A stretch of DNA of 64,000 nucleotides, from positions 62,001-126,000 of the forward strand of contig NZ_QVAI01000015.1 in assembly GCF_003427025.1 (NCBI RefSeq), given 5' to 3'. The notes under the pieces were generated by a model. It was not told where the DNA came from and ran no database searches. It was given only the letters and a program-made list of their open reading frames with translations. The stretch comes from Jiangella endophytica. GTDB lineage: Bacteria > Actinomycetota > Actinomycetes > Jiangellales > Jiangellaceae. This document shows positions 1 through 64,000 of the stretch, piece by piece; positions within the stretch are counted from its first letter, which is position 1; each line of letters starts with the position of its first letter. A program made the translations under genes and the position numbers.

Positions 1-1001
1 AAGATCCCGGTGATGTCGGCGCCGGTCAGCTCACCCAGCTCCTGGGCGACGGCCGCGAGCACGAGATCGGGAGCGACGCCGTGCGCCACGAGCGTCGCCA
101 CGCGCCGCAGCGCGGCCTGCTCCTCGGCCATGCGGTGCAGCTCGGCCCGCGCCTCCGCGTTCTCCACCGCGGTGGCGACCAGCTCCGTGAAGCTCGCGAT
201 CTGTGCCTCCGTGTTCGCCGGGAAGGGCTCATCGCTCCTCGTCGATGCGGCGATCACGCCCCACACGCCGCCGGCCACGATGATGGGGCAGCCGACGGAC
301 GAGTGGATGCCGAGCGAGCGCGACTCCCCGGCGATCTCACCCATCGCGCCGGCGAAGCCGTCGAGCCGGACCGGCCCGCCACGCCGCCGCACCTCGCGGG
401 CGACGCCCACCCCGTCGAGCTTCAGGCGCGTGCCGACGACGAGTTGCTCCGGCACCCTGCTCCAGGCGGCGACCCCGGTCACGGTGCCGTCCGCCTCATA
501 GCGCTCCATGCGGGCGAGATCGGCACCGGAGAGCAGCCCGACCTCCCGGGTCACGGCTTCGAAGAGCGCCGAGCGCGGAACCGACTGCGCGACCAGGGTC
601 GCGACCCGCCGCAATGCCGACTGCTCGTCGGTCAGGCGTACGGACTCGACCGCGGCCCGGCGCAACCGGACGGCCAACGCCGTCGTCAGGACGGCGGTCA
701 GCAGGAACGACCCGAGCGCCACCGTCTCCTCCCGGTCGGCGACCCCGATCGAGCCCACGGGTGCCAGGAAGGCGAACTCGAAGATCACGACGCTGACGAG
801 CGACGTCACGGCCGCCGGTCCCGCTCCCCAGACGATCGCGACCGGCAGCACCGCGAGGAGATAGAACACCAGGAGGGGGAGCACCGGCACGTACGGCTCG
901 ACGAGCGCGAGGACGGCCGTGACCGCGCCCGCCAGTGCCGCGCCGAACAGCAGCCCGCGCGACCAGCGGGCCGCGGACGGTCTCACGCGGCTCCCGGCCA
1001 T
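1..1001 (-). CDS. GAF-domain membrane sensor, N-terminal part (runs off left edge)
   Basis: Reading leftward from ATG at 1001 the frame stays open to the window edge (333 codons), so only the N-terminus is present. The start is preceded by GAGGA about 8 bases upstream; two nearby upstream ATGs are out of frame or stop at once. The N-terminus has four closely packed hydrophobic segments (about residues 17-110) resembling the DUF4118 (KdpD-like) membrane domain. Two tandem GAF-type domains follow, each introduced by a near-repeat (EQSALRRVATLVAQ and EQAALRRVATLVAH). Actinobacterial proteins of this layout usually end in a HisKA_3/HATPase module; that part lies outside the window, so sensor-kinase function is inferred. 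Confidence 0.8.
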   Translation of the reverse strand, partial: MAGSRVRPSAARWSRGLLFGAALAGAVTAVLALVEPYVPVLPLLVFYLLAVLPVAIVWGAGPAAVTSLVSVVIFEFAFLAPVGSIGVADREETVALGSFLLTAVLTTALAVRLRRAAVESVRLTDEQSALRRVATLVAQSVPRSALFEAVTREVGLLSGADLARMERYEADGTVTGVAAWSRVPEQLVVGTRLKLDGVGVAREVRRRGGPVRLDGFAGAMGEIAGESRSLGIHSSVGCPIIVAGGVWGVIAASTRSDEPFPANTEAQIASFTELVATAVENAEARAELHRMAEEQAALRRVATLVAHGVAPDLVLAAVAQELGELTGADITGI

Positions 1002-1074
1002 CTCATCGCATCCTCAGTTGAACGCTAGTGGATACCTCGCTGGTGAGGGTGACGAGGTCGTTCGACGTGGGCCG

Positions 1075-1212
1075 ATGCCGGCGTCGCATTGGGTTCGCCG
1101 GGTGGAGCCGTCGGTCCCCGCAGTCGTCATGGCCGTGGTGGTCCTCCTCGTATCGGTCCTGGTACTGCGCAAGGTGATGACGACGTCCGGCGGCGAGCGA
1201 CCGGCCCGCTGA
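1075..1212 (+). CDS. possible 45-aa single-pass membrane peptide
   Basis: A short frame from ATG 1075 encodes MPASHWVRRVEPSVPAV followed by one hydrophobic helix (about residues 15-31, rich in V, L and A) and a basic, polar tail ending GGERPAR. Third codon positions are strongly G/C as in neighbouring genes. The ribosome-binding site is unconvincing and the protein is too short for family recognition. It lies divergent from the truncated sensor, so a small accessory membrane peptide is possible. It could also be chance. Confidence 0.35.
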   Translation: MPASHWVRRVEPSVPAVVMAVVVLLVSVLVLRKVMTTSGGERPAR

Positions 1213-1297
1213 ACCGGCTCGCCGAGGAGCTGAGCCGGACGGACCCTCGCCGGCGACGCCGACGATCGCGCTCGGCGCCGACCGGCCACCGGCGTCG

Positions 1298-1498
1298 GTG
1301 CCGCGGCAGGTCGACGTCTGCGCGACGTGCCGTGCCGCGGCCGAGAAGACGATCGCGGTGGCCGATCCCCTCGTGCTCGACACCGGCGGCGGCCGCATGC
1401 GGGCGTACTGGATGCTCGACGTGACGCCGTGGGCCCAGCTCGGCGACGGCGTCAGGAGCCGCGAGTTGATCGACGCCCGGAACGGCTCGCGGGTCTAG
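1298..1498 (+). CDS. hypothetical 66-aa protein with a CxxC motif
   Basis: A frame from GTG 1298 to TAG 1498 has nearly exclusive G/C at third positions, which argues for past or present coding. The product contains an N-terminal CATC (CxxC) pair and a stretch TPWAQLGDGVRSRELID. No family is recognised. No good Shine-Dalgarno sequence precedes the GTG and there is no alternative upstream start in frame, so it may be the 3' remnant of a larger gene. Confidence 0.35.
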   Translation: MPRQVDVCATCRAAAEKTIAVADPLVLDTGGGRMRAYWMLDVTPWAQLGDGVRSRELIDARNGSRV

Positions 1499-1544
1499 CG
1501 TGCCGCAGGTTGCGCGCCTGCTCACGGCCCCGAGCGGCCGCGGC

Positions 1545-2579
1545 TCAGATCCGCAGCGGCGCGTGGGCGAATTCCGCCATCCCTGCCGCGAACCCGACCT
1601 GTGACTCGAAGCCGAGGGCGTCGACGGCCCGGGCGGGGGAGGCGACGACGTGGCGGACGTCGCCGAGGCGGTAGTCGCCGGTGACGATGGGCGGGTGCGA
1701 TGTGGCCGCGAACGCATCGCAGAGAGCGTCTGCCATTTCGAGGATCGTATGCGGCTCACCGCTGGCGACGTTCAGCACTCCCGTCCAGTCGGACCCGAGG
1801 GCGAGGACGTTGGCGCGGGCGACGTCGCGGACGTGGACGAAGTCGCGCAGCTGACCGCCGTCCTCGAAGACCCGGGGAGCGTCGCCGCGCGCGAGGGCGC
1901 TGCGGAAGATGCTCGCGACGCCGGCGTACGGGGTGTCGCGCGGCATCCGTGGTCCGTAGACGTTGTGGTAGCGCAGCGCGCAGACCGCGCTGCCGGTCTC
2001 CCGGCCGTAGGCGAAGGACAGGTGCTCGGCGTGCAGCTTCGTCGCCGCGTAGACGTTGCGTGGGTCCGTTGGTGCGTCCTCGTCGACGAGGTCCCAGGCC
2101 AACTGGGCGCCGCAGCGCGGGCAGGGCGGCTCGAACCGGCCGGTGTCGAGATCGGCGACGGAGCGCGGGCCCGGAGCGACGACGCCGTGCCAGGCGCAGC
2201 GGTAGCGGCCTTCGCCGTAGACGACCATGGACGACGCGACCACCAGACGGCCGACGAACCGCCGCCGCCACAGCGCCCGCAACAGCACGGCGGTGCCGAG
2301 CCCGTTGTCGGAGACGTAGTCGGCGACATCGCCGAGGTCGACACCCAGCCCGACCCTGGCTGCCTGGTGGCAGACGGCGTCGACGTCGCCGGCGGCCTGC
2401 GCGACGGCGTCGGGATCGCGCAGGTCTGCGACGCGCAGATCGACACCGTCCGGCAGGTCCGGCGGCTCGGCATGAGCGACCAGGGAGTCGAGGACGACGA
2501 CCTCGGCGCCATCGTCGACCAGCTGCTCGACGACGGCGCCGCCGATGAACCCTGCGCCACCGGTCACCAGTACCTTCAC
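1545..2579 (-). CDS. NAD-dependent epimerase/dehydratase (extended SDR) with CxxC insertion
   Basis: A 344-aa extended short-chain dehydrogenase acting on a sugar nucleotide. Glycine-rich NAD motif GGAGFIGG at residues 7-14, catalytic Ser in VASSMVVYG (116-117) and YxxxK at Y177/K181 (VYAATK). Residues 125-162 form an insertion with C128 and a CPRC pair (C153, C156) that could bind zinc. Such insertions occur in some actinobacterial epimerases, and the substrate is unknown. The GTG start at 2579 has an excellent GGAGG 5 bases upstream; longer upstream frames are not supported. It follows the membrane protein gene after 13 bases and is the last gene of the leftward two-component operon, suggesting it supplies an activated sugar. 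Confidence 0.88.
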   Translation of the reverse strand: MKVLVTGGAGFIGGAVVEQLVDDGAEVVVLDSLVAHAEPPDLPDGVDLRVADLRDPDAVAQAAGDVDAVCHQAARVGLGVDLGDVADYVSDNGLGTAVLLRALWRRRFVGRLVVASSMVVYGEGRYRCAWHGVVAPGPRSVADLDTGRFEPPCPRCGAQLAWDLVDEDAPTDPRNVYAATKLHAEHLSFAYGRETGSAVCALRYHNVYGPRMPRDTPYAGVASIFRSALARGDAPRVFEDGGQLRDFVHVRDVARANVLALGSDWTGVLNVASGEPHTILEMADALCDAFAATSHPPIVTGDYRLGDVRHVVASPARAVDALGFESQVGFAAGMAEFAHAPLRI

Positions 2580-2592
2580 GATGCCTCCTTCA

Positions 2593-3909
2593 TCACCAGG
2601 GGGAGCGCAGCACGCCCTGCACCGCGACGGCGACGGCGACCTGTGCGGCCAGCCAGAACCGCACGTCGGCGGGTCGCCGCGCCGCCGTTGCACCGGCCAG
2701 CAGTACCAGCGGCATGAACGGCTGCCAGATCCGCTCGGTCTCCGCCGAGGAGAGCCCGGACAGGTCCGCGAGCAGGACGGCGGTCAGGCCGGATCCGACG
2801 ACCAGCCAGGCGCGCCGGTCGCGTAGCCGGGTCAGTCCCGCCGCGGTCGCGGGGCCGACGGCCAGCGCGAGCACGGCCAGGTTGGCCAGCAGGAAGTACT
2901 CGTACGGACGGTCAGCGCCGACGCCGGCATAGTACTGAACGCGGGTGGCGGCCAGGCCGTCGAGCCACCAGAACCCCCAGAGCAGTGGAACCGCAACGAC
3001 CGTGGCGCCCGCCACGGCCGCGACCGCCGGCGCGTCCAGCCGGCGCCGCCGCAGCGCGACCACCGCGATCGGCACGGCGAGCAGCGCCAGACCGTAGGCG
3101 AACAGCAGGGACAGCCCGAACACCGCGCCGCCGGCGGCGGCGAGCCCCCAGCGGGACGGGGCGGCGCGGCCGGTCGCGAGCACGACCAGGGCGACGCCGG
3201 TCAACGCCAGCCCGCCGAAGACGACGTCGGCGTTGGTGTGCCAGACCGCGGCTGGAGCCAGCACGACGAACGGCGCGGCGCGCCGGGCGAACCGCTCGGA
3301 CACGACCTCGCGGGCGCTCGTCAACGATGCCGTCGCCGCCACGGCGACACCGGTCATCGCCAGCGCCGACTCCCAGCCGGCGCCGGACAGTCCGATGCGG
3401 GCTGACGCCCACAGCGTCAGCACGAGGCCGGGCGGGTGCGCCTGCAGGTGGACCGGGACTGCGTCCTGGTGCTCGACGTAGGTGCGCAGGAACGCCGCCG
3501 GCCCGCCACGGTCGTCGATCAGCCCGGCGTACCGGCCGTACGCCTGCCCGATGTCCGCGAACCCGCCGGCGCCGTCGACGGCGGCCAGCGCGAGACTCCA
3601 GGCGATCGCGGTCCCGGCCACCGTGCCCAGCACCCTCCGCCACGGCCATCGCGCTGCGGCGGCGGGCAGCAGGAGCACGGCGGCCGCGCCGACGGCCAGC
3701 GGCGGAGCGAGCCGCCACACCGCGACCGGGTCCCACTGCCCGTAGAGCGGGATCGCGCCGAGGTGCAGGTCCTCTGCCGGCAGGGTGAGCCCCCAGACCC
3801 TTGCGGTGATGAGCAGCACCACCCAGCCGGCCAGCGCCCAGGCGACCGCGTGCCGGCGCGGCGAGGCGCCGGCACGCGCCGGCCGGTCCTCCGCCGCGGT
3901 GACGGTCAC
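2593..3909 (-). CDS. polytopic membrane protein, GT-C-like glycosyltransferase candidate
   Basis: A 438-aa integral membrane protein with about ten or more hydrophobic helices. After the first helix (VAWALAGWVVLLITARVWGL) there is an extracytoplasmic stretch with HQDAVPVHLQAHPPGLVLT; the HPPG segment resembles the loop following the acidic motif in GT-C enzymes of the ArnT/Pmt/mannosyltransferase type. No family can be named securely. The GTG start at 3909 overlaps the TGA of the histidine kinase (GTGA), so translation is coupled. Neighbouring epimerase, GT2 and DUF2064 genes support a role in transferring lipid-linked sugar at the membrane, by inference. Confidence 0.72.
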   Translation of the reverse strand: MTVTAAEDRPARAGASPRRHAVAWALAGWVVLLITARVWGLTLPAEDLHLGAIPLYGQWDPVAVWRLAPPLAVGAAAVLLLPAAAARWPWRRVLGTVAGTAIAWSLALAAVDGAGGFADIGQAYGRYAGLIDDRGGPAAFLRTYVEHQDAVPVHLQAHPPGLVLTLWASARIGLSGAGWESALAMTGVAVAATASLTSAREVVSERFARRAAPFVVLAPAAVWHTNADVVFGGLALTGVALVVLATGRAAPSRWGLAAAGGAVFGLSLLFAYGLALLAVPIAVVALRRRRLDAPAVAAVAGATVVAVPLLWGFWWLDGLAATRVQYYAGVGADRPYEYFLLANLAVLALAVGPATAAGLTRLRDRRAWLVVGSGLTAVLLADLSGLSSAETERIWQPFMPLVLLAGATAARRPADVRFWLAAQVAVAVAVQGVLRSPW

Positions 3910-5102
3910 GCCGGCAGCCGGACGGTGAACCGGCAGCCACGCGCGTGGTTGGCGACCTCGACGGAGCCGGCGTGCGCCTCGACGAGGCCGCGGGCGATCG
4001 CGAGGCCCAGCCCGCCGCCGCCTGCGTCGCGGCCGCGTGCGGCGTCGCCGCGGAAGGCGACGTCGAACACGCGGTCCAGGTCGGGTTCGGGTATGCCGCC
4101 GCACTCGTCGATGACCTGCAGGACCGCGCCGGCGTCGTCCCGGCCGGACCGGACGACCACCCGGCCGCCGGCCGGCGTGTGCCGGATCGCGTTGTCCAGC
4201 AGATTGTGCAGCGCCCGGGAGAACTCCCGGGCCGACACCTCGGTGACGGGCAGGTCGTCGAGCTCCTCGACCAGGTCCACCCCCTTGACCGAGGCATGCG
4301 AGGCCGCGCCCGCGAGCGACTCCGCGACCGCGTCGCCGATCGACACCAGCTCGGGCCCGAGCCGCACGGATCCGCTGTTGATCCGCGACAGCTCGAACAG
4401 GTCGTCGACCAGGACGGTGAGTCGCTCGGCGCCGCCGCGGATCTGCCGGTGGTAGCGCTGCACGGTGGCGGCGTCGTCGGCCACCTCGTCGTCGAGCGCC
4501 TCGGCCATCGCACGGATCGTCGCCAGCGGGCTGCGCAGGTCGTGGGAGACCCAGGCGATCAGCTCGCGCCGCGACGCCTCGAGCGCACGTTCGCGCCGAC
4601 GGGACTCGTCGAGGCGGGCGGAGACCTCGGCGAGCTCGGCGGCGAGTGCCGCCAACTCCCCGGGGCCGGTGACCGCTGCCGGTCCGTCGCCGCCGTCGAC
4701 GATCGTGCGGGCCAGGTGGCCGACCTGCCGGGTCCCGGCGCCGATGTCGTCGCCCAGCTGCAACGCCGCGCCGACCGCCATCGCCGTCGCGACCGCCACG
4801 ACGATGAACAGCGCCACGAGGTCGTGGGTCGAGATGAACATCGCCAGTGCCGCGGCCACGACCCCGGCGACGGTCATGAGCAGCGACGACACTGCGACGA
4901 CGAGCACCTGGGCGCGCACCGGCCGGCCGCGGAACCGGCGTAGCACCGTGGCGCCGGCGACGAAGGCTGCGCCGGACGCGAGCGTCGTCACCGCCACCAG
5001 GATCGCGGTGTCGCGGGTCGGGATGCCTGCGGACACGGCGATGACGGCGGCCACGACCAGGCCGGTCGCCAGGACCGCGACGGTGGTGAGCCGCCGGGTC
5101 AT
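3906..5102 (-). CDS. membrane sensor histidine kinase (HisKA type)
   Basis: A 398-aa kinase with four N-terminal hydrophobic segments (about residues 7-25, 32-53, 66-90, 97-116) and almost no extracytoplasmic sensor domain. A HAMP-like linker and coiled coil lead to the HisKA dimerization helix with phosphoacceptor H187 in WVSHDLRSPL. The HATPase_c domain shows the N box NLLDNAIRHTP and G box GGGLGLAIARGL. ATG 5102 overlaps the stop of the response regulator (ATGA), so the pair is made together. The lack of a periplasmic domain suggests it senses a membrane or intramembrane signal, possibly from the adjacent membrane enzymes. Confidence 0.93.
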   Translation of the reverse strand: MTRRLTTVAVLATGLVVAAVIAVSAGIPTRDTAILVAVTTLASGAAFVAGATVLRRFRGRPVRAQVLVVAVSSLLMTVAGVVAAALAMFISTHDLVALFIVVAVATAMAVGAALQLGDDIGAGTRQVGHLARTIVDGGDGPAAVTGPGELAALAAELAEVSARLDESRRRERALEASRRELIAWVSHDLRSPLATIRAMAEALDDEVADDAATVQRYHRQIRGGAERLTVLVDDLFELSRINSGSVRLGPELVSIGDAVAESLAGAASHASVKGVDLVEELDDLPVTEVSAREFSRALHNLLDNAIRHTPAGGRVVVRSGRDDAGAVLQVIDECGGIPEPDLDRVFDVAFRGDAARGRDAGGGGLGLAIARGLVEAHAGSVEVANHARGCRFTVRLPA

Positions 5103-5812
5103 GGCTCGAACCGGTAGCCGAGACCGCGGACCGTGACCAGATGTCGTGGCGCGGACGGGTCGGTCTCGATCTTCTCCCGCAGCCGCCGCAGGTGCACCGT
5201 CACCGTCGACGTGTCGCCGAAGCGCCAGCCCCACACGGCCTCGAGCAGTTCCTCCCGGCGGTAGGCCCGGCCCGGATTGGTCATGAAGTGCACGAGCAGA
5301 TCGAACTCCTTCGTCGTGAGTGCCACCAGGTGCCCAGCGAGCCGTACCTGGTGCGCGACCAGGTCGACCTCGCAGCCTGCACCGGTCAGCCGCCGCGCCG
5401 CCATCGACGGGGTGACGGCTCCGCCCGCGGCGCGACGCAGTACCGCCTTGACGCGCGCGGACAACTCCCGCGGCGAGAACGGCTTGGTGACGTAGTCGTC
5501 GGCGCCGATCTCGAGCCCGGCGATGCGGTCGTTCTCCTCGCCGAGTGCCGTCAGCATGACGACCGGGATCGGCGCCACCAGGCGCAGCCGGCGGCAGACC
5601 TCCAAGCCGTCGAGGCCGGGCAGCATGAGGTCGAGCACGATGAGGTCGGGCAGGGTGTCCAGCGCCTTCGCCAGTCCGGCGGGGCCGTCGGTGGCGTAGT
5701 CGACCACGAAGCCGTCGCGACGCAGGTATCGCCCGACCACCTCGGACAGCGCCGGGTCGTCGTCAACCACCAGGACACGCTGGGCCGGTCCGGGATCCAT
5801 GCGGTCCACCAT
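5099..5812 (-). CDS. OmpR/PhoB-family response regulator
   Basis: A 237-aa two-domain regulator. The receiver domain has the acidic pair in VVDDDP, phosphoacceptor D61 (LIVLDLMLPG) and conserved K110 (VTKPFSP). The C-terminal winged helix ends LRRLREKIETDP...VRGLGYRF, typical of OmpR-type DNA-binding domains. Starts at 5812 (MVDRMDPG) or 5800 (MDPG) are both possible; neither has a clear ribosome-binding site. It is the first gene of the leftward operon and is divergent from the DUF2064/molybdoenzyme operon, which it most likely controls together with itself. Confidence 0.93.
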   Translation of the reverse strand: MVDRMDPGPAQRVLVVDDDPALSEVVGRYLRRDGFVVDYATDGPAGLAKALDTLPDLIVLDLMLPGLDGLEVCRRLRLVAPIPVVMLTALGEENDRIAGLEIGADDYVTKPFSPRELSARVKAVLRRAAGGAVTPSMAARRLTGAGCEVDLVAHQVRLAGHLVALTTKEFDLLVHFMTNPGRAYRREELLEAVWGWRFGDTSTVTVHLRRLREKIETDPSAPRHLVTVRGLGYRFEP

Positions 5813-5914
5813 GCCACCGCCGCCGACCGCTTCGCCCCAGGTCGGGCGGGTACGGCGACAGAGTTTCGCGGTTTGTAAGAATCATGACAGCCGGTCGAAC
5901 CTACGGTCGGCAGG
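5813..5914. promoter_or_regulatory. divergent promoter region between the two-component operon and the molybdoenzyme operon
   Basis: This 102-base gap separates two divergent operons. It holds an AT-richer stretch, TTTGTAAGAATCATGACA (about 5873-5890), which stands out against the GC-rich background. It could be the -10 area or a response-regulator box, since OmpR-family proteins bind short direct repeats. The assignment is inference from position and base composition. The rightward gene begins with GTG 5915 after GGCAGG. Confidence 0.45.
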
Positions 5915-6559
5915 GTGAATCAGACCCATGTGCTCGTGGTCGCGAAAGAACCGGTCCCCGGCCGGGTCAAGACCCGGCTCTGCCCGCCGCTGAGCCCGGC
6001 GCAGGCCGCGTCGGTCGCCGCGGCCGCTCTCGCCGACACGCTCGAGGCGGTCGCCCGCTGCGGCGCCGACCGGCGCATCCTCGCGCTCGCCGGACGGCCG
6101 GGGCCCTGGTTGCCGGCGGGCTTCGAGGTGGTTCCGCAGGTGCGCGGGCCGCTGGGGCTCCGGCTGGCGGCCGCCTGGAGCCATGCCGGCGGCCCGGGCG
6201 TGCAGATCGGCATGGACACGCCGCAGGTGACGCCGTCGATGCTCGACGCCGCGCTCGGCCTGGTGGCCGGCGGCGACTCGCGGACGGCGGTGCTCGGCCC
6301 GGCCGAGGACGGCGGCTGGTGGGCACTCGGCCTGCGCCGATGGCGGCGCGGCGTCTTCCACGGTGTGCCGATGAGCACGGCGCAGACGGCGGCCCGGCAG
6401 CGCGACCGGCTGCGGGCTCTGGGGCTGGCCGTGACGGACCTGCCGGTGCTGCGCGACGTCGACACGGCCGACGACGCGGTCGCGGTGGCCGCCGCCGTGC
6501 CGTCCTCGCGGACCGCCGACGTGGTGCGGTCGGTGCTGACCGGGACGCAGTCCGGATGA
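5915..6559 (+). CDS. DUF2064/TIGR04282-type nucleotidyl- or glycosyltransferase-like protein
   Basis: A 214-aa protein of the DUF2064 family, a small GT-A fold related to CofC/MobA-type nucleotidyltransferases. Hallmarks are the N-terminal AKEPVPGRVKTRLCPPLS loop, GMDTPQVTP in the middle (the usual acidic metal-binding position) and LGPAEDGGWWALGLR. The biochemical role of the family is not established; TIGR04282 members are named for arsenosugar biosynthesis by association. Start GTG 5915. It begins a chain of overlapping genes, and the next ATG overlaps its stop. Confidence 0.83.
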   Translation: MNQTHVLVVAKEPVPGRVKTRLCPPLSPAQAASVAAAALADTLEAVARCGADRRILALAGRPGPWLPAGFEVVPQVRGPLGLRLAAAWSHAGGPGVQIGMDTPQVTPSMLDAALGLVAGGDSRTAVLGPAEDGGWWALGLRRWRRGVFHGVPMSTAQTAARQRDRLRALGLAVTDLPVLRDVDTADDAVAVAAAVPSSRTADVVRSVLTGTQSG

Positions 6560-7716
6560 AGGCGCTGCGTGCGCTGGAGACGGCCCGGGACGACGCGCTG
6601 CGGCGTCCGGTGCACGACGCCCGCACGGCCGCGATCCTGGGCATCGCCCTCGGCGTCTGCTTCCTGATCTGCTTCCTGACCGGGTTCTACTCCCACCTGC
6701 AGCAGCACCCGGCCGGCTGGCTGCCGATCCCGCCGCGGCCGGCCTCGCTGTACAGAGTGACCCAGGGCCTGCACGTCGCCACGGGGTTCGCCACGGTGCC
6801 GCTGCTGGTGGCGAAGCTGTGGTCGGTGTATCCGCGGCTCTTCCGCTGGCCGCCGGTGAGCGGCGCCGCGCATGCGGCCGAGCGGATCATGGTGCTGCCA
6901 CTGGTGTGTGGCGCGGTGTTCCTGCTGTTCTCCGGCGTGGCGAACGTGTCGCGTTGGTATCCGTGGGGGTTCTACTTCCCGGCCGCGCACTACTGGGTCG
7001 CGTGGATCACCGTCGGCGCCCTGGTCGCGCACATCGGCGCGAAGGCGTCGGCGGCCCGGGCGGCGCTGACGCGGCCCGGACATCCGGTGGCGGCGGCCGC
7101 GCCGGGCACTCTCGGCCGGCGCGGCTTCCTGGCCGCCGTGGGCGTCGCAGCAGGGGTCGTCACCGTCACCACAGCGGGGCAGACGCTGCCCGCGTTGCGG
7201 CCGTTGACGCTGTTCGCGCAGCGCCGGCCCGACATCGGCGCGCAGGGCGTGCCGGTGAACCGCAGCGCGATCCAGGCCGGCGTCGTCGAAACGGCGTCGG
7301 ACCCGGCATTCCGGCTGCGGATCACCGGCGCGGTGGCGCGCCCCGTCGAGCTCACCGCGAGCGACCTCGACCGGCTGGCCCGCCGCGAGGCCGAACTGCC
7401 GATCGCCTGCGTCGAGGGCTGGAGTGTCTCGGCGTGCTGGCGCGGTGTCCCGGTCACCGAGCTGCTCGCCGCCGCCGGCGTCGCGCCGGACGACGACGTC
7501 GACGTGCGGGTGGAGTCTCTGCAGGCCGATGGCCGGTATCGGGCGTCGGAGCTGAACCACCTGCAGGCTCGCGATCCCGACACCATGCTCGCCGTCGCGG
7601 TGAACGGCGAGCGGCTGGACCTCGACCATGGCTATCCGTGCCGGCTCATCGGGCCGAACCGGGCCGGCGTGTTGCAGACGAAGTGGGTGCGTGAACTGGT
7701 GGTGACGCCCGCATGA
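6556..7716 (+). CDS. fusion of cytochrome b-like membrane domain and sulfite-oxidase-type molybdopterin domain
   Basis: A 386-aa protein. Residues 1-165 carry about four transmembrane helices with histidines suited to heme ligation (H73, H145, H159), as in cytochrome b561-like subunits. A linker with GRRGFLAAVG (about 187-196) looks like an internalised Tat-type segment with its own hydrophobic stretch. The C-terminal 160 residues resemble the SUOX/YedY-type molybdopterin domain: ELPIACVEGWSV with presumed Mo-ligating C285, then GYPCRLIGPNR and a closing TKWVREL. In MsrP (YedYZ) the heme membrane protein and Mo enzyme are separate chains; here they are joined. ATG 6556 overlaps the preceding stop. 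Electron donor and substrate are unknown. Confidence 0.87.
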   Translation: MKALRALETARDDALRRPVHDARTAAILGIALGVCFLICFLTGFYSHLQQHPAGWLPIPPRPASLYRVTQGLHVATGFATVPLLVAKLWSVYPRLFRWPPVSGAAHAAERIMVLPLVCGAVFLLFSGVANVSRWYPWGFYFPAAHYWVAWITVGALVAHIGAKASAARAALTRPGHPVAAAAPGTLGRRGFLAAVGVAAGVVTVTTAGQTLPALRPLTLFAQRRPDIGAQGVPVNRSAIQAGVVETASDPAFRLRITGAVARPVELTASDLDRLARREAELPIACVEGWSVSACWRGVPVTELLAAAGVAPDDDVDVRVESLQADGRYRASELNHLQARDPDTMLAVAVNGERLDLDHGYPCRLIGPNRAGVLQTKWVRELVVTPA

Positions 7717-8147
7717 CTGTGTCGCAGCGCACGCCGTCGGGGCCGTTCTTCTGGACCTGTCTGATCGCCGGAGCCGGGATCGTCGGCTATGGACTGGCCG
7801 GGGCGTGGACCGACCGCGGCGACACCCGGCCGGCGGATCTCGTCCTGTGGCTGGCCGGCTCCGGCGTCCTGCACGACGCGCTCCTGGCGCCTGTGGTGGT
7901 GGCCGCGGCGCTGGCGACGCGGTGGTTGCCGGCGGCGGCGCGGCTGCCGGTACGGCTGGCACTGGCCTCGAGCGCACTGCTGACGCTGGTGTTCTGGCCG
8001 GTCGTGCGCGGCTGGGGCCGTTCGCCGTCGGTGCCCAGCGCGCTGCCGCTGAACTACGGCCGCAATCTCGCCGTCGTCCTGGCCGTCGTCTGGCTGGCCG
8101 CCGGTGTGGCCTTCGTCGTGCGAGCCCGGCGGGGGAGGACTCGATGA
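7713..8147 (+). CDS. hypothetical four-helix membrane protein
   Basis: A 144-aa protein with four predicted transmembrane helices (about residues 12-28, 44-66, 76-98, 116-136) and an Arg-rich C-terminus (RARRGRTR). Its length and hydrophobicity pattern suggest a small membrane accessory subunit, but no family is recognised. ATG 7713 overlaps the stop of the molybdoenzyme fusion (ATGA), so co-translation and possibly complex formation with that enzyme are likely. Confidence 0.75.
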   Translation: MTVSQRTPSGPFFWTCLIAGAGIVGYGLAGAWTDRGDTRPADLVLWLAGSGVLHDALLAPVVVAAALATRWLPAAARLPVRLALASSALLTLVFWPVVRGWGRSPSVPSALPLNYGRNLAVVLAVVWLAAGVAFVVRARRGRTR

Positions 8148-8734
8148 CGGTGGTGATGAGATCGCGGGACGGGTGGACGCAGTCGCTCGCGGTGGCCGCG
8201 TGGACGGCTGCGGCGACGCCGGCGGAGCGGGCGCTGCTGGCGTCGCTGCGCGGGCCGGTGCTCGACCTGGGCTGCGGGCCGGGCCGGCTGGTCGTCGCCC
8301 TCGCGGAGCTGGGCGTGCCGGCCCTCGGCGTCGACGCCTCCGGCCATGCGATCGACCAGGCGCGGGCGCGGGGTGCGACGGCGCTGCGGCACTCCGTGTT
8401 CGACCCGCTGCCGGGGGAGGGCCGGTGGCGCAGCGTGCTGCTGTTCGACGGCAACGTGGGCATCGGCGGCGCTCCGGTGGACCTGCTGGGCCGGGTCGCG
8501 AGACTGCTGTCCGGCGACGGGCGTGCCGTGGTCGAGACCGCGCCACCCGGCACGGGCTCGTGGACCGGCGAAGCCCGGCTGGAACGTGACGACGAGACCA
8601 GCGGCTGGTTCCCGTGGGCGCGGGTGGCGGCCGACGATCTCGTTCGCGTCGCCGCCGCGGCCGGGCTGTGGTTGTCCGGCTGGCACATCGAGGGCGACCG
8701 CTGGTTCGCCCGGCTGGGCCGGGTGATCGCGTGA
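8144..8734 (+). CDS. class I SAM-dependent methyltransferase
   Basis: A 196-aa Rossmann-fold methyltransferase. Motif I is VLDLGCGPGRL (about residues 38-48), followed by the acidic end of strand 2 in ALGVDASGHAID and a post-motif LLFDGNVGIGGAP. The substrate cannot be read from sequence. ATG 8144 overlaps the upstream stop and is preceded by GGGGGAGG, a strong ribosome-binding site. Genes of this type recur beside DUF2064 and GT2 genes in actinobacterial clusters (general knowledge), suggesting modification of a glycolipid or other small surface molecule. Confidence 0.85.
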   Translation: MTVVMRSRDGWTQSLAVAAWTAAATPAERALLASLRGPVLDLGCGPGRLVVALAELGVPALGVDASGHAIDQARARGATALRHSVFDPLPGEGRWRSVLLFDGNVGIGGAPVDLLGRVARLLSGDGRAVVETAPPGTGSWTGEARLERDDETSGWFPWARVAADDLVRVAAAAGLWLSGWHIEGDRWFARLGRVIA

Positions 8735-9399
8735 TCGACGTCGTTCTCCCGGTGCTGGACGAGGCCGGGGCGATTCCGTGGGTGCTCGGCCGGATGCCCG
8801 CCGGCTACCGCCCGATCGTCGTCGACAACGGGTCCGCCGACGGGTCGGCAGCCGTGGCGGTGGCCTGCGGCGGCACGGTCGTCTTCGAGCCTCGGCGCGG
8901 GTTCGGCGCCGCGTGCTTCGCCGGCCTGACGGCGGCCTCGACGGACGTCGTGTGCTTCATGGACTGCGACGCCTCCCTCGACCCCCGGGACCTGCCGCTG
9001 GTGGCCGATCCGGTGGCCGCCGGCGAGGCCGATCTCGTGCTCGGCGCGCGCCGCGGCGGGGCGATGCCGCCGCACGCCCGCGTGGCCAATCGCTACCTGG
9101 CCCGGCGGGTGGTCGCCTACACCGGCGCGCGGGTGAGTGACATCGGGCCGATGCGTGCCGCGCGGCGTACGGACCTGCTCGGCCTGGGGCTGACCGACCG
9201 GCGCTCGGGCTGGCCGCTGGAGATGGTGCTGCGGGCCGGACGAGCGGGGTGGCGGATCACTGAACGGGCCGTGCCCTACCACCAGCGCGCGGGACGGAGC
9301 AAGGTCACCGGCACCGTCGGCGGCACCGTCCGCGCCACGCTCGACATGCGCCGGCAACTCGTCGAGACGCGTCGCCTGATCCGTGCGGAGGAGAAATGA
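8731..9399 (+). CDS. glycosyltransferase family 2 (dolichyl-phosphate mannose synthase-like)
   Basis: A 222-aa GT-A enzyme. It begins MIDVVLPVLDEAGAI, has the nucleotide-binding IVVDNGSADGS, the metal-binding acidic motif FMDCDASLDPRDLP and a conserved ARRTDLLGLGLTDRRSGWPLE region. There are no transmembrane helices, unlike many polyprenyl-phosphate transferases. GTG 8731 overlaps the methyltransferase stop (GTGA). Together with the GT-C-like membrane protein and epimerase on the opposite strand it could form a polyprenol-sugar donor pathway. That link is inference. Confidence 0.88.
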   Translation: MIDVVLPVLDEAGAIPWVLGRMPAGYRPIVVDNGSADGSAAVAVACGGTVVFEPRRGFGAACFAGLTAASTDVVCFMDCDASLDPRDLPLVADPVAAGEADLVLGARRGGAMPPHARVANRYLARRVVAYTGARVSDIGPMRAARRTDLLGLGLTDRRSGWPLEMVLRAGRAGWRITERAVPYHQRAGRSKVTGTVGGTVRATLDMRRQLVETRRLIRAEEK

Positions 9400-9992
9400 A
9401 GGCAGCACAGACCAGCGCCATCGCCCTGCTGGCCGTCCTGGCCGGCGCCTGTGGTGGCGACGCCGGCGGCGCCGGCACGCGGGCCGCGCCGGAGGAGCCG
9501 ACGTCCTCGGCGACGACGCGGACCGTCACCGCGACGACCACGCCGCCGGTCGCGGTGTCGCCCAGCCCCGCGACCCCGGTGCCCGACCAGTTGGACTTCG
9601 TCGCTCCGGCTGTCGGCGGTGGCACCTTCGACGGCGCGAGCCTGGCCGGCCAGCCCGCCGTCGTGTGGTTCTGGGCGCCGTGGTGCCCGGTGTGCCGGCG
9701 GGAGGCGCCGCTCATCGCCGAGCTCGCCGGCCGGTACGAGGGGAGGGTGTCGTTCGTCGGCGTCGCCGGGTTGTCCGGCGACCTCGCCGCGATCGAGGAC
9801 TTCATCGACGACGGAGGTGTGGGCGCGATCCCGCACATCGACGACCGTGCCGGCGAGGTCTACAGCCGGTTCGGGGTGACGCAGCAGTACGACATCGGCC
9901 TGGTGTCCGCCGACGGCACCGTCGACATCGTCCGCGGGCCTCTCGAGGAGGACGAGATCGAGGCCGTGGTCGAGCGGCTCGCGGCGCGCTGA
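9396..9992 (+). CDS. TlpA/ResA-like thioredoxin-fold lipoprotein
   Basis: A 198-aa exported protein with an N-terminal signal ending in the lipobox LAGAC (lipid-modified C19), then a low-complexity Ala/Thr/Pro linker to about residue 62. The thioredoxin domain has the WAPWCPVC active site (C97, C100) and the cis-Pro loop near GAIPHID. It probably reduces or oxidises thiols of exported proteins, receiving electrons from the CcdA-like protein encoded next. ATG 9396 overlaps the GT2 stop. Confidence 0.9.
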   Translation: MKAAQTSAIALLAVLAGACGGDAGGAGTRAAPEEPTSSATTRTVTATTTPPVAVSPSPATPVPDQLDFVAPAVGGGTFDGASLAGQPAVVWFWAPWCPVCRREAPLIAELAGRYEGRVSFVGVAGLSGDLAAIEDFIDDGGVGAIPHIDDRAGEVYSRFGVTQQYDIGLVSADGTVDIVRGPLEEDEIEAVVERLAAR

Positions 9993-9994
9993 CC

Positions 9995-10876
9995 ATGGGC
10001 GACGTGCCAATGGAGTTCGCTGTGCTCCTCGGGTCGGTGGCGGCCCTGAACCCGTGCGGGTTCGCGCTGCTGCCTACCTACCTCACCCTGCTGGTCGCCC
10101 GGGGCGGGCCGCCCGGGCCGGTGGCCGCGCTGCGGCGTGCGGGTGTGACGACCGCGGCGATGACGGCCGGGTTCGTCGCCGTGTTCGGTGCGTTCGGGCT
10201 GCTCGTGGTCCCGGCGGCGCTGTCGCTGGAGCGGCTCCTGCCGTGGGCGACCCTCGTGATCGGGGCGGCGCTGATCGCACTCGGCGGCTGGTTGCTCGCG
10301 GGCCGGGAGCTGGCCGTGCGAGCGCCGCGGCTGAGCGGCGCGGCGCCGTCGTCGTCCGCGGTGTCGATGGTCTGGTACGGCGTCGCGTACGCGGTGGCCA
10401 GCCTCTCCTGCACAGTCGCGCCGTTCCTGGCGATGGCGACGTCCACGGTCACCTCCTCGGGCATCGCCGCCGGTCTGGCCGCCTTCGCCGCCTACGGGGT
10501 GGGCATGGGCCTGGTGGTCGGCGTGCTGGCCGCAGCGGTCGCGGTCGGGGGCGACGCGGTCGTCCGCCGCGCTCGCGGCCTGCTGCCGTACGTGTCTCGG
10601 GCGAGCGGTGCGCTGCTGGTCCTCGCCGGCGCGTACGTCGCCTATTACGGGGTCTACGAACTGCGGGTCCGTGCAGGCGGCGACCCCTCGGACCCCGTCG
10701 TCGACGCGGCGCTGCGGGTCCAGGGGGTCCTGAGCGGCCTGATCGCCGACGTCGGCCCTCGGTGGACGGCCGCGGCGGCAGCCGTCATCGCCGGAGCCGG
10801 GCTGGTGGCGGGCCTGGCACGGCGACGCCCCGCTCGGGTGCGGGGGCGGGTCTCGACCCGAGACACCGGGAGGTAG
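9995..10876 (+). CDS. CcdA/DsbD-family membrane thiol-electron transporter
   Basis: A 293-aa protein with about seven transmembrane helices. The redox cysteines sit in LNPCGFALLPTYL (C21) and ASLSCTVAPFL (C139), the usual pair of the CcdA/DsbD core, with Pro residues nearby. Members carry reducing equivalents from cytoplasmic thioredoxin to extracytoplasmic partners such as the TlpA-like lipoprotein immediately upstream. ATG 9995 lies 2 bases past the upstream stop; MEFAVL at 10010 is an alternative start. A poorly conserved region with one extra helix occupies the C-terminal 60 residues. Confidence 0.88.
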   Translation: MGDVPMEFAVLLGSVAALNPCGFALLPTYLTLLVARGGPPGPVAALRRAGVTTAAMTAGFVAVFGAFGLLVVPAALSLERLLPWATLVIGAALIALGGWLLAGRELAVRAPRLSGAAPSSSAVSMVWYGVAYAVASLSCTVAPFLAMATSTVTSSGIAAGLAAFAAYGVGMGLVVGVLAAAVAVGGDAVVRRARGLLPYVSRASGALLVLAGAYVAYYGVYELRVRAGGDPSDPVVDAALRVQGVLSGLIADVGPRWTAAAAAVIAGAGLVAGLARRRPARVRGRVSTRDTGR

Positions 10877-10934
10877 CTCTCGTACCGCCGGCAGCCGTGG
10901 TCGGCGGCCGGCGCGGTGCATGTGCGGGTCGGGA

Positions 10935-11141
10935 TCACTCCGTGAGGCGGGACTCCAGGGCGGTGGCCTCTCGGGATCGGCCTCGGGCGTTCAGGCGTTC
11001 CACCAGGAGCCAGCCGGCCCGGCACCAGAGAGCGTGGCGGGTGGGGATGGCGGCGCAGAGCTGCTCGACCAGCTTCTCGTCGGTGGTGCCGTGTTCGGCG
11101 ATCCGGCGACGCGCGGACGGTGACGATCGGCGGTTGTACAC
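10935..11141 (-). pseudogene. orphan coding-like fragment (68 codons)
   Basis: Leftward frame ending at 10935 with near-exclusive G/C third positions over its last 55 codons, encoding RIAEHGTTDEKLVEQLCAAIPTRH and a Trp-containing helix followed by ALESRLTE. It reads like the C-terminus of a helical protein. No credible start or ribosome-binding site precedes the coding-like part, and the upstream 10 codons look non-coding. I take it as a decayed 3' end or a very small gene. Function unknown. Confidence 0.35.
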
Positions 11142-11165
11142 ACTTCGTCACCGAGTCGACGCGTA

Positions 11166-11178
11166 ACGTATACATTTC
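11166..11178. repeat. ACGTATACATTTC element, copy 1 (candidate GntR operator)
   Basis: Thirteen-base element containing the palindrome GTATAC, repeated exactly 200 bases downstream. GntR/FCD proteins commonly bind short palindromes of this kind, and the downstream operon encodes such a regulator at 16903. Operator function is inference. Confidence 0.4.
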
Positions 11179-11365
11179 GCGGACGAAACATCTTCATCCC
11201 GCCAGTTCGGCTCGCAGCCTTCCGCCGCGTCTCGAGGCGGTCGAGATCATCTCATAAGCGCTGGAAATGCGCTGTTCCAGGCCGCTACTCGAGAGGTGCG
11301 CGGCCATGCGGCCGGCCTCGGGGGCAAGAAGATCTTCGACCGCCCTCTGTACAGCGCCAGTGGGG

Positions 11366-11378
11366 ACGTATACATTTC
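11366..11378. repeat. ACGTATACATTTC element, copy 2 (candidate GntR operator)
   Basis: Second perfect copy of the 13-base element, about 100 bases upstream of the first permease start. The position suits repression of the ABC/catabolic operon, but no promoter hexamers can be assigned with confidence. Confidence 0.4.
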
Positions 11379-11479
11379 TCGCCAATCGGCACTCGATGCC
11401 ACACGGCGGAGCAGTGCCGCATCGTCGGGACGACCGGCTCCGCCGGCGTCGCGGCGACCACCAAGGGAGGCGAGACCGG

Positions 11480-12319
11480 ATGACTCTCACCACGAACACG
11501 GCGCGGCGGCCCGAGGGGACGCCCCCGGCGTCGCGGTCGAGACGACGGCTCGGCGATTCCCAGGTACTCCTGCGGTGCTCCGGCATCGCGGGTGTGCTGG
11601 TGGCGCTGGAGCTGCTGATCCGGATCGACGTCATCCCGCGGGCGTGGTTCCCGCCGGTGAGCGAGATCTGGTGGCGGTTCCTGCAGGGGCTGGGGACGTC
11701 GAGCTTCTGGGGCGACCTGGGCAACACCCTGCTGGGATGGTCGGTCGGCCTGGGCCTGGCGACCGTCCTGGCCGTTCCCGCCGGCATGCTCATCGGCAGC
11801 CACCCGATACCGGCCAGCGCCTTCCGCGCGATCATCGAGTTCCTCCGGCCGATCCCGTCCGTGGCGCTGATCCCGCTGGCCGTCCTGCTGTGGGGCATCG
11901 ACCTGCAGACCAAGCTGTTCCTGGTCACCTTCGCGTCGTTCTGGCCGATCCTCTTCCAGGCGCTCTACGGCGTGCAGTCGGTGGATCCCGAGCAGATGCA
12001 GGTCACCCGCGTCTATCGGCTCGGGCGCTGGGCGGCCTTCCGCCACGTGGTGATGCCGTCGACCGCGCCGTACATCGCGACGGGCCTGCGCATCTCGTCG
12101 TCCATCGCCCTCGCGCTGTCCATCACCGCGGAGATCGTCGTCGGAGCCCCCGGGATCGGGCGCTCGATCATGCTCGCGCAGGCCTCGTCGGCGACGACCG
12201 ACATGTACGCGCTGATCCTCGCCACCGGCCTGCTCGGCTGGGGCCTGAACAGCCTGTTCCTGCGGATCGAGAAGGCGGCCCTGCACTGGCACCCGTCGTA
12301 CCGACAGGAGAAGCGATGA
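11480..12319 (+). CDS. ABC transporter permease, SsuC/TauC/ThiX type
   Basis: A 279-aa inner-membrane permease with about six helices and the EAA-type cytoplasmic loop (residues about 180-200, VTRVYRLGRWAAFRHVVMPS). The family imports sulfonates, nitrate, bicarbonate, pyrimidines or phthalate-like acids. The start ATG 11480 has GGGAGG 9 bases upstream. It is the first gene of the importer/catabolic operon; the second permease overlaps by 4 bases, implying a heterodimeric pore. Confidence 0.92.
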   Translation: MTLTTNTARRPEGTPPASRSRRRLGDSQVLLRCSGIAGVLVALELLIRIDVIPRAWFPPVSEIWWRFLQGLGTSSFWGDLGNTLLGWSVGLGLATVLAVPAGMLIGSHPIPASAFRAIIEFLRPIPSVALIPLAVLLWGIDLQTKLFLVTFASFWPILFQALYGVQSVDPEQMQVTRVYRLGRWAAFRHVVMPSTAPYIATGLRISSSIALALSITAEIVVGAPGIGRSIMLAQASSATTDMYALILATGLLGWGLNSLFLRIEKAALHWHPSYRQEKR

Positions 12320-13068
12320 CCCGCCGCACGCTGCTCGCGATCGAGATCGTCTGTCCGGCGCTGGCGGTCCTCGCGATCGCGATCTTCACCAGCCGGGCCG
12401 ACTCCTACTATTTCCCGCCGCTCAGCGGCGTCGTGCAGAGCTTCGCCGACATCTGGCTGTCCGAACGACTGGTGAGCGATCTGCTGCCGAGTATGCAGCG
12501 CATGGCCATCGCCTACGCCATCTGCGTCGTCGCCGGCGTCGGGGCGGGCATGGTCCTGGCCCGCACGCCGCGGCTCATGACGGCGTGCGAGCCGATCCTG
12601 GAGTTCCTGCGCGCGCTGCCCGGGCCGGCGCTCATCCCGTTCGGGATCCTGCTGTTCGGCATCGGCGACACGATGAAGATCTTCATCATCGTGCTCGGCG
12701 CGATCTGGCCGATCCTGATGAACACCGTCGACGGCGTCCGCGGCGTCGACCCGGCGCTGCTGCACATGGCTCGGGTGTACCGGCTGCCCCGGCGCGTGGT
12801 CTTCAGCAAGATCATCCTGCGATCGGCCTCGCCGCGGATCCTCGCCGGCATGCGGACGGCGCTGTCGCTGACGATCATCCTGATGGTCGTCAGCGAGATG
12901 GTCGGCAGCACCAACGGCGTGGGCTTCTCCGTCCTGCAGGCGCAGCGCACGTTCGCCGTCTCCGAGATGTGGTCCGGGATCCTTCTCCTCGGCCTCATCG
13001 GGTTCCTCGCCAACCTCGCCTTCCTCGCCTTCGAGAAGCGGGCCCTGTTCTGGATGCGACAGCGCTAG
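12316..13068 (+). CDS. ABC transporter permease, SsuC/TauC/ThiX type (second subunit)
   Basis: A 250-aa permease paralogous to the preceding one, with six hydrophobic segments and an EAA loop (ARVYRLPRRVVFSKIILRSA). ATG 12316 overlaps the upstream stop (ATGA), with AGGAGAAG before it. Two different permeases in one SsuABC-like system are less common than a homodimer. Substrate specificity resides in the binding protein encoded two genes on. Confidence 0.92.
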   Translation: MTRRTLLAIEIVCPALAVLAIAIFTSRADSYYFPPLSGVVQSFADIWLSERLVSDLLPSMQRMAIAYAICVVAGVGAGMVLARTPRLMTACEPILEFLRALPGPALIPFGILLFGIGDTMKIFIIVLGAIWPILMNTVDGVRGVDPALLHMARVYRLPRRVVFSKIILRSASPRILAGMRTALSLTIILMVVSEMVGSTNGVGFSVLQAQRTFAVSEMWSGILLLGLIGFLANLAFLAFEKRALFWMRQR

Positions 13069-13115
13069 ACCCCCGCCACGTTCGCTCCGCACTGACCACT
13101 CGGAAGGTCCATCCC

Positions 13116-13898
13116 ATGCTTGAAGTCCGCTCCTTCGCCAAGCGCTACGAGAGCCGCGGCACGGTCACCGAGGCGGTCCGTGACGTCTCCTTCTCCGTCG
13201 AGCAGGGCGAGCTGCTCTGCGTGGTGGGACCGTCCGGCTGCGGCAAGTCCACGCTGCTGCGTTCCGTCGCCGGACTGGACCGGCCCACATCGGGAGAGAT
13301 CCTGGTGAACGGCACGCCGGTCACCGAGCCGCCGGAGAACATGGGCGTCGTCTTCCAGGACTACAGCCGCTCACTGCTGCCGTGGATGACGGTCAGCCGC
13401 AACGTGCGGCTGCCGCTGGACTACAAGGTCGCCGACGCCGGCGAGCGGCAGGCGGCCACCCTGCGCGCACTCGAGGCGGTCGGGCTCGCCGGGTTCGCCG
13501 ACCACTATCCGTGGCAGCTCTCCGGCGGCATGCAGCAGCGCGTCGCCATCGCCCGCGCCCTCGCGGTGAATCCGACCCTGCTGCTCATGGACGAGCCGTT
13601 CGCGTCGGTCGACGCGCAGACCCGGGCCGAGCTCGAGGACCTGTTGCTGCAGGTCTGGCAGGAGTTCGGCATGACGATCGTGCTCGTCACCCATGACATC
13701 GACGAGTCCGTGTACCTCGGCGACCGGGTCCTCGTGCTGTCCCGCCCGCCCTCGACCGTCGCGACGGTCGTGCCGGTGCGGCTGCCGCGACCGCGCAACC
13801 AGCTCGACACCAAGCACGACTCCCTCTTCGCCGACCTGCGTACCGAGGTGCTCTCGGCCATCGGCGCGCACGGCCAGAGCGCGCCCGCCGCCCACTGA
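13116..13898 (+). CDS. ABC transporter ATP-binding protein, SsuB/TauB type
   Basis: A 260-aa ATPase that powers the importer. Walker A GPSGCGKST at residues 38-46, Q-loop in VVFQDYSRSLLPW, signature LSGGMQQR, Walker B LLLMDEPFASVD and the switch His in VTHDIDE. Start ATG 13116 follows GGAAGG. It lies 47 bases after the second permease and 28 bases before the binding protein, in one transcription unit. Confidence 0.94.
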   Translation: MLEVRSFAKRYESRGTVTEAVRDVSFSVEQGELLCVVGPSGCGKSTLLRSVAGLDRPTSGEILVNGTPVTEPPENMGVVFQDYSRSLLPWMTVSRNVRLPLDYKVADAGERQAATLRALEAVGLAGFADHYPWQLSGGMQQRVAIARALAVNPTLLLMDEPFASVDAQTRAELEDLLLQVWQEFGMTIVLVTHDIDESVYLGDRVLVLSRPPSTVATVVPVRLPRPRNQLDTKHDSLFADLRTEVLSAIGAHGQSAPAAH

Positions 13899-13926
13899 GG
13901 CCTCCCGACTCCAGAAGGAATGTCAC

Positions 13927-14907
13927 ATGAAGCTGTCCACGACGAAGAAGTTAGCGGCCGCGGCCGCCGCGACCGCACTGCTCCTGACCTCGGCCTGCGG
14001 GTCCGGCGACGACGGCGGCGACGGCGGCCTGACGCAGGTCACCGTCGGCATCCTCCCGACGGTCGACCTGGCGCCGCTGCAGTACGCGATCGACGAAGGG
14101 CTCTTCGAGGAACACGGTCTCGAGGTCACGACCCGCGTGACCTCGGGCGGCGCCGAGGCGATCCCGGCTCTGATGGCCGGCGACGTCGACTTCATCTTCA
14201 CCAGCTACATCCCGGTCCTGCTCGCCCGCCAGGCCGACCTCGACGTCGTCATCGCCTCCGGCTCGCACTCCAACACGCCCGGCGAGGCGTCGCCCTCGGG
14301 CGTGTGGGTGTCCGGCGACTCGCCGGCCCAGTCGCTGGCCGACCTCGAGGGTGCGACGATCGCCGTCAACTCGCTGGGGTCGGTGGCCGAACTCCTCGTG
14401 GTCGCCGCGATGGACTCCATCGGCGTCGGCCGGGACGACTTCGACCTGCTCGAGATCCCGTTCCCCGACGTGCCGGCCGCACTGGACCAGGGCCGGGTCG
14501 ACGCCACCTGGGTGGCCGAGCCGTCGCGCTCGACCATCATCAAGAACCTGTCCGCGCGCTTCGTCGGCTCGCCCGACGACCCGGCCGTCCTGTCGGCCGC
14601 GGCGGAGCTGCAGGACGTGCCGATGGCCGGCTACGCGGCCCGCGGTTCGGAGGACGCCGGGCTGCTCGAGGCCTTCCACTCGGCCATGGACGAGGCGCTC
14701 GGCGTGCTTGCCGACGACCCCGGCATCGCCCGTGAACTGGCGCCCGAGTACACCGAGATCGACGCCGAGCTCCTGCCGGACCTCGCCGTCTCCACGTTCG
14801 GTCCGGTGGAGGCGGCCGACCTCGAGCGCCTGCAGGACCTCATGGTCACCTACGGCCTGCTCGACGAGCCGCTCGAGGACATCGACGAGATCGTCTATCA
14901 GCCGTAA
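13927..14907 (+). CDS. ABC substrate-binding lipoprotein, SsuA/THI5-like
   Basis: A 326-aa periplasmic-binding-protein-like lipoprotein: basic N-terminus, hydrophobic core and lipobox LLTSAC, then a Gly/Asp linker. The mature part starts VTVGILPTVDLAPLQYAIDEGLFEEHGLEV, typical of the NMT1/THI5/SsuA family (sulfonates, thiamine pyrimidine precursors, aromatic acids). VAEPSRSTII late in the domain resembles the ligand-closing hinge. The ligand is unknown; the catabolic genes downstream suggest a heteroaromatic or N-containing acid. Confidence 0.9.
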   Translation: MKLSTTKKLAAAAAATALLLTSACGSGDDGGDGGLTQVTVGILPTVDLAPLQYAIDEGLFEEHGLEVTTRVTSGGAEAIPALMAGDVDFIFTSYIPVLLARQADLDVVIASGSHSNTPGEASPSGVWVSGDSPAQSLADLEGATIAVNSLGSVAELLVVAAMDSIGVGRDDFDLLEIPFPDVPAALDQGRVDATWVAEPSRSTIIKNLSARFVGSPDDPAVLSAAAELQDVPMAGYAARGSEDAGLLEAFHSAMDEALGVLADDPGIARELAPEYTEIDAELLPDLAVSTFGPVEAADLERLQDLMVTYGLLDEPLEDIDEIVYQP

Positions 14908-14962
14908 CCCCGCCCGGCCGCACCACGCAGCACCGTCCGTTCGACCCGAGGAGAGACCGCCC

Positions 14963-15709
14963 GTGCCCGACATCACCGGCTACCGCGCGAAGGTCGGCGT
15001 CATCGTGCCGTCGACGAACACCGTCGTCGAGCACGACACCGCCCTGCTGCGCCCGCACGGCGTCACGTTCCACACCGGCCGGATGCGCATCACCGATCCC
15101 CGGATGGACAGCAACGCCAACTTCGAGGCGCTCATCCTGCAGATCCGTGAGGCCATCTCTGCCGCGCTCGCGGACGTCATGACGGCCAAGCCCGACGTGA
15201 TGATGATGGGGATGTCGGGCGAGACCTTCTGGGGCGGCGCCGAGGGTCACGACGCGTTCCACGCGCGGGTCACCGAGGCCACCGGCGGACTGCAGGTCAC
15301 GACCGGGGCGGCCGCCTGCCGGGCGGCGCTGGAAGCGCTGGGTGTGCGCCGTATCGCGGTGTTCTCGCCCTACCAGCCGGTCGCGGACGAACAGGTGATC
15401 CGCTACTTCACCGAGGTCGGCTTCGAGATCGTCACGATGAAGGGGCTCAAGGCGCCCAACGCCACCGCTATCGCCGAGATCTCCCCGGCCCAGGTCATCG
15501 AGACCCTGCGGGAGATCGACTCGCCGGAGGCGCAGGCGATCGTCCAGGTCGGCACCAACCTCTCGATGGTGGGGATCGCCGACCAGGCGGAGCACTGGCT
15601 CGGCAAGCCGGTCGTCGCCATCAATGCCGCCACGATCTGGCACACGCTGCGCACCGCGGGGCTGCAGGACACGTTCGCCGACGCCGGCCGCCTGCTGCGC
15701 GAGTTCTGA
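14963..15709 (+). CDS. maleate isomerase / Asp-Glu racemase superfamily protein lacking both catalytic Cys
   Basis: A 248-aa protein that begins KVGVIVPSTNTVVEHD, the signature of maleate cis-trans isomerases and arylmalonate decarboxylase relatives (PSxNTxxE). In maleate isomerase the two catalytic cysteines lie in an ACLV-type and a later SAC-type segment. Here the corresponding stretches read MMGMSGETFWGG and IVQVGTNLSM, with no Cys in either. The only cysteine is in TTGAAACRAAL, which is not a catalytic position. Chemistry other than Cys-based isomerisation is therefore likely. Start GTG 14963 after GAGGAGA. It follows the binding protein by 55 bases and precedes a FAD monooxygenase. Confidence 0.85.
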   Translation: MPDITGYRAKVGVIVPSTNTVVEHDTALLRPHGVTFHTGRMRITDPRMDSNANFEALILQIREAISAALADVMTAKPDVMMMGMSGETFWGGAEGHDAFHARVTEATGGLQVTTGAAACRAALEALGVRRIAVFSPYQPVADEQVIRYFTEVGFEIVTMKGLKAPNATAIAEISPAQVIETLREIDSPEAQAIVQVGTNLSMVGIADQAEHWLGKPVVAINAATIWHTLRTAGLQDTFADAGRLLREF

Positions 15710-15727
15710 GAACGGAAGGCAGAGACG

Positions 15728-16906
15728 ATGAAGCACTGCGATGTCACGGTGGTGGGCGGTGGGCCGGTCGGTTCGGTCACCGCGCTCAGCCTGGCCGAGG
15801 CCGGACTGCACGTCCGCCTCTTCGAGAAGCGGCCGGTGCTCGGTTCGCAGGAACGGGCCACCACGTTCCACCCGCCGACGCTGGAGCTGCTGGAGCCGCT
15901 CGGCCTGACCGAGCCGCTCGTGCGGGCCGGGCTGGTGTGCGACGAGTACCAGTACCGCGACGCGGAGCTGGGACGCGTCGCCGTGCTGAGCTACGACGTG
16001 CTCGACGGGCTCACCCCGTACCCGTTCCGGCTGCAGGTGGAGCAGTCGGTGCTGACGGGCCTCGCCCGCGACCGGCTCGCCGCCCACCCGCGGATCGACC
16101 TGCACCTCGGCGTCGAGGTCGACGCCGTGGCGCAGGAGGCGGACCGGGTGGAGGTCACCGCCGGCGGCGAGACCCACACGTCACGGTGGCTGGTCGGCGC
16201 GGACGGCTCGCACAGCCTGGTGCGGGAACGGTGCGGTGTCGACTTCACCGGCCGCACGTATCCCGAGCGGTACCTCGTCGTGTCGACTTCCCTGCCTCTG
16301 CACGACATCTTCGGTGACCTCTCGATGGTCAACTACGTCGCCGGCTCGCCGGACTGGCACGTGCTGCTGCGCAACCCGGCCGGCTGGCGGATGCTGTTCC
16401 CGTTACGGCCGGACCACGAGATCTCCGACGCCGACCGTCCCGGCGAGGCGCTGCGGCACATGCGGTCGCTGTGCCCGTCGGCCACGGCACAGGACATCCA
16501 GCACGTCACCGTGTACGAGGTCCATCGCAAGGTCGCCGGGACGTTCCGGACCGGACGCGTGGCGCTCGTCGGCGACGCGGCGCACGTGAACAACCCGCTC
16601 GGCGGCATGGGCATGAACAGTGGCCTGCACGACGGGCTCCTGCTCGTCGACCCGCTCGTCCGGGTGGTCGGCGGGTCCGCGGACGTGGACGTCCTCGACG
16701 AGTGGGCGGCGCGGCGCCGCGAGGTGGCGCTGAACTTCGTCGGCAAGGAGACCGACGACAACTGGTCCAGGGTGCGGGAGAGCTCTCCCGAGCAACGTGC
16801 CGAGGTGCGCCGGGCCTGGCGTGAGCTCGAGGCCGACGCCGACGCCCGCCGGGCCTACCTGCGGCGTGCATCGATGCTGGACAGTCTGGAGGTCGTGTCC
16901 GGATGA
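15728..16906 (+). CDS. class A FAD-dependent aromatic monooxygenase
   Basis: A 392-aa flavoprotein hydroxylase of the PHBH/UbiH/MHPCO group. FAD ADP-binding GGGPVGSVTALSLAEAG (about residues 10-26), the DG motif LVGADGSHSLVRERCG and the GD motif GRVALVGDAAHVNNPLGGMG. It uses NAD(P)H and O2 to hydroxylate an activated ring; some relatives (MHPCO) also open pyridine rings. It lacks the C-terminal thioredoxin-like domain of PheA/TfdB phenol hydroxylases. ATG 15728 lies 18 bases after the preceding gene; the regulator gene overlaps its end. Confidence 0.9.
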   Translation: MKHCDVTVVGGGPVGSVTALSLAEAGLHVRLFEKRPVLGSQERATTFHPPTLELLEPLGLTEPLVRAGLVCDEYQYRDAELGRVAVLSYDVLDGLTPYPFRLQVEQSVLTGLARDRLAAHPRIDLHLGVEVDAVAQEADRVEVTAGGETHTSRWLVGADGSHSLVRERCGVDFTGRTYPERYLVVSTSLPLHDIFGDLSMVNYVAGSPDWHVLLRNPAGWRMLFPLRPDHEISDADRPGEALRHMRSLCPSATAQDIQHVTVYEVHRKVAGTFRTGRVALVGDAAHVNNPLGGMGMNSGLHDGLLLVDPLVRVVGGSADVDVLDEWAARRREVALNFVGKETDDNWSRVRESSPEQRAEVRRAWRELEADADARRAYLRRASMLDSLEVVSG

Positions 16907-17613
16907 GCGAGCAGGTGCCGGGTGGGGCGGATGCCGGTGCCGTCCACGGCCAGGACAAGTCCCTCACCCAGGGCGAGCTCGCGCTCGTCCACGTGCGTGA
17001 CCGGATCATGACCGGGGTCTACAAGTCCGGCACGCGCCTGAGCGAGCAGGCGATCGCCGACGAGCTGCAACTGAGCCGGACCCCGGTGCGCGAGGCGCTG
17101 CGGCGGCTGTCGGAGACCGGTCTCATCGAACTCAAGCCCAACCAGCGCGCGACGGTCATGGGGTGGAGCGTCGATCTGCTCCGGGACACCTTCGACACGC
17201 GGATCCTGCTGGAGTCCGAGGGCGCCAAGCACGCCGCGTCGCTCATCTCCGACGCCGAGCTCTTCGGGCTGGCCGAGCTCATGGCCGCCATGGAGGAGGC
17301 GTTCGCGCGCGGCGGTCCCGACAGCGGTGACACGGTGGCCGGCCTGAACCAGCGCTTCCACGCCGCGATCATGCAGGCGTCCGGGCGCGACCAGGTCATC
17401 CGGCTCACGGCGAACCTGCGCTTCCAGCCGCGCATGGTGATCGGCGACGCCGGGCTCGCCGAGGAGTTCCGGCGCCGGGCCAACCACCATCACCAGGAGA
17501 TCCATCGCGCCCTCTCGGCCCACGACCCCGAGTGGGCCGAGGCGGCCATGCGCTCGCACCTGCTGGCGGCGCGTCACGCCGCCATCTGCTCGCACGAGCT
17601 GGAGGGGCCGTGA
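16903..17613 (+). CDS. GntR-family regulator, FCD subgroup
   Basis: A 236-aa regulator with an N-terminal winged helix (SEQAIADELQLSRTPVREALRRL) and an all-helical FCD ligand domain. Histidines in NQRFHAAIM, HHHQEIHRA and MRSHLLAAR fit the metal-binding triad of FCD domains that sense carboxylic acids. It is embedded in the operon with 4-base overlaps on both sides, so it is co-expressed with the enzymes. It probably represses the operon until a pathway intermediate binds. The duplicated GTATAC element at 11.2-11.4 kb is a plausible target. Confidence 0.92.
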   Translation: MSEQVPGGADAGAVHGQDKSLTQGELALVHVRDRIMTGVYKSGTRLSEQAIADELQLSRTPVREALRRLSETGLIELKPNQRATVMGWSVDLLRDTFDTRILLESEGAKHAASLISDAELFGLAELMAAMEEAFARGGPDSGDTVAGLNQRFHAAIMQASGRDQVIRLTANLRFQPRMVIGDAGLAEEFRRRANHHHQEIHRALSAHDPEWAEAAMRSHLLAARHAAICSHELEGP

Positions 17614-19286
17614 CCCGGATCCATCAGTACGTGGCGGACGCCTTCGTGGCCGAGGGCGTCGACACGGTCTTCGGGCTGATGGGTGACGGCAACATGGCAT
17701 GGCTCGCCGAGATGGCGGGCCGGCCGGGCGTGCGCGTGGTGCATGCCCGGCACGAGGCCGCGGCGCTCGCGATGGCCGACGGCTGGGCGCAGGCCGCCGG
17801 CGAGGTCGGCGTCTGCTCGGTCACCTGTGGCCCGGGGGTCACGAACCTGGTCACCCCGCTGCGCGTCGCGGCGCACAACCGCACGCCGGTGGTGGTGCTG
17901 GCCGGCGACACCCCCGTCGGGACCGCGGTGCACTATCAGAGCTTCGACATCGGCAGCCTGCGCGCCCTCGCCGACGTCGACGTCGTCGCGGTGCGGTCGC
18001 ACGGTGACCTCACCGCGAAGCTCCGGGCCGCGTTCGGGACGGCGCGCCGGTCCCGCCGGCCGGTCGTGCTCGCGCTGCCCTACGACCTCGCGGACGAACG
18101 GTGCGACCTGCCCGTCTACGTCCCGCCTGTACGCCCGGCGGGACCGGCGCCGGCCCGGGCGCGCGACGTCGAGGCCGTCCGGTCCCGTCTGGCCGCCGCG
18201 GGCCGGGTCCTGCTGCTGCTGGGTCGGGGCGCCGTCGCCGGTGGAGCGCTGGGCTCGGCCGAACGGCTCGCCGACCACCTCGGCGCGCTCACCGGTACGA
18301 CGGTCAAGGCGCTCGGCGCTCTGCACCACCGGGCCGGCGACCTCGGCGTGGTCGGCGGGTTCTCCTCACCCGAGGCCCGGGAGCGGATCGCGGGCTGCGA
18401 CGTCGTGCTCGCGCTGGGCGCGGCGCTGAGCTGGCACACGACGCTCGGAGGCGCGCTCCTGGCGCCGGAACGGACCGTGCAGGTGGTCGACCGCGAGGAC
18501 CCGTGGGATCCGGACGACGTGTTCGACCCCGGGCTCAAGGTCGTCGCGGACTGCCGGCTGTTCCTCGAGCAGCTGCTCGAAGTGCTCGTGCCGGCGGATG
18601 CGGCCGTCACGCCGGGCGCGCGGCGTCCGGCCCCGGCCGCCCTGCCGAGGTCGCCGGACCTGGGCGACATCGAGCCCGCCGACGGCCTCGACCCCGTCGC
18701 GGCCCTCGCCACCGTGCGACGTGCGCTCACCGACCCTGTCCAGCTCGTCGTCGGCGCCGGTCACTTCTGGAACCACGTCGTCGAGATGCCTGAGCCGCCG
18801 GCGCCGCACCGCCTGCAGGTGCACAACGGCTTCGGCGCCATCGCCCAGGCCTTCCCGGCGGCGCTCGGCGCGGCGCTGGCCGAGCCGGACGTCCCGACCG
18901 TCGTCCTGGAGGGCGACGGCAGCCTCATGATGAACCTGCAGGAGCTGGAGACGGCCGCCCGCTCGGCCATCCCGCTCCTGGTGGTCGTGATCGACGACGG
19001 CGCGTACGGCGCGGAGTACCACAAGCTCGTCGCGTCCGGGATGCGGGCAGCGGAGTCGGTCTTCGGGTTCGCCGACCTGGCCGGCGTGGCGCGGGCACTG
19101 GGCCTGCGTGCGACGACGCCGAGCAGCCTCGACGAGCTGGCCGCCGCGGTCGCCACGTTCCTCGACGACCCGGCGCCGACGCTGGTGGACGTGCGCGTCA
19201 CCCGGCGGGCGCGGGCCGGCCGGTACCGCTCGACCTATCCCGTCGACGCCTCGCAGAACAGGAGTCCGAGCAGTGCGCGCCACTGA
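17610..19286 (+). CDS. thiamine-diphosphate-dependent enzyme (acetolactate synthase-like)
   Basis: A 558-aa three-domain ThDP enzyme. The Pyr domain holds FGLMGDGNMAWL and catalytic E49 in ARHEAAALAMADGWA; the middle domain is TPP_enzyme_M-like; the PP domain has the cofactor motif GDGSLMMNLQELETA ending in VIDDGAYG, with DD replacing the usual NN. Typical reactions are decarboxylation or carboligation of 2-keto acids. GMGDGN-type loops differ from acetolactate synthase proper, so isoleucine/valine biosynthesis is unlikely. GTG 17610 overlaps the GntR stop. Confidence 0.88.
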   Translation: MTRIHQYVADAFVAEGVDTVFGLMGDGNMAWLAEMAGRPGVRVVHARHEAAALAMADGWAQAAGEVGVCSVTCGPGVTNLVTPLRVAAHNRTPVVVLAGDTPVGTAVHYQSFDIGSLRALADVDVVAVRSHGDLTAKLRAAFGTARRSRRPVVLALPYDLADERCDLPVYVPPVRPAGPAPARARDVEAVRSRLAAAGRVLLLLGRGAVAGGALGSAERLADHLGALTGTTVKALGALHHRAGDLGVVGGFSSPEARERIAGCDVVLALGAALSWHTTLGGALLAPERTVQVVDREDPWDPDDVFDPGLKVVADCRLFLEQLLEVLVPADAAVTPGARRPAPAALPRSPDLGDIEPADGLDPVAALATVRRALTDPVQLVVGAGHFWNHVVEMPEPPAPHRLQVHNGFGAIAQAFPAALGAALAEPDVPTVVLEGDGSLMMNLQELETAARSAIPLLVVVIDDGAYGAEYHKLVASGMRAAESVFGFADLAGVARALGLRATTPSSLDELAAAVATFLDDPAPTLVDVRVTRRARAGRYRSTYPVDASQNRSPSSARH

Positions 19287-19899
19287 CGACTACACCCGCG
19301 CCGGGCTCCAGGGCAGCCTGGACCTCGGCGTCGCGCAGCCGACCGCCCTGATCGTCATCGACCCGGTGGAGTGCTACACCGATCCCGCCTGCCCGCTGTA
19401 CGCGGGCGTGGAGGAGAGCGTCGCCGTCATGGCCGACCTGCTCGCCGACGCCCACGAGGCGGGCGTCCCGGTCGTGATCACGCGGCTCGGGCACCACCCG
19501 AGCGGACTGGACGCCTCGGTCTACGGCCGCAAGATCCCGGCACTGCGCTGGTACCTGGAGGAGAGCCCGTACAGCGGCTACATCGACGGGCTGGCGCCCG
19601 GGCCCCGGGACATCGAGCTGGTGAAGCAGTACCCGAGCGCCTTCGTGCACACGACGCTGGCCTCGACGCTGACGTTCCTCGGGATCCGGCGGCTGCTGAT
19701 CGCCGGGCTCTCGACCAGCGGCTGCATCAGGGCGACGGCGACCGACGCCCTCCAGTACGGGTTCGAGCCGGTGGTCGTGTCCGACGCGGTGGGCGACCGC
19801 CTCGAGGAGACGCACACCGGGAACCTCTTCGACATCCGCGCGAAGTCCGCCGAGCTGCTGACGCGTCGCGAGGCACGGACCCTGCTGGGGCTCGCATGA
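19273..19899 (+). CDS. isochorismatase-family amidohydrolase (N-carbamoylsarcosine/maleamate amidase-like)
   Basis: A 208-aa cysteine hydrolase with an intact catalytic triad: D30 (ALIVIDPVECYTDPACPL), K118 (ELVKQYPSAF) and C151 (STSGCIRATATDALQYGF). The TDPASPL-like stretch and the SGCIRAT context place it with N-carbamoylsarcosine amidase and maleamate amidase (NicF) rather than true isochorismatase. It would release ammonia from an amide or ureido intermediate. GTG 19273 overlaps the ThDP gene by 14 bases, with AGGAG upstream. Confidence 0.88.
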   Translation: MRATDDYTRAGLQGSLDLGVAQPTALIVIDPVECYTDPACPLYAGVEESVAVMADLLADAHEAGVPVVITRLGHHPSGLDASVYGRKIPALRWYLEESPYSGYIDGLAPGPRDIELVKQYPSAFVHTTLASTLTFLGIRRLLIAGLSTSGCIRATATDALQYGFEPVVVSDAVGDRLEETHTGNLFDIRAKSAELLTRREARTLLGLA

Positions 19900-20483
19900 C
19901 CGCCGCGTCCATCGCCGGCACCGTCCGACGGCCCGCCGTCCTCGTCGTCGACGCGGCGACGGTGGTGGTCGACCCGCTCGGGGCGGCCGGAGCCGCGGCC
20001 GTCGCCGGCGCGACCGTCGTCGTCGGCGCCGCGCGGCAGGCCGGCCTCCTGGTGGTGCACTCGCGGCTGGCGTTCCGGGCCGACGGGCTGGACGGCGGCC
20101 ACTGGTTCCGCCGCAACCCCGGCCTCGCCGTCCACGCCGGCAGCATGCCGCCGCCGTGCCCCGGCCTCGCCCCGGCCGCCTCCGAGCTGGTCGTCACGCG
20201 CAGCTTCCCGAGCGCGTTCTTCGGCACGTCGCTCGCGGCGACGCTGCGGGGAGCGGCCGTCGACTGCGTGGTGCTCGTCGGCGCGACCACGTCGGGCGGC
20301 ATCCGCGCCGCGGCGATCGACGCACTCCAGAACGGCTTCCTTCCCGTCGTCGTGGCCGACGCCGTCGCCGACGCCACGACCACCGCGCACGAGGCGGCCC
20401 TGAACGACCTGTCGGCCCAGTACGCCGAGGTCTGCTCCGCCGCCCTGACCACCGACCTGTTCCAGCGGGTCCGCCCCATCTGA
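19896..20483 (+). CDS. isochorismatase-fold protein with degenerate triad (probable pseudoenzyme)
   Basis: A 195-aa paralogue of the preceding amidase, with the same layout (VVTRSFPSAFFGTSLAATL, then TTSGGIRAAAIDALQNGF). The Asp remains (D19 in VLVVDAATVV), the Lys is R102 and the nucleophile Cys is G135. It therefore cannot hydrolyse by the family mechanism. ATG 19896 overlaps the active paralogue's stop, so the two are made together and may form mixed oligomers; isochorismatase-fold enzymes are usually multimeric. The frame is intact and codon usage normal, so it is not a decaying gene. Confidence 0.88.
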   Translation: MTAASIAGTVRRPAVLVVDAATVVVDPLGAAGAAAVAGATVVVGAARQAGLLVVHSRLAFRADGLDGGHWFRRNPGLAVHAGSMPPPCPGLAPAASELVVTRSFPSAFFGTSLAATLRGAAVDCVVLVGATTSGGIRAAAIDALQNGFLPVVVADAVADATTTAHEAALNDLSAQYAEVCSAALTTDLFQRVRPI

Positions 20484-20496
20484 GAGAGGACGTCCC

Positions 20497-21363
20497 ATGG
20501 ACCTCACCACGCTCCTGCGGCAGCCCGGCGGGCTCCTGGTGCCGGGTGCCGGCAGCGCGCTCGAGGCGCGACTCGTCGATGAGGCCGGCTTCGCCGCCCT
20601 CTACCTCAGTGGCTACGCCACGGCGGCGGCCGGTTTCGGGCTGCCCGACATCGGCCTCATCGCGCGCGACGAGGTCGCGCAGACCCTGACCCGGGTCCGA
20701 GCGGTCACCGACCTGCCGGTCATCGTCGACGCCGACACCGGCTACGGCGACGCCGAGGCGGTCTCGCATACGGTGCGCACGCTGGAGCGGCTGGGCGCCT
20801 CCGCCGTGCAGATCGAGGACCAGGTCTGGCCGAAGCGGTGCGGGCACATGAGCGGCAAGACCGTCGAGGAGCGCGACGTCGCCTTCCGCAAGGTGCACGC
20901 CGCGGTGTCGGCCCGCCGCAGCGCCGGCACCCTGATCGTCGCCCGCACCGACGCCCGCGGCCCGCTCGGCCTGGAGGAGGCGATCGTGCGTGCGAGAGGG
21001 TTCGTCGAGCGTGGCGCGGACCTGGTGTTCGTCGACGCGCCGGGGTCGGCCGAGGAACTGCGCGAGATCGGCGCGGCGGACCTCGGCGTGCCGCTCGTGG
21101 TCAACGTGTCCGAGGGAGGCCTCACCCCGGTTCTGAGCTTCGACGACTTCGTGGGCCTGGGCTTCTCCGTCGTCCTGTACCCGAGCAACGGGGCGCGCGT
21201 GATGGCGCGGAGCCTGCGCACCTTCTTCCACGCGCTGCGGCGCCAGGGTGACTCGCGCGGGCTCGAGGACCAGTTCCTCACGCTCGGCGAGCTGAACGAG
21301 GTGGTGGGCCTGGCGGCCTTCGAGTCGTTCGGCCGGGCCGTACTGGCGGAGGCCGGGCGATGA
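20497..21363 (+). CDS. isocitrate lyase/PEP mutase superfamily C-C lyase
   Basis: A 288-aa TIM-barrel enzyme. Family motifs: DADTGYGD (residues 78-85, Mg site), [17 protein letters not shown] with the K(R/K)CGH active-site loop at 113-117, and IVARTDAR. This loop type is found in methylisocitrate lyase, 2,3-dimethylmalate lyase, oxaloacetate hydrolase and related enzymes, which cleave substituted malates to pyruvate, glyoxylate or oxalate products. Start ATG 20497 follows GAGAGGA. Its stop overlaps the LeuC-like start, suggesting hydration and cleavage are consecutive steps. Confidence 0.88.
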
Positions 21364-22820
21364 GCGGCACCCTGGCCGAGAAACTGTGGGAGGACCACCT
21401 CGTCGACCGCGGGGGAGACGGCCGCCCCGATCTCGTCTACATCGACCTGCACATGGTGCACGAGGTGTCCAGCCCGCAGGCGTTCGAGGGACTGCGGCTG
21501 GCCGGCCGGGCCGTCCGCCGCCCGGACCTCACCATCGCGACCGAGGACCACAACACCCCGACCACCGACATCGATCTCCCGATCGCCGACGAGGTCAGCC
21601 GGACGCAGATCGACACGTTGCGCCGCAACGCGGCGGAGTTCGGCGTCAGGCTGCACTCGCTGGGCGATGCCGACCAGGGGATCGTCCACCAGGTCGGGCC
21701 GCAGCTGGGGCTGACGATGCCCGGCATGACGATCGTCTGCGGCGACTCGCACACGTCGACGCACGGGGCGTTCGGGGCGCTCGCGTTCGGCATCGGCACC
21801 TCGGAGGTCGAGCACGTGCTCGCCACCCAGACCCTGCGGATGATGCCGTTCCGCACGATGGCCGTCACCGTCGAGGGGACGCTCCCGCCCGGCACGAGCG
21901 CGAAGGACGTCATCCTCGCGATCATCGCCAGGATCGGCACCGGTGGCGGCCAGGGCCACGTCATCGAGTACCGGGGGAGCGCACTGGCCGGGTTGTCCAT
22001 GGAAGCCCGGATGACGATCTGCAACATGTCGATCGAGGCGGGCGCGCGCGCCGGGCTGGTCGCGCCGGACGAGACGACGTTCGCCTACCTGGCCGGCCGT
22101 CCGCACGCACCCGCCGGCGCCGACTGGGACGCGGCCATGGCGGCCTGGGCGGGGCTGCGCAGCGACGACGACGCCGTGTTCGACACCGAGGTCGTGCTGG
22201 AGGCGTCCGACCTCGAGCCGTACGTCACCTGGGGCACCAATCCCGGCCAGGGGCTGCCACTGTCGGGGGCGGTGCCCGACCCCGCCGCCATCGTCGACCC
22301 GGCCGAACGCTCCGCCGCCGAGCGGGCCCTGGCCTACATGGACCTGGCGCCCGGCACGCCGCTGCGCGACATCGCGGTCGACACCGTCTTCATCGGCTCG
22401 TGCACCAACGGACGGATCGAGGACCTGCGTGCCGCCGCCGCGGTGATGAACGGCCGGCGCAAGCATCCCGGCCTCGACGTGCTCGTGGTGCCGGCGTCCG
22501 CGCGGGTGCAGCTCCAGGCCGAGGCCGAAGGGCTGGACCGCATCTTCACCGCATTCGGCGCGCAGTGGCGCAACGCCGGCTGCTCGATGTGCCTCGGCAT
22601 GAACCCGGACCGGCTCCAGTCCGGACAGCGCTCCGCCTCGACCTCGAACCGCAACTTCGAAGGACGCCAGGGAGACGGTGCCCGCACACACCTGGTCTCA
22701 CCGCTGGTGGCGGCGGCGACGGCCGTGCGCGGCACGCTGTCGTCGGTGTCCGATCTCGACGGCGCCGGCGAATCGGAGCTCGCGGCGCTCGACGGCCGGA
22801 CCCCGATCCAGCACGGCTGA
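21360..22820 (+). CDS. leuC: 3-isopropylmalate dehydratase large subunit-like (aconitase superfamily)
   Basis: A 486-aa Fe-S hydro-lyase subunit with the complete LeuC layout: [49 protein letters not shown] and the three cluster cysteines in [10 protein letters not shown] and GCSMCLGMN. The resemblance to housekeeping actinobacterial LeuC is close, so it may make leucine. Its place between a malate-type lyase and other catabolic genes suggests instead a recruited copy hydrating a substituted maleate, as maleate and dimethylmaleate hydratases do. ATG 21360 overlaps the lyase stop. Confidence 0.85.
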
Positions 22821-22837
22821 ACGAGAGCGAGGACATC

Positions 22838-23479
22838 ATGGAGAAGATCACCACGCACACCGGTGTCGGGATTCCGCTGCGGCGCAGCCAGGTCGACACC
22901 GACCAGATCGTGCCGTCGCGCTTCCTGAAACGCGTCAGCCGCACCGGGTTCCAGGACGCGCTGTTCGCGGGATGGCGCCTGGACCCCGGCTTCGTGCTCA
23001 ACCAGGAGCCCTATCGGACCGGATCAGTGCTGGTCGCCGGGTCCGACTTCGGCATCGGCTCGTCCCGCGAGCACGCGGTGTGGGCGTTGCGGGACCACGG
23101 AGTGAAGGCCGTGCTGTCCTCCCGGTTCGGCGACATCTTCCGCGGCAACGCCGGCACCCAGGGCCTGGTGACGGGCCAGGTCGCCCAGTCCGGCATCGAG
23201 GCGCTCTGGGACCGGCTCGAGCGGACGCCCGGCACCCGGATCACGGTGGACCTGCGCGCCCGGGAGGTCCGCTGCGCCGGCCTCGTCGTGCCGTTCGCGA
23301 TCGACGATCACACCCGCTGGCGGATCATGAACGGCCTGGACGACATCGACCTGACCCTCGGGCTGGACGACGCGATCGCCGCCTTCGAGGCCACGCGTCC
23401 CGGGTGGCGTCCCCGAACCCTGCCCGCCCGCCACCACCCTGCCACGGCCGTCACCCCAGCTCGCCGGACGGCCGGATAG
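22838..23479 (+). CDS. leuD: 3-isopropylmalate dehydratase small subunit-like
   Basis: A 213-aa swivel-domain partner of the preceding subunit. Motifs: [43 protein letters not shown] and [16 protein letters not shown]. In LeuD and relatives the segment around the substrate loop (here [16 protein letters not shown]) helps set specificity. Reading by eye I cannot tell leucine biosynthesis from a recruited hydratase. Start ATG 22838, 17 bases after the large subunit, with GCGAGGA upstream. Last gene of the operon. Confidence 0.85.
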
Positions 23480-23488
23480 TCTCCGGCG
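23462..23488. terminator. weak hairpin at the end of the catabolic operon
   Basis: Inverted repeat CGCCGGA (23462-23468) with TCCGGCG (23482-23488), or the alternative GCCGGA/TCCGGC stem around the leuD stop codon. It sits between convergent genes, 32 bases before the end of the DUF2264 gene. There is no T-run, as is usual in GC-rich actinomycetes, so termination function is only likely. Confidence 0.35.
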
Positions 23489-23519
23489 ACCTCGCCCGCG
23501 CTCACCCAGGTCGGTCTCC

Positions 23520-25370
23520 TCACTCGTGCGGCAGGCCCGGGATCATCCGGAGATCCGGCGGGCCCGCTGCCCAGGCGGCCTCGAATCTGCCGGGCTCGGG
23601 GTCGGCCATGACCGCGCACGACAGCCAGTGCTCGCCGGGATCGAGGTCGGCCACGAGGGTGGGGATCGACGTCCGAGGTAGCAGGAGGTTCGTGTTCGGC
23701 TCGGCGACGATCACCCGACCGGCACGGGTACCGGTGAGGTCGACGATGCCGCTGGGCCCGGCGGCGCCACGCACCACGGCCCGCGCCGGTCCGTCGTCCA
23801 CGAGTTCCGCCCGGGTGTCGTCCGGACGCGATGTCGCGAAGCCACCCTCCGCCGAGGACAGCCGGCGGCCGGTCCGGATGTGGTGGACGCGGACCTGCCA
23901 TGGCGGGACCGCGGTCAACCAGGTCTCGATCTCGACGTCTTCGTAGGGGGTCCACCGCGACCGGAGAACGGCCTCGTCGACCGAGGTGTCCTCGACGTCC
24001 TCGCGAACGCGGTAGTGCCGGCCGTCGTCCGAGACGGCCAGCATGCTGTCCGCTGCTGTCGCCTCGAGCTGATGGTTGGCCGCCGGCACGCTGAAGCCGA
24101 ACCGGGTGGAGTAGGCGAACTTCGCGTACTTCTCCGCGGCGTGTCTCAGCGGGCCGGTCGATTGGCCGTTGACCAACGCGACCACGTGGGAGGAGTCCCG
24201 GGGACGGTAGACCACCATCCCGGCGGGCGGAAGGGGACGAACCTCGTCCAACGGGGGGAGCGGTTGCTCCTCGGCGGTCCAGAACGGGTGGTCGGCCGGT
24301 GCGGCGAGCGGAAGGCCCGCCTTGAGTGCCCAGTACGGCGATCCCGGCGAGTTGTACCGCTCGGTCATCTGCAGGTTGGGGTAGCCGTAGCCGAGGGTCA
24401 GGGTGCCGTCGGACGCGAAGATCGGCCGGCGCATCCACCAGCGGACATTGCGCAGGGCCAGCCCCTTCACCACACCCCACGGCAGTGCCTCCACGTCGGC
24501 GAAGGCGAGCGCTCCCCAGAACCCGCTCTGGGCGAAGCGATAGGTCAGGCTCCGCCCGAAGGGGAGCGCGCTGCCGTCGGCGGCGAACCAGTGGGCGTGG
24601 TCCGTGGCGAACGCCACCGCCCGCTCCCGGAACCGGCCCGCGCGCGCCGGGTCGTCGTCGCCGGCGATCCGGGCGTAGATCAGCCCGTAGAAGTGCATTG
24701 CCCACGGGATGTACCAGTCGCCGTGCCCGCTGGGGCCGTCGTGGTACCACCCGGCGTCGACGGCGAACGTCTCGATGACGTCGAGCGCCTCGTGCATCTT
24801 CGCGAGGTCGTGGCGGCCGCCGACTCGGGCGAGGCCGAGGTTCACGAGGACCCGGAAGAACTTCCAGTTGTTGTGCACGACGGGGAAGTCGTTGATGCCG
24901 AGCAGCCAGTCCGTGACCCGCTCACGCTGCGCCGCCGACAGCGGGGTCCACAGCTCGTGCGGCACGAGGGCCAGGCCGAACCCGATCGCCGCCATCTCCA
25001 CCATGCGCTGGTCGGTGCCGGTGACCCGGCCCCAGTACTCGGGGTGGGCGGGGTCCGTGCCGTTCACCAGGCCCTCGCGATACCGGTCCCAGCCGTCGAA
25101 GGCGCCGCCGCCCGCGGTCAGCGGAGCCAGGGCCCACAGCGGCCGCGCGAAGCCCTCCAGTTCCGCGGCGGCGTCGTCGAACCAGGCGCCGGTATGACCG
25201 AGGCGCACGCGGGCCGAGCCCGGACTGAACTTCGGCTCCAGGGCGGAACACCACGTGCGAACGGCACCCTGAAGGTCGGAGCGCGACAGGAGGGTGCCAT
25301 CGCGGCGCGAATGGTCGCCTGGGGGGTGGTCACCCGCGTGGGCGGGTTCGTCGGCCACCGGCAGAGCCAT
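23520..25370 (-). CDS. DUF2264 domain protein
   Basis: A 616-aa protein of the DUF2264 family. Conserved aromatic and His-rich stretches such as LVPHELWTPLS, NNWKFFRVLVNLGLA, GWYHDGPSGHGDWYIPWAMHFY and FGRSLTYRFAQSGFWGALAF match the alpha-toroid type expected for carbohydrate-active proteins. The C-terminal third is beta-rich. No signal peptide is visible, so it is probably cytoplasmic and acts on imported oligosaccharide. Activity of the family is not firmly established. ATG 25370 has AGAAGGGA upstream. It is the last gene of the leftward sialidase/ABC operon, 31 bases after the sialidase. Confidence 0.82.
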   Translation of the reverse strand: MALPVADEPAHAGDHPPGDHSRRDGTLLSRSDLQGAVRTWCSALEPKFSPGSARVRLGHTGAWFDDAAAELEGFARPLWALAPLTAGGGAFDGWDRYREGLVNGTDPAHPEYWGRVTGTDQRMVEMAAIGFGLALVPHELWTPLSAAQRERVTDWLLGINDFPVVHNNWKFFRVLVNLGLARVGGRHDLAKMHEALDVIETFAVDAGWYHDGPSGHGDWYIPWAMHFYGLIYARIAGDDDPARAGRFRERAVAFATDHAHWFAADGSALPFGRSLTYRFAQSGFWGALAFADVEALPWGVVKGLALRNVRWWMRRPIFASDGTLTLGYGYPNLQMTERYNSPGSPYWALKAGLPLAAPADHPFWTAEEQPLPPLDEVRPLPPAGMVVYRPRDSSHVVALVNGQSTGPLRHAAEKYAKFAYSTRFGFSVPAANHQLEATAADSMLAVSDDGRHYRVREDVEDTSVDEAVLRSRWTPYEDVEIETWLTAVPPWQVRVHHIRTGRRLSSAEGGFATSRPDDTRAELVDDGPARAVVRGAAGPSGIVDLTGTRAGRVIVAEPNTNLLLPRTSIPTLVADLDPGEHWLSCAVMADPEPGRFEAAWAAGPPDLRMIPGLPHE

Positions 25371-25401
25371 GAATGTCCCTTCTGGACGATCGGCAGGTCA
25401 G

Positions 25402-27327
25402 CTATCGGGTGATCCGTGTCATCGGGAGATGCGTCACGGGGGTGGCGCCCTGGACCGAGTTGGTGGCGGCGAGGTCGGCGACCTGTTCGGCGTTCAGCGC
25501 GGTGTCGAAGAGCCAGACTTCGTCGACGCCGCCGACGAACTGGGCGTGGATGCCGTCGACGCGGGCGCCGACGCGGATCCCGGTGCGCGCGCCGGCGGAG
25601 ACCGAGCCGGTCCCGATGGACGCGCCGGTGGCGGCCAGTGCACCGTCGACGTAGAGGGCGACGCCGTCGACGTCGCGTACCAGTGCCACGTGGTGCCATG
25701 CGTCGTCCACGAAGTCGCCCGGTGCCGTCAGCGTCCGGGTGGACCCTTGGTCGGTCGAGAGCTGGGCCCGGATGACGTTGCCGTTGTTGGGTTCGACCTG
25801 GATCCACCACCGTGGCCCGGTGCGGCTGTGGGCGTAGAGGATCGCCTGGTTGTTGGCGAGGTAGTCGGTGCGGAACCAGGCGGCGGCGGTGAACGGTTCG
25901 CTGCCGAAGGAGAGGTCGTCGTTGTGCGGCAGTTCCGCGAAGTCACCGGCGAGCGACAAACCCTTGCCGAAGGTTCCGGGCACGATCTTCGGGACGCCGC
26001 TGATCAGCGCGTCGTTGTCGCCGGCGGCGTCCGGTGTGACGGCCGGTGGGGGTGTGCGCAGGTCGAGTCGCCTCTCGGGCACCCGGACGAAGGTGATGTC
26101 GTGGTGGTAGGTCTGGTCGGGGTCACCCGGATAGAGGCGTTCGCCGCTCTCGTACAGAACGCCGATGTCGCGGCGTCCGTGTCCCGCGTCGAGGACGGCC
26201 AGGTCCGAGTAGGCCGATGGTCCGTCATAGACCTCGTAGCTGGGCGTCCAGGTCTCGCCGTCGTCGAAGCTGGAGAACAGGGTCAGCTTCTCGCGCGAGG
26301 TCGGGTGGTTCGGCACGGAGAGGACGACGCGGTCGCGGCGGCTCGTGCGGGTGGCGGGCAGTCGCGTGACCGAGCCCTCGACCTTCGACGTGACGATGCC
26401 GTTCACCGCGTCGTACGGCTCGTCGAGTGTCTCGCCGCCGTCGCTGCTGATGGCGTCGACGCGCTGGCCCGGGGTGTTGCCCTGGTCGCGGGCGTTGAAG
26501 TAGAGACGGCCGTCGGCCAGCTCGACGACCGCGATCTCGCTCGGCCGGACGTCCTCGATGCCCTGTTCGTCGACCGCCCCGACCTGCCACGTCTGCCCGC
26601 CGTCGTCACTCAGCAGAGCGTGGCCGCCGGCGCCCGTGAGGTCGGTGCACTCCTGACCGGGGCGCACATAGCTGTGCCGGCCCGGGATGACCAGCCGCCC
26701 GGCATGCTCGCCCTGGGTGAGCTGGATCCCGTGCCCGGGGCCGGCCGAGAACATCCGCCAGTTGCCAGGATTGATCTGTGCGGTGATGTCCACGGGCTGC
26801 GACCACGTCGCACCGTCGTCATCGCTGTAGATCGTGAAGGCGCCCACGGACGCCCGTCCGCATTCGAAGTCCTCGCCCACGGCGTCGCCGTCGTAGCGGT
26901 AGGTGTTGACCACGACGCGGCCCCTGACGTGGTCGACCACGGCCACGGTGTTGCTCCACTTGTTCGGGCCGTCGTCCACGAGCACCTGGATCGGCCCCCA
27001 GGTGGCGCCGCCGTCGGTGGAGCGCTTGAGCACGATGTCCATGTCGCCCCAGTCGTCCGGGTCGGTCACCTTGGCCTCGGCGAACGCCAGCAGCGTGCCG
27101 TCCGGGGACTCGACCAGGGACGGGATCCGGAACGTGTGATAGCCACCTTCGCCGCGGGTGAACACGGTCGTGCGGGTCAGTGTGCTCGCCTCGCCGGCGC
27201 CGGTCCTCGCCGCCTCGCCGGCGTCCACCGCCGACGCCTGAGCACCGCACAAGGCGGCCATCGTGGTGAGGGCGGTGAGTCCGGCGAGCACCGCTGCCAG
27301 CGGCCGCCGTCGTGTCGTCATCGGCAT
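25402..27327 (-). CDS. secreted exo-alpha-sialidase (GH33-like) with C-terminal LamG domain, copy 1
   Basis: A 641-aa exported protein: signal peptide to about residue 32, six-bladed propeller with HTFRIPSLV (FRIP, first Arg), DWGDMDIVLKRS, Asp boxes STDGGATW, SDDDGATW, SDDGGQTW and SFDDGETW, and the AYSDL segment holding the presumed Tyr nucleophile. A concanavalin-like LamG domain follows (about residues 440-635, WWIQVEPNNGN, WHHVALVRD). GH33 enzymes release terminal sialic acid or related 2-keto-3-deoxy sugars. GGAGG sits 5 bases before ATG 27327; ATG 27321 is an alternative. Closely related to the gene at 31112-33028. Confidence 0.9.
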   Translation of the reverse strand: MPMTTRRRPLAAVLAGLTALTTMAALCGAQASAVDAGEAARTGAGEASTLTRTTVFTRGEGGYHTFRIPSLVESPDGTLLAFAEAKVTDPDDWGDMDIVLKRSTDGGATWGPIQVLVDDGPNKWSNTVAVVDHVRGRVVVNTYRYDGDAVGEDFECGRASVGAFTIYSDDDGATWSQPVDITAQINPGNWRMFSAGPGHGIQLTQGEHAGRLVIPGRHSYVRPGQECTDLTGAGGHALLSDDGGQTWQVGAVDEQGIEDVRPSEIAVVELADGRLYFNARDQGNTPGQRVDAISSDGGETLDEPYDAVNGIVTSKVEGSVTRLPATRTSRRDRVVLSVPNHPTSREKLTLFSSFDDGETWTPSYEVYDGPSAYSDLAVLDAGHGRRDIGVLYESGERLYPGDPDQTYHHDITFVRVPERRLDLRTPPPAVTPDAAGDNDALISGVPKIVPGTFGKGLSLAGDFAELPHNDDLSFGSEPFTAAAWFRTDYLANNQAILYAHSRTGPRWWIQVEPNNGNVIRAQLSTDQGSTRTLTAPGDFVDDAWHHVALVRDVDGVALYVDGALAATGASIGTGSVSAGARTGIRVGARVDGIHAQFVGGVDEVWLFDTALNAEQVADLAATNSVQGATPVTHLPMTRITR

Positions 27328-27361
27328 GGGCTCCTCCGTTCGGTTCGCTCGGTCGCTGACA

Positions 27362-29023
27362 TCAACTCGGAACACCGCCCGCCTTCTGCAGCTCCTCCTC
27401 GTACTCGGCGCGGATCTGGTCTCCGCCGCCGCTGCGCCAGTCGCTCACCAGGGAGTCGAGGTCGCCGATCGGCTTGCGGCCCTGGATGATCTCGTTCACG
27501 CCGTCGTTGAAGGCCTTGTCGATGGCGGCGTTCTTGCTGGCGTTGGTGTTCGAGAACAGCCCCACGGTCGGGTCGGCCGCGCCGTTCGGCAGCACCCTCG
27601 ACTGGAACTCGTGCTGGTAGTCGGCGTCCTGCGGGCGACCCGGCATGAAGATCGGCGACGGGGAGTCGGCCAGGTAGCGGATCGGGAGCACTGTGTTCGC
27701 CGTTCCCTCGGCCGTCAGCACGGGGTTGCCGTCGGCGTCGAGGGTGTGGTCGCGCCCCTCCTCGCCGTAGAAGCGGTAGGTGTACTCCTGCGTGCCGAAC
27801 GGCGCCGCCAGCCAGTTGAGGACCCGGAGCAGCATCGTCAGGCGCTCGTCGTCCTGCTGCTTGATCGCCGCGAAGGAGTACTGCCCGGGGCCGTACGCCC
27901 ACGGCGCCAGCTCTGAACCGTCGCGGGTGTAGACCGGCAGGAGGCCGAGCTCGAACTCGGGGTTGTCCTTGTTGTCCACGATGTACTGGGTCCAGCCGCC
28001 GTAGCCGTCGGAGGCGTTGACGGCGCAGGCGCCGGCGTTGAACAGCTGCTTGAACGGCTGCGTGTCGGAGAACGCGTCCGGGTGGACCACGCCCGCCTCC
28101 CACAGCTCGGTCATGTCGCTGACGGTCTGCCTGAACTCTTCGGTCTCGTAACTCCTGGTGAAACTGCCGCCCTCCTCGCGCCAGTTGTTCGGCTCGTTGT
28201 TCATCCGGCCGAGGAGCTTCATCGTCGGCAGGATCCGGCTGAGCGCGAACCGGCGCTGCCTGGAATCGGTCAGAGCCTTCATCGCCTCGGCGAACTCGTC
28301 GTAGCCCTTCAGCTCGACGGGGACGCCGTACTTCTCGAACAGGTCCTGCCGGATGAAGTGGTAGCTGTGGGTGCGGCCGCGCGGGATCGGGACGCCGTAG
28401 ATGCCGCCGTTGTAGACGGTGGACCGCCACGAGTCGGTGGAGAGGTTCGCCAGGTTCGGATAGTCCAGGACCGCATCGCCGGACAGGTGGTCCGAGAGGT
28501 TGCTGAACTGGGCCCCGAGCAGCTGAGGCAGGTTCGGGATCCGGTTCGGCGGCGGGCTCATCATCACCAGGTCCGGCAGGTCGCCGCCGGCGATCACCGT
28601 CTGGAACACCGTCGGGTAGTCGGCGTTCGGCACCATCCGCAGGTCGAGGTCGACCCCCAGTCGCTCGTTGAGGTCCGCCCAGAACGCGTTCCGGTCCGGG
28701 CCCGGCGGAATCGCGTAGAAGATGTTCGCCATGCCGGAGACGGTGCCTCCGTTGCCCGGTGTCTCCGCCACCGACCTCAGCTGCTCCGCCGGAAAGTTCC
28801 GGTACGCGTCGTCGACGCCGGTGTCGTTGCCGGGGAGATCCGGTTCGGCGCCGGCGAAGCGCCGGTAGGTCGGCAGCTCCGCGCCGCGGTTGGCGTCGGC
28901 CTGGTTGCTGCTCGGCGCACCGGAGTCGTTGCAGGCGGACAGCAGGCTCCCGGTGCCGGCCAGCAGCGCCAGGCTGCCGGCGCCGTGGAGGAAGCGGCGG
29001 CGGCCGAACGTGGGTGTGGACAT
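27362..29023 (-). CDS. ABC sugar-binding lipoprotein, LipO/YtcQ-type
   Basis: A 553-aa solute-binding protein. The N-terminus combines a twin-arginine motif (GRRRFLHGAG) with a lipobox (LLSAC), so it is probably Tat-exported and lipid-anchored. The long, Asp/Pro-rich mature protein with DLPDLVMMSP and YGGW segments fits the family serving LplB/LplC permeases that import oligosaccharides. It lies 78 bases after the second permease and is read in the same leftward operon, which makes it the ligand receptor of this importer. No matching ATPase gene is present; such systems often share an MsiK-type ATPase encoded elsewhere. Confidence 0.9.
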   Translation of the reverse strand: MSTPTFGRRRFLHGAGSLALLAGTGSLLSACNDSGAPSSNQADANRGAELPTYRRFAGAEPDLPGNDTGVDDAYRNFPAEQLRSVAETPGNGGTVSGMANIFYAIPPGPDRNAFWADLNERLGVDLDLRMVPNADYPTVFQTVIAGGDLPDLVMMSPPPNRIPNLPQLLGAQFSNLSDHLSGDAVLDYPNLANLSTDSWRSTVYNGGIYGVPIPRGRTHSYHFIRQDLFEKYGVPVELKGYDEFAEAMKALTDSRQRRFALSRILPTMKLLGRMNNEPNNWREEGGSFTRSYETEEFRQTVSDMTELWEAGVVHPDAFSDTQPFKQLFNAGACAVNASDGYGGWTQYIVDNKDNPEFELGLLPVYTRDGSELAPWAYGPGQYSFAAIKQQDDERLTMLLRVLNWLAAPFGTQEYTYRFYGEEGRDHTLDADGNPVLTAEGTANTVLPIRYLADSPSPIFMPGRPQDADYQHEFQSRVLPNGAADPTVGLFSNTNASKNAAIDKAFNDGVNEIIQGRKPIGDLDSLVSDWRSGGGDQIRAEYEEELQKAGGVPS

Positions 29024-29101
29024 GTCGTGGTCTCCGTTTTCTCTGCCAGGCCGGAGCCCGGATGCGTCGTTGCAGTTGGGACGGAAGTCGACGGGGACGA
29101 G

Positions 29102-30079
29102 TCAGCCCTTCACCGCGCCGATCATGACGCCCTTGGCGAAGTGCTTCTGGAGGAAGGGATAGACGATCAGGATCGGGACCGTCGCCATGACCAGGATCGC
29201 CATCTGAAGCGACAGCTGAGGGGGCAGCGCCTCGGTCGCACCGACCTGGTCACCGCCGATGGTGGTCTGGTTGACGACGAACGTGCGAAGGACGAGGGCC
29301 ATGGGCCATTTGTCCGCCGACTGGATGTAGAGCAGCGCGTTGAAGAACGCGTTCCAGTAGGCCACCGCGTAGAAGAGTCCGATCACCGCGAGCACCGCCT
29401 TCGACAGCGGCAGCACGATCTTGACCAGGACGGTGGCCGAGGACGCGCCGTCGATCGCCGCGGACTCGAACAGTTCCCTGGGCAGGTTCTGGAAGAACGC
29501 CCGCATCACGATCACGTTGAACCCGTTGACCATGACCGGCAGGATCAGCGACCAGTAGTTGTCCAGGAGCCCGAGTTCCTTGACCACCAGATAGTTGGGG
29601 ATCAGTCCGGGCGAGAACAACACCGAGCCGAGCACGAGCAGGAGCATCGGTTTGGCGCCCAGCGCCCCCGGCCGGGACAACCAGTAGGCGAGGCACGCGG
29701 TGACGGCCAGCGACAGCAGCGTTCCGACCACGGTCACCAGCACGGAGATGACCAGAGCGCGGGTGACCACGCCGCCGTTGAGGAGCGCTTCGTACGAGCT
29801 CACGGTGAAGCCGGTCGGCCACATCACCATGCCGCCCGCGTTGGCGTTGATCGTCTCCTCGTCGGCGAACGACGTCGCGATGACCGTCCAGAACGGCACG
29901 ATCACGAGCACGACCGAGACCAGCAGGGCGATGAACTTGATCGCCTGGACCAGCGGCTTGGGTGTCTCCATCCACACCGGCCGCTTGGCCGGCTTGCCCC
30001 GACGTCGAGCGGGGGCGCGATCACCGCGACGTGCGGCGCCGCGATCGCCGCGACGAGTGGTGGAATCGGTGACGGTCAT
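29102..30079 (-). CDS. ABC sugar transporter permease, LplC/YtcP-type
   Basis: A 325-aa permease with six helices after a long basic cytoplasmic N-terminus (residues 1-40, rich in Arg and Lys). The EAA-loop ELFESAAIDGASSATVLVKIVLPLS is near residue 220. The protein ends VYPFLQKHFAKGVMIGAVKG, the standard terminus of LplC/MalG-like permeases of this group. ATG 30079 overlaps the upstream permease's stop (ATGA). It forms the pore with the preceding gene's product. Confidence 0.93.
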   Translation of the reverse strand: MTVTDSTTRRGDRGAARRGDRAPARRRGKPAKRPVWMETPKPLVQAIKFIALLVSVVLVIVPFWTVIATSFADEETINANAGGMVMWPTGFTVSSYEALLNGGVVTRALVISVLVTVVGTLLSLAVTACLAYWLSRPGALGAKPMLLLVLGSVLFSPGLIPNYLVVKELGLLDNYWSLILPVMVNGFNVIVMRAFFQNLPRELFESAAIDGASSATVLVKIVLPLSKAVLAVIGLFYAVAYWNAFFNALLYIQSADKWPMALVLRTFVVNQTTIGGDQVGATEALPPQLSLQMAILVMATVPILIVYPFLQKHFAKGVMIGAVKG

Positions 30080-31020
30080 TTCTCGTACACCCCCCGTTCG
30101 CCGAACAGGTGGGCCAGCTTGTTCGCGCCGATCACCAGCACGATGCCGACCATCATCTTGAACAGGCCGACGGCCGACGCCATGCTCCAGTTGCCGCCGA
30201 TGATCCCGTTGTTGTAGACCCAGGTGTCGAGCACCTCGCTGGCCTCGAGGCCGACCGGTCCCTGCTGCAGGATGATCTGCTCGAAGCCGACCGACAGGCT
30301 GTTCCCGAGCCGCAGGATCAGCAGCAGGATGAACAGACCGCGGATCGACGGCAGCGTGATCGACCACATCCGGCGCAACGGCCCGGCGCCGTCGACCGCG
30401 GCCGCTTCGTACTGCTCCTGGTCGATCTGCGACAGTGCGGCCAGGAAGATGATCGTTCCCCAGCCGGTGTCCTTCCAGATGATCTGGCTGGTGAGCAAGG
30501 TCTTGAACAGGTCGGGCACGCCGATGATCTGGACCATGTCGAAGTCGTTCTGGATCAGGAAGGTGTTGAGCATCCCGGCGTCGCCCAGCATCTGCTGGAA
30601 CAGCGCGACGACGATCACCCACGACATGAAGTGCGGCAGGTAGAGGACCGACTGCAGGAGCCGCTTGAGCCGCTCGCCGGCGAGCGAGTTCAGCATCAGC
30701 GCGAACGCCAGCGGGATCGGGAACACCAGCACCGTCTGGATCAAGGTGAGGATGAGCGTGTTCGTCAGCGCGTTGAGGAACTGCGGGTTGCCGTCCCAGA
30801 GGAATGAGAAGTTCTGGAACCCCACCCATGACGACTGGCCGATGCCGAGATACGGCTGGTAGTCCTGGAACGCGATCACGTTGAAAGCCAGCGGGAAGTA
30901 CTGGAACAGGATCAACGCGATCCCGCCCGGCAGCCCGATCCCGACCAGCAGCAGGTCGGGCCGGACTCTCCGTCGCCGCGCAATGGTGTGGTCGTCAACG
31001 ACCTGCGACGCCATGATCAC
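30076..31020 (-). CDS. ABC sugar transporter permease, LplB/YteP-type
   Basis: A 314-aa permease with six helices and the EAA loop QYEAAAVDGAGPLRRMWSITLPS. The DYQPYLGI-SWVGFQNF region and ending GERGVYEK are typical of LplB-like proteins. Starts at 31020 (MIMASQ) or 31014 (MASQ) are possible. The gene begins 51 bases downstream of a strong hairpin following the sialidase gene, so its expression may be lower than, or separate from, that of the sialidase. Confidence 0.92.
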   Translation of the reverse strand: MIMASQVVDDHTIARRRRVRPDLLLVGIGLPGGIALILFQYFPLAFNVIAFQDYQPYLGIGQSSWVGFQNFSFLWDGNPQFLNALTNTLILTLIQTVLVFPIPLAFALMLNSLAGERLKRLLQSVLYLPHFMSWVIVVALFQQMLGDAGMLNTFLIQNDFDMVQIIGVPDLFKTLLTSQIIWKDTGWGTIIFLAALSQIDQEQYEAAAVDGAGPLRRMWSITLPSIRGLFILLLILRLGNSLSVGFEQIILQQGPVGLEASEVLDTWVYNNGIIGGNWSMASAVGLFKMMVGIVLVIGANKLAHLFGERGVYEK

Positions 31021-31070
31021 CGCCTTGGGTGCGAGCCGACATGCTGGCCTCTCTCGTGGACGCTTCGTGG

Positions 31071-31104
31071 CCGGCCGGTCCCGGCTGTGACCGGGACCGG
31101 CCGG
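31071..31104 (-). terminator. perfect 14-bp inverted repeat between sialidase and transporter genes
   Basis: CCGGCCGGTCCCGG (31071-31084) pairs perfectly with 31091-31104 around a 6-base loop. It lies directly after the sialidase stop in the leftward direction. It could end most transcripts after the sialidase or protect the 3' end of a processed mRNA, with partial read-through into the ABC genes. Confidence 0.6.
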
Positions 31105-31111
31105 ACGTGCG

Positions 31112-33028
31112 TCACCGTCGGACGATCTGGTTCATCGGGAGGTGGGTCACGGGGGTGGCGCCTTGGACCGAGTTGGTGGCGGCGAGGTCGGCGACCTGTT
31201 CGGCGTTCAGCGCGGTGTCGAACAGCCACACCTCGTCGACGCCGCCGACGAACTGGGCGTGGATGCCGTCGACGCGGGCGCCGACGCGGATCCCGGTGCG
31301 CGCGCCGGCGGAGACCGAGCCGGCCCCGATCGACGCGCCGGTGGCGGCCAGTGCACCGTCGACGTACAGAGCGACGCCGTCGACGTCGCGTACCAGCGCC
31401 ACGTGATGCCACTCGTCGTCCACGAAGTCGCCCGGTGCCGTCAGCGTCCGGGTGGACCCTCTGTCGGTCGAGAGCTGGGCCCGGATCACGTTGCCGTTGT
31501 TGGGCTCGACCTGGATCCACCACCGCGGCCCGAATCGGCCGTGCGCGTAGAGGATCGCCTGGTTGTTGGCGAGGTAGTCGGTGCGGAACCAGGCGGCGGC
31601 GGTGAACGGCTCGGTCCCGAAGGAGAGGTCGTCGTTGAGCGGCAATTCCGCGAAATCGCCGGCGAGCGACAAACCCTTGCCGAACGTGCCGGGCACGATC
31701 TTCGGGACGCCGCTGATCAGCGCGTCGTTGTCGCCGGCGGTGTCCGGTGTGACGGCCGGTGGGGGTGTGCGCAGGTCGAGACGGCGCTCCGGCACGCGCA
31801 CGAAGGTGATGTCGTGGTGGTAGGTCTGGTCGGGGTCACCGGGGTAGAGGCGTTCGCCGCTCTCGTAAAGAACGCCGATCTCCCGGTTGCCAGGACGATC
31901 GCCGAGCACAGCGACGTCCGAGTACGCCGCCGGTCCGTCATAGACCTCGTAGCTGGGCGTCCAGGTCTCGCCGTCGTCGAAGCTGGAGAACAGGGTCAGC
32001 TTCTCGCGCGAGGTCGGGTGGTTGGTGATGGAGAGGATCACCCGGTCGCGGCGGTTCCCGCTCGCGGCCGGCAGCCGGGTCACCGATCCCTGGATCATCG
32101 AGGTGACGACGCCGTTCACCGCGTCGTACGGCTCGTCGAACGTCTCGCCGCCGTCACTGCTGGTGGTGTCGACGCGCTGGCCCGGGGTGCTGCCCTGGTC
32201 GCGGGCGTTGAAGTAGAGACGGCCGTCGGCCAGTTCGACGACCGACACCTCGTTCGGCCGGAGGGCTTCGATGCCCTGCTCGTCGACCGCACCGACCCGC
32301 CAGGTCTGCCCGCCGTCGTCACTCAGCAGGGCGTGGCCGCCGGCGCCGGTGAGGTTGGTGCACTCCTGACCCGGATGCACATAGCTGTGCCGGCCGGGGA
32401 TGACCAGCCGCCCGGCGTGCTCGCCCTGGGTGAGCTGGATGCCGTGACCCGGCCCGGGGGCGATGTTCCGCCAGTGATCGGGTTTCACCTCGTCGGTGAT
32501 GTCCCTCGGCTCCGACCAGGTCGCGCCGTTGTCGTCGCTGTACAGGATGTTCGAGCGCACCGGCGCCCGGCCGCATTCGAGTTCGTCGCCGTCGTCCGCC
32601 GCGGTGCGGATGGTGTTGACGATGATCCGCCCGGTGGACGCGTCGACGACCGCGACGGGGTTGCTCCATCGGTCTGCGCCGGTGTCGGCGACCACCTGGA
32701 TCGGCCCCCAGGTGGTGCCCCGGTCGGTCGACCGCTTGAGCACGATGTCCATGTCGCCCCAGTCGTCCGGGTCGGTGACCCGGCCCTCGGCGAGCGCCAG
32801 GAGCGTGCCGTCGGAGGCCTCGACCAGCGTGGGGATCCGGAACGTGTGGTAGCCACCCTCGCCGCGGGTGAACACCGTGGTGCGGGTCGCCTCGGCGGCG
32901 GCGGCGTCGGCGGCATCGGCGTCGGTTGCCGAGGCTGGCGCACCGGCAAGGGCCGCGGCCGCCGCGAGCGCGATGGCGCCGGTATGGGCGACGAGCAGCC
33001 GCCGGCGTCGTGTTGTCGTCATTGACAT
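31112..33028 (-). CDS. secreted exo-alpha-sialidase (GH33-like) with C-terminal LamG domain, copy 2
   Basis: A 638-aa paralogue of the protein at 25402-27327 with the same order: signal peptide (to about residue 34), HTFRIPTLV, DWGDMDIVLKRS, Asp boxes (STDRGTTW, SDDNGATW, SDDGGQTW, SFDDGETW), AYSDV with the presumed Tyr nucleophile, then LamG. The first 190 residues differ from copy 1 at many positions; the rest is nearly the same. ATG 33028 follows GGAAGGA. It is the first gene of the leftward operon, directly behind the regulated promoter at 33.17-33.22 kb. Confidence 0.92.
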   Translation of the reverse strand: MSMTTTRRRRLLVAHTGAIALAAAAALAGAPASATDADAADAAAAEATRTTVFTRGEGGYHTFRIPTLVEASDGTLLALAEGRVTDPDDWGDMDIVLKRSTDRGTTWGPIQVVADTGADRWSNPVAVVDASTGRIIVNTIRTAADDGDELECGRAPVRSNILYSDDNGATWSEPRDITDEVKPDHWRNIAPGPGHGIQLTQGEHAGRLVIPGRHSYVHPGQECTNLTGAGGHALLSDDGGQTWRVGAVDEQGIEALRPNEVSVVELADGRLYFNARDQGSTPGQRVDTTSSDGGETFDEPYDAVNGVVTSMIQGSVTRLPAASGNRRDRVILSITNHPTSREKLTLFSSFDDGETWTPSYEVYDGPAAYSDVAVLGDRPGNREIGVLYESGERLYPGDPDQTYHHDITFVRVPERRLDLRTPPPAVTPDTAGDNDALISGVPKIVPGTFGKGLSLAGDFAELPLNDDLSFGTEPFTAAAWFRTDYLANNQAILYAHGRFGPRWWIQVEPNNGNVIRAQLSTDRGSTRTLTAPGDFVDDEWHHVALVRDVDGVALYVDGALAATGASIGAGSVSAGARTGIRVGARVDGIHAQFVGGVDEVWLFDTALNAEQVADLAATNSVQGATPVTHLPMNQIVRR

Positions 33029-33170
33029 GTGTTCCTTCCGCTCGGTCCTGCCGGCCGGCCGGGCATGGCCGCGCCGAACATCGAACTCAGGGAGGTCAAG
33101 CAGGTGACGCGCCGATCGAGCCGGATGAGCGAGGTTGTCCGGCTGCGATGACAGCGATTGTTACGTACGA

Positions 33171-33217
33171 TGTCCTACAGGTTTCTGAACCGTAGAGTGG
33201 CACCGTGGTGCTGTCAA
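33171..33217 (-). promoter_or_regulatory. leftward promoter P1 with GntR operator
   Basis: Read on the minus strand: -35 TTGACA (33217-33212), 17-base spacer, -10 TACGGT (33194-33189), 9 bases, then operator TGTAGGACA (33179-33171), a TGT-NNN-ACA palindrome matching the FadR/FCD-type TNGTNNNACNA pattern. The operator lies at the expected transcription start, so binding would block initiation. The same arrangement with the same spacings occurs at 38128-38174. It drives the sialidase/ABC/DUF2264 operon. Confidence 0.75.
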
Positions 33218-33233
33218 GGGGAGGCCAGAGCGA

Positions 33234-33941
33234 GTGACTGAACTGCCTGCGATCGATCCGCCGTTCCGACGGCTGCGACGGTCGCCGCCGTTGCATCGGA
33301 CCGTTCAGGACGAGATCCGGAGCTACGTCATCACCAACAAACTCCGCCCGGGCGATCCGCTGAAGCCGGAATCGGAGTTGGCGCGGTTGTTCGGTGTCAG
33401 CCGAACCTCGGTCCGCGAGGCGGTGAAGGCGCTGGAGTCGACCGGTGTGCTGGAGATCCGTCAGGGCAGCGGTACCTATGTACGCGATTTCTCGTTCGCA
33501 CCGCTACTCGATCATCTGCCGTACGGGCTCATGGTGGGCACGCGCGCGCTGCGCGATCTGCTCGCCCTGCGCAAAGCGCTGGAGTCGGCGATGATCGGCG
33601 ACGCGATGGCCGCACTGCGACCGGAGACCGTCGAGGCGCTGCGCGTGCTGCTGGCCGAGATGGGCGATCGCGCCGCGCGCGGCGAGGGTTACGCCGCCCA
33701 GGACCGCGAGTTCCACCAACTGCTCTTCGTCGACCTCGGCAACGAGATGCTGCTGCACCTGTTCGACCTGTTCTGGCAGGCCTTCCACCGCAGCTCCGAG
33801 GCGATTCCCGATCACGATCTGAAGGTCGGGCATCGCAGCCACGAGGTGGTCCTCGACGCGGTGCTCAGTGGCGACGTCGAGCGCGCACGTGACGCCATCC
33901 GGCAGCACTACGCCGACATCGAGGAGCGACTCGAGAGCTGA
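33234..33941 (+). CDS. GntR-family regulator, FadR/FCD subgroup (paralogue 1)
   Basis: A 235-aa regulator. Winged helix with ESELARLFGVSRTSVREAVKALESTG (about residues 46-71) and FCD ligand domain with REFHQLLF and HRSHEVVLDAVL carrying metal-binding His candidates. It is plainly paralogous to the protein at 37341-38075, sharing long stretches such as SFAPLLDHLPYGLM. GTG 33234 has GGGGAGG 9 bases upstream. Divergent from the sialidase operon; the shared gap contains operator TGTAGGACA, so it is the likely repressor of promoter P1. Confidence 0.92.
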   Translation: MTELPAIDPPFRRLRRSPPLHRTVQDEIRSYVITNKLRPGDPLKPESELARLFGVSRTSVREAVKALESTGVLEIRQGSGTYVRDFSFAPLLDHLPYGLMVGTRALRDLLALRKALESAMIGDAMAALRPETVEALRVLLAEMGDRAARGEGYAAQDREFHQLLFVDLGNEMLLHLFDLFWQAFHRSSEAIPDHDLKVGHRSHEVVLDAVLSGDVERARDAIRQHYADIEERLES

Positions 33942-34098
33942 CCCGGAGACCAGGAAGCGAGCCGCGCCGTTCGGCGCCGTCCACCCCGCCCACCAGGGTG
34001 GGAGCTCTACGACCTGCAAAGCGACCAGGGAGAGTTCCGAACGTGTATCCCGATCACACCGATGCCCGCACGCGCCTCAGCGATCCGGTGCTGACGCC

Positions 34099-35103
34099 AT
34101 GACCGACGTCGACCTCGACCCCATGGACCGCCCGGACCTGTGGCTCGGCGCGGTGAGCTGGGAGGCCGCCGGCCGCTGGCGCCAGCCGTGGCGGCTGCCA
34201 CCGCGCCTGGAGCGGCGCGCCTACGCTCCCGAGCTGTTCGAGAAGGCCATGGCGCCCGCCGGTGTCCGGGCGGCGTTGACCAGCGAGGCGCGCGAGCTCA
34301 CCGTCGAGCTCGACATCGCCACCGAGGACCCCTCGCCGCTCGATCTGCTCGTCGACGGTGAGCTGGCGCAGCGAGCGCGGCTGGTGGCGGGGGCGAACCA
34401 GGTCGCGTTCGGCCTCCCGGGGCGGCGGGCGGCGATCGAGCTGTGGCTCCCGCAGCACGGGCAGACGCGCCTGGCGGAGGTGCGGCTGCGGGATGCGGCG
34501 GGGGCCGTACTGCCGGCGGAACCGGCGCCACGACGCTGGCTCTGCTACGGAAGCTCGATCACGCAGTGCCGCCACGCATCCGGCCCGGCCGAGACCTGGC
34601 CGGCGCTCGTCGCCCGGGCGCGAGGGTGGGATCTGCTGTGCCTCGGGTTCGGTGGCCAGTGCCACCTCGACCCCGTCGCCGCGGACACCATCCGCGCCGA
34701 GCCGGCCGACCTGATCTCGCTGTGCCTCGGCATCAACGTCTACGGTGCCGGCACCTACAGCCGCCGCACCTGGCGGGGACGGGTCGCCGACTTCGTCGCC
34801 CGCGTCCGCGACGCCCACACGCGGACGCCGATCGTCGTCATGTCGCCCATCGCCAGCCCTGAGCGCGAGACGGTGACCAACGCGGCCGGAATGACCTTGG
34901 CGGACCTGCGGGAGGGGGTGCACGAGGTGGTCGCCGACCTGTCCGCCGACGACGGCGACCTGCACCTCGTCGACGGCACGTCCATCCTCCGGCCGTCAGA
35001 GGCGGACCTGCTCGCCGACGGGCTGCATCCCGGCCCGCACGGCTACCGGACCATGGCCACGCGGATCGGTGCGGCACTGGACCTCGCGCTCACGTCCGGC
35101 TGA
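34099..35103 (+). CDS. SGNH/GDSL-family esterase, cytoplasmic
   Basis: A 334-aa hydrolase with an N-terminal beta-rich domain (about residues 1-140) and a C-terminal SGNH domain. Blocks: CYGSSITQC (nucleophile Ser, block I), LGFGGQCHLD (block II Gly), SLCLGINVYG (block III Asn) and DGLHPGPHGY (block V Asp/His). No signal peptide, so it would deacylate an imported sugar. ATG 34099 lacks a clear ribosome-binding site; ATG 34123 is possible. It sits 157 bases after the GntR gene and its 3' end overlaps the convergent esterase by 14 bases. Confidence 0.85.
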   Translation: MTDVDLDPMDRPDLWLGAVSWEAAGRWRQPWRLPPRLERRAYAPELFEKAMAPAGVRAALTSEARELTVELDIATEDPSPLDLLVDGELAQRARLVAGANQVAFGLPGRRAAIELWLPQHGQTRLAEVRLRDAAGAVLPAEPAPRRWLCYGSSITQCRHASGPAETWPALVARARGWDLLCLGFGGQCHLDPVAADTIRAEPADLISLCLGINVYGAGTYSRRTWRGRVADFVARVRDAHTRTPIVVMSPIASPERETVTNAAGMTLADLREGVHEVVADLSADDGDLHLVDGTSILRPSEADLLADGLHPGPHGYRTMATRIGAALDLALTSG

Positions 35104-37318
35104 CGCTCAGCCGGATCCGGAAGCCGGATCCGGAAGCCGGATCGGCGGGCCGGTCCTGGCCGACGGGGAGCTGGAAGGCGAGCAGACCCATGCCGAGGGC
35201 GTCGACCACGCGTGGGCCGGCGCGGCGGTGGGCGAGGTACGCGACGGTGGCGTCGGCGGGTACCGGCCGGTCGAGTGTCAGCACCAGGCCGCGCCCCCGC
35301 TGCCAGCGCACGGACTCCACGACGGTGCCCGGCACCCGGAAGTCCGCGGCGGCGCCGTCCTCGACGACCAGGGGGCCGGCGGGGGAGCGGAGCGTGACCA
35401 CCACCTGGTTCGGGTCGTCATCGACCCGGTGCGCCGCTCTGGGGCCGGGCGGCGCGACCGTCGGAGCGCCCGGGCGGTACAGGTCGTCGAGGATCATGGC
35501 CGCGTTGTGCTCGCCGAGCGTGCGATAGCCGTCGACGTAGTCGAAGTGGCATCCGTCGTGGCCGTTGAGTCCGGTGGTCGACAGCACCCGGAGGTTGGCG
35601 ATGGTGTCCGGCAGCCGCCGCTGGGCGTCTCGCAGCGCCACCGGGAGCGCCTGATCGCAGGGGGAGTTCCGCACCTGATGGACGTAGACCGGCAGCTCCG
35701 CGCCGTAGTCCTCGCGCCAGTCGGCGACCAGTTCGGTGAACCCGGCGACGTGCGCCGCCGCGTCGTCGCGGTCCGCCTCACCCTGGTACCAGAGCATGAG
35801 GTCGATGGCGTCCGGCCCGGTCAGGCCGGCCCGGGTGAGGCGCTGCAGCAGCATCCCGTAGCTGGTGCCACCATCGGCGGGGTCGCTGTCGTCACGGGCG
35901 AAGTAGCTGATCGGCTGGCCGCCACGTGCCCCGTTGACGATGGCGATCGGGATGCCGAGCTCGTTCGACATCAGCTGTCCCATCCGGACCGCCCATTGGC
36001 CGATCGCCGCGACCCGCTGGATGTTGTCGCCCATGGCGTACGTCCATCCGCCGACGGCGGCGGCCAGCCGCGGGTTGTTGTTGTTGGACGTGCCGAACGT
36101 GCGCACCCACCGAGACCGATCCGCCTCCGACGAGGTCGAGTTCGGCTGCCGGCCGGCCTGCGCGTTGGACTGGCCCTGCACGACGATGACGTCGCCGGCG
36201 ACGACGTCGACCGCGCGAGCGACGCGGGTGCCGGCGCCGTCGCCGGTGAGCGCGACGAGCTCCAGATCGGTCGACGTCAGTGCCACCGGCAGCGTGACGC
36301 TGAACGAGAACCGCGGCGCCGCCGGTGACACGTCGGCCCGCTGGATCGTCTGACGGCCGTCGCGCGTGGTCCGCAGCTCGACCGTGGTGACGGACGGGTC
36401 GGTCGCCACTCCGCTGACCGGCACCGACACGCTGGTGGCGGTCCGGCCCGGCCGGGGGACCAGTTGCCGCGACGCCGGGGCGGCGTCGACTCGGACCAGG
36501 GAGGGCCGGGCGTAGACGCTGAGCCGCCGGGCGGTGTAGTCGCCGGCGTTCTGGGCGGAGGTCCAGTCGGGATCGTCGCCCGGGCCGACGCCGATGCCGA
36601 CGTCCATCGTCTGGGGGCCGGCGGTGGTGAAGGCGTTGACGGCCAGCACCGGCGTCGCGGTGGGGGCGTCCGCGGCTCGCGGGCCACGGGCGTCGCCGGC
36701 GTCGGCGAACGCGTGGACCTGGAAGGAGCCGTACCCGTTCGCCCACAGGACCGCGTCGTCGGCGTCGCGGACGGTCCCGGACGCACCCGGAATCTGCCCG
36801 GAGCCCGTCGCGTCGTACTGATTCGGCCACATCTCGACCCAGCCGGAGCCGCCGTCGGCCCGCTGGACGCCGGGCACGTTGGAGGCGACCGTCAGGTCGT
36901 CGACGAACTGGTGCCGCGACTGCTCCATGCGGGTCGGAAGGCCGAGGTCCGCGGGTTCGCCGCTCAGCGCCTCCATCGACGCCCACGCCCAGTTCGTGCC
37001 GGTCTCGGTGGTGAGCTCCAGGCAGTAACCGACCCGGTCGACGCCGCCGGTGAGGCCGGCCGCGTCGTCGAACGCATACGGCGGCGTCGTGTCGCGCCAG
37101 TTCGCGGCGGTGGGCAGATCGAGGACGCGTACCAGCTGGTAGCCGGCGGCCTCGGCGTCGCAGGAGGTCGTCCACGCCTCGGCGGATGGTCCGGCGGCGA
37201 CGCCGTCGGAGACGGACATGGTCGCGGCGGCCACTGCCAGTGCGGTGCACCCGCCGGCCAGCCGGCCGGCCCGGCGGACCCGGGCGGGGGAGTGGGCGAA
37301 GGTCCGGTCGGCTGGCAC
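35090..37318 (-). CDS. secreted sialate-O-acetylesterase-like protein (SASA domain)
   Basis: A 742-aa exported protein with a signal peptide ending around residue 40 (LAGGCTALAVAAATMSVSDGVAA). After an N-terminal beta-rich part (to about 390) the SASA/SGNH hydrolase domain appears: DVIVVQGQSNAQAG (nucleophile Ser), IVNGARGGQPIS and LMLWYQGEADRDD. C-terminal beta domains follow. It would remove O-acetyl groups from glycan sugars, helping the sialidases. GTG 37318 has a perfect AGGAGG 6 bases upstream; a longer upstream frame is rejected. A 13-base repeat alters the last codons. Confidence 0.86.
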   Translation of the reverse strand: MPADRTFAHSPARVRRAGRLAGGCTALAVAAATMSVSDGVAAGPSAEAWTTSCDAEAAGYQLVRVLDLPTAANWRDTTPPYAFDDAAGLTGGVDRVGYCLELTTETGTNWAWASMEALSGEPADLGLPTRMEQSRHQFVDDLTVASNVPGVQRADGGSGWVEMWPNQYDATGSGQIPGASGTVRDADDAVLWANGYGSFQVHAFADAGDARGPRAADAPTATPVLAVNAFTTAGPQTMDVGIGVGPGDDPDWTSAQNAGDYTARRLSVYARPSLVRVDAAPASRQLVPRPGRTATSVSVPVSGVATDPSVTTVELRTTRDGRQTIQRADVSPAAPRFSFSVTLPVALTSTDLELVALTGDGAGTRVARAVDVVAGDVIVVQGQSNAQAGRQPNSTSSEADRSRWVRTFGTSNNNNPRLAAAVGGWTYAMGDNIQRVAAIGQWAVRMGQLMSNELGIPIAIVNGARGGQPISYFARDDSDPADGGTSYGMLLQRLTRAGLTGPDAIDLMLWYQGEADRDDAAAHVAGFTELVADWREDYGAELPVYVHQVRNSPCDQALPVALRDAQRRLPDTIANLRVLSTTGLNGHDGCHFDYVDGYRTLGEHNAAMILDDLYRPGAPTVAPPGPRAAHRVDDDPNQVVVTLRSPAGPLVVEDGAAADFRVPGTVVESVRWQRGRGLVLTLDRPVPADATVAYLAHRRAGPRVVDALGMGLLAFQLPVGQDRPADPASGSGFRIRLSVSRT
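35109..35145. repeat. 13-bp tandem repeat (2.8 copies) in esterase 3' end
   Basis: AGCCGGATCCGGA occurs twice in tandem (35109-35121, 35122-35134), followed by a partial copy AGCCGGATCGG (35135-35145). It encodes the last residues of the esterase (GSGFRIRLS). Because 13 is not a multiple of 3, any change in copy number shifts the reading frame of the C-terminus. Confidence 0.85.
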
Positions 37319-37340
37319 TGGTGACCTCCTGAGGGTGGAA

Positions 37341-38075
37341 CTACGGGGTGGGCTCGGCCGCCGGGTCCTCGGTGAGTTTGGACTCGATGCCGATGTAGTG
37401 GTCGTGGACCGCTTCTCGTGCCTGGTCGGGGTCGCCGCTGAGAATCGCGTCGAGGATGGCGGCGTGGCCGCGGTAGGCGTCCATCGGCGTGCGGCCGCGC
37501 GCCGGCGGAGCCGCCGCATGAAAGGCCAGCCAGAACAGGTCGAACAACCGCAGCAGCATCGTGTTGTCGAGATCGCGGAACAGCAGCTGGTGGAACCGCC
37601 GGTCCTGCTCGGGGAAGCCCTCTCCTCGTTCGGCGAGCTCCCGCATCGTCTCCAGGGTCTCCCGCAGCGCGGCGATGCTCTCCGGCGTCATGGCCCGCAT
37701 CGCTTCGGGGATGAGTGCGGACTCGAGGGTCTTGCGCAGCGCGGCGAGCTCGCGCAGGGCGCGCTGGCCCTGCATGAGGCCGTACGGGAGGTGGTCGATC
37801 AGCGGGGCGAAGGAGAAGTCGCGGATGTAGACGCCACTGCCGCGGCGCGTCTCGAGGACGCCGGTGGACTCGAGCGCCTTGACCGCCTCGCGCACCGAGT
37901 TGCGGCTGACCCCGAACAGTCTGGCCAGCTCGGACTCCGACCTGAGTGGATCGCCGGGGCGCAGGCCCTCCTTGAGGATGAAGTCCCTGATCTCGTGCTG
38001 CACGATCCGGTGCAGCGGAGCCCTGTCGTCCAACCGCCGGAAGTCCGGCTCCGTGTCGTCCTGGTGAGTCGCCAC
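37341..38075 (-). CDS. GntR-family regulator, FadR/FCD subgroup (paralogue 2)
   Basis: A 244-aa paralogue of the regulator at 33234. Winged helix with ESELARLFGVSRNSVREAVKALESTG, and FCD domain with DRRFHQLLF and YRGHAAILDAIL. GTG 38075 follows GGGAGG at about 13 bases and aligns with the start of paralogue 1; upstream in-frame extension to 38207 would run through the operators and is rejected. Divergent from the dipeptide-type ABC operon. Operators TGTAGGATA and TGTAGGACA in the gap indicate autoregulation and control of that operon. Confidence 0.9.
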   Translation of the reverse strand: MATHQDDTEPDFRRLDDRAPLHRIVQHEIRDFILKEGLRPGDPLRSESELARLFGVSRNSVREAVKALESTGVLETRRGSGVYIRDFSFAPLIDHLPYGLMQGQRALRELAALRKTLESALIPEAMRAMTPESIAALRETLETMRELAERGEGFPEQDRRFHQLLFRDLDNTMLLRLFDLFWLAFHAAAPPARGRTPMDAYRGHAAILDAILSGDPDQAREAVHDHYIGIESKLTEDPAAEPTP

Positions 38076-38107
38076 GCTCTGGCTCGACCTCCCTCTCGGT
38101 GCCGATC

Positions 38108-38174
38108 TGTAGGATATCTTGCGACCCTTGACACGATCAAGCGCCGACTCTACGGTTGCGAAAACTGTAGGACA
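38108..38174. promoter_or_regulatory. divergent promoter region with two GntR operators (rightward P2, leftward gntR promoter)
   Basis: Rightward P2: -35 TTGACA (38128-38133), 17 bases, -10 TACGGT (38151-38156), 9 bases, operator TGTAGGACA (38166-38174). Leftward for gntR: -35 TTGATC (38140-38135), 18 bases, -10 TATCCT (38116-38111) lying inside the second operator TGTAGGATA (38108-38116). P2 has the same hexamers and spacings as P1 at 33.2 kb. Both promoters would be shut when the regulator binds. Confidence 0.75.
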
Positions 38175-38218
38175 TCTTGCAGTAATGCACTCCGCGTGGA
38201 GCGACAAGGAGGTCGTCG

Positions 38219-40351
38219 GTGTCTGGTGGAGCCCTCGATGGCGCGACCCGGGGCGGGACCGTCCACAGTGCTCTCACGCCCGCGGCGGATCGCGGCGCCG
38301 GCCAGCCGGTCCTGAGCCTGCGCGACCTGGTCGTGGAGTTCACCACGCCGGCCGGCGTCGTCCGTGCGGTCGACGGGATGAGCTACGACGTCTTCGGCGG
38401 CGAGACGCTCAGCGTCGTGGGGGAGACCGGCTCGGGCAAGAGCGTGTCGGTGCTCGCCGCGCTGGGGCTGCTGAGGACGCCGAACCTGCGCCGGGTGTCC
38501 GGGCAGGCCCTGCTCGGTGGCGTCGACCTGCTCACCCTGCCCGAGGTGGAACTGCGACGACGCCTCGGGCGCGACGTCGCCATGATCTTCCAGGACGCGA
38601 TCTCCGCGCTGAACCCCGTCCAGCGGGTCGGCCACCAGATCGCCGAGGCGCTGCGGGTGCACGACCGGGCCCTGACCGCCGCGGCGGCGCGGGTCCGGGT
38701 CGTGGAACTGCTCGACATGGTCGGCGTGCCGCACGCGGACGCCCGCTACGACCAGTACCCGCACCAGTTCTCCGGCGGCATGTGCCAGCGGGTGATGATC
38801 GCGATGGCGATCGCCAACCGCCCGAAGGTGCTGATCGCCGACGAGCCCACGACGGCGCTGGACGTCAGTGTGCAGGCGCAGATCCTGGATCTGCTGCGGG
38901 TGGCGCGCGAGGAGACCGGCGCCGGGGTGGTGCTGATCACCCACGACCTGGGCGTGGTCGCCGAGACCGCCGACCGCGTCAGCGTGACCTACGGCGGCCG
39001 GATCGTGGAGTCCGGCGAAGTCACCCAGATCTTCACCCGGCCGCGGCACCCCTACACCGCCGCACTGCTCGGCGCACTGCCGCGGCTCGACACCGCGGCC
39101 CGGCGGCTGCTCCCGATCCCCGGCCAGCCGCCGGACCCGAGCGAACTGCCGCCGGGCTGCGCCTTCGCGCCCCGGTGCCCGATCTCGCAGGGCCGGTCGG
39201 TGTGCACCGAGCAGCGGCCCGAGGCGCGGCCCGGCCCGGACGGCGCCGGCGTGAGCGCCTGCCACTTCCCGGACGAGGCGGCGGCGCTGCTCACCCGGGC
39301 GGACAGCCCGGGCGACACCACGGCATCCGTGAGCGGCGGCGACGCGGCCGCGGGCTCGCCCGTGCTCGACGTCCAGCAGGCCGTGGCGCGGTTCCCCGTG
39401 CGCTCCGGCGTGCTCGCCCGCCCGTCGGCCTGGGTGCATGCGGTGGACGGGGTGTCGCTTCGGGTCCCGGCCGGGCGCACGCTCGGCCTCGTCGGGGAGT
39501 CCGGCTGCGGCAAGACCACGCTCGCGCGGCTGGTCCTGCGTCTCGTCGAACCGACCGGCGGCCGGATCCTGGTCGACGGCCGTGACGTCGGCGCGGCGGG
39601 CCGGTCCCAGCTGCGCCAGATCCGGCGCAGTGCGCAGATGGTGTTCCAGGACCCGTACGCCTCGCTGAACCCCCGGCTGAGCGTCGGTGACAACGTCGCC
39701 GAGCCGTTGCGGCTGCAAGGCCTGCCCTACGCCAAGCGCAGGAGCCAGGTCGCCGACCTGTTCGCGCGGGTGGGTCTGCGCACCGAGCACGCGGACCGGC
39801 TGCCGTCGGAGTTCTCCGGCGGCCAGCGCCAGCGAGTCGCGATCGCGCGTGCGCTGGCGTCCCGGCCGGGGCTGCTGATCCTCGACGAGCCGGTGTCGGC
39901 GCTGGACGTGTCCGTGCAGGCGCAGGTGCTGAACCTGCTCGCCGACCTGCAGCGCGAATCCGCGATGGCGTACCTGTTCGTCAGCCACGATCTCGCCGTG
40001 ATCCGGCAGGTCGCCGACGAGGTGGCGGTGATGTACCTGGGCCGGATCGTGGAGTCCGGGTCGGTGCGGCGGGTGTACGACGACCCGCGCCACCCGTACA
40101 CGCGGGCACTGCTGGCGTCGGTGCCGGTACCCGATCCCGTCGGCCGGGCCGATCGGCGGCGGGTGCCGCTGGGCGGCGACGTCCCGAGCCCGGTGGACCC
40201 GCCGTCGGGCTGCCGGTTCCGGACCCGCTGCCCGATCGCGGTCGCCATCTGCGCCGAGAAGGAACCTCCGCTGCGGCTCGTGGCCGGCGGACACACCGCC
40301 TGTCACCTCGCCGACGAGACGGCCGACCTGACGCCGGAGGCGGCCCGATGA
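38219..40351 (+). CDS. fused dipeptide/oligopeptide-type ABC ATPase (DppD-DppF)
   Basis: A 710-aa protein with two complete ATPase halves. Half 1: Walker A GETGSGKS, signature FSGGMCQR, Walker [13 protein letters not shown]. Half 2: Walker A GESGCGKT, signature FSGGQRQR, Walker [13 protein letters not shown]. Each ends in the Cys-containing oligopeptide-transporter tail ([18 protein letters not shown]) that in some members binds an Fe-S cluster. Despite the name, such systems also import sialic acid and oligosaccharides. GTG 38219 has AAGGAGG 6 bases upstream. First gene under P2. Confidence 0.94.
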
Positions 40352-41256
40352 GCGCGGCGCCGAACCCGCCCACCTCCGCGCCGGCAGGGCGCCGGCGACT
40401 GGCGGCCCTGCGCCGGTTCGCCCGGTCCCGGTCGGCCGTCGTCGGGGCGGCAGGGCTGCTGCTGCTGGTCGCGGTCGCGCTGCTGGCGCCGCTGGTCGCC
40501 CCGTTCGACCCGGCCGCGCAGGACGGCGAGCCGCTGCTCGGCCCGTCCGGCGCGCACCTGCTCGGCACCGACCAGCTCGGCCGCGACATCCTGTCGCGCC
40601 TGATCTACGGCGCACGCGCCTCGCTCATCGCCGCCGCCGGTGCCGCCGCGGTGGGCGCGGGCATCGGGGTGCCGCTGGGCCTGCTCGCCGGTTACCTGGG
40701 ACGGTGGGTCGACGCGGTCGCGATGCGGCTGGTCGATCTGTTGCTCGCGGTGCCGGGGATCCTGCTCGCACTGGTCATGATCGTGGTGCTGGGCCCCGGC
40801 CGGTTCAACCTGATCCTCGCCATCGGCATCGGTGCGGTGCCGGAGTTCGCCCGGCTCACCCGGGTGGCCACGCTCGGCATCCGCGACCGCGACTTCGTGC
40901 TGGCAGCACGCGGCATGGGCGCGAGCACGCCGGACACGATGCTGCGCACGGTGCTGCCGAACGTGCTCGGCCCGATCGTCATCCAGGTCGTCGTCACGGC
41001 ATCGATGGCGGTCGTGGTCGAGGCGGGCCTGGCCTTCCTCGGCCTGGGCACCCCGCCGCCGGCGCCGTCGTGGGGCGGCATGCTCCAGGACGCGCGCTCG
41101 TACCTGTACCAGAGCCCGAGCTACGGGCTGTTCCCCGGGCTGTGCCTGGTCGCCACCGTGTTCTGCCTCGACCGGATCGGGCGAGGCCTGCAACTGGCGG
41201 TGAGCGGCGGCAGCCAGCACCTGGGGACACGCGTCACGAGCGGAGGTGCGGTCTAG
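40348..41256 (+). CDS. ABC permease, DppC/OppC type
   Basis: A 302-aa permease with the N-terminal OppC_N helix, an extracytoplasmic LLGTDQLGRDILSRLIYGAR segment and five further helices. The EAA loop is AARGMGASTPDTMLRTVLPNV. The ending PSWGGMLQDARSYL-YGLFPGL is typical of DppC. ATG 40348 overlaps the ATPase stop. It pairs with the DppB-type protein encoded next. Confidence 0.93.
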   Translation: MSAAPNPPTSAPAGRRRLAALRRFARSRSAVVGAAGLLLLVAVALLAPLVAPFDPAAQDGEPLLGPSGAHLLGTDQLGRDILSRLIYGARASLIAAAGAAAVGAGIGVPLGLLAGYLGRWVDAVAMRLVDLLLAVPGILLALVMIVVLGPGRFNLILAIGIGAVPEFARLTRVATLGIRDRDFVLAARGMGASTPDTMLRTVLPNVLGPIVIQVVVTASMAVVVEAGLAFLGLGTPPPAPSWGGMLQDARSYLYQSPSYGLFPGLCLVATVFCLDRIGRGLQLAVSGGSQHLGTRVTSGGAV

Positions 41257-42204
<948 letters not shown>

Positions 42205-42239
42205 GCTCCACCCCGTCCTGATCCTCGGGAGGCATCACC

Positions 42240-43793
42240 ATGCCCGTTTCGCCGATTCAGTCCCGCCTGATCGCCCGCCGCACGCTGTTGCGGGCCGGGT
42301 TCCTCGCGGCCGGCGCGATCGCCGGCGCGCCCCTGCTCAGCGCCTGTGGTTCCGGGAGCGGCGAGAGCACGGGTGGCGACGGGACCGGCAAGATCACGCT
42401 CGGCACGACGAAGATCATGCAGTTCGATCCCTATCTCACCAACACCGACATCCACATCCACTCCTTCTACACGTACCTGCTCGACTACCCGCCGGACGGC
42501 ACGTACGAGCCCACCCCGGCCGGGGCCGAGAAGTGGGAGTTCGCGCCCGACCACGCGTCGGTGACCATCACGCTCCGCCAGGCGACCTTCCATTCGGGGG
42601 AACCGGTCACCTCCGCCGACGTCGTGGCCGGTGTCCAGCGGGCCCAGGATCCGGACGCCGCGTTCACCCTCGCCCAGCCGACCGCGTTCATCGCCGCGGC
42701 GACGGCGGTCGACGAGCGGACCGTGCGGCTGGACTTCAAGCAACCCACCCCCGAGTCGCTGGTACTCGACTGGATGTTCGCCTTTCCGCTGGTGCTGGCG
42801 GCCAGCAACACCCCGGCGCAGCTGGAGCACGAGCCGGCCGGCTCCGGCCCGTTCCGGCTGGCCGACTTCCGGCGCGACCAGCGCCTCGTGCTGGAGAAGA
42901 ACCCCGACTTCTGGGACTCCGGCATGCCGTACCTGGACGAGGTGGAGTACCGCTTCTTCACCGACGAGGACGCGTTGATCGCCGGGCTGGAATCGGGCTC
43001 GGTCGACGGAGCCGCCTACATCGGGTTCCGCCACGCCGACCGGCTGCGCGACCGGTTCACGCTGGTGGAGGGCAACGGCCGGATGTCGCTGTTCTTCATG
43101 AACGCCGTCATCCCGCCCTTCGACAACAAGCTCCTGCGACAGGCGCTCGCGCTGGCGATCGATCGCGACCGCATCATCGAGCAGGTCAACTTCGGCATCG
43201 GCGACCCGGTCTACACGGCCTTCATGCCGTCCTCGCCCGCGTTCGACCCGGCCTACCTCGACACGGGCGCGTTCGACCTGGACGCCGCCGCGGCCCTGCT
43301 GGAGCAGTCCGGCGACGTGCGCAACGCCGTCGCGGGCGTGACGTCGGGGAGCCCGTCGGTCCAGTCGCTCGAGATCATCCAGGCGGACCTGAAGAAGATC
43401 GGTTTCGACCTGGAGATCGCCCCGCAGGAGGAGGCGGCCTACCTCGAGGCGCTGTTCGCCAGCGAGCTGCAGTGCACCGTCGCCTTCCAGCCGAACAACC
43501 TGCAGAGCCCGTCGCTGATCGCCCGCGGCCGGCAGATGCTGACCACCGAGGCGAACACCACGTTCGGCCCCAACGTGCCGCCGGCCTACGTCGCCGCCGT
43601 GGCCGCGGCCGGATCGGCGATGACGCCCGAGGACCAGGAGGCCGCCTACGCCGCGCTGAACAGCACCCTCGCCGACGAGGCGTGGGCGATCGGCATCTCG
43701 ACCGTGCCGTCCCTGTTCGCGCTGGACAAGCGCATCACCGGGCTGGTCACCGACTCCCGCGACTTCGTCGACCTCACCCAGACCAAGGGCTGA
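42240..43793 (+). CDS. ABC substrate-binding lipoprotein, DppA/OppA (SBP_bac_5) family
   Basis: A 517-aa binding protein. The N-terminus shows a twin-arginine motif (ARRTLLRAGF) and lipobox LLSAC, suggesting Tat export and lipid anchoring. SBP_bac_5 features include WEFAPDHASVTITLRQATFHSGEPVTSADVV split by domain boundaries, and ALAIDRDRIIEQVNFG. It is shorter than many peptide-binding DppA proteins. Neighbouring lyase, sialidases and sulfatase suggest a sugar-acid or small oligosaccharide ligand. ATG 42240 has GGGAGG upstream. Confidence 0.9.
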   Translation: MPVSPIQSRLIARRTLLRAGFLAAGAIAGAPLLSACGSGSGESTGGDGTGKITLGTTKIMQFDPYLTNTDIHIHSFYTYLLDYPPDGTYEPTPAGAEKWEFAPDHASVTITLRQATFHSGEPVTSADVVAGVQRAQDPDAAFTLAQPTAFIAAATAVDERTVRLDFKQPTPESLVLDWMFAFPLVLAASNTPAQLEHEPAGSGPFRLADFRRDQRLVLEKNPDFWDSGMPYLDEVEYRFFTDEDALIAGLESGSVDGAAYIGFRHADRLRDRFTLVEGNGRMSLFFMNAVIPPFDNKLLRQALALAIDRDRIIEQVNFGIGDPVYTAFMPSSPAFDPAYLDTGAFDLDAAAALLEQSGDVRNAVAGVTSGSPSVQSLEIIQADLKKIGFDLEIAPQEEAAYLEALFASELQCTVAFQPNNLQSPSLIARGRQMLTTEANTTFGPNVPPAYVAAVAAAGSAMTPEDQEAAYAALNSTLADEAWAIGISTVPSLFALDKRITGLVTDSRDFVDLTQTKG

Positions 43794-43810
43794 CCTGCCG
43801 CAGGCACCTG

Positions 43811-43830
43811 CGCCCGTCCGCAGACGGGCG
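43811..43830 (+). other. 8-bp perfect hairpin between binding protein and lyase genes
   Basis: CGCCCGTC (43811-43818) pairs with GACGGGCG (43823-43830) around a 4-base loop, in the 53-base gap after the binding-protein gene. Such hairpins often stabilise the upstream mRNA, so that binding protein is made in excess over downstream enzymes. Full termination is unlikely, as the lyase shares the operon. Confidence 0.45.
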
Positions 43831-43846
43831 ACGAGAAAGGAACCAC

Positions 43847-44779
43847 ATGACCGGGTTGCGCTACTCCACCGACGGCCCCGACATGGCGCTGCTCACCGCC
43901 GTGTTCACCCCCTTCACCGAGACCGGCGAGGTCGACCTCGACACCGTGGCGAAGCAGGCCGACGCCCTGCTCGGGTGGGGTTCCGCGGCGGCCTACATCG
44001 GGGGCACCGCCGGTGAGGGCGCCTCGCTCTCGACGGCGGAACGGATGGCGCTGGCCGAGCGGTGGTGCGAGGTCGCGGACGGACGGCTCGACGTCATCGT
44101 CCACGTGGGCCACGCCAGCCTCACCGAGGCCCGCCGGCTGGCGGCGCACGCCGAGTCCGTGGGCGCGCGGGCGATCTCGTCGGTCGCGCCCTACTTCCAC
44201 CGTCCGGACACGGTGGCGGCGCTGGTCGACGCCTGCGCCGCCATCGCCGACGCCGCGCCGACGCTGCCGTTCACCTATTACCACATCCCCTCGATGACCG
44301 GGGTCGACCTGCGGGCCAGCGACGTGCTCGTGGTCGCCCGGGAGAGGATCCCGACGTTCGCCGGCGTCAAGTTCGCCCACAACGACATGGTCGACCTGCA
44401 ACGCTGCCTGCACCTCGCCGGCGCGGACCACGAGGTGTTCGTCGGCGTCGCCAAGCTGGTGCTCGCCGCGTGGCAGTGGGGCGCGCGGGCGGCCATCGGG
44501 TCGGTGTACAACTTCGCCGGTCCGCTGTTCCGGCGGCTGCTCGAGCACGCCGCCCGTGGTGAGCTGGAGCAGGCACGAGCCGCCCAGCAGCTGGCGCAGC
44601 AGGTCATCGACACCGCGTCGCGGTACGGCGGGGAACTGGCCGGCTTCAAGGCGCTCGGCGCGCTGACCGGTGTCGACTGCGGCGGGTGCCGCCCGCCGCT
44701 GGTGTCGCCCGGCCCGGAGCAGCTGGCCGTGCTGCGCGCCGAGGTGACGGAGCTCGGCTTCCTCGGCGAGAGCCGCTGA
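43847..44779 (+). CDS. N-acetylneuraminate lyase / dihydrodipicolinate synthase family aldolase
   Basis: A 310-aa class I aldolase barrel. Carboxylate-binding loop GGTAGEGAS (residues 52-60), catalytic tyrosine in TYYHIPSMTGV (about Y145) and Schiff-base K175 in FAGVKFAHND. The YYHIP form is found in N-acetylneuraminate lyases more than in DapA, and the gene sits amid sialidases. It would cleave an imported sialic acid or similar 2-keto-3-deoxy acid to pyruvate and a sugar. No nanE or nanK is present nearby. ATG 43847 after GAAAGGA. Confidence 0.87.
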   Translation: MTGLRYSTDGPDMALLTAVFTPFTETGEVDLDTVAKQADALLGWGSAAAYIGGTAGEGASLSTAERMALAERWCEVADGRLDVIVHVGHASLTEARRLAAHAESVGARAISSVAPYFHRPDTVAALVDACAAIADAAPTLPFTYYHIPSMTGVDLRASDVLVVARERIPTFAGVKFAHNDMVDLQRCLHLAGADHEVFVGVAKLVLAAWQWGARAAIGSVYNFAGPLFRRLLEHAARGELEQARAAQQLAQQVIDTASRYGGELAGFKALGALTGVDCGGCRPPLVSPGPEQLAVLRAEVTELGFLGESR

Positions 44780-44781
44780 CG

Positions 44782-46236
44782 GTGACGAACGTCCTGATCA
44801 TCCAGGCCGACCAGTTCCGGGCGGACTGTCTCGGCGTGGCCGGGAACCCCGATGTGCGGACCCCGCAGCTGGACCGGCTGGCCGGTGACGGCGTGCGCCA
44901 CCGCGAGGCGTACTGCTCGTTCCCGGTCTGTACCCCGTCGCGGTACTCGCTGCTGACCGGGCTGCACGTCCGTCAGCACGGCGGCTGGACGAACCGCTGC
45001 ACCCTCGCGCCGGGCATCGACACCTTCCCGCGGGCGCTGCGGCGGGCGGGGTACCGCACGGCCGCCGTCGGCAAGATGCACTTCACGCCGACCTACCTCG
45101 ACGTCGGCTACGACCAGCTGGAGCTGGCCGAGCAGGACGGTCCCGGCCGGTACGACGACGACTATCACCGGGAGCTGGCCGCGGCAGGGCTGGCGCCGGT
45201 GACCGACCTGATCGACCAGGAGCACGAGTTCCGCGCGACCGCACCGCCGTCCTACTGGGACACGTACGGCACCGGCCGGTCGAACCTGCCGGAGGAGTGG
45301 CACTCGACCAGCTGGATCGGTGAGCGGGCCCGACGTGTGCTCGCCGGCTGGACCGAGGCCGGCGATCAGCTGCTGCACGTGTCGTTCGTCAAGCCGCATC
45401 ACCCGTTCGACCCGCCCGCCGGCTGGGACGATGCGTACGACCCGGCGAAGCTGACCCCCCTGCCCGGCTGGACCGACACGATCCCGGCGGCCGACCAGCG
45501 GCACCAGCGGGAGTACTTCGACTACGAACCGCTGGACCTGCCGCGGCTGCGGCAGGTCATGGCGCACTACTACGCCACCATCACGCACCTCGATCACGAG
45601 GTGGGTCGCCTGCTCGACCTGCTGCGCCGGCGAGGGCTCTACGACGACACCCTCATCGTGTTCACGGCCGACCACGGCGAGTACCTCGGCTTCCACCACC
45701 TGCTGCTCAAGGACGGGCCGATGTACGACCCCGTGGTGAAGGTGCCGCTGCTGGTCAAGTTCCCGGGGCAGCTGCGATCCGGCGAGGTCTCCGACGCGCT
45801 GGTCTCGCTGATCGACGTCGCCCCGACGGTCCTGGCCACCTGCGGCCTGCGACCGCCGGCGCCGTTGCCGGGCACGGACCTGACCGATCCGGGGGCCGGG
45901 CACGACGCCGTCCTCGCCGAGGACCGCCGGCACGGCGTCGCGGGCATGATCCGGACCGGACGGCACAAGCTGCTCTGGTCCGACGTCGCCGGCGACGCCC
46001 TCTTCGACCTGGCCGCCGACCCGTACGAGCTGACGAACGTCGTCGACGACCCCGCGCACGACGACGCGTACCGCGACCTTCGCGAGGCCGCCGCCCGGTG
46101 GGCGCTGCACGACGCGACGCCACCCACCTACCTGGACCACGCCGCCCCGCAGCGCGGCGTGGTCACCGGGGACGACCGGGCGGCGCGGCAGGAGCTGTTC
46201 GCCGGCGCCGTCGAGAGGTACCGCACCGATCCCTGA
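44782..46236 (+). CDS. type I sulfatase (formylglycine-dependent), cytoplasmic
   Basis: A 484-aa arylsulfatase-superfamily enzyme. Metal ligands in IIQADQFRADCLG (D10, Q11) and FTADHGEYLGFHH. The maturation motif C-T-P-S-R lies at residues 50-54 (PVCTPSRYSLLTG), with C50 to be converted to formylglycine by an FGE encoded elsewhere. No signal peptide is seen, so it desulfates an imported sugar. GTG 44782 starts 2 bases after the lyase stop, implying coupled translation and a shared substrate route. Confidence 0.9.
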   Translation: MTNVLIIQADQFRADCLGVAGNPDVRTPQLDRLAGDGVRHREAYCSFPVCTPSRYSLLTGLHVRQHGGWTNRCTLAPGIDTFPRALRRAGYRTAAVGKMHFTPTYLDVGYDQLELAEQDGPGRYDDDYHRELAAAGLAPVTDLIDQEHEFRATAPPSYWDTYGTGRSNLPEEWHSTSWIGERARRVLAGWTEAGDQLLHVSFVKPHHPFDPPAGWDDAYDPAKLTPLPGWTDTIPAADQRHQREYFDYEPLDLPRLRQVMAHYYATITHLDHEVGRLLDLLRRRGLYDDTLIVFTADHGEYLGFHHLLLKDGPMYDPVVKVPLLVKFPGQLRSGEVSDALVSLIDVAPTVLATCGLRPPAPLPGTDLTDPGAGHDAVLAEDRRHGVAGMIRTGRHKLLWSDVAGDALFDLAADPYELTNVVDDPAHDDAYRDLREAAARWALHDATPPTYLDHAAPQRGVVTGDDRAARQELFAGAVERYRTDP

Positions 46237-46264
46237 CTCTCGACGAAGAGAGGACCCGACGATC

Positions 46265-46888
46265 GTGACCACTCATCGTTCGACCCGATTCCGTGCGGCG
46301 CTGGTCGCCGCCGTCGTGAGCGCCACGGCGCTGACCTCGCTGCAGAGTGCCCCCGCGTCGTCCGGCGCCGCCACCGTGGACCCGTTCGAGGACCGCACCA
46401 CCGTCCTGTTCAGCAGCCCGAACGTGCCGTCCGGGTGCTACCGCATCCCGGCGATCGTCCAGGCGGCGGACGGCTCGCTGCTGGCCTTCGCCGAGCGACG
46501 GATGCACACCTGTGCCGACAAGTCCCACATCCGGACAGTGGTCCGGCGGCTGCCGCCGGGCACCACCGAGTGGCTGCCGGAGCAGACGGTGGTCCGTGGC
46601 GAGGCCGGCGATCCGCAGGCCCCGGCGACGCGTGGAAACCCCGGCCCCGCGGTGTACCGGCGGCTGCCGGGCGCACCGCCGACCGACGCGCCGGACGGCC
46701 CGATCGTCCTGCTGGGCACGCAGCTGGACGGCGCGGACCGGCTGCACGGCGCGCTGGACGAGTTCCGCGTGTACGACCGGGCGCTCACCGGCGCCGAGCT
46801 GACCCGGCTGCGCACCCGCAACGCCAACGGCATCCCGGGCCTCACCGCCCACCTGCCGATGAACGCCGTCGTCCCGCCCGCCACCTGA
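46265..46888 (+). pseudogene. internally deleted sialidase (in-frame mini-sialidase)
   Basis: A 207-aa frame with intact start (GTG 46265), signal peptide and stop. Residues 40-150 match the first propeller blade of the sialidases (GCYRIPAIVQAADGSLLAFAERR, then RGNPGPAVYRRL and IVLLGT). The sequence then jumps to the last LamG strands (LHGALDEFRVYDRALTGAEL to LTAHLPMNAV). Roughly 400 residues seen in relatives are missing, including all Asp boxes and the YSDL tyrosine. It cannot be an active sialidase. It might persist as a secreted binding fragment, or be a decaying gene. Confidence 0.8.
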
Positions 46889-46902
46889 GAGAGGTGCTCA
46901 CG

Positions 46903-49900
46903 ATGCGTGCTGTCCTGGCCGTGACGTCCGTCGTCGCGTCGCTGATCGGAGGCGTCCTGGTCGCCGAGCCCTCGACGGAGGCGGCCGCGCCGGCCTCCGC
47001 CGAGCTCGCTCCCGTACTGACAGCCTCGACGTTCGCCGACCCGCCGCCGCAGGTGCGGCCGAAGTACCGCTGGTGGATGCCGATGGCCTTCACCTCGGAC
47101 GAGCAGTTGAGCGCGGAGCTCGCCGACGTGCAGGCCATCGGCGCCGGCGGCGCCGAGGTCGCGACGACCCCGGCCGTCGGCCCCCGGGCGTCGGACCCCG
47201 AGTTCCTCGCCGAGTACGGCTGGGGCTCGCCGCTCTGGGAGCGGAAGGTCCGGACGATGCTGGAGACCGCGGACGAGCTCGACCTGGCCCTGGACTTCAC
47301 CATCGGTCCGCGGTGGCCGGCGATCGTCCCGACGGTCACCGACATCGACGATCCACGGGCGTCGCAACAACTGGTGTTCTCGCACGCCTTCGTCCAGGGC
47401 GGCACGACGTACGACGGCGCCCTGCCGGCCAACTACAGCCCTCGGCCCCCGACTGGCGCGAAGCGCACGCTGGTCGCCGCGGTGCTCGCACGCTGCGCGG
47501 ACGCGGCGTGCGACAGCCAGAGCGGCACCGTGATGCTCGATCGGGACAGCGTGCGTGACCTCACCGGGACCGTGGGGGAGGACGGCACGCTCGGCATCGA
47601 CGTGCCGGGCGGCCCCGGCGACACGTACGTGCTGATCGGCTTCTTCCAGACCGCCGCTGGCCAGGTACGCAACGACTTCACCACGACCAAGCGGAACTAC
47701 GTCCTCGACCACCTCAGCGAGCAGGGCGTGCGGGCGACGACGGAGTTCTACGACGCGTCGATCCTCACACCCGCGGTGCGCGAGGCGCTCGGCGCCGTCG
47801 GCCGGGTCGACCTCTTCGAGGACTCGCTCGAACTGGGCGCGTCACAACTGTGGACGTGGGACTTCGCCGAGGAGTGGGAGCGGAGGCGCGGCTACTCACC
47901 CGTCTCGGTGCTCCCGGCGCTGGCCGGCGCCGGGTCGAGCGGCCTGACCGACGCGGCGTTCTTCGACTTCACCGACGGCAGCGGCGCGCGGGTCCGCACC
48001 GACTACCGGCAGACGTGGAACGACCTGTACATCGACGCCCGCCTCGGCCCGCTGCGGCAGTGGGCGAACGAGCGCGGCATGTCGCTGCGCAGCCAGCCCT
48101 ACGGCGGGCCCATCGACACGCCGGAGGCCGCGACCCACGTCGACGTGCCCGAAGGGGAGTCGCTCGTCTTCTACGACAACATCGAGGCGTACCGCCTGGT
48201 GTCGGTCGGGGCGCACCTCAACGGCACACCCGTGGTGTCCAGCGAGTGCTGCGCGGCCCGGGAGAGCGTCTGGGCGTCGACCGCGGGCGGCTGGCGTGAC
48301 CCGGCCAACCTGCGCTCGGTGTACCGCGGCTACGCCGGCGGGGTGACACAGGTGGTGTGGCACGGCTACCCGTACCTGACGAAGGGGGAGGGGACGGCCG
48401 ACCAGGCGGTGTGGCCGGGCATGTCCTACGGCGGCAACACCTCGTTCGCCGAGGCGTGGGGCGCCAAGGGCGGCCCGAACTGGACGGACTACCGCGCGAT
48501 CAACGACCACCTGGGCCGGCTGCAACTGGTGCTACGGCAGGGCCGGCCGGATTTCGACGTGGCGCTGTACCTGCAGGACTTCGGTCTGCGCTCGCCGGCG
48601 ACACGGCTGACCGGGCCGGGTGCGCTGCTGGAGAGCGACTCGCCGCTGGCGCAGCGGGGCTACACCTACGAGTACCTCAGCCCGGCCCACCTGCGGCTGC
48701 CCTCGGCTCGGGTGGCGGACGGGCGGCTGTTCCCGGAGACCGGCGGCTACCGGGCGATCGTCCTCGCGAACCAGACGACGATGGCGGTGGACACCGCGCG
48801 CCGCCTGCTCGACCTGGCCGAGGACGGCCTGCCGGTCGTCGTCGTGGGCGACCTCCCCTCGGCGACGCCGGGCTTCCGCGACGCGGCGGCGCAGGACGCC
48901 GAACTGCGTCGCGTGCTGACCGAGCTGACCGAGCAGCCCGCCGTGCACCGGGTCGCCGACCTCGCCGCGGTGCCGGACCTGCTCGCCGGTCTCGGCGTGA
49001 GCCCGGCCGCCGCGCCCGCCACCGCCTCTGCCGACGTGCTGAGCGTGCGCCGCACCGACCCGGTCGCCGACTACTACTACCTGTTCAACCAGCGATCGTG
49101 GGCGACCGAGCAGCAGGTGACGCTCAGCGGCGACGGCCGGCCGTACGAGCTGGACACGTGGACCGGCGAGATCACCCCGCTCACCGACTACCGGCGGACG
49201 GCTGACGGCGTGGTCGTCGACGTCGCCCTCGAACCCGCCGACACCCGGGTCATCGCGTTGACCACGCGCGACGACGAGACGTTCCGCCCGCCGGCCGACG
49301 CCGGCGCCGGTCCCGTCGACGCCCGCAACGACGGGCTCGGCCCGGTGGTCCTGGACGACTGGACTCTCCAGGTCGAGAGCTGGAGCCGCGGCGAGTCCGG
49401 GCTGCCGGGCGACACCGGCCGGACGCAGCTCCCGGTGACGCCACTGGTCGCCGGCGACCACGGAGCGCTGCCGCCGTGGTCGGCCGTCACCCCGGCGACG
49501 GGCTACGACGTCGACCTCGGCGATGTGTCCGGCGTCGGGACCTACACGTCGACGTTCACCCTGGACGATTCGTGGGCCGGCGTGCGCACGGCCCAGCTCG
49601 ACCTGGGCGAGGTCGTCGACACCGCGACCGTCACCGTGAACGGGACCAGGATCCCGGCGCTCGACCCGCAGGACCTTCGGCACGTCGAGGTGGGCCACCT
49701 GCTGCGGGCGGGCGAGAACACGATGACGGTGCGCGTCGCGTCGACACTGCTCAACGCCGTCCGGGTGGCGCCGGGCACCGGCGCGGCCGGCCGTGCGCGC
49801 ATGGACTACGGGCTGCTCGGCCCGGTGCGGCTGACCCCGGTCGACGCACGGCAGCCCACCCTGACCGTCGAGGCGCTCGAACGCGAGCTGCCGCTGGCGG

Positions 49901-50628
49901 CCGGCGGCGCCAACCGGTCGCGCGTCCGCATCGTCAACCACTCGCCCCGGCCGGTCGTGGTGTCGGTCGACGTGACGGCCGGCGACGGCGTCGACGCCGC
50001 ACCGGAGCGACGGCGGCTGCCGGTCCCGGCACGGGCGGCGGTGACGACGACGGTGAGCCTGAGCGGCGGGAACGAGGCCGGCTCGTCCGATCTGCTGATC
50101 GATGTCGCGGCGTCCAACGGGGCCCGCGGACAGGCGCACGTGGCGCTGCGCCATTCCGGCAACCTGGCGCTCAACACGACCGGGAGCCCGTACCCGAGCG
50201 TCTGGGCATCGAGCTATCAGTATCAGCGTCCGCCGTCGTTCCTGAACGACGGGCAGACGTCGACGTTCTGGGCGTCGAACGGTCAGACGCCAGGAGAGGC
50301 GCCCACCGCCGAGCGGCCCCAGTTCGTCGCCGTGGACCTCGGGCTTCCGGCCGTGGTGCGGTCGGTGGGGACGAGTGGACGTGGCAACTGGGCGCCGCGG
50401 ACCTACGACGTGCAGACGTCCCTGGACGGCGAACGGTGGACGACCGTGGCGTCCGTGACGGATGCGCCGATGTCCAGCGCCCTCAACATCACGGCGGTCA
50501 CGCCGACGCAGGCGCGCCACGTGCGGCTGCACATCACCCAGGGGTGGTATCCGAGCAGCCCCGGTCTCAACACCCAGCTGGCCGAGTTCTCGGTCTACGC
50601 GGTCGCGGAGCCTGGAGGCCGCCGATGA
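46903..50628 (+). CDS. secreted GH106-like glycoside hydrolase with F5/8-type C domain, copy 1
   Basis: A 1241-aa exported enzyme. After a signal peptide (to about residue 28) comes the GH106-type opening TFADPPPQVRPKYRWWMPMAF with GAGGAEVA. Further on are LFEDSLELG and HVDVPEGESLVF in the catalytic region. A jelly-roll module (DVSGVGTYTSTFTLDD to ENTMTVRVASTLLNAVR) and a discoidin-like C-terminal domain (ALNTTGSPYPSVWASS to LNTQLAEFSVY) follow. Known GH106 enzymes are alpha-L-rhamnosidases. ATG 46903 after GAGAGGT. The DUF6351 gene overlaps its end by 4 bases. Confidence 0.85.
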   Translation: MRAVLAVTSVVASLIGGVLVAEPSTEAAAPASAELAPVLTASTFADPPPQVRPKYRWWMPMAFTSDEQLSAELADVQAIGAGGAEVATTPAVGPRASDPEFLAEYGWGSPLWERKVRTMLETADELDLALDFTIGPRWPAIVPTVTDIDDPRASQQLVFSHAFVQGGTTYDGALPANYSPRPPTGAKRTLVAAVLARCADAACDSQSGTVMLDRDSVRDLTGTVGEDGTLGIDVPGGPGDTYVLIGFFQTAAGQVRNDFTTTKRNYVLDHLSEQGVRATTEFYDASILTPAVREALGAVGRVDLFEDSLELGASQLWTWDFAEEWERRRGYSPVSVLPALAGAGSSGLTDAAFFDFTDGSGARVRTDYRQTWNDLYIDARLGPLRQWANERGMSLRSQPYGGPIDTPEAATHVDVPEGESLVFYDNIEAYRLVSVGAHLNGTPVVSSECCAARESVWASTAGGWRDPANLRSVYRGYAGGVTQVVWHGYPYLTKGEGTADQAVWPGMSYGGNTSFAEAWGAKGGPNWTDYRAINDHLGRLQLVLRQGRPDFDVALYLQDFGLRSPATRLTGPGALLESDSPLAQRGYTYEYLSPAHLRLPSARVADGRLFPETGGYRAIVLANQTTMAVDTARRLLDLAEDGLPVVVVGDLPSATPGFRDAAAQDAELRRVLTELTEQPAVHRVADLAAVPDLLAGLGVSPAAAPATASADVLSVRRTDPVADYYYLFNQRSWATEQQVTLSGDGRPYELDTWTGEITPLTDYRRTADGVVVDVALEPADTRVIALTTRDDETFRPPADAGAGPVDARNDGLGPVVLDDWTLQVESWSRGESGLPGDTGRTQLPVTPLVAGDHGALPPWSAVTPATGYDVDLGDVSGVGTYTSTFTLDDSWAGVRTAQLDLGEVVDTATVTVNGTRIPALDPQDLRHVEVGHLLRAGENTMTVRVASTLLNAVRVAPGTGAAGRARMDYGLLGPVRLTPVDARQPTLTVEALERELPLAAGGANRSRVRIVNHSPRPVVVSVDVTAGDGVDAAPERRRLPVPARAAVTTTVSLSGGNEAGSSDLLIDVAASNGARGQAHVALRHSGNLALNTTGSPYPSVWASSYQYQRPPSFLNDGQTSTFWASNGQTPGEAPTAERPQFVAVDLGLPAVVRSVGTSGRGNWAPRTYDVQTSLDGERWTTVASVTDAPMSSALNITAVTPTQARHVRLHITQGWYPSSPGLNTQLAEFSVYAVAEPGGRR

Positions 50629-52772
50629 GACACCGGTCCGCACTGGCCGCGATCGGCTCTGCCGCCGTGCTCGCGTCGGTGCTCACCGCGCAACCGGGCG
50701 GGCCGGCGACGGCCGCGGCGGCGGACGAGCTGCGACTCGTGCCGCTGTCGGCGCGGGCCGAGCTCGTCACCGCCGGCGACGTGCTGGTCGCCGCCGAGGT
50801 GCCGGACGACACCCCGCTGGACGACGTGCGGCTCACCCTCGACGGCGCCGACGTCACCGGGTCGTTCCGCGCCGACACCGCCACGCACACGCTCACCGGC
50901 CTGGTCGACGGGCTGCGGCCCGGCCGGAACCGCCTCGTCGCTTCCGCCGGGCAGCAGCGCGACCAGCTCGTGGTGACGAACCACCCGGCCACCGGCCCGG
51001 TGATCAGCGGCCCGCAGCAGACGCCGTACACCTGCACGACCGACCTGTTCCGGCTGGTCGGCGGCGCGACACTCGGTGCCCCGCTCGACGACGACTGTTC
51101 GGCCGCCACCCGGGTCGACTACGCGTACCGCACGACCGCCGGGCAGACGAGGCCGCTGCCCGATCCGTCCACGCGGCCCGCCGACCTCGCCTGGACGACC
51201 ACCCTCACCGGCGACACCGTCCCGTTCCTGATCCGGATCGAGACCGGCACGCTCAACCGGGCGATCTACCAGATCTCGGTGCTGCACGACCCGGCCGCGC
51301 CGGACCCCGCGTTCGACCGCCGCGGCCCCGGCTGGAACGACCGGTTGATCTACACGTTCGGCGGCGGCTGCCGGCGCGGCTGGTACACCCAGGGCACGGA
51401 CACCGGCGGCGTCCTGGACCCGTGGATGCTGGGCCGCGGCTACGCGGTCGCGTCGGCGTCGCTGAACGTCTTCGGCAACAACTGCAACGACCTGCTGGCC
51501 GCCGAGACGATGATGATGGTCAAGGAACGCTTCGTCGAACGCCACGGCGAGCCGCTGTTCACCATCGGCTGGGGCTCCTCGGGCGGCTCCTACCAGAGCC
51601 ACCAGATCGCCGACAACTACCCGGGCCTGCTCGACGGCATCGTGGTCGGGCGCAGCTTTCCCGACGTCGCGTCGGCGACCAACCTCACCCTGTTCGACGC
51701 CCGGCTGCTGGAGCACTACTTCACCGAGGTCGCGCCGGCAGAGTTCAGCCAGGAGCAGCAGCGTCAGATCGCCGGCTTCCTGCGGTGGCAGAGCATCGGC
51801 AACCTCAGCGACGGCGCGAACCGGCTGGACCCGGCCGCCGAGTTCCCCGCGGAACTGCCCGCCGCGCTGCGCTACGACGCGGACACCAACCCCGGCGGTG
51901 CGCGAGGGGACGTCTACGACCACACCGTCAACGTGTACGGACGCGACCCGGTCACCGGGTTCGCCCGGCGGCCGCTGGACAACGTCGGGGTGCAGTACGG
52001 GCTGGTCGCGCTCAACTCCGGCGCGATCACCGTGGAGCAGTTCCTCGATCTCAACGAGGGCATCGGGGGCCTGGACGCGGACGCCCGGCCGACCGCGCGG
52101 CGCACCGTCGCCGACCCCATCGCCACGCGCGCCGCGTACGACACCGGGCGCATCCTGTCCGGCGGACTGGGCCTGGCCGCGACGCCGATCATCGACTATC
52201 GCGCGTACTCGGAGGACGCGACGAACGGCGACATCCACATGGCGACGCACGGCTTCGCCACCCGGGCGCGGCTGGAGGCGGCGAACGGCGATGCGGACAA
52301 CCAGGTCTTCCTGGTCGAGGACAGCCGGTACGGAGGGTTCAGCCTGAACAGTCCCACCCTCCGGTACGCGCTGAGCAGCATGGACCAGTGGCTGACCGCA
52401 CTGGCCGGCGACGACTCGGCACTGCCCGCGCACGAGCGGGTGGTCCGGAACAGGCCGGCGGAGCTCGCCGACGCCTGCTGGAGCCGCGACGCCCAGCCGC
52501 GCAGGATCGTCCAGCCGATCACCGCGGACAACGCCGGTGAGTGCGGCCGGCTGTACCCCGCCTTCTCCACCCCACGGCTGGTCGCCGGCGCCCCGCTCAC
52601 CGACGACGTGGTGGCGTGCCGCCGCAAGGAGGTCGAGTGGAGCGACTACGCGGTCGGCCTGACCAAGACCGAGCGCAGCCGGCTACTGGCCACCTTCCCG
52701 TCGGGTGTCTGCGACTGGTCGCGGCCGGGAGTCGGCCAGCGGCCGCCGCGCGGCACCTGGCAGTTCTTCTGA
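50625..52772 (+). CDS. secreted DUF6351 family protein (alpha/beta-hydrolase-like)
   Basis: A 715-aa exported protein with a signal peptide (to about residue 33). An Ig-like N-terminal module (LSARAELVTAGDVLVAAEV, GADVTGSF) precedes the segment GPQQTPYTC and GWNDRLIYTFGGGCRRGWY. A nucleophile-elbow-like GWGSSGGSYQSHQIADNYP suggests an esterase of the tannase/feruloyl-esterase type. Several Cys pairs would form disulfides. The family has no proven activity known to me. ATG 50625 overlaps the GH106 stop, so the two are made together and may attack the same glycan. Confidence 0.82.
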   Translation: MRHRSALAAIGSAAVLASVLTAQPGGPATAAAADELRLVPLSARAELVTAGDVLVAAEVPDDTPLDDVRLTLDGADVTGSFRADTATHTLTGLVDGLRPGRNRLVASAGQQRDQLVVTNHPATGPVISGPQQTPYTCTTDLFRLVGGATLGAPLDDDCSAATRVDYAYRTTAGQTRPLPDPSTRPADLAWTTTLTGDTVPFLIRIETGTLNRAIYQISVLHDPAAPDPAFDRRGPGWNDRLIYTFGGGCRRGWYTQGTDTGGVLDPWMLGRGYAVASASLNVFGNNCNDLLAAETMMMVKERFVERHGEPLFTIGWGSSGGSYQSHQIADNYPGLLDGIVVGRSFPDVASATNLTLFDARLLEHYFTEVAPAEFSQEQQRQIAGFLRWQSIGNLSDGANRLDPAAEFPAELPAALRYDADTNPGGARGDVYDHTVNVYGRDPVTGFARRPLDNVGVQYGLVALNSGAITVEQFLDLNEGIGGLDADARPTARRTVADPIATRAAYDTGRILSGGLGLAATPIIDYRAYSEDATNGDIHMATHGFATRARLEAANGDADNQVFLVEDSRYGGFSLNSPTLRYALSSMDQWLTALAGDDSALPAHERVVRNRPAELADACWSRDAQPRRIVQPITADNAGECGRLYPAFSTPRLVAGAPLTDDVVACRRKEVEWSDYAVGLTKTERSRLLATFPSGVCDWSRPGVGQRPPRGTWQFF

Positions 52773-52805
52773 CGCACTGCCTCATCCATCGAGAGAAGGA
52801 GCACG

Positions 52806-54734
52806 ATGTCGTCGACGACACGTCGCAGAACCCGGCTGCTCGCGCTGACCGGCCTGGCCGGTCTCGCCCTGGCGGCCGTTCCCGGTCCGTCCGGCACGGC
52901 CTGGTCGCCCGCGGCGGCCGAGGCCGCGCCGGCACGAGCGATCGAGCAGACCACGGTCTTCAGCCGGGGAGAGGACGGCTATCACACCTTCCGCATCCCC
53001 GCCGTCGTCCAGGCTCAGGACGGCACCCTGCTGGCGTTCGCCGAGGGCCGCGTCGACGACCCCGGCGACGACGGGAACATCGACCTGGTCCTCAAGCGCT
53101 CGGCCGACGGCGGCGCGACCTGGGGACCGCTGCAGGTGGTCGCCGACGACGGGGGGAACAAGTTCGGCAACCCCGTCCCGATCGTCGACGAGCGGACCGG
53201 GCGCATCGTCCTCAACGTCACCCGCGCCGGTGGCGACGTGTCGGGCAACGACATCCGCTGCGGGCGCGCGGACGCCGAGCAGACCCGCCGGTCGTTCGTC
53301 CTCTACAGCGACGACCACGGCGCCAGCTGGTCCGATCCGGTGGAGATCACCGCCGACGTCAAGCCGGCCGACTGGCGGCACTTCGTCGGCGGCCCGGGGC
53401 ACGGGATCCAGATCACCCAGGGCGAGCACGCCGGCCGGCTCGTCATACCGGGCAACCACTCGGTCGCGCCGCCGCCGGGCTCCAGCCTGTCGTGCACGGA
53501 CGACCGGCTGTTCGGCGCGCACTCGCTGTACAGCGACGACGGCGGAACCACCTGGCACCTCGGCGGGGTCGACTCCGTCCCCGACGGGGTGGTGAACCCG
53601 AACGAGAACACCGTCGTGGAACTGAGCGACGGAACCGTGTACTTCAACGCCCGCGACCAGAACGGGACCAGCGTCGGCGCCCGGGCCGGCACCAGCAGCG
53701 TCGATGGCGGGGCCAGCTTCGACGGGCCGTACGAGGAGATCCCGGACCTCGTCGCGCCGGTCGTCCAGGGTTCGATCCTGGGCCTGTCGCGCGAGGCCGA
53801 CCGGCGCGAGCGGCTCGTGTTCGCCGCGCCCGGGCATCGGACGGCGCGCGAGAACCTGACGCTGTGGTCCAGCTTCGACGACGCCGGCAGCTGGGTCCGC
53901 GGCCCGGTCGTCAGTGAGGGGCCGGCGGGCTACTCCGACCTCGTGCAGATCGACGGCCACGGCCGTGCGCGCATGCTCGGCGTGCTCTACGAGACCGGCG
54001 ACCGGCTGCACGAGCGCCCGGAGCAGACCTATCACCAGCGGATCACCTTCGCCCGGGTGATCGTGCCGACGCTGGACACTCCCGAGCCGCCGCCCGCGAC
54101 CACCCCGGACGTGTCCGGCAGCGGGCTCGACGCCATGGTCAGCGGCGCACCCCGGCGGGTCGGCGGCGTCGTCGGCTCGGGTCTGGAGCTGGCCGGCGAC
54201 TACCTCGAGACCCCGGTCGACCCGGCCCTCGAGTTCGGCGACGGCCCGTTCACGGCCGCGGCCTGGTTCCGTACCGGCAGCACCGCCCTGCAGACGATCG
54301 CGTGGGCGTACTCCAACCGCGACGTCGACCCGAAGTGGTGGATCCGGCTGGAGCCGGACCTCGGCCGGATCCGGGCCCACGTCAACACGGGCACGGAGAA
54401 CACGTTCGTGGCCGCGGCGGGCGACTACACCGACGGCCGGTGGCACCATGTCGCCCTCACCCGCAGCGACGAAGCCGTGACGATCTACGTCGACGGCGTG
54501 CCGCAGGCGTCGTCCGCGCCGGTCGCCGGGCCGGTGTCGGCCGGCCCGCTCACCGGCATCAGGATCGGTGCCCGCGTCGACGGCATCAACAACCCGCTGG
54601 ACGGCGCCGTCGACGACGTGTGGATGTTCGACCAGGCACTCGGCGCCGCCGAGATCGCGGCGCTGGCCGCCGGCAACGCGCCGGCCGGCGCCGAGCCCGT
54701 GCTCCACCTCCCGCTGGACCGGATCACGCGGTGA
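52806..54734 (+). CDS. secreted exo-alpha-sialidase (GH33-like) with C-terminal LamG domain, copy 3
   Basis: A 642-aa exported protein: signal peptide (to about residue 40), HTFRIPAVV, DDGNIDLVLKRS, Asp boxes (SADGGATW, SDDHGASW, SDDGGTTW, SFDDAGSW), GYSDL with the presumed Tyr nucleophile, then a LamG domain (KWWIRLEPDLGR, WHHVALTRS). Same architecture as the sialidases of sub-locus A but clearly diverged. ATG 52806 follows GAGAAGGAG. Last gene of the 16-kb P2 operon, ending in a strong terminator. Confidence 0.92.
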   Translation: MSSTTRRRTRLLALTGLAGLALAAVPGPSGTAWSPAAAEAAPARAIEQTTVFSRGEDGYHTFRIPAVVQAQDGTLLAFAEGRVDDPGDDGNIDLVLKRSADGGATWGPLQVVADDGGNKFGNPVPIVDERTGRIVLNVTRAGGDVSGNDIRCGRADAEQTRRSFVLYSDDHGASWSDPVEITADVKPADWRHFVGGPGHGIQITQGEHAGRLVIPGNHSVAPPPGSSLSCTDDRLFGAHSLYSDDGGTTWHLGGVDSVPDGVVNPNENTVVELSDGTVYFNARDQNGTSVGARAGTSSVDGGASFDGPYEEIPDLVAPVVQGSILGLSREADRRERLVFAAPGHRTARENLTLWSSFDDAGSWVRGPVVSEGPAGYSDLVQIDGHGRARMLGVLYETGDRLHERPEQTYHQRITFARVIVPTLDTPEPPPATTPDVSGSGLDAMVSGAPRRVGGVVGSGLELAGDYLETPVDPALEFGDGPFTAAAWFRTGSTALQTIAWAYSNRDVDPKWWIRLEPDLGRIRAHVNTGTENTFVAAAGDYTDGRWHHVALTRSDEAVTIYVDGVPQASSAPVAGPVSAGPLTGIRIGARVDGINNPLDGAVDDVWMFDQALGAAEIAALAAGNAPAGAEPVLHLPLDRITR

Positions 54735-54740
54735 CACCCG

Positions 54741-54784
54741 CCGCCGTGGCGGCCCGGCGCCGGTTCACCGGGCCGCCACGGCGG
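54741..54784. terminator. bidirectional terminator, 17-bp perfect stem
   Basis: CCGCCGTGGCGGCCCGG (54741-54757) is perfectly complementary to 54768-54784 around a 10-base loop. It lies between the convergent sialidase and GH42-like genes. The stem is symmetrical, so it should stop transcription from both sides. It marks the end of the P2 operon. Confidence 0.88.
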
Positions 54785-54796
54785 ATCGACTGCCGG

Positions 54797-57091
54797 CTAC
54801 GACTCGAGACGCAGCAGGTAGGTCTCGTGTTGCCGGCACTGGAGCGTGACCGTGTCGGTGTGGCGTGCGATCGGTTCGTGGCTGCCGCCGAAGGCGTCGG
54901 TGACGGTCGTGGCCCTCGTGGGCAGGTGGATGGTGCGCGGACCGTCAGAGATCGCGTGCAGGGCGACGAATCGGCGGTTGGCGTAGACGACGTCGTCGTT
55001 GTCGACGTAGACATGCGCGCCGGCCTCCTTCGCCGCATTGCGAAGGAATCGGGCCGGGATCCTGGGCGCCACCGAGTACGTCGAGTGACCGCCGCGCCTG
55101 TGCTCGACCCGCACGACGCCCGGTGTCGGCGTTCCCTCGACAGTGGCCAGCAGTTCGCCGTTGCCACCGGTCGGATGGACCAGCGGAGCACCAACGGCGC
55201 TCGTCGTGCCGAACGTCGTCCCCGGCGCGATGCCGGCGAGAGCCGCTGACGCACTCTCGACGGTCGTCACCCGCAGGTGTGCCTGCTGCTCGGTGGTCGT
55301 CATCTCGACGCCGGTGAGGTCGGTCACGCCCGCGGCACCGGGCGTGTTGCCGTCGCCGAACCAGCCCGCCCCGTGACCCCACACGAAGCTCTTGCCACGA
55401 TCTCGCAGCCGGCGGATCACCCGGCGCAGCTCGCGGTCGACCTTGATCGCGTTGGGGAGGACGTAGAGCGAGTAGTGGTGCGTTCGCTCGTCGAGCAGAT
55501 CCCGGAACTGGAAGATGTCGTACGGCGTGCCCATGGCGCCGAGTTCGAGCCGTTGACCGTAGAGGAACTGCTGGTTGTGGTTCCGGCTGTAGCCGAAGTG
55601 GGCCATGCTGGCCTCGTCGACGAACACCGCCACGTCGGCCGTCGAGCGACGGTCGCCCCGGAGCGACTCGTCGACGAGCGTGCGGGCGACGGCCATGAAC
55701 TCCATGACGGCGGGGTCGTCGTACCAGCCGCCCCACATGTCGAACCACCACAACCCGGCGTTGTTGGTGATCGCGCGGGCGAGGTTGTTCCTCAGCAGTG
55801 ACATCGTGATGCGCGGGTCGTCCGGGCCGAGCCAGAGCGAGGTGTCGTAAGGGCCGGGTTCCGAGCCGGTGGGGTTGATCTCCGGCGCGACGACCGAGAG
55901 GCCCTCCGTCAGGTGGGTCCTGGTATCGGCCTCGTTCATCCACAGCTTGCCGTGCAGGGCCACGGAGTCGGTGAGGCCGAAGTAGGGCCAGTCGTGGCCC
56001 GCCTGACGGCGCAGGTAGCTGCTCGGGCTGGCGAGGAACTCGACGTGGGGCGACGTGAGGACGTGGTAGAGCGCATGCTGCCCTACATCGACGTGGGTGG
56101 TCTCGAGGACGTACCCGTAGAACGCGCCGGCGAGCGCGGAGTCGCCGACCTCCTCCTTGACCGTCCGGCAGAAGTGGACCACCGCGTCGGCGGCCGCGTA
56201 CGAGTGGAACCGGTAGTAGTCGATGACCTGCTGCTCGGTGTCCGGGTCGCGGAAGAGTCTCGCCGGATCGCCGGTGCGTGCGGCCGCGTCCGGAACGGCG
56301 GCGGTGTCGAGCGACACGGCGGCGTCGTTCCAGGCGGCCCGCAACGTCGCGTCTGACGTGTAGGTCCGGCGGAGCCAGGCGCGAAAGGCGCGCTGGTGCG
56401 GCTCGCTGTAGTCGGGCAGCCGGTCCCGGTTGCCGTGGTACATCCACTCCTCGGTCTGCCCCGCCCCCAGGTGGTAAGCGATGAGGTTGTCGGCGTACGG
56501 CGACGCGGCGATGTGCCGGATGAGCGCCAGGAGGGTCTGCCCGGCCTGGTCCTTCCAGACGTTCGAGCTGAACGACTGCCGCAGTGTGCCGCCGTCCGCG
56601 GACACGCTGAGCTCGCCCGGGTGGAGCGATTCCCACCATGCGGGCACATCGAGGTTGACCCTCAGCAGAACGAGTGCGTCCGGCCGCGCCTCGACCACGC
56701 GCGCGAGGTCGGCATCCACCGCGGAGAAGTCGTACTCGCCCGGCCCCACCCAGATGCCGGGCCGGAACGGCCTGATCCCGCTGGTGGAGTTGATCCCCCG
56801 ATCGCCGAGGTAGCAGGCCACGCTGTAGACGCCATATCCGGCGCCGGCGAAGTCGTCGTACCGGCCCCGGTGCGGGAGATAGGTCATGTACGCGATCGCC
56901 GGAAGCGGCTGATCACCGAGCATGATCGCCGGGGCGCCATGGTGCACACCGACGCTGACGCGAGTGCGGCGGGCCGGCTGCCCGGGTCGGCCGGCGGACG
57001 CGAGGCTCGCGTGACCGAGGAGTGCGGCGGCCGCGGCGGATGCCGCCGTCGCGCCGATGAAGGCCCGTCGGGTCGGGTTCGTGTCGTCCAT
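54797..57091 (-). CDS. Tat-exported GH42-like (clan GH-A) glycoside hydrolase
   Basis: A 764-aa enzyme. The N-terminus has TRRAFIGATAAS plus a hydrophobic stretch, a Tat signal. The TIM-barrel part contains WVGPGEYDFSAVDADLA and DVPAWWESLHPGE. Its presumed acid/base Glu is in GAGQTEEWMYHG and its presumed nucleophile Glu in LWMNEADTRTHL. A beta-galactosidase-trimerisation-like domain (ADVAVFVDEASMAHFGYS, DLTGVEMTT) follows. Resemblance is to GH42-type beta-galactosidases but the true substrate is open. ATG 57091 has GAAGGGA upstream. Divergent from the second GH106-like gene. Confidence 0.8.
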   Translation of the reverse strand: MDDTNPTRRAFIGATAASAAAAALLGHASLASAGRPGQPARRTRVSVGVHHGAPAIMLGDQPLPAIAYMTYLPHRGRYDDFAGAGYGVYSVACYLGDRGINSTSGIRPFRPGIWVGPGEYDFSAVDADLARVVEARPDALVLLRVNLDVPAWWESLHPGELSVSADGGTLRQSFSSNVWKDQAGQTLLALIRHIAASPYADNLIAYHLGAGQTEEWMYHGNRDRLPDYSEPHQRAFRAWLRRTYTSDATLRAAWNDAAVSLDTAAVPDAAARTGDPARLFRDPDTEQQVIDYYRFHSYAAADAVVHFCRTVKEEVGDSALAGAFYGYVLETTHVDVGQHALYHVLTSPHVEFLASPSSYLRRQAGHDWPYFGLTDSVALHGKLWMNEADTRTHLTEGLSVVAPEINPTGSEPGPYDTSLWLGPDDPRITMSLLRNNLARAITNNAGLWWFDMWGGWYDDPAVMEFMAVARTLVDESLRGDRRSTADVAVFVDEASMAHFGYSRNHNQQFLYGQRLELGAMGTPYDIFQFRDLLDERTHHYSLYVLPNAIKVDRELRRVIRRLRDRGKSFVWGHGAGWFGDGNTPGAAGVTDLTGVEMTTTEQQAHLRVTTVESASAALAGIAPGTTFGTTSAVGAPLVHPTGGNGELLATVEGTPTPGVVRVEHRRGGHSTYSVAPRIPARFLRNAAKEAGAHVYVDNDDVVYANRRFVALHAISDGPRTIHLPTRATTVTDAFGGSHEPIARHTDTVTLQCRQHETYLLRLES

Positions 57092-57444
57092 CGCGGCGGC
57101 TGTCCCTTCTCGAACGTCCAGGCGGCCGGATGACCACCGGTCGATGATGCGTCGGCCACGAGTCAAGTCATCAGAGTTCTAGACCAATGGCATCCGAAGT
57201 CTTGAAGATTCATCAGATGTCCGAGACAGTAGAAGCCGGTGCCTCAACGGTCAAGACCTGGAGTGAAGCCCGTCCCCGAGCAGGTCACGGGGCATCGCGG
57301 TGCCCGGAACGAGGGGCGCTCGTCGATGCACGCGGCACCAGGACGCCGCCCGGCCGAGCTGGACCACTCACCTCGGCGGCCTTCGCCAGAGGGGTGAGTG
57401 GTCAGCGCCATGCCCAGTTCCAGCGATGTGATTGGAGCGAACCG
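57092..57444. promoter_or_regulatory. divergent control region with two TCATCAGA elements
   Basis: This 353-base gap lies between the GH42-like and GH106-like genes. TCATCAGAG at 57168-57176 and TCATCAGAT at 57210-57218 are 42 bases apart. GTTCTAG (57176-57182) is also found in the control region of the third GntR gene. The elements lie in an AT-richer stretch (57160-57235). The remaining 220 bases up to the GH106 start form a leader with a hairpin. Rightward translation from 57187 is open in frame but would place the signal peptide internally, so it is rejected. Confidence 0.6.
57362..57403 (+). other. leader hairpin upstream of second GH106-like gene
   Basis: GACCACTCACC (57362-57372) pairs perfectly with GGTGAGTGGTC (57393-57403). 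The 20-base loop contains a second small stem (GGCG/CGCC). It lies 41 bases before the GH106 start, so it would be in the untranslated leader. Attenuation or mRNA stabilisation are possible. I recognise no known riboswitch. Confidence 0.5.
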
Positions 57445-60400
57445 ATGCCTCCCGCCCACCCGCGCTCGAGACGGCGCCTACGCGCCGTCGCCTGCCTGTT
57501 GGCAGTGATCACGGTGATCACCGCGATGCAGGTCTTCGGAGACCGTCGTGTGACCGCCACGCCCGCGGTGTCGCCTGAGGGCTCGCCGGCCGCTGCGCCG
57601 CTGCTCACTCAGGACACCTTCGCCGATCCGCCGAACGAGGTCCGGCCGAAGTACCGCTGGTGGCAGCCGCTGGCGTTCACCGACGACCAGCAGCTCATCG
57701 CCGAGCTGGAGCAGCTGAAGGAGATCGGCGCGGGCGGGGCAGAGGTCAGTCTGCAGCGCTCGAACGGTCCGGGCCACTACGACAACCCGCACCTCAGCAC
57801 GTACGGCTGGGGAACGGAACTCTGGGCGGACAAGGTCGAGACGATGCTCTCGGCGGCCCAGGCGAACGGATTGAGCCTCGACCTCTCCATCGGCCCGCGC
57901 TGGCCGACGACCGTGCCGACCGTCTCGGACGTGAACGATCCGCGCGCGGCTCAGAAACTGGTCTTCTCGCACGAGTTCCTCGTCGGCGGTGCGTCACGAT
58001 CCGGGCCGTTGCCCACCAACTACGACACCGCACCGCCGGACGGTGGGCACACGACGCTCGTCGCGGCGCTGGTGGCGAGGTGCGAGGATCCCGACTGCGC
58101 GAGTCAGCCGTCGCGCCGGTTGCTCGATCGGTCCAGCGTCGTCGATGTCACCGCGCAGGTGGACGCGGCCGGCAACCTGAGCATCGACGTCGCGGGCGAC
58201 ACCGAGAGCACCTTCGTGCTGATGGCCTTCTACCAGACCCCGAACGGACACCTGCTGTCCGGCTATACCGCCACGGTCGACAACTACTCGCTCGACACGT
58301 TGAGCGAGGCGGGCGCCAGGGCGAGTACCGACTTCTACGACGACGCCATCCTGACCCCGGACGTGCGATCGCTGCTGGACGAGATGGGCACCACCGAGCT
58401 CTTCGAGGACTCGTTGGAGCTGGGCGGCCAGAAGTGGACCACGGACTTCGTCGAGGAATGGACCACGCGCCGAGGCTATGCGCCGATCGGCCTGCTGCCG
58501 GCGCTCGCCGGAGCCGGTGCACAGGGCGGCCTGCCGGGACGATTCCCGGGCGAGCCGTTCTTCGACTTCGCCGGCGGTGTGGGTGACCGCGTGCGCCACG
58601 ACTACCGGCAGACCTTGAGCGACCTGTACATCGACCACCGGCTCGACGTGCTGCGCGAATGGGCGCACGGGCACCAGATGAAGACCCGCGTCCAGCCCTA
58701 CGGGGAAGCCATCGACACCTCCGAGGCGGCCGGTCACGTCGACGTTCCCGAAGGGGAGTCGCTGGCCTTCGGCCGGAACGACAGCGCCCACAGCAACGTG
58801 CAGAACTACAAGGTCATCGCCTCCGGCGCGCACCTCTCGGGCGCGCCGGTCGTCTCCGACGAGTGCTGCGCGTTCCGGGGGCACATCTGGGGGGCCACCG
58901 TGGGCGAGGCGACCGACCAGTCGAACCTGCAGGCCGTGTACCGGGGCTTCGCCGGAGGCGTCAATCAGATCGTCTGGCACGGCTTCCCCTATCTCAGCCG
59001 CGGTGTGGCGGGCCATGGCCCGCAAACGCTGTGGCCGGGCATGAGCTACGGCGGCAACGCGTCCTATTCCGCGGCGTTCGGTGCCAAGGGCGATCCGAGC
59101 TGGGCCGACTATCGGCAGGTGAACGACCACCTGGCCCGCATGCACCTGGTGCTGCGCCAGGGCAAACCGGCGTTCGACCTGGCCGTCTACCGTCATGACC
59201 TGGGCCTCGGCCTGACCGGCATGTCGGGAACCACGCTGATCCCCAGCTCGTCCGCGCTCGCCGCCGCCGGCTACACCTACGAGTACGTGAGCCCGGCGCA
59301 GTTGCGGGACGAGGGCGCGAAGGTCCGCAATGGCGTGCTCTTCCCCGACGCCTCGGCCTACCACGCCCTGTTGCTCAACGACCAGACGACCATGCCGCTC
59401 GACACCGCCCACGACCTCCTGCGATACGTCCGGCGTGGACTGCCGGTGGTGATCCTGGGCGACCTGCCCAGGACCACGCCCGGCTACCGGCCCGACCAGG
59501 ACGTCCGCCTGCGCGCCGTCATCGCCGAGCTGGTCCGGCAGCCCGGCGTCATTCGCGTCGACGACGAGAGCGCCGTGCCCGCGGCCCTGGAGCGCGCCGG
59601 CGTCTCGGCGGCCGCCGCGCACACGACGCCGTCCGATGCGATCCTCGACGTGCGCCGCCGCGCCGAAGGCGTCGACTACTACTACCTGTTCAACCAGCAC
59701 TCCACCGCCACGGCGCAGACCGTGACCCTGACCGGCGAGGGCACGCCGTACCGGCTGGACACCTGGACCGGCGAGATCACCCCGATCTCGGACTACCGCA
59801 GGGGCCAGGGCACCGTCACCGTCGACGTGCGGCTGGCCGGCCATGACGCCGAGATCATCGCCGTCACGCCGCGTCGCGACGCCACCTTCCGCGGCGTCAC
59901 GCCGCGCGACGAGGCGCCCGCGGCAGCGTCCGGCCCCGCGCCGCAGCCGTTGCGGCTCACGGACTGGTCGCTCAGTGTCGACAGCTGGACCCCGGGCCCG
60001 AGCGGCCTGCCCGGCGACACGGCACACACGGCGATCGGGCCGGTGGACGTCACGGCCGCCGAGGACGGTGCGCTGCCGCCCTGGTCCGACCTCGGCCCGG
60101 ACCTGGCCGATGTCGCGGGCATCGGCACCTACACCGCCGAGTTCCGGCTCGACCCGGACTGGGAGAGCGTCACCGGCGCCTACCTCGATCTCGGCACCGC
60201 CGTCGACACGGTCCGCGTGAGCGTCAACGGCCGGGAGCTGCCGCCGGTCAACCAGATGGACCCGGGCCACGTCGACATCGGCGACCGGCTACGTCCCGGC
60301 GACAACACGATCACGGTGCGGGTCGCGTCGACCCTGCTCAACGCGGTCAGAGTCGCGCCCGGCACCGAGACCGGGGACCGGGAACGCATGGACTACGGAC

Positions 60401-61203
60401 TGCTCGGCCCGGTGATCATCACGCCGTACGCCGCCACCGCCCCGGTGCTGACGGTCGAGGCGCAGCAGCGCTCGCTGCCCGTCGCCGACGGCGGCTACAA
60501 CGAGGCGGAGATGCTGGTGACCAATGCGTCCGGCCGTCCGGTCAGCGCCACGCTCACCGCCACCGGCGCGGACGGTGTCACCGCGACGGCTCCGGGGGTC
60601 GCCACGTCCATTCCGGCCGGCGGCTCCGTGACGGTTCCCGTCGCCGTGCGCAACGCCGGCCTCGAGTCCGGCACGAGCACTCTCGCGGTGACCGCGCGTG
60701 CCGACGACGGCCTGGAGGCGACGGCGAACCTGACACTGACCCACTCGACGAACCTCGCGCTCAACACCCAGCTGACGCGATACCCGAGGATCATGCCCGA
60801 GACCACCACGGCCCAGGACCGCTTCCCGGAGCACCTGGCCGTGGACGGCTCGCCGACGTCGTACTACGCGTCGTGGGGGAAGACCGCGGGACTCGGGCCG
60901 ACTCCCGAGAGCCCGTCCACCTTCGGGCTCGACTTCGGCGCGCCGGTGACGTTCAGTACGGTGACCGTCGCCGGGCGAGCCGACGGCGCGTCGCAGCTCG
61001 GGCCTCGCGACTACACCATCGAGGTCTCGGGCGACGGTGTGTCCTGGCAGTCCGTCGCCGTCGCCGATCACCCCGCCGCCGGTGGCACCACCACGTTCGC
61101 TCCGGTCGCCGCCCGGTATCTGCGACTGCGGATCACAGATACCTGGGATCCGGTGCGGCCGGCGCGCAATGTGCAGATCAGCGAGCTCGTGGTCACCGAG
61201 TGA
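57445..61203 (+). CDS. secreted GH106-like glycoside hydrolase with F5/8-type C domain, copy 2
   Basis: A 1252-aa paralogue of the enzyme at 46903. It has a membrane-spanning signal (VACLLAVITVITAMQVFG), the opening TFADPPNEVRPKYRWWQPLAF, LFEDSLELGGQKW, HVDVPEGESLAFG, a jelly-roll module (IGTYTAEFRL to NTITVRVASTLLNAVR) and a discoidin-like C-terminus (LALNTQLTRYPRIMPE to QISELVVTE). The signal retains basic residues (RSRRRLR), so Sec export is likely. ATG 57445 has GGAG 7 bases upstream. Confidence 0.85.
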   Translation: MPPAHPRSRRRLRAVACLLAVITVITAMQVFGDRRVTATPAVSPEGSPAAAPLLTQDTFADPPNEVRPKYRWWQPLAFTDDQQLIAELEQLKEIGAGGAEVSLQRSNGPGHYDNPHLSTYGWGTELWADKVETMLSAAQANGLSLDLSIGPRWPTTVPTVSDVNDPRAAQKLVFSHEFLVGGASRSGPLPTNYDTAPPDGGHTTLVAALVARCEDPDCASQPSRRLLDRSSVVDVTAQVDAAGNLSIDVAGDTESTFVLMAFYQTPNGHLLSGYTATVDNYSLDTLSEAGARASTDFYDDAILTPDVRSLLDEMGTTELFEDSLELGGQKWTTDFVEEWTTRRGYAPIGLLPALAGAGAQGGLPGRFPGEPFFDFAGGVGDRVRHDYRQTLSDLYIDHRLDVLREWAHGHQMKTRVQPYGEAIDTSEAAGHVDVPEGESLAFGRNDSAHSNVQNYKVIASGAHLSGAPVVSDECCAFRGHIWGATVGEATDQSNLQAVYRGFAGGVNQIVWHGFPYLSRGVAGHGPQTLWPGMSYGGNASYSAAFGAKGDPSWADYRQVNDHLARMHLVLRQGKPAFDLAVYRHDLGLGLTGMSGTTLIPSSSALAAAGYTYEYVSPAQLRDEGAKVRNGVLFPDASAYHALLLNDQTTMPLDTAHDLLRYVRRGLPVVILGDLPRTTPGYRPDQDVRLRAVIAELVRQPGVIRVDDESAVPAALERAGVSAAAAHTTPSDAILDVRRRAEGVDYYYLFNQHSTATAQTVTLTGEGTPYRLDTWTGEITPISDYRRGQGTVTVDVRLAGHDAEIIAVTPRRDATFRGVTPRDEAPAAASGPAPQPLRLTDWSLSVDSWTPGPSGLPGDTAHTAIGPVDVTAAEDGALPPWSDLGPDLADVAGIGTYTAEFRLDPDWESVTGAYLDLGTAVDTVRVSVNGRELPPVNQMDPGHVDIGDRLRPGDNTITVRVASTLLNAVRVAPGTETGDRERMDYGLLGPVIITPYAATAPVLTVEAQQRSLPVADGGYNEAEMLVTNASGRPVSATLTATGADGVTATAPGVATSIPAGGSVTVPVAVRNAGLESGTSTLAVTARADDGLEATANLTLTHSTNLALNTQLTRYPRIMPETTTAQDRFPEHLAVDGSPTSYYASWGKTAGLGPTPESPSTFGLDFGAPVTFSTVTVAGRADGASQLGPRDYTIEVSGDGVSWQSVAVADHPAAGGTTTFAPVAARYLRLRITDTWDPVRPARNVQISELVVTE

Positions 61204-61230
61204 GCTGATCGCGGCGAACCGTCCGCGCCA

Positions 61231-61265
61231 CACGGGTGACCCCACGCACGGCGGGGTCACCCGTG
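61231..61265. terminator. bidirectional terminator, 13-bp perfect stem
   Basis: CACGGGTGACCCC (61231-61243) pairs perfectly with GGGGTCACCCGTG (61253-61265) around a 9-base loop, between the convergent GH106-like and BNR-repeat genes. Symmetry suits termination from both directions. Confidence 0.85.
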
Positions 61266-61279
61266 CACCGCGGCTGGGG

Positions 61280-62335
61280 TCAGCCCGTCAGCCAGTCGAG
61301 CGTGAAGCGGACGACGTGCAGCGGGGCGGCGTTCGCGACGTCGCGCTTGTTGCTCATGTAGGCGATGACGATGGTGCCGTCGTCGGTCACGGCGATGTCG
61401 GAGTAGCGGGCGCTCGGTGCGCTGGCGGTGATGAGCTTCTCGTCGGTCCAGGTCCGGCCCTCGTCGACGCTTCGCCGGACGTAGAGCTGGTTGGACCTGG
61501 TGACCGACATCAGCAGGGTGCGGTGGTCGTAGCGGACGAAGCCGAGGTTGGTGTCGGCGCCGAACTCGTGCACGACCGTGCCGCGGTACTTGTACTGATT
61601 CGTGACGCGCACCCGCCCCATGCGGCCGACCCGGTCACGTGTTCGCCAGGGGACGAGGGCGGTCATGCCCTCCCTGGCGGGCTGGGCCTTCGTCTCGACG
61701 GTCTCGGCGAATTCGGGTGTCGCCGTCCAGCTGTCCCCGCCGTCGTCGCTGTAGAGCAGGCACATCCGTCCGGGGACGACGACCCGGCCGTTCGGCAACG
61801 TGAAACCCTTGCCGCCGTTGGTGGGCAGGCCGTTGGCGTGATCGCTCGCGACCGACGGGTACGACACCTCGGACCAGGTCTGCCCGCCGTCGTCGCTCGT
61901 GCGGCGGTGCAGGGCGAGGTCGGCCGGCTCCCAGTTCTGCGGGCCGGCCGTGTAGAGAGCGGTGAGGCGGCCGTCGATCATCGTCACGACACTCGCGTAC
62001 CCGCAGTCTCCCGTGGCCCCGCCGGCCTCGTGGAGGGTCCCCGCCGGGGCCCAGGTGCGGCCGCCGTCCACGCTCCTGAAGGTGACGATGTCGGCGGCGC
62101 CCTTGTCGACGTTCACGCCCGGCGTCACCGGGTAGCGGTGCTGCGCCACCATCGTCAGCGCGTTGCCCCCGGTCGCGATGACGGTGGGGAGCTGGTGGTT
62201 GCCGGCCGAGATCTGGCCGATGTCCTGGAACGTCCCACCCGTCTGGGCCTGGGCACGCACCGGACGCGTGACGTCCGGGAGGAATGCGGCGCCGAGGCCG
62301 GCCGCCGCTCCGGTGAGGAAGATCCGTCGTTTCAT
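61280..62335 (-). CDS. Tat-exported BNR-repeat sialidase-like protein
   Basis: A 351-aa single-domain propeller with a Tat signal (MKRRIFLTGAAAGLG). Four Asp boxes are visible (SVDGGRTW, SDDGGQTW, SDDGGDSW, SVDEGRTW) and ARYSDIAV retains the Tyr position. The FRIP motif of true sialidases is replaced by HQLPTVIA, so the first arginine of the carboxylate-binding triad is missing at that place. There is no LamG domain. It may bind or cleave a neutral sugar instead. ATG 62335 has AGAAGGGA upstream. Divergent from the third GntR gene. Confidence 0.82.
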   Translation of the reverse strand: MKRRIFLTGAAAGLGAAFLPDVTRPVRAQAQTGGTFQDIGQISAGNHQLPTVIATGGNALTMVAQHRYPVTPGVNVDKGAADIVTFRSVDGGRTWAPAGTLHEAGGATGDCGYASVVTMIDGRLTALYTAGPQNWEPADLALHRRTSDDGGQTWSEVSYPSVASDHANGLPTNGGKGFTLPNGRVVVPGRMCLLYSDDGGDSWTATPEFAETVETKAQPAREGMTALVPWRTRDRVGRMGRVRVTNQYKYRGTVVHEFGADTNLGFVRYDHRTLLMSVTRSNQLYVRRSVDEGRTWTDEKLITASAPSARYSDIAVTDDGTIVIAYMSNKRDVANAAPLHVVRFTLDWLTG

Positions 62336-62431
62336 GGGGGATCCCTTCTGAGCCCGCCGTGCGCCGGCACGGGTGCCGCGCCTCGGCGCCGCTCGTCGTC
62401 GAGTCGTGCGCTCGCAGGATGACAGCACGTC

Positions 62432-62504
62432 ATCATATGAGGGAGAGATTCATCAGAGCAATAACGACTAGATCCTTGAGTCATCTGATTTCTTGTTCTA
62501 GTCT
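62432..62504. promoter_or_regulatory. divergent promoter region with TCATCAGA-type elements
   Basis: Leftward (BNR-repeat gene): -35 TTGCTC (62461-62456), 18 bases, -10 TATGAT (62437-62432). Rightward (gntR): -35 TTGAGT (62476-62481), 17 bases, -10 TAGTCT (62499-62504). TCATCAGAG (62450-62458) overlaps the leftward -35 and TCATCTGA (62481-62488) abuts the rightward -35. GTTCTAG is at 62495-62501. The same elements occur at 57.17-57.22 kb. Operator function is inferred. Confidence 0.65.
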
Positions 62505-62533
62505 TCTGTTGTCCGACGAGATCGAGGGGCCTC

Positions 62534-63193
62534 ATGTCCGCACTGCCCAAGTACCGCGAAGCGCAGGTGAAGCTGCGCGCCTACATCGCCGAGCGCGGGT
62601 TGCGCGCCGGCGACCAGTTGCCTCCCGAGGCGGATCTGGCTGAGGTGTTCGGCATCGGCCGCCTGTCGTTGCGGGAGGCGATCAAGGGACTCGAGACGGT
62701 CGGCGTCCTGCGCACGCTCCACGGTGGCGGCACCTTCGTCGAACCGTTCTCGTTCGCGCCGATCCTCGAGAACCTGCCGTACGCCTTCCAGCTCGAGGGG
62801 CGCGATCTGATGAACCTCCTCGAGCTGCGCGCCGGTCTCGAGGAGGGGCTGATCTCTCGCGCGTCGGAATGGATCCGGCGGCGAGACCTCGAGGAGCTGC
62901 GGGGCATCGCGACCGCGATGGCCGCAGCTGACAGCACGCCGGACGACCGCGCGGCACTCGATCGGCAGTTCCATCGCCGGCTGTACGAGCCGCTGGACAA
63001 TCCGCTGGTCACCCAGATGATCGATCTCTTCTGGGACATCTTCCACCGGCTGCACAGCGCGACGGTCGCCGAGCCTTCGACGCCGGCCGAACTCGCTCAG
63101 ATGCATCTGGACATCGTCGACGCCCTCACCGCGCAGGACGGCGAGGTCGCGGCGATGACCCGGCACTTCGAGAACATTCGCACGCGCCTCTGA
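62534..63193 (+). CDS. GntR-family regulator, FadR/FCD subgroup (third in glycan region)
   Basis: A 219-aa regulator with winged helix EADLAEVFGIGRLSLREAIKGLETVG and an FCD domain (DRQFHRRLYEPLD, QMHLDIVDALT). It shares the EPFSFAPILENLPYAF stretch with the other two GntR proteins but is more distant; its recognition helix (GIGRLSLREA) differs, consistent with a different DNA motif. ATG 62534. Divergent from the BNR-repeat gene and followed after 44 bases by a sugar-binding lipoprotein gene, so it probably controls sub-locus C. Confidence 0.92.
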   Translation: MSALPKYREAQVKLRAYIAERGLRAGDQLPPEADLAEVFGIGRLSLREAIKGLETVGVLRTLHGGGTFVEPFSFAPILENLPYAFQLEGRDLMNLLELRAGLEEGLISRASEWIRRRDLEELRGIATAMAAADSTPDDRAALDRQFHRRLYEPLDNPLVTQMIDLFWDIFHRLHSATVAEPSTPAELAQMHLDIVDALTAQDGEVAAMTRHFENIRTRL

Positions 63194-63237
63194 CCGCTGG
63201 CCTCGACGCGGACACGGCGCCAGCTCAAGGAGGAGCA

Positions 63238-64000
63238 ATGAATCGCGGTTGGACACGCAGGGCTCTGATGTGTGGTGCTGTCGCCGCCGTCGTGGCGGCA
63301 GCCGCCTGTGGCTCCGATGACGCCGGATCGACCGGCGACGAGGGGAACGTCGACGACCTGGAGATCTGGGTCTTCTCCAGCTCCGCTCCGCCGGTCATCG
63401 AGGACGACTTCGCCACCGCGTTCCCGCAGTACGACGTCGAGATCGTGGAGATCCCGATCGCGGACGTGACCCAGCGCCTCGTCGTCGCCCTCCAAGGCGG
63501 GGACGACCTGCCGGACGTCGTCCAGCTCCCGTTGCGCGAGTCCGGCGGACTGTTCTCCACCGGTCAGTTCCTGGACCTCTCCGAGGAACTCGGTCCGATG
63601 GAGGACGACTTCGCCGAGGGGATCCTCGTCGGCGGGAACGGCGAGATCAACTCGTTCACCATGGGGCCGGGCAACATGGGCCTCTGGGTGAACCAGGCCG
63701 CCCTCGCCGAGCACGGTCTCGCGGTCCCGGAGAACCCGACCTGGGACGACGTCGTCGCGATCGCTCGCGACCTCGACGCGGCGTCCGGCGGGACGCAGTA
63801 CCTGTTCGTGCAGCCGCCGGGCACCAACGGCGCCAACATGTTCAACGCGTTCTTCAACTCGCGTGGCGGCACCTGGTGGAACGAGGACGGCGAGCTCTCC
63901 GTCGACGAGGACCTCGCGACGGAGACGCTGGAGTTCATGGTCGATCTCGACCAGGAGGGCCTCGTTTATCACGGGGTCTGGACCGACGCGACCTATTGGG
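63238..64000 (+). CDS. ABC sugar-binding lipoprotein, N-terminal part (runs off right edge)
   Basis: From ATG 63238 the frame is open to the window end (254 codons). AAGGAGGAG immediately upstream is an ideal ribosome-binding site. The signal peptide ends in AAAAC (lipobox), followed by an Asp/Gly-rich linker. DLEIWVFSSSAPPVIEDDF, VALQGGDDLPDVVQLP and GLWVNQAALAEHGL fit the SBP_bac_1 (maltose/oligosaccharide-binding) family. Permease genes are expected downstream outside the window. The third GntR gene precedes it and probably regulates it. Confidence 0.9.
   Translation, partial: MNRGWTRRALMCGAVAAVVAAAACGSDDAGSTGDEGNVDDLEIWVFSSSAPPVIEDDFATAFPQYDVEIVEIPIADVTQRLVVALQGGDDLPDVVQLPLRESGGLFSTGQFLDLSEELGPMEDDFAEGILVGGNGEINSFTMGPGNMGLWVNQAALAEHGLAVPENPTWDDVVAIARDLDAASGGTQYLFVQPPGTNGANMFNAFFNSRGGTWWNEDGELSVDEDLATETLEFMVDLDQEGLVYHGVWTDATYW

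Follow-up and report, generated by a model that had tools for sequence, protein, structure and literature searches.

Background

In Corynebacterium glutamicum, the paralogous regulators GntR1 and GntR2, which likely arose by gene duplication, control several operons through one TNGTNNNACNA-type site (PMC2230225). Divergons of the FadR subfamily with single and with double sites have been catalogued (PMC4494728). The sialoregulon of Escherichia coli is controlled by NanR, an FCD-type GntR repressor that binds GGTATA direct repeats and whose operator lies downstream of the polymerase site; it comprises several operons for using sialic acid (PMC8012715).

The locus described here lies in a window of 64,000 nucleotides from Jiangella endophytica (the whole stretch that was analysed), in which two promoters, P1 reading leftward and P2 reading rightward, each precede an operon. 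Like C. glutamicum, it has a paralogous GntR pair, one common site type and several operons. However, the C. glutamicum regulators act on gluconate genes, share 78% identity and are not encoded head-to-head as in Jiangella, and their regulon was proven by gel shifts and mutants, whereas the Jiangella regulon is a prediction from sequence. As in the FadR-subfamily divergons, gntR and target operon diverge, the operator has a GT-N3-AC core, and sites occur singly (P1) or as a pair with nearly constant spacing (57-59 bp, P2). Functionally, the Jiangella regulators have an analogue in NanR, an FCD GntR protein with its operator downstream of the polymerase site and with several operons for sialic acid use. 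Against the NanR profile NF003011 (NCBIfam, cutoff 260), GntR1 and GntR2 of Jiangella scored 81.7 and 94.8 bits, and no GGTATA repeats were found in the P1 and P2 promoter regions. The two clusters for sialic-acid-like sugars are thus a new example of a well-known type of bacterial sugar regulon and bring no new mechanism. In the literature searched, neither the clade motif TTGTAGGAYATC nor its Dpp-lyase operon was found named, and searches for exact TGTAGGACA, TTGTAGGATA and TATCCTACAA returned unrelated papers or no exact match.

Structure of the P1 and P2 promoters

P1 lies on the minus strand, with a -35 box TTGACA at 33212..33217, a -10 box TACGGT at 33189..33194 and a predicted GntR operator, TGTAGGACA, at 33171..33179. 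P2 lies on the plus strand and has, as assigned by comparison of homologous promoters, the -35 box TTGACA at 38128..38133 and the -10 box TACGGT at 38151..38156, followed by the predicted operator O1, again TGTAGGACA, at 38166..38174. With the start sites placed seven bases past TACGGT (near 33182 for P1 and 38163 for P2), as inferred from the position of the -10 box, the P1 operator and O1 would each cover about +4 to +12. The pattern TTGACA-N17-TACGGT-N9-TGTAGGACA was matched exactly at 33171-33217 (minus strand, TTGACAGCACCACGGTGCCACTCTACGGTTCAGAAACCTGTAGGACA) and 38128-38174 (plus strand, TTGACACGATCAAGCGCCGACTCTACGGTTGCGAAAACTGTAGGACA), so that the hexamers, spacer lengths and operator position which a sequence-only reading had called identical in P1 and P2 agree letter for letter. 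That reading counted two operators; there are three, as it missed O2 (TGTAGGATA, predicted, plus strand, 38108..38116), 58 bp from O1. TGTAGGACA fits the palindromic core GT-N3-AC (TKGT/ACMA) of the FadR subfamily as GT-AGG-AC, and the right arm of O2 is degenerate (ATA). Comparison of 21 homologous promoters suggests that P1 and P2 are genuine promoters, each with a GntR operator of the FadR type.

Both promoters stand back-to-back with a gntR gene, and gntR1 and gntR2 point away from the operons. O2 overlaps a likely gntR2 promoter on the minus strand, TTGATC-N18-TATCCT, with TATCCT as the -10 box. A possible gntR1 promoter, ATGACA-N17-TGTCCT with its -10 box TGTCCT on the plus strand, overlaps the operator of P1. 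The segment TTGACACGATCAAG at 38128-38141 is an inverted repeat in which the P2 -35 box overlaps the likely gntR2 -35 box (TTGATC, other strand); given this overlap, polymerase could hardly use both simultaneously.

The full promoter-operator motif was matched in none of 100 dinucleotide shuffles of the window. The sequence-only reading had proposed a genome-wide search for the operator near TACGGT. When up to three mismatches to TACGGT-N9-TGTAGGACA were allowed in a scan of the 7.85 Mb genome, the only exact matches were P1 and P2, and none with one mismatch was found. The best further match, C45:372541, was dropped as it had no TTGACA at the right distance. Exact TGTAGGAYATCNTR sites numbered three genome-wide, all in the window (P1, P2 and 38108-38116 upstream of P2). 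With up to two mismatches there were 177 sites versus 158 for the reversed control, and with so little excess no large regulon is claimed. A generic sigma-70 scan detected neither P1 nor P2 because TACGGT matches TATAAT at only 3/6 positions, and an Rfam search over 33000-38300 found no RNA element.

The regulator genes

The gntR1 gene (33234..33941, plus strand) and its paralogue gntR2 (37341..38075, minus strand) encode FadR-subfamily regulators, with the GntR and FCD domains PF00392 and PF07729 above the Pfam cutoff in both proteins. GntR1 and GntR2 were 62% identical over 226 residues, and their helix-turn-helix regions and recognition helices were nearly identical. In place of T58 of GntR1, a threonine, GntR2 and almost all relatives have asparagine. 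The position equivalent to residue 58 has been reported to correlate with the central operator bases (PMC4494728), and by this residue the operator affinities of GntR1 and GntR2 may differ.

The count of two paralogous GntR genes in the sequence-only reading was too narrow. A third close paralogue, GntR3, is encoded on contig C29 of the same genome with the same operator; no divergent target gene was seen there, and the operator is retained beside a -35 box degraded to TTGGCT. A more distant paralogue on contig C56 carries TTGTAGGATA. This gene (L067, G000:C56:248935-249609; 43%) lies downstream of an HPr-like gene, and in many Jiangellaceae genomes TTGTAGGATAA covers the likely -10 box of the L067 paralogue, which may connect the same operator with sugar-phosphotransferase control. 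Within the window, a further FCD GntR gene (62534-63193), 39% identical to GntR1, adjoins a sialidase-like gene. As no TGTAGGAYA was found upstream of it, its product probably reads a different operator.

Gene content of the two operons

The first gene of the P1 operon (31112..33028, minus strand) encodes by domain search a GH33-type sialidase with a laminin-G domain. It aligned with the Micromonospora (M. viridifaciens) sialidase 1eur (E 2e-35), including the catalytic residues: the FRIP arginine, two other arginines, Glu and Tyr. The rest of the operon (23520..31020, minus strand) encodes two ABC permeases, a solute-binding protein, a second sialidase-like protein and a DUF2264 protein.

The P2 operon (plus strand) begins with a transport part at 38219..43793, comprising fused Dpp/Opp ATPases, two permeases and a solute-binding protein. 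It is followed at 43847..44779 by an N-acetylneuraminate-lyase-like aldolase of the DHDPS family, for which N-acetylneuraminate lyases were the nearest structures, at E about 1e-51, against 4e-26 for dihydrodipicolinate synthases. The remainder (44776..54734) starts with a sulfatase and ends with a sialidase (52806-54734), and includes a GH106-like (rhamnosidase-like) protein at 46904-50628 and a protein of unassigned family at about 50625-52540. Because the gaps are short and no intrinsic terminator was found, we infer cotranscription through 54734. Between the sulfatase and GH106-like genes, a short ORF (46265-46888, 207 aa) has a sialidase-like N-terminus, CYRIPAIV, and is possibly a truncated sialidase. 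From the DUF2264 gene at 23520 to the sialidase at 54734, the gene map agrees with the 31 kb span given by the sequence-only reading. An SGNH/GDSL esterase gene (34099..35103, plus strand) lies 3' of gntR1 and a gene for a SASA-type (sialate O-acetylesterase-like) esterase (35090..37309, minus strand) lies 3' of gntR2.

Origin and conservation of the promoter match

The sequence-only reading had considered the match unlikely by chance. The shuffles bear this out, but the argument is incomplete, since the sites are homologous parts of paralogous gntR cassettes and chance is therefore the wrong null model; the proper one is common descent with purifying selection. P1 and P2 were identical at 21/21 motif positions, 9/17 positions of the 17-base spacer and 6/9 of the nine-base gap, while identity in the flanks was near random (7/40 bases upstream, 18/63 downstream). 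The motif is fixed although its flanks have drifted, so selection maintains it. In a phylogenetic tree, GntR2 fell in a well-supported clade with proteins from Jiangella, Phytohabitans, Actinophytocola, Streptosporangium and Nonomuraea, and GntR1 fell outside it; the GntR1 and GntR3-type proteins were poorly separated at the deep nodes. As the GntR2 clade spans several families and excludes GntR1, the GntR1/GntR2 split is old. On these comparisons, the common layout is attributed to a gntR-promoter cassette whose two copies stem from an ancient duplication and have been maintained by selection. Recent gene conversion, by which one promoter was copied onto the other and the shared function is not yet under selection, would account for the exact identity of the 21 motif bases. 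It is extremely improbable, being already contradicted by the divergence of spacer and flanks, by the P1-type promoters of the related genome G008, which carry a spacer of their own, and by the age of the split.

Among 21 homologous promoters, TTGACA was retained in 19, and T1, A2 and T6 of the -10 box were invariant in all; the variants (TACGGT, TACAGT, TAAGGT, TACCGT and TACGTT) changed at positions 3-5 only. These promoter windows were anchored on the operator and the automatic parse required T1, A2 and T6, and by eye the same -10 box was seen in every row. The equal spacing of P1 and P2 stressed in the sequence-only reading does not extend to the homologues, in which the spacer varies from 17 to 19 bases and the gap between -10 box and operator from 7 to 9. 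The two-operator layout of P2 is kept in Jiangella, Phytohabitans, Streptosporangium, Actinophytocola and Nonomuraea, and the O1-O2 spacing is conserved at 57-59 bp in four actinobacterial families.

Loss of gntR1 and gntR2 in related genomes

Two operons of G008, one sialidase/ABC and one sialidase/DUF2264, are preceded by P1-type promoters in which the same boxes and operator are present. Beside each promoter lies a gntR1 copy that is a pseudogene, with a stop codon, frameshifts and most of the FCD part missing. Genes for GntR2 and two GntR3-type proteins are retained. Operators left intact without a working gntR1, in a genome that kept the paralogues, are best explained by the paralogues acting in trans, and the operator in P1-type promoters thus appears to be read by them. 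Of the evidence for one regulon, this is the strongest. The loss of gntR1 may also be too recent for operator decay. This pseudogene provides, in one species, a natural test of operator sharing by paralogous repressors. The promoters at L081:5303 and L082:6928 of G008 are near-identical, and each lies beside a truncated gntR1 pseudogene, which suggests that the segment of promoter and pseudogene was recently duplicated and so came to precede a second sialidase operon.

In another genome, G006, P2 survives as a relic: its promoter and O1 are preserved, O2 is degraded, and neither gntR2 nor the Dpp genes remain. Decay of O2 together with loss of gntR2 is as expected if O2 serves gntR2.

Proposed regulation and alternatives

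The P1 and P2 operons probably form one local regulon in which GntR1 and GntR2 repress both and a sialic-acid-like compound is the inducer. P1 and P2 would be housekeeping-type promoters in two paralogous gntR-promoter cassettes derived from an old duplication. A GntR dimer on TGTAGGACA would block RNA polymerase just past the start site, and autorepression would follow where the same site (P1) or the site 58 bp away (P2) covers the likely divergent gntR promoter. The DNA-reading helices of GntR1 and GntR2 are almost identical, and each protein most likely binds all three sites, which would join the sialidase/ABC and Dpp/lyase/sulfatase operons into one local regulon; GntR3 could also act on it. 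Repression would most likely be lifted when the FCD domain binds a sialic-acid-like or other 2-keto-3-deoxy sugar acid, which the sialidases would release and the lyase consume. Of the parts of this reading, shared operator recognition by the paralogues is very likely and action by repression only slightly less so, while a nonulosonic or related 2-keto-3-deoxy acid as the inducer has about an even chance. The rhamnosidase-like, DUF2264 and sulfatase genes of the operons are not needed for a pure sialic-acid pathway and point against that reading, and the true glycan could differ.

The single regulon of the sequence-only reading stands as the best reading, given the same operator at both operons and the pseudogenes of G008. 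The layout could instead stem from duplication, with each GntR controlling its own operon and the two circuits kept apart by ligand or by residue 58. Each operon does have its own adjacent gntR, the regulators share only 62% identity overall and differ (T/N) at the specificity position, and GntR2 has a second operator where GntR1 has none. However, separate circuits would not favour identical P1 operator and O1, and in G008 the P1-type operons persist without gntR1, which makes this arrangement unlikely. Less probable still, by a wide step, is that GntR activates or that the boxes serve mainly the gntR genes. GntR1/2 of C. glutamicum are presumed activators of ptsG, with a site centred at -60 (PMC2230225), and O2 lies upstream of the P2 -35 box; yet both O1 and the operator of P1 follow the -10 box, a position that suits a repressor. 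This reading would also fit poorly with G006, where P2 and O1 stayed when O2 decayed with gntR2 lost, and with GntR3, where the -35 box decayed beside no divergent target.

The one-regulon reading could be carried further, to three co-resident paralogous repressors reading one operator with diverged ligands, so that the promoters form a multi-signal gate. Taken jointly with spread of the cassette, this is doubtful, though somewhat less so than separate circuits. If true, two operons for different glycans would open only with the right combination of sugar acids, and further glycan operons would be recruited through copies of the cassette promoter that they carry.

Distribution of the operator

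The pattern TACGGTN{7,9}TGTAGGAYRTC gave 12 matches in 118 genomes, all of the same family, against one for the reversed control. One is the P2 relic of G006; the other eleven stand next to gntR genes of the clade or to gntR1 pseudogenes. The Jiangella locus illustrates the way in which a gntR-promoter cassette spreads within a genome and links carbohydrate operons.

Among 80 fetched relatives, TGTAGGAYA (or TGTAGGATG) was present upstream of gntR in 31, from four phyla and including Rhizobium, Shinella, Microvirga, Bosea, Trueperaceae and members of Chloroflexota; four others had one-mismatch versions. The remaining 45, more distant homologues, had no exact operator upstream of gntR; nearly all are from Streptomyces, at 35-42% identity, with the wing RHGFG or RHGYG versus RRGSG. 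The operator association is specific to this GntR clade. Relatives of 40-47% identity mostly adjoin DppABC genes, often with a lyase-family gene as well. A GntR clade of four phyla, found mostly beside Dpp-type transporter genes and often also beside a lyase-family gene, thereby acquires a predicted operator, TTGTAGGAYATC, and a likely function. Upstream of gntR in Microvirga lupini (L119), the near-tandem operator copies TGTAGGATA, TGTAGGCTA and TGCAGGATA were found, where elsewhere the operator is single or double.
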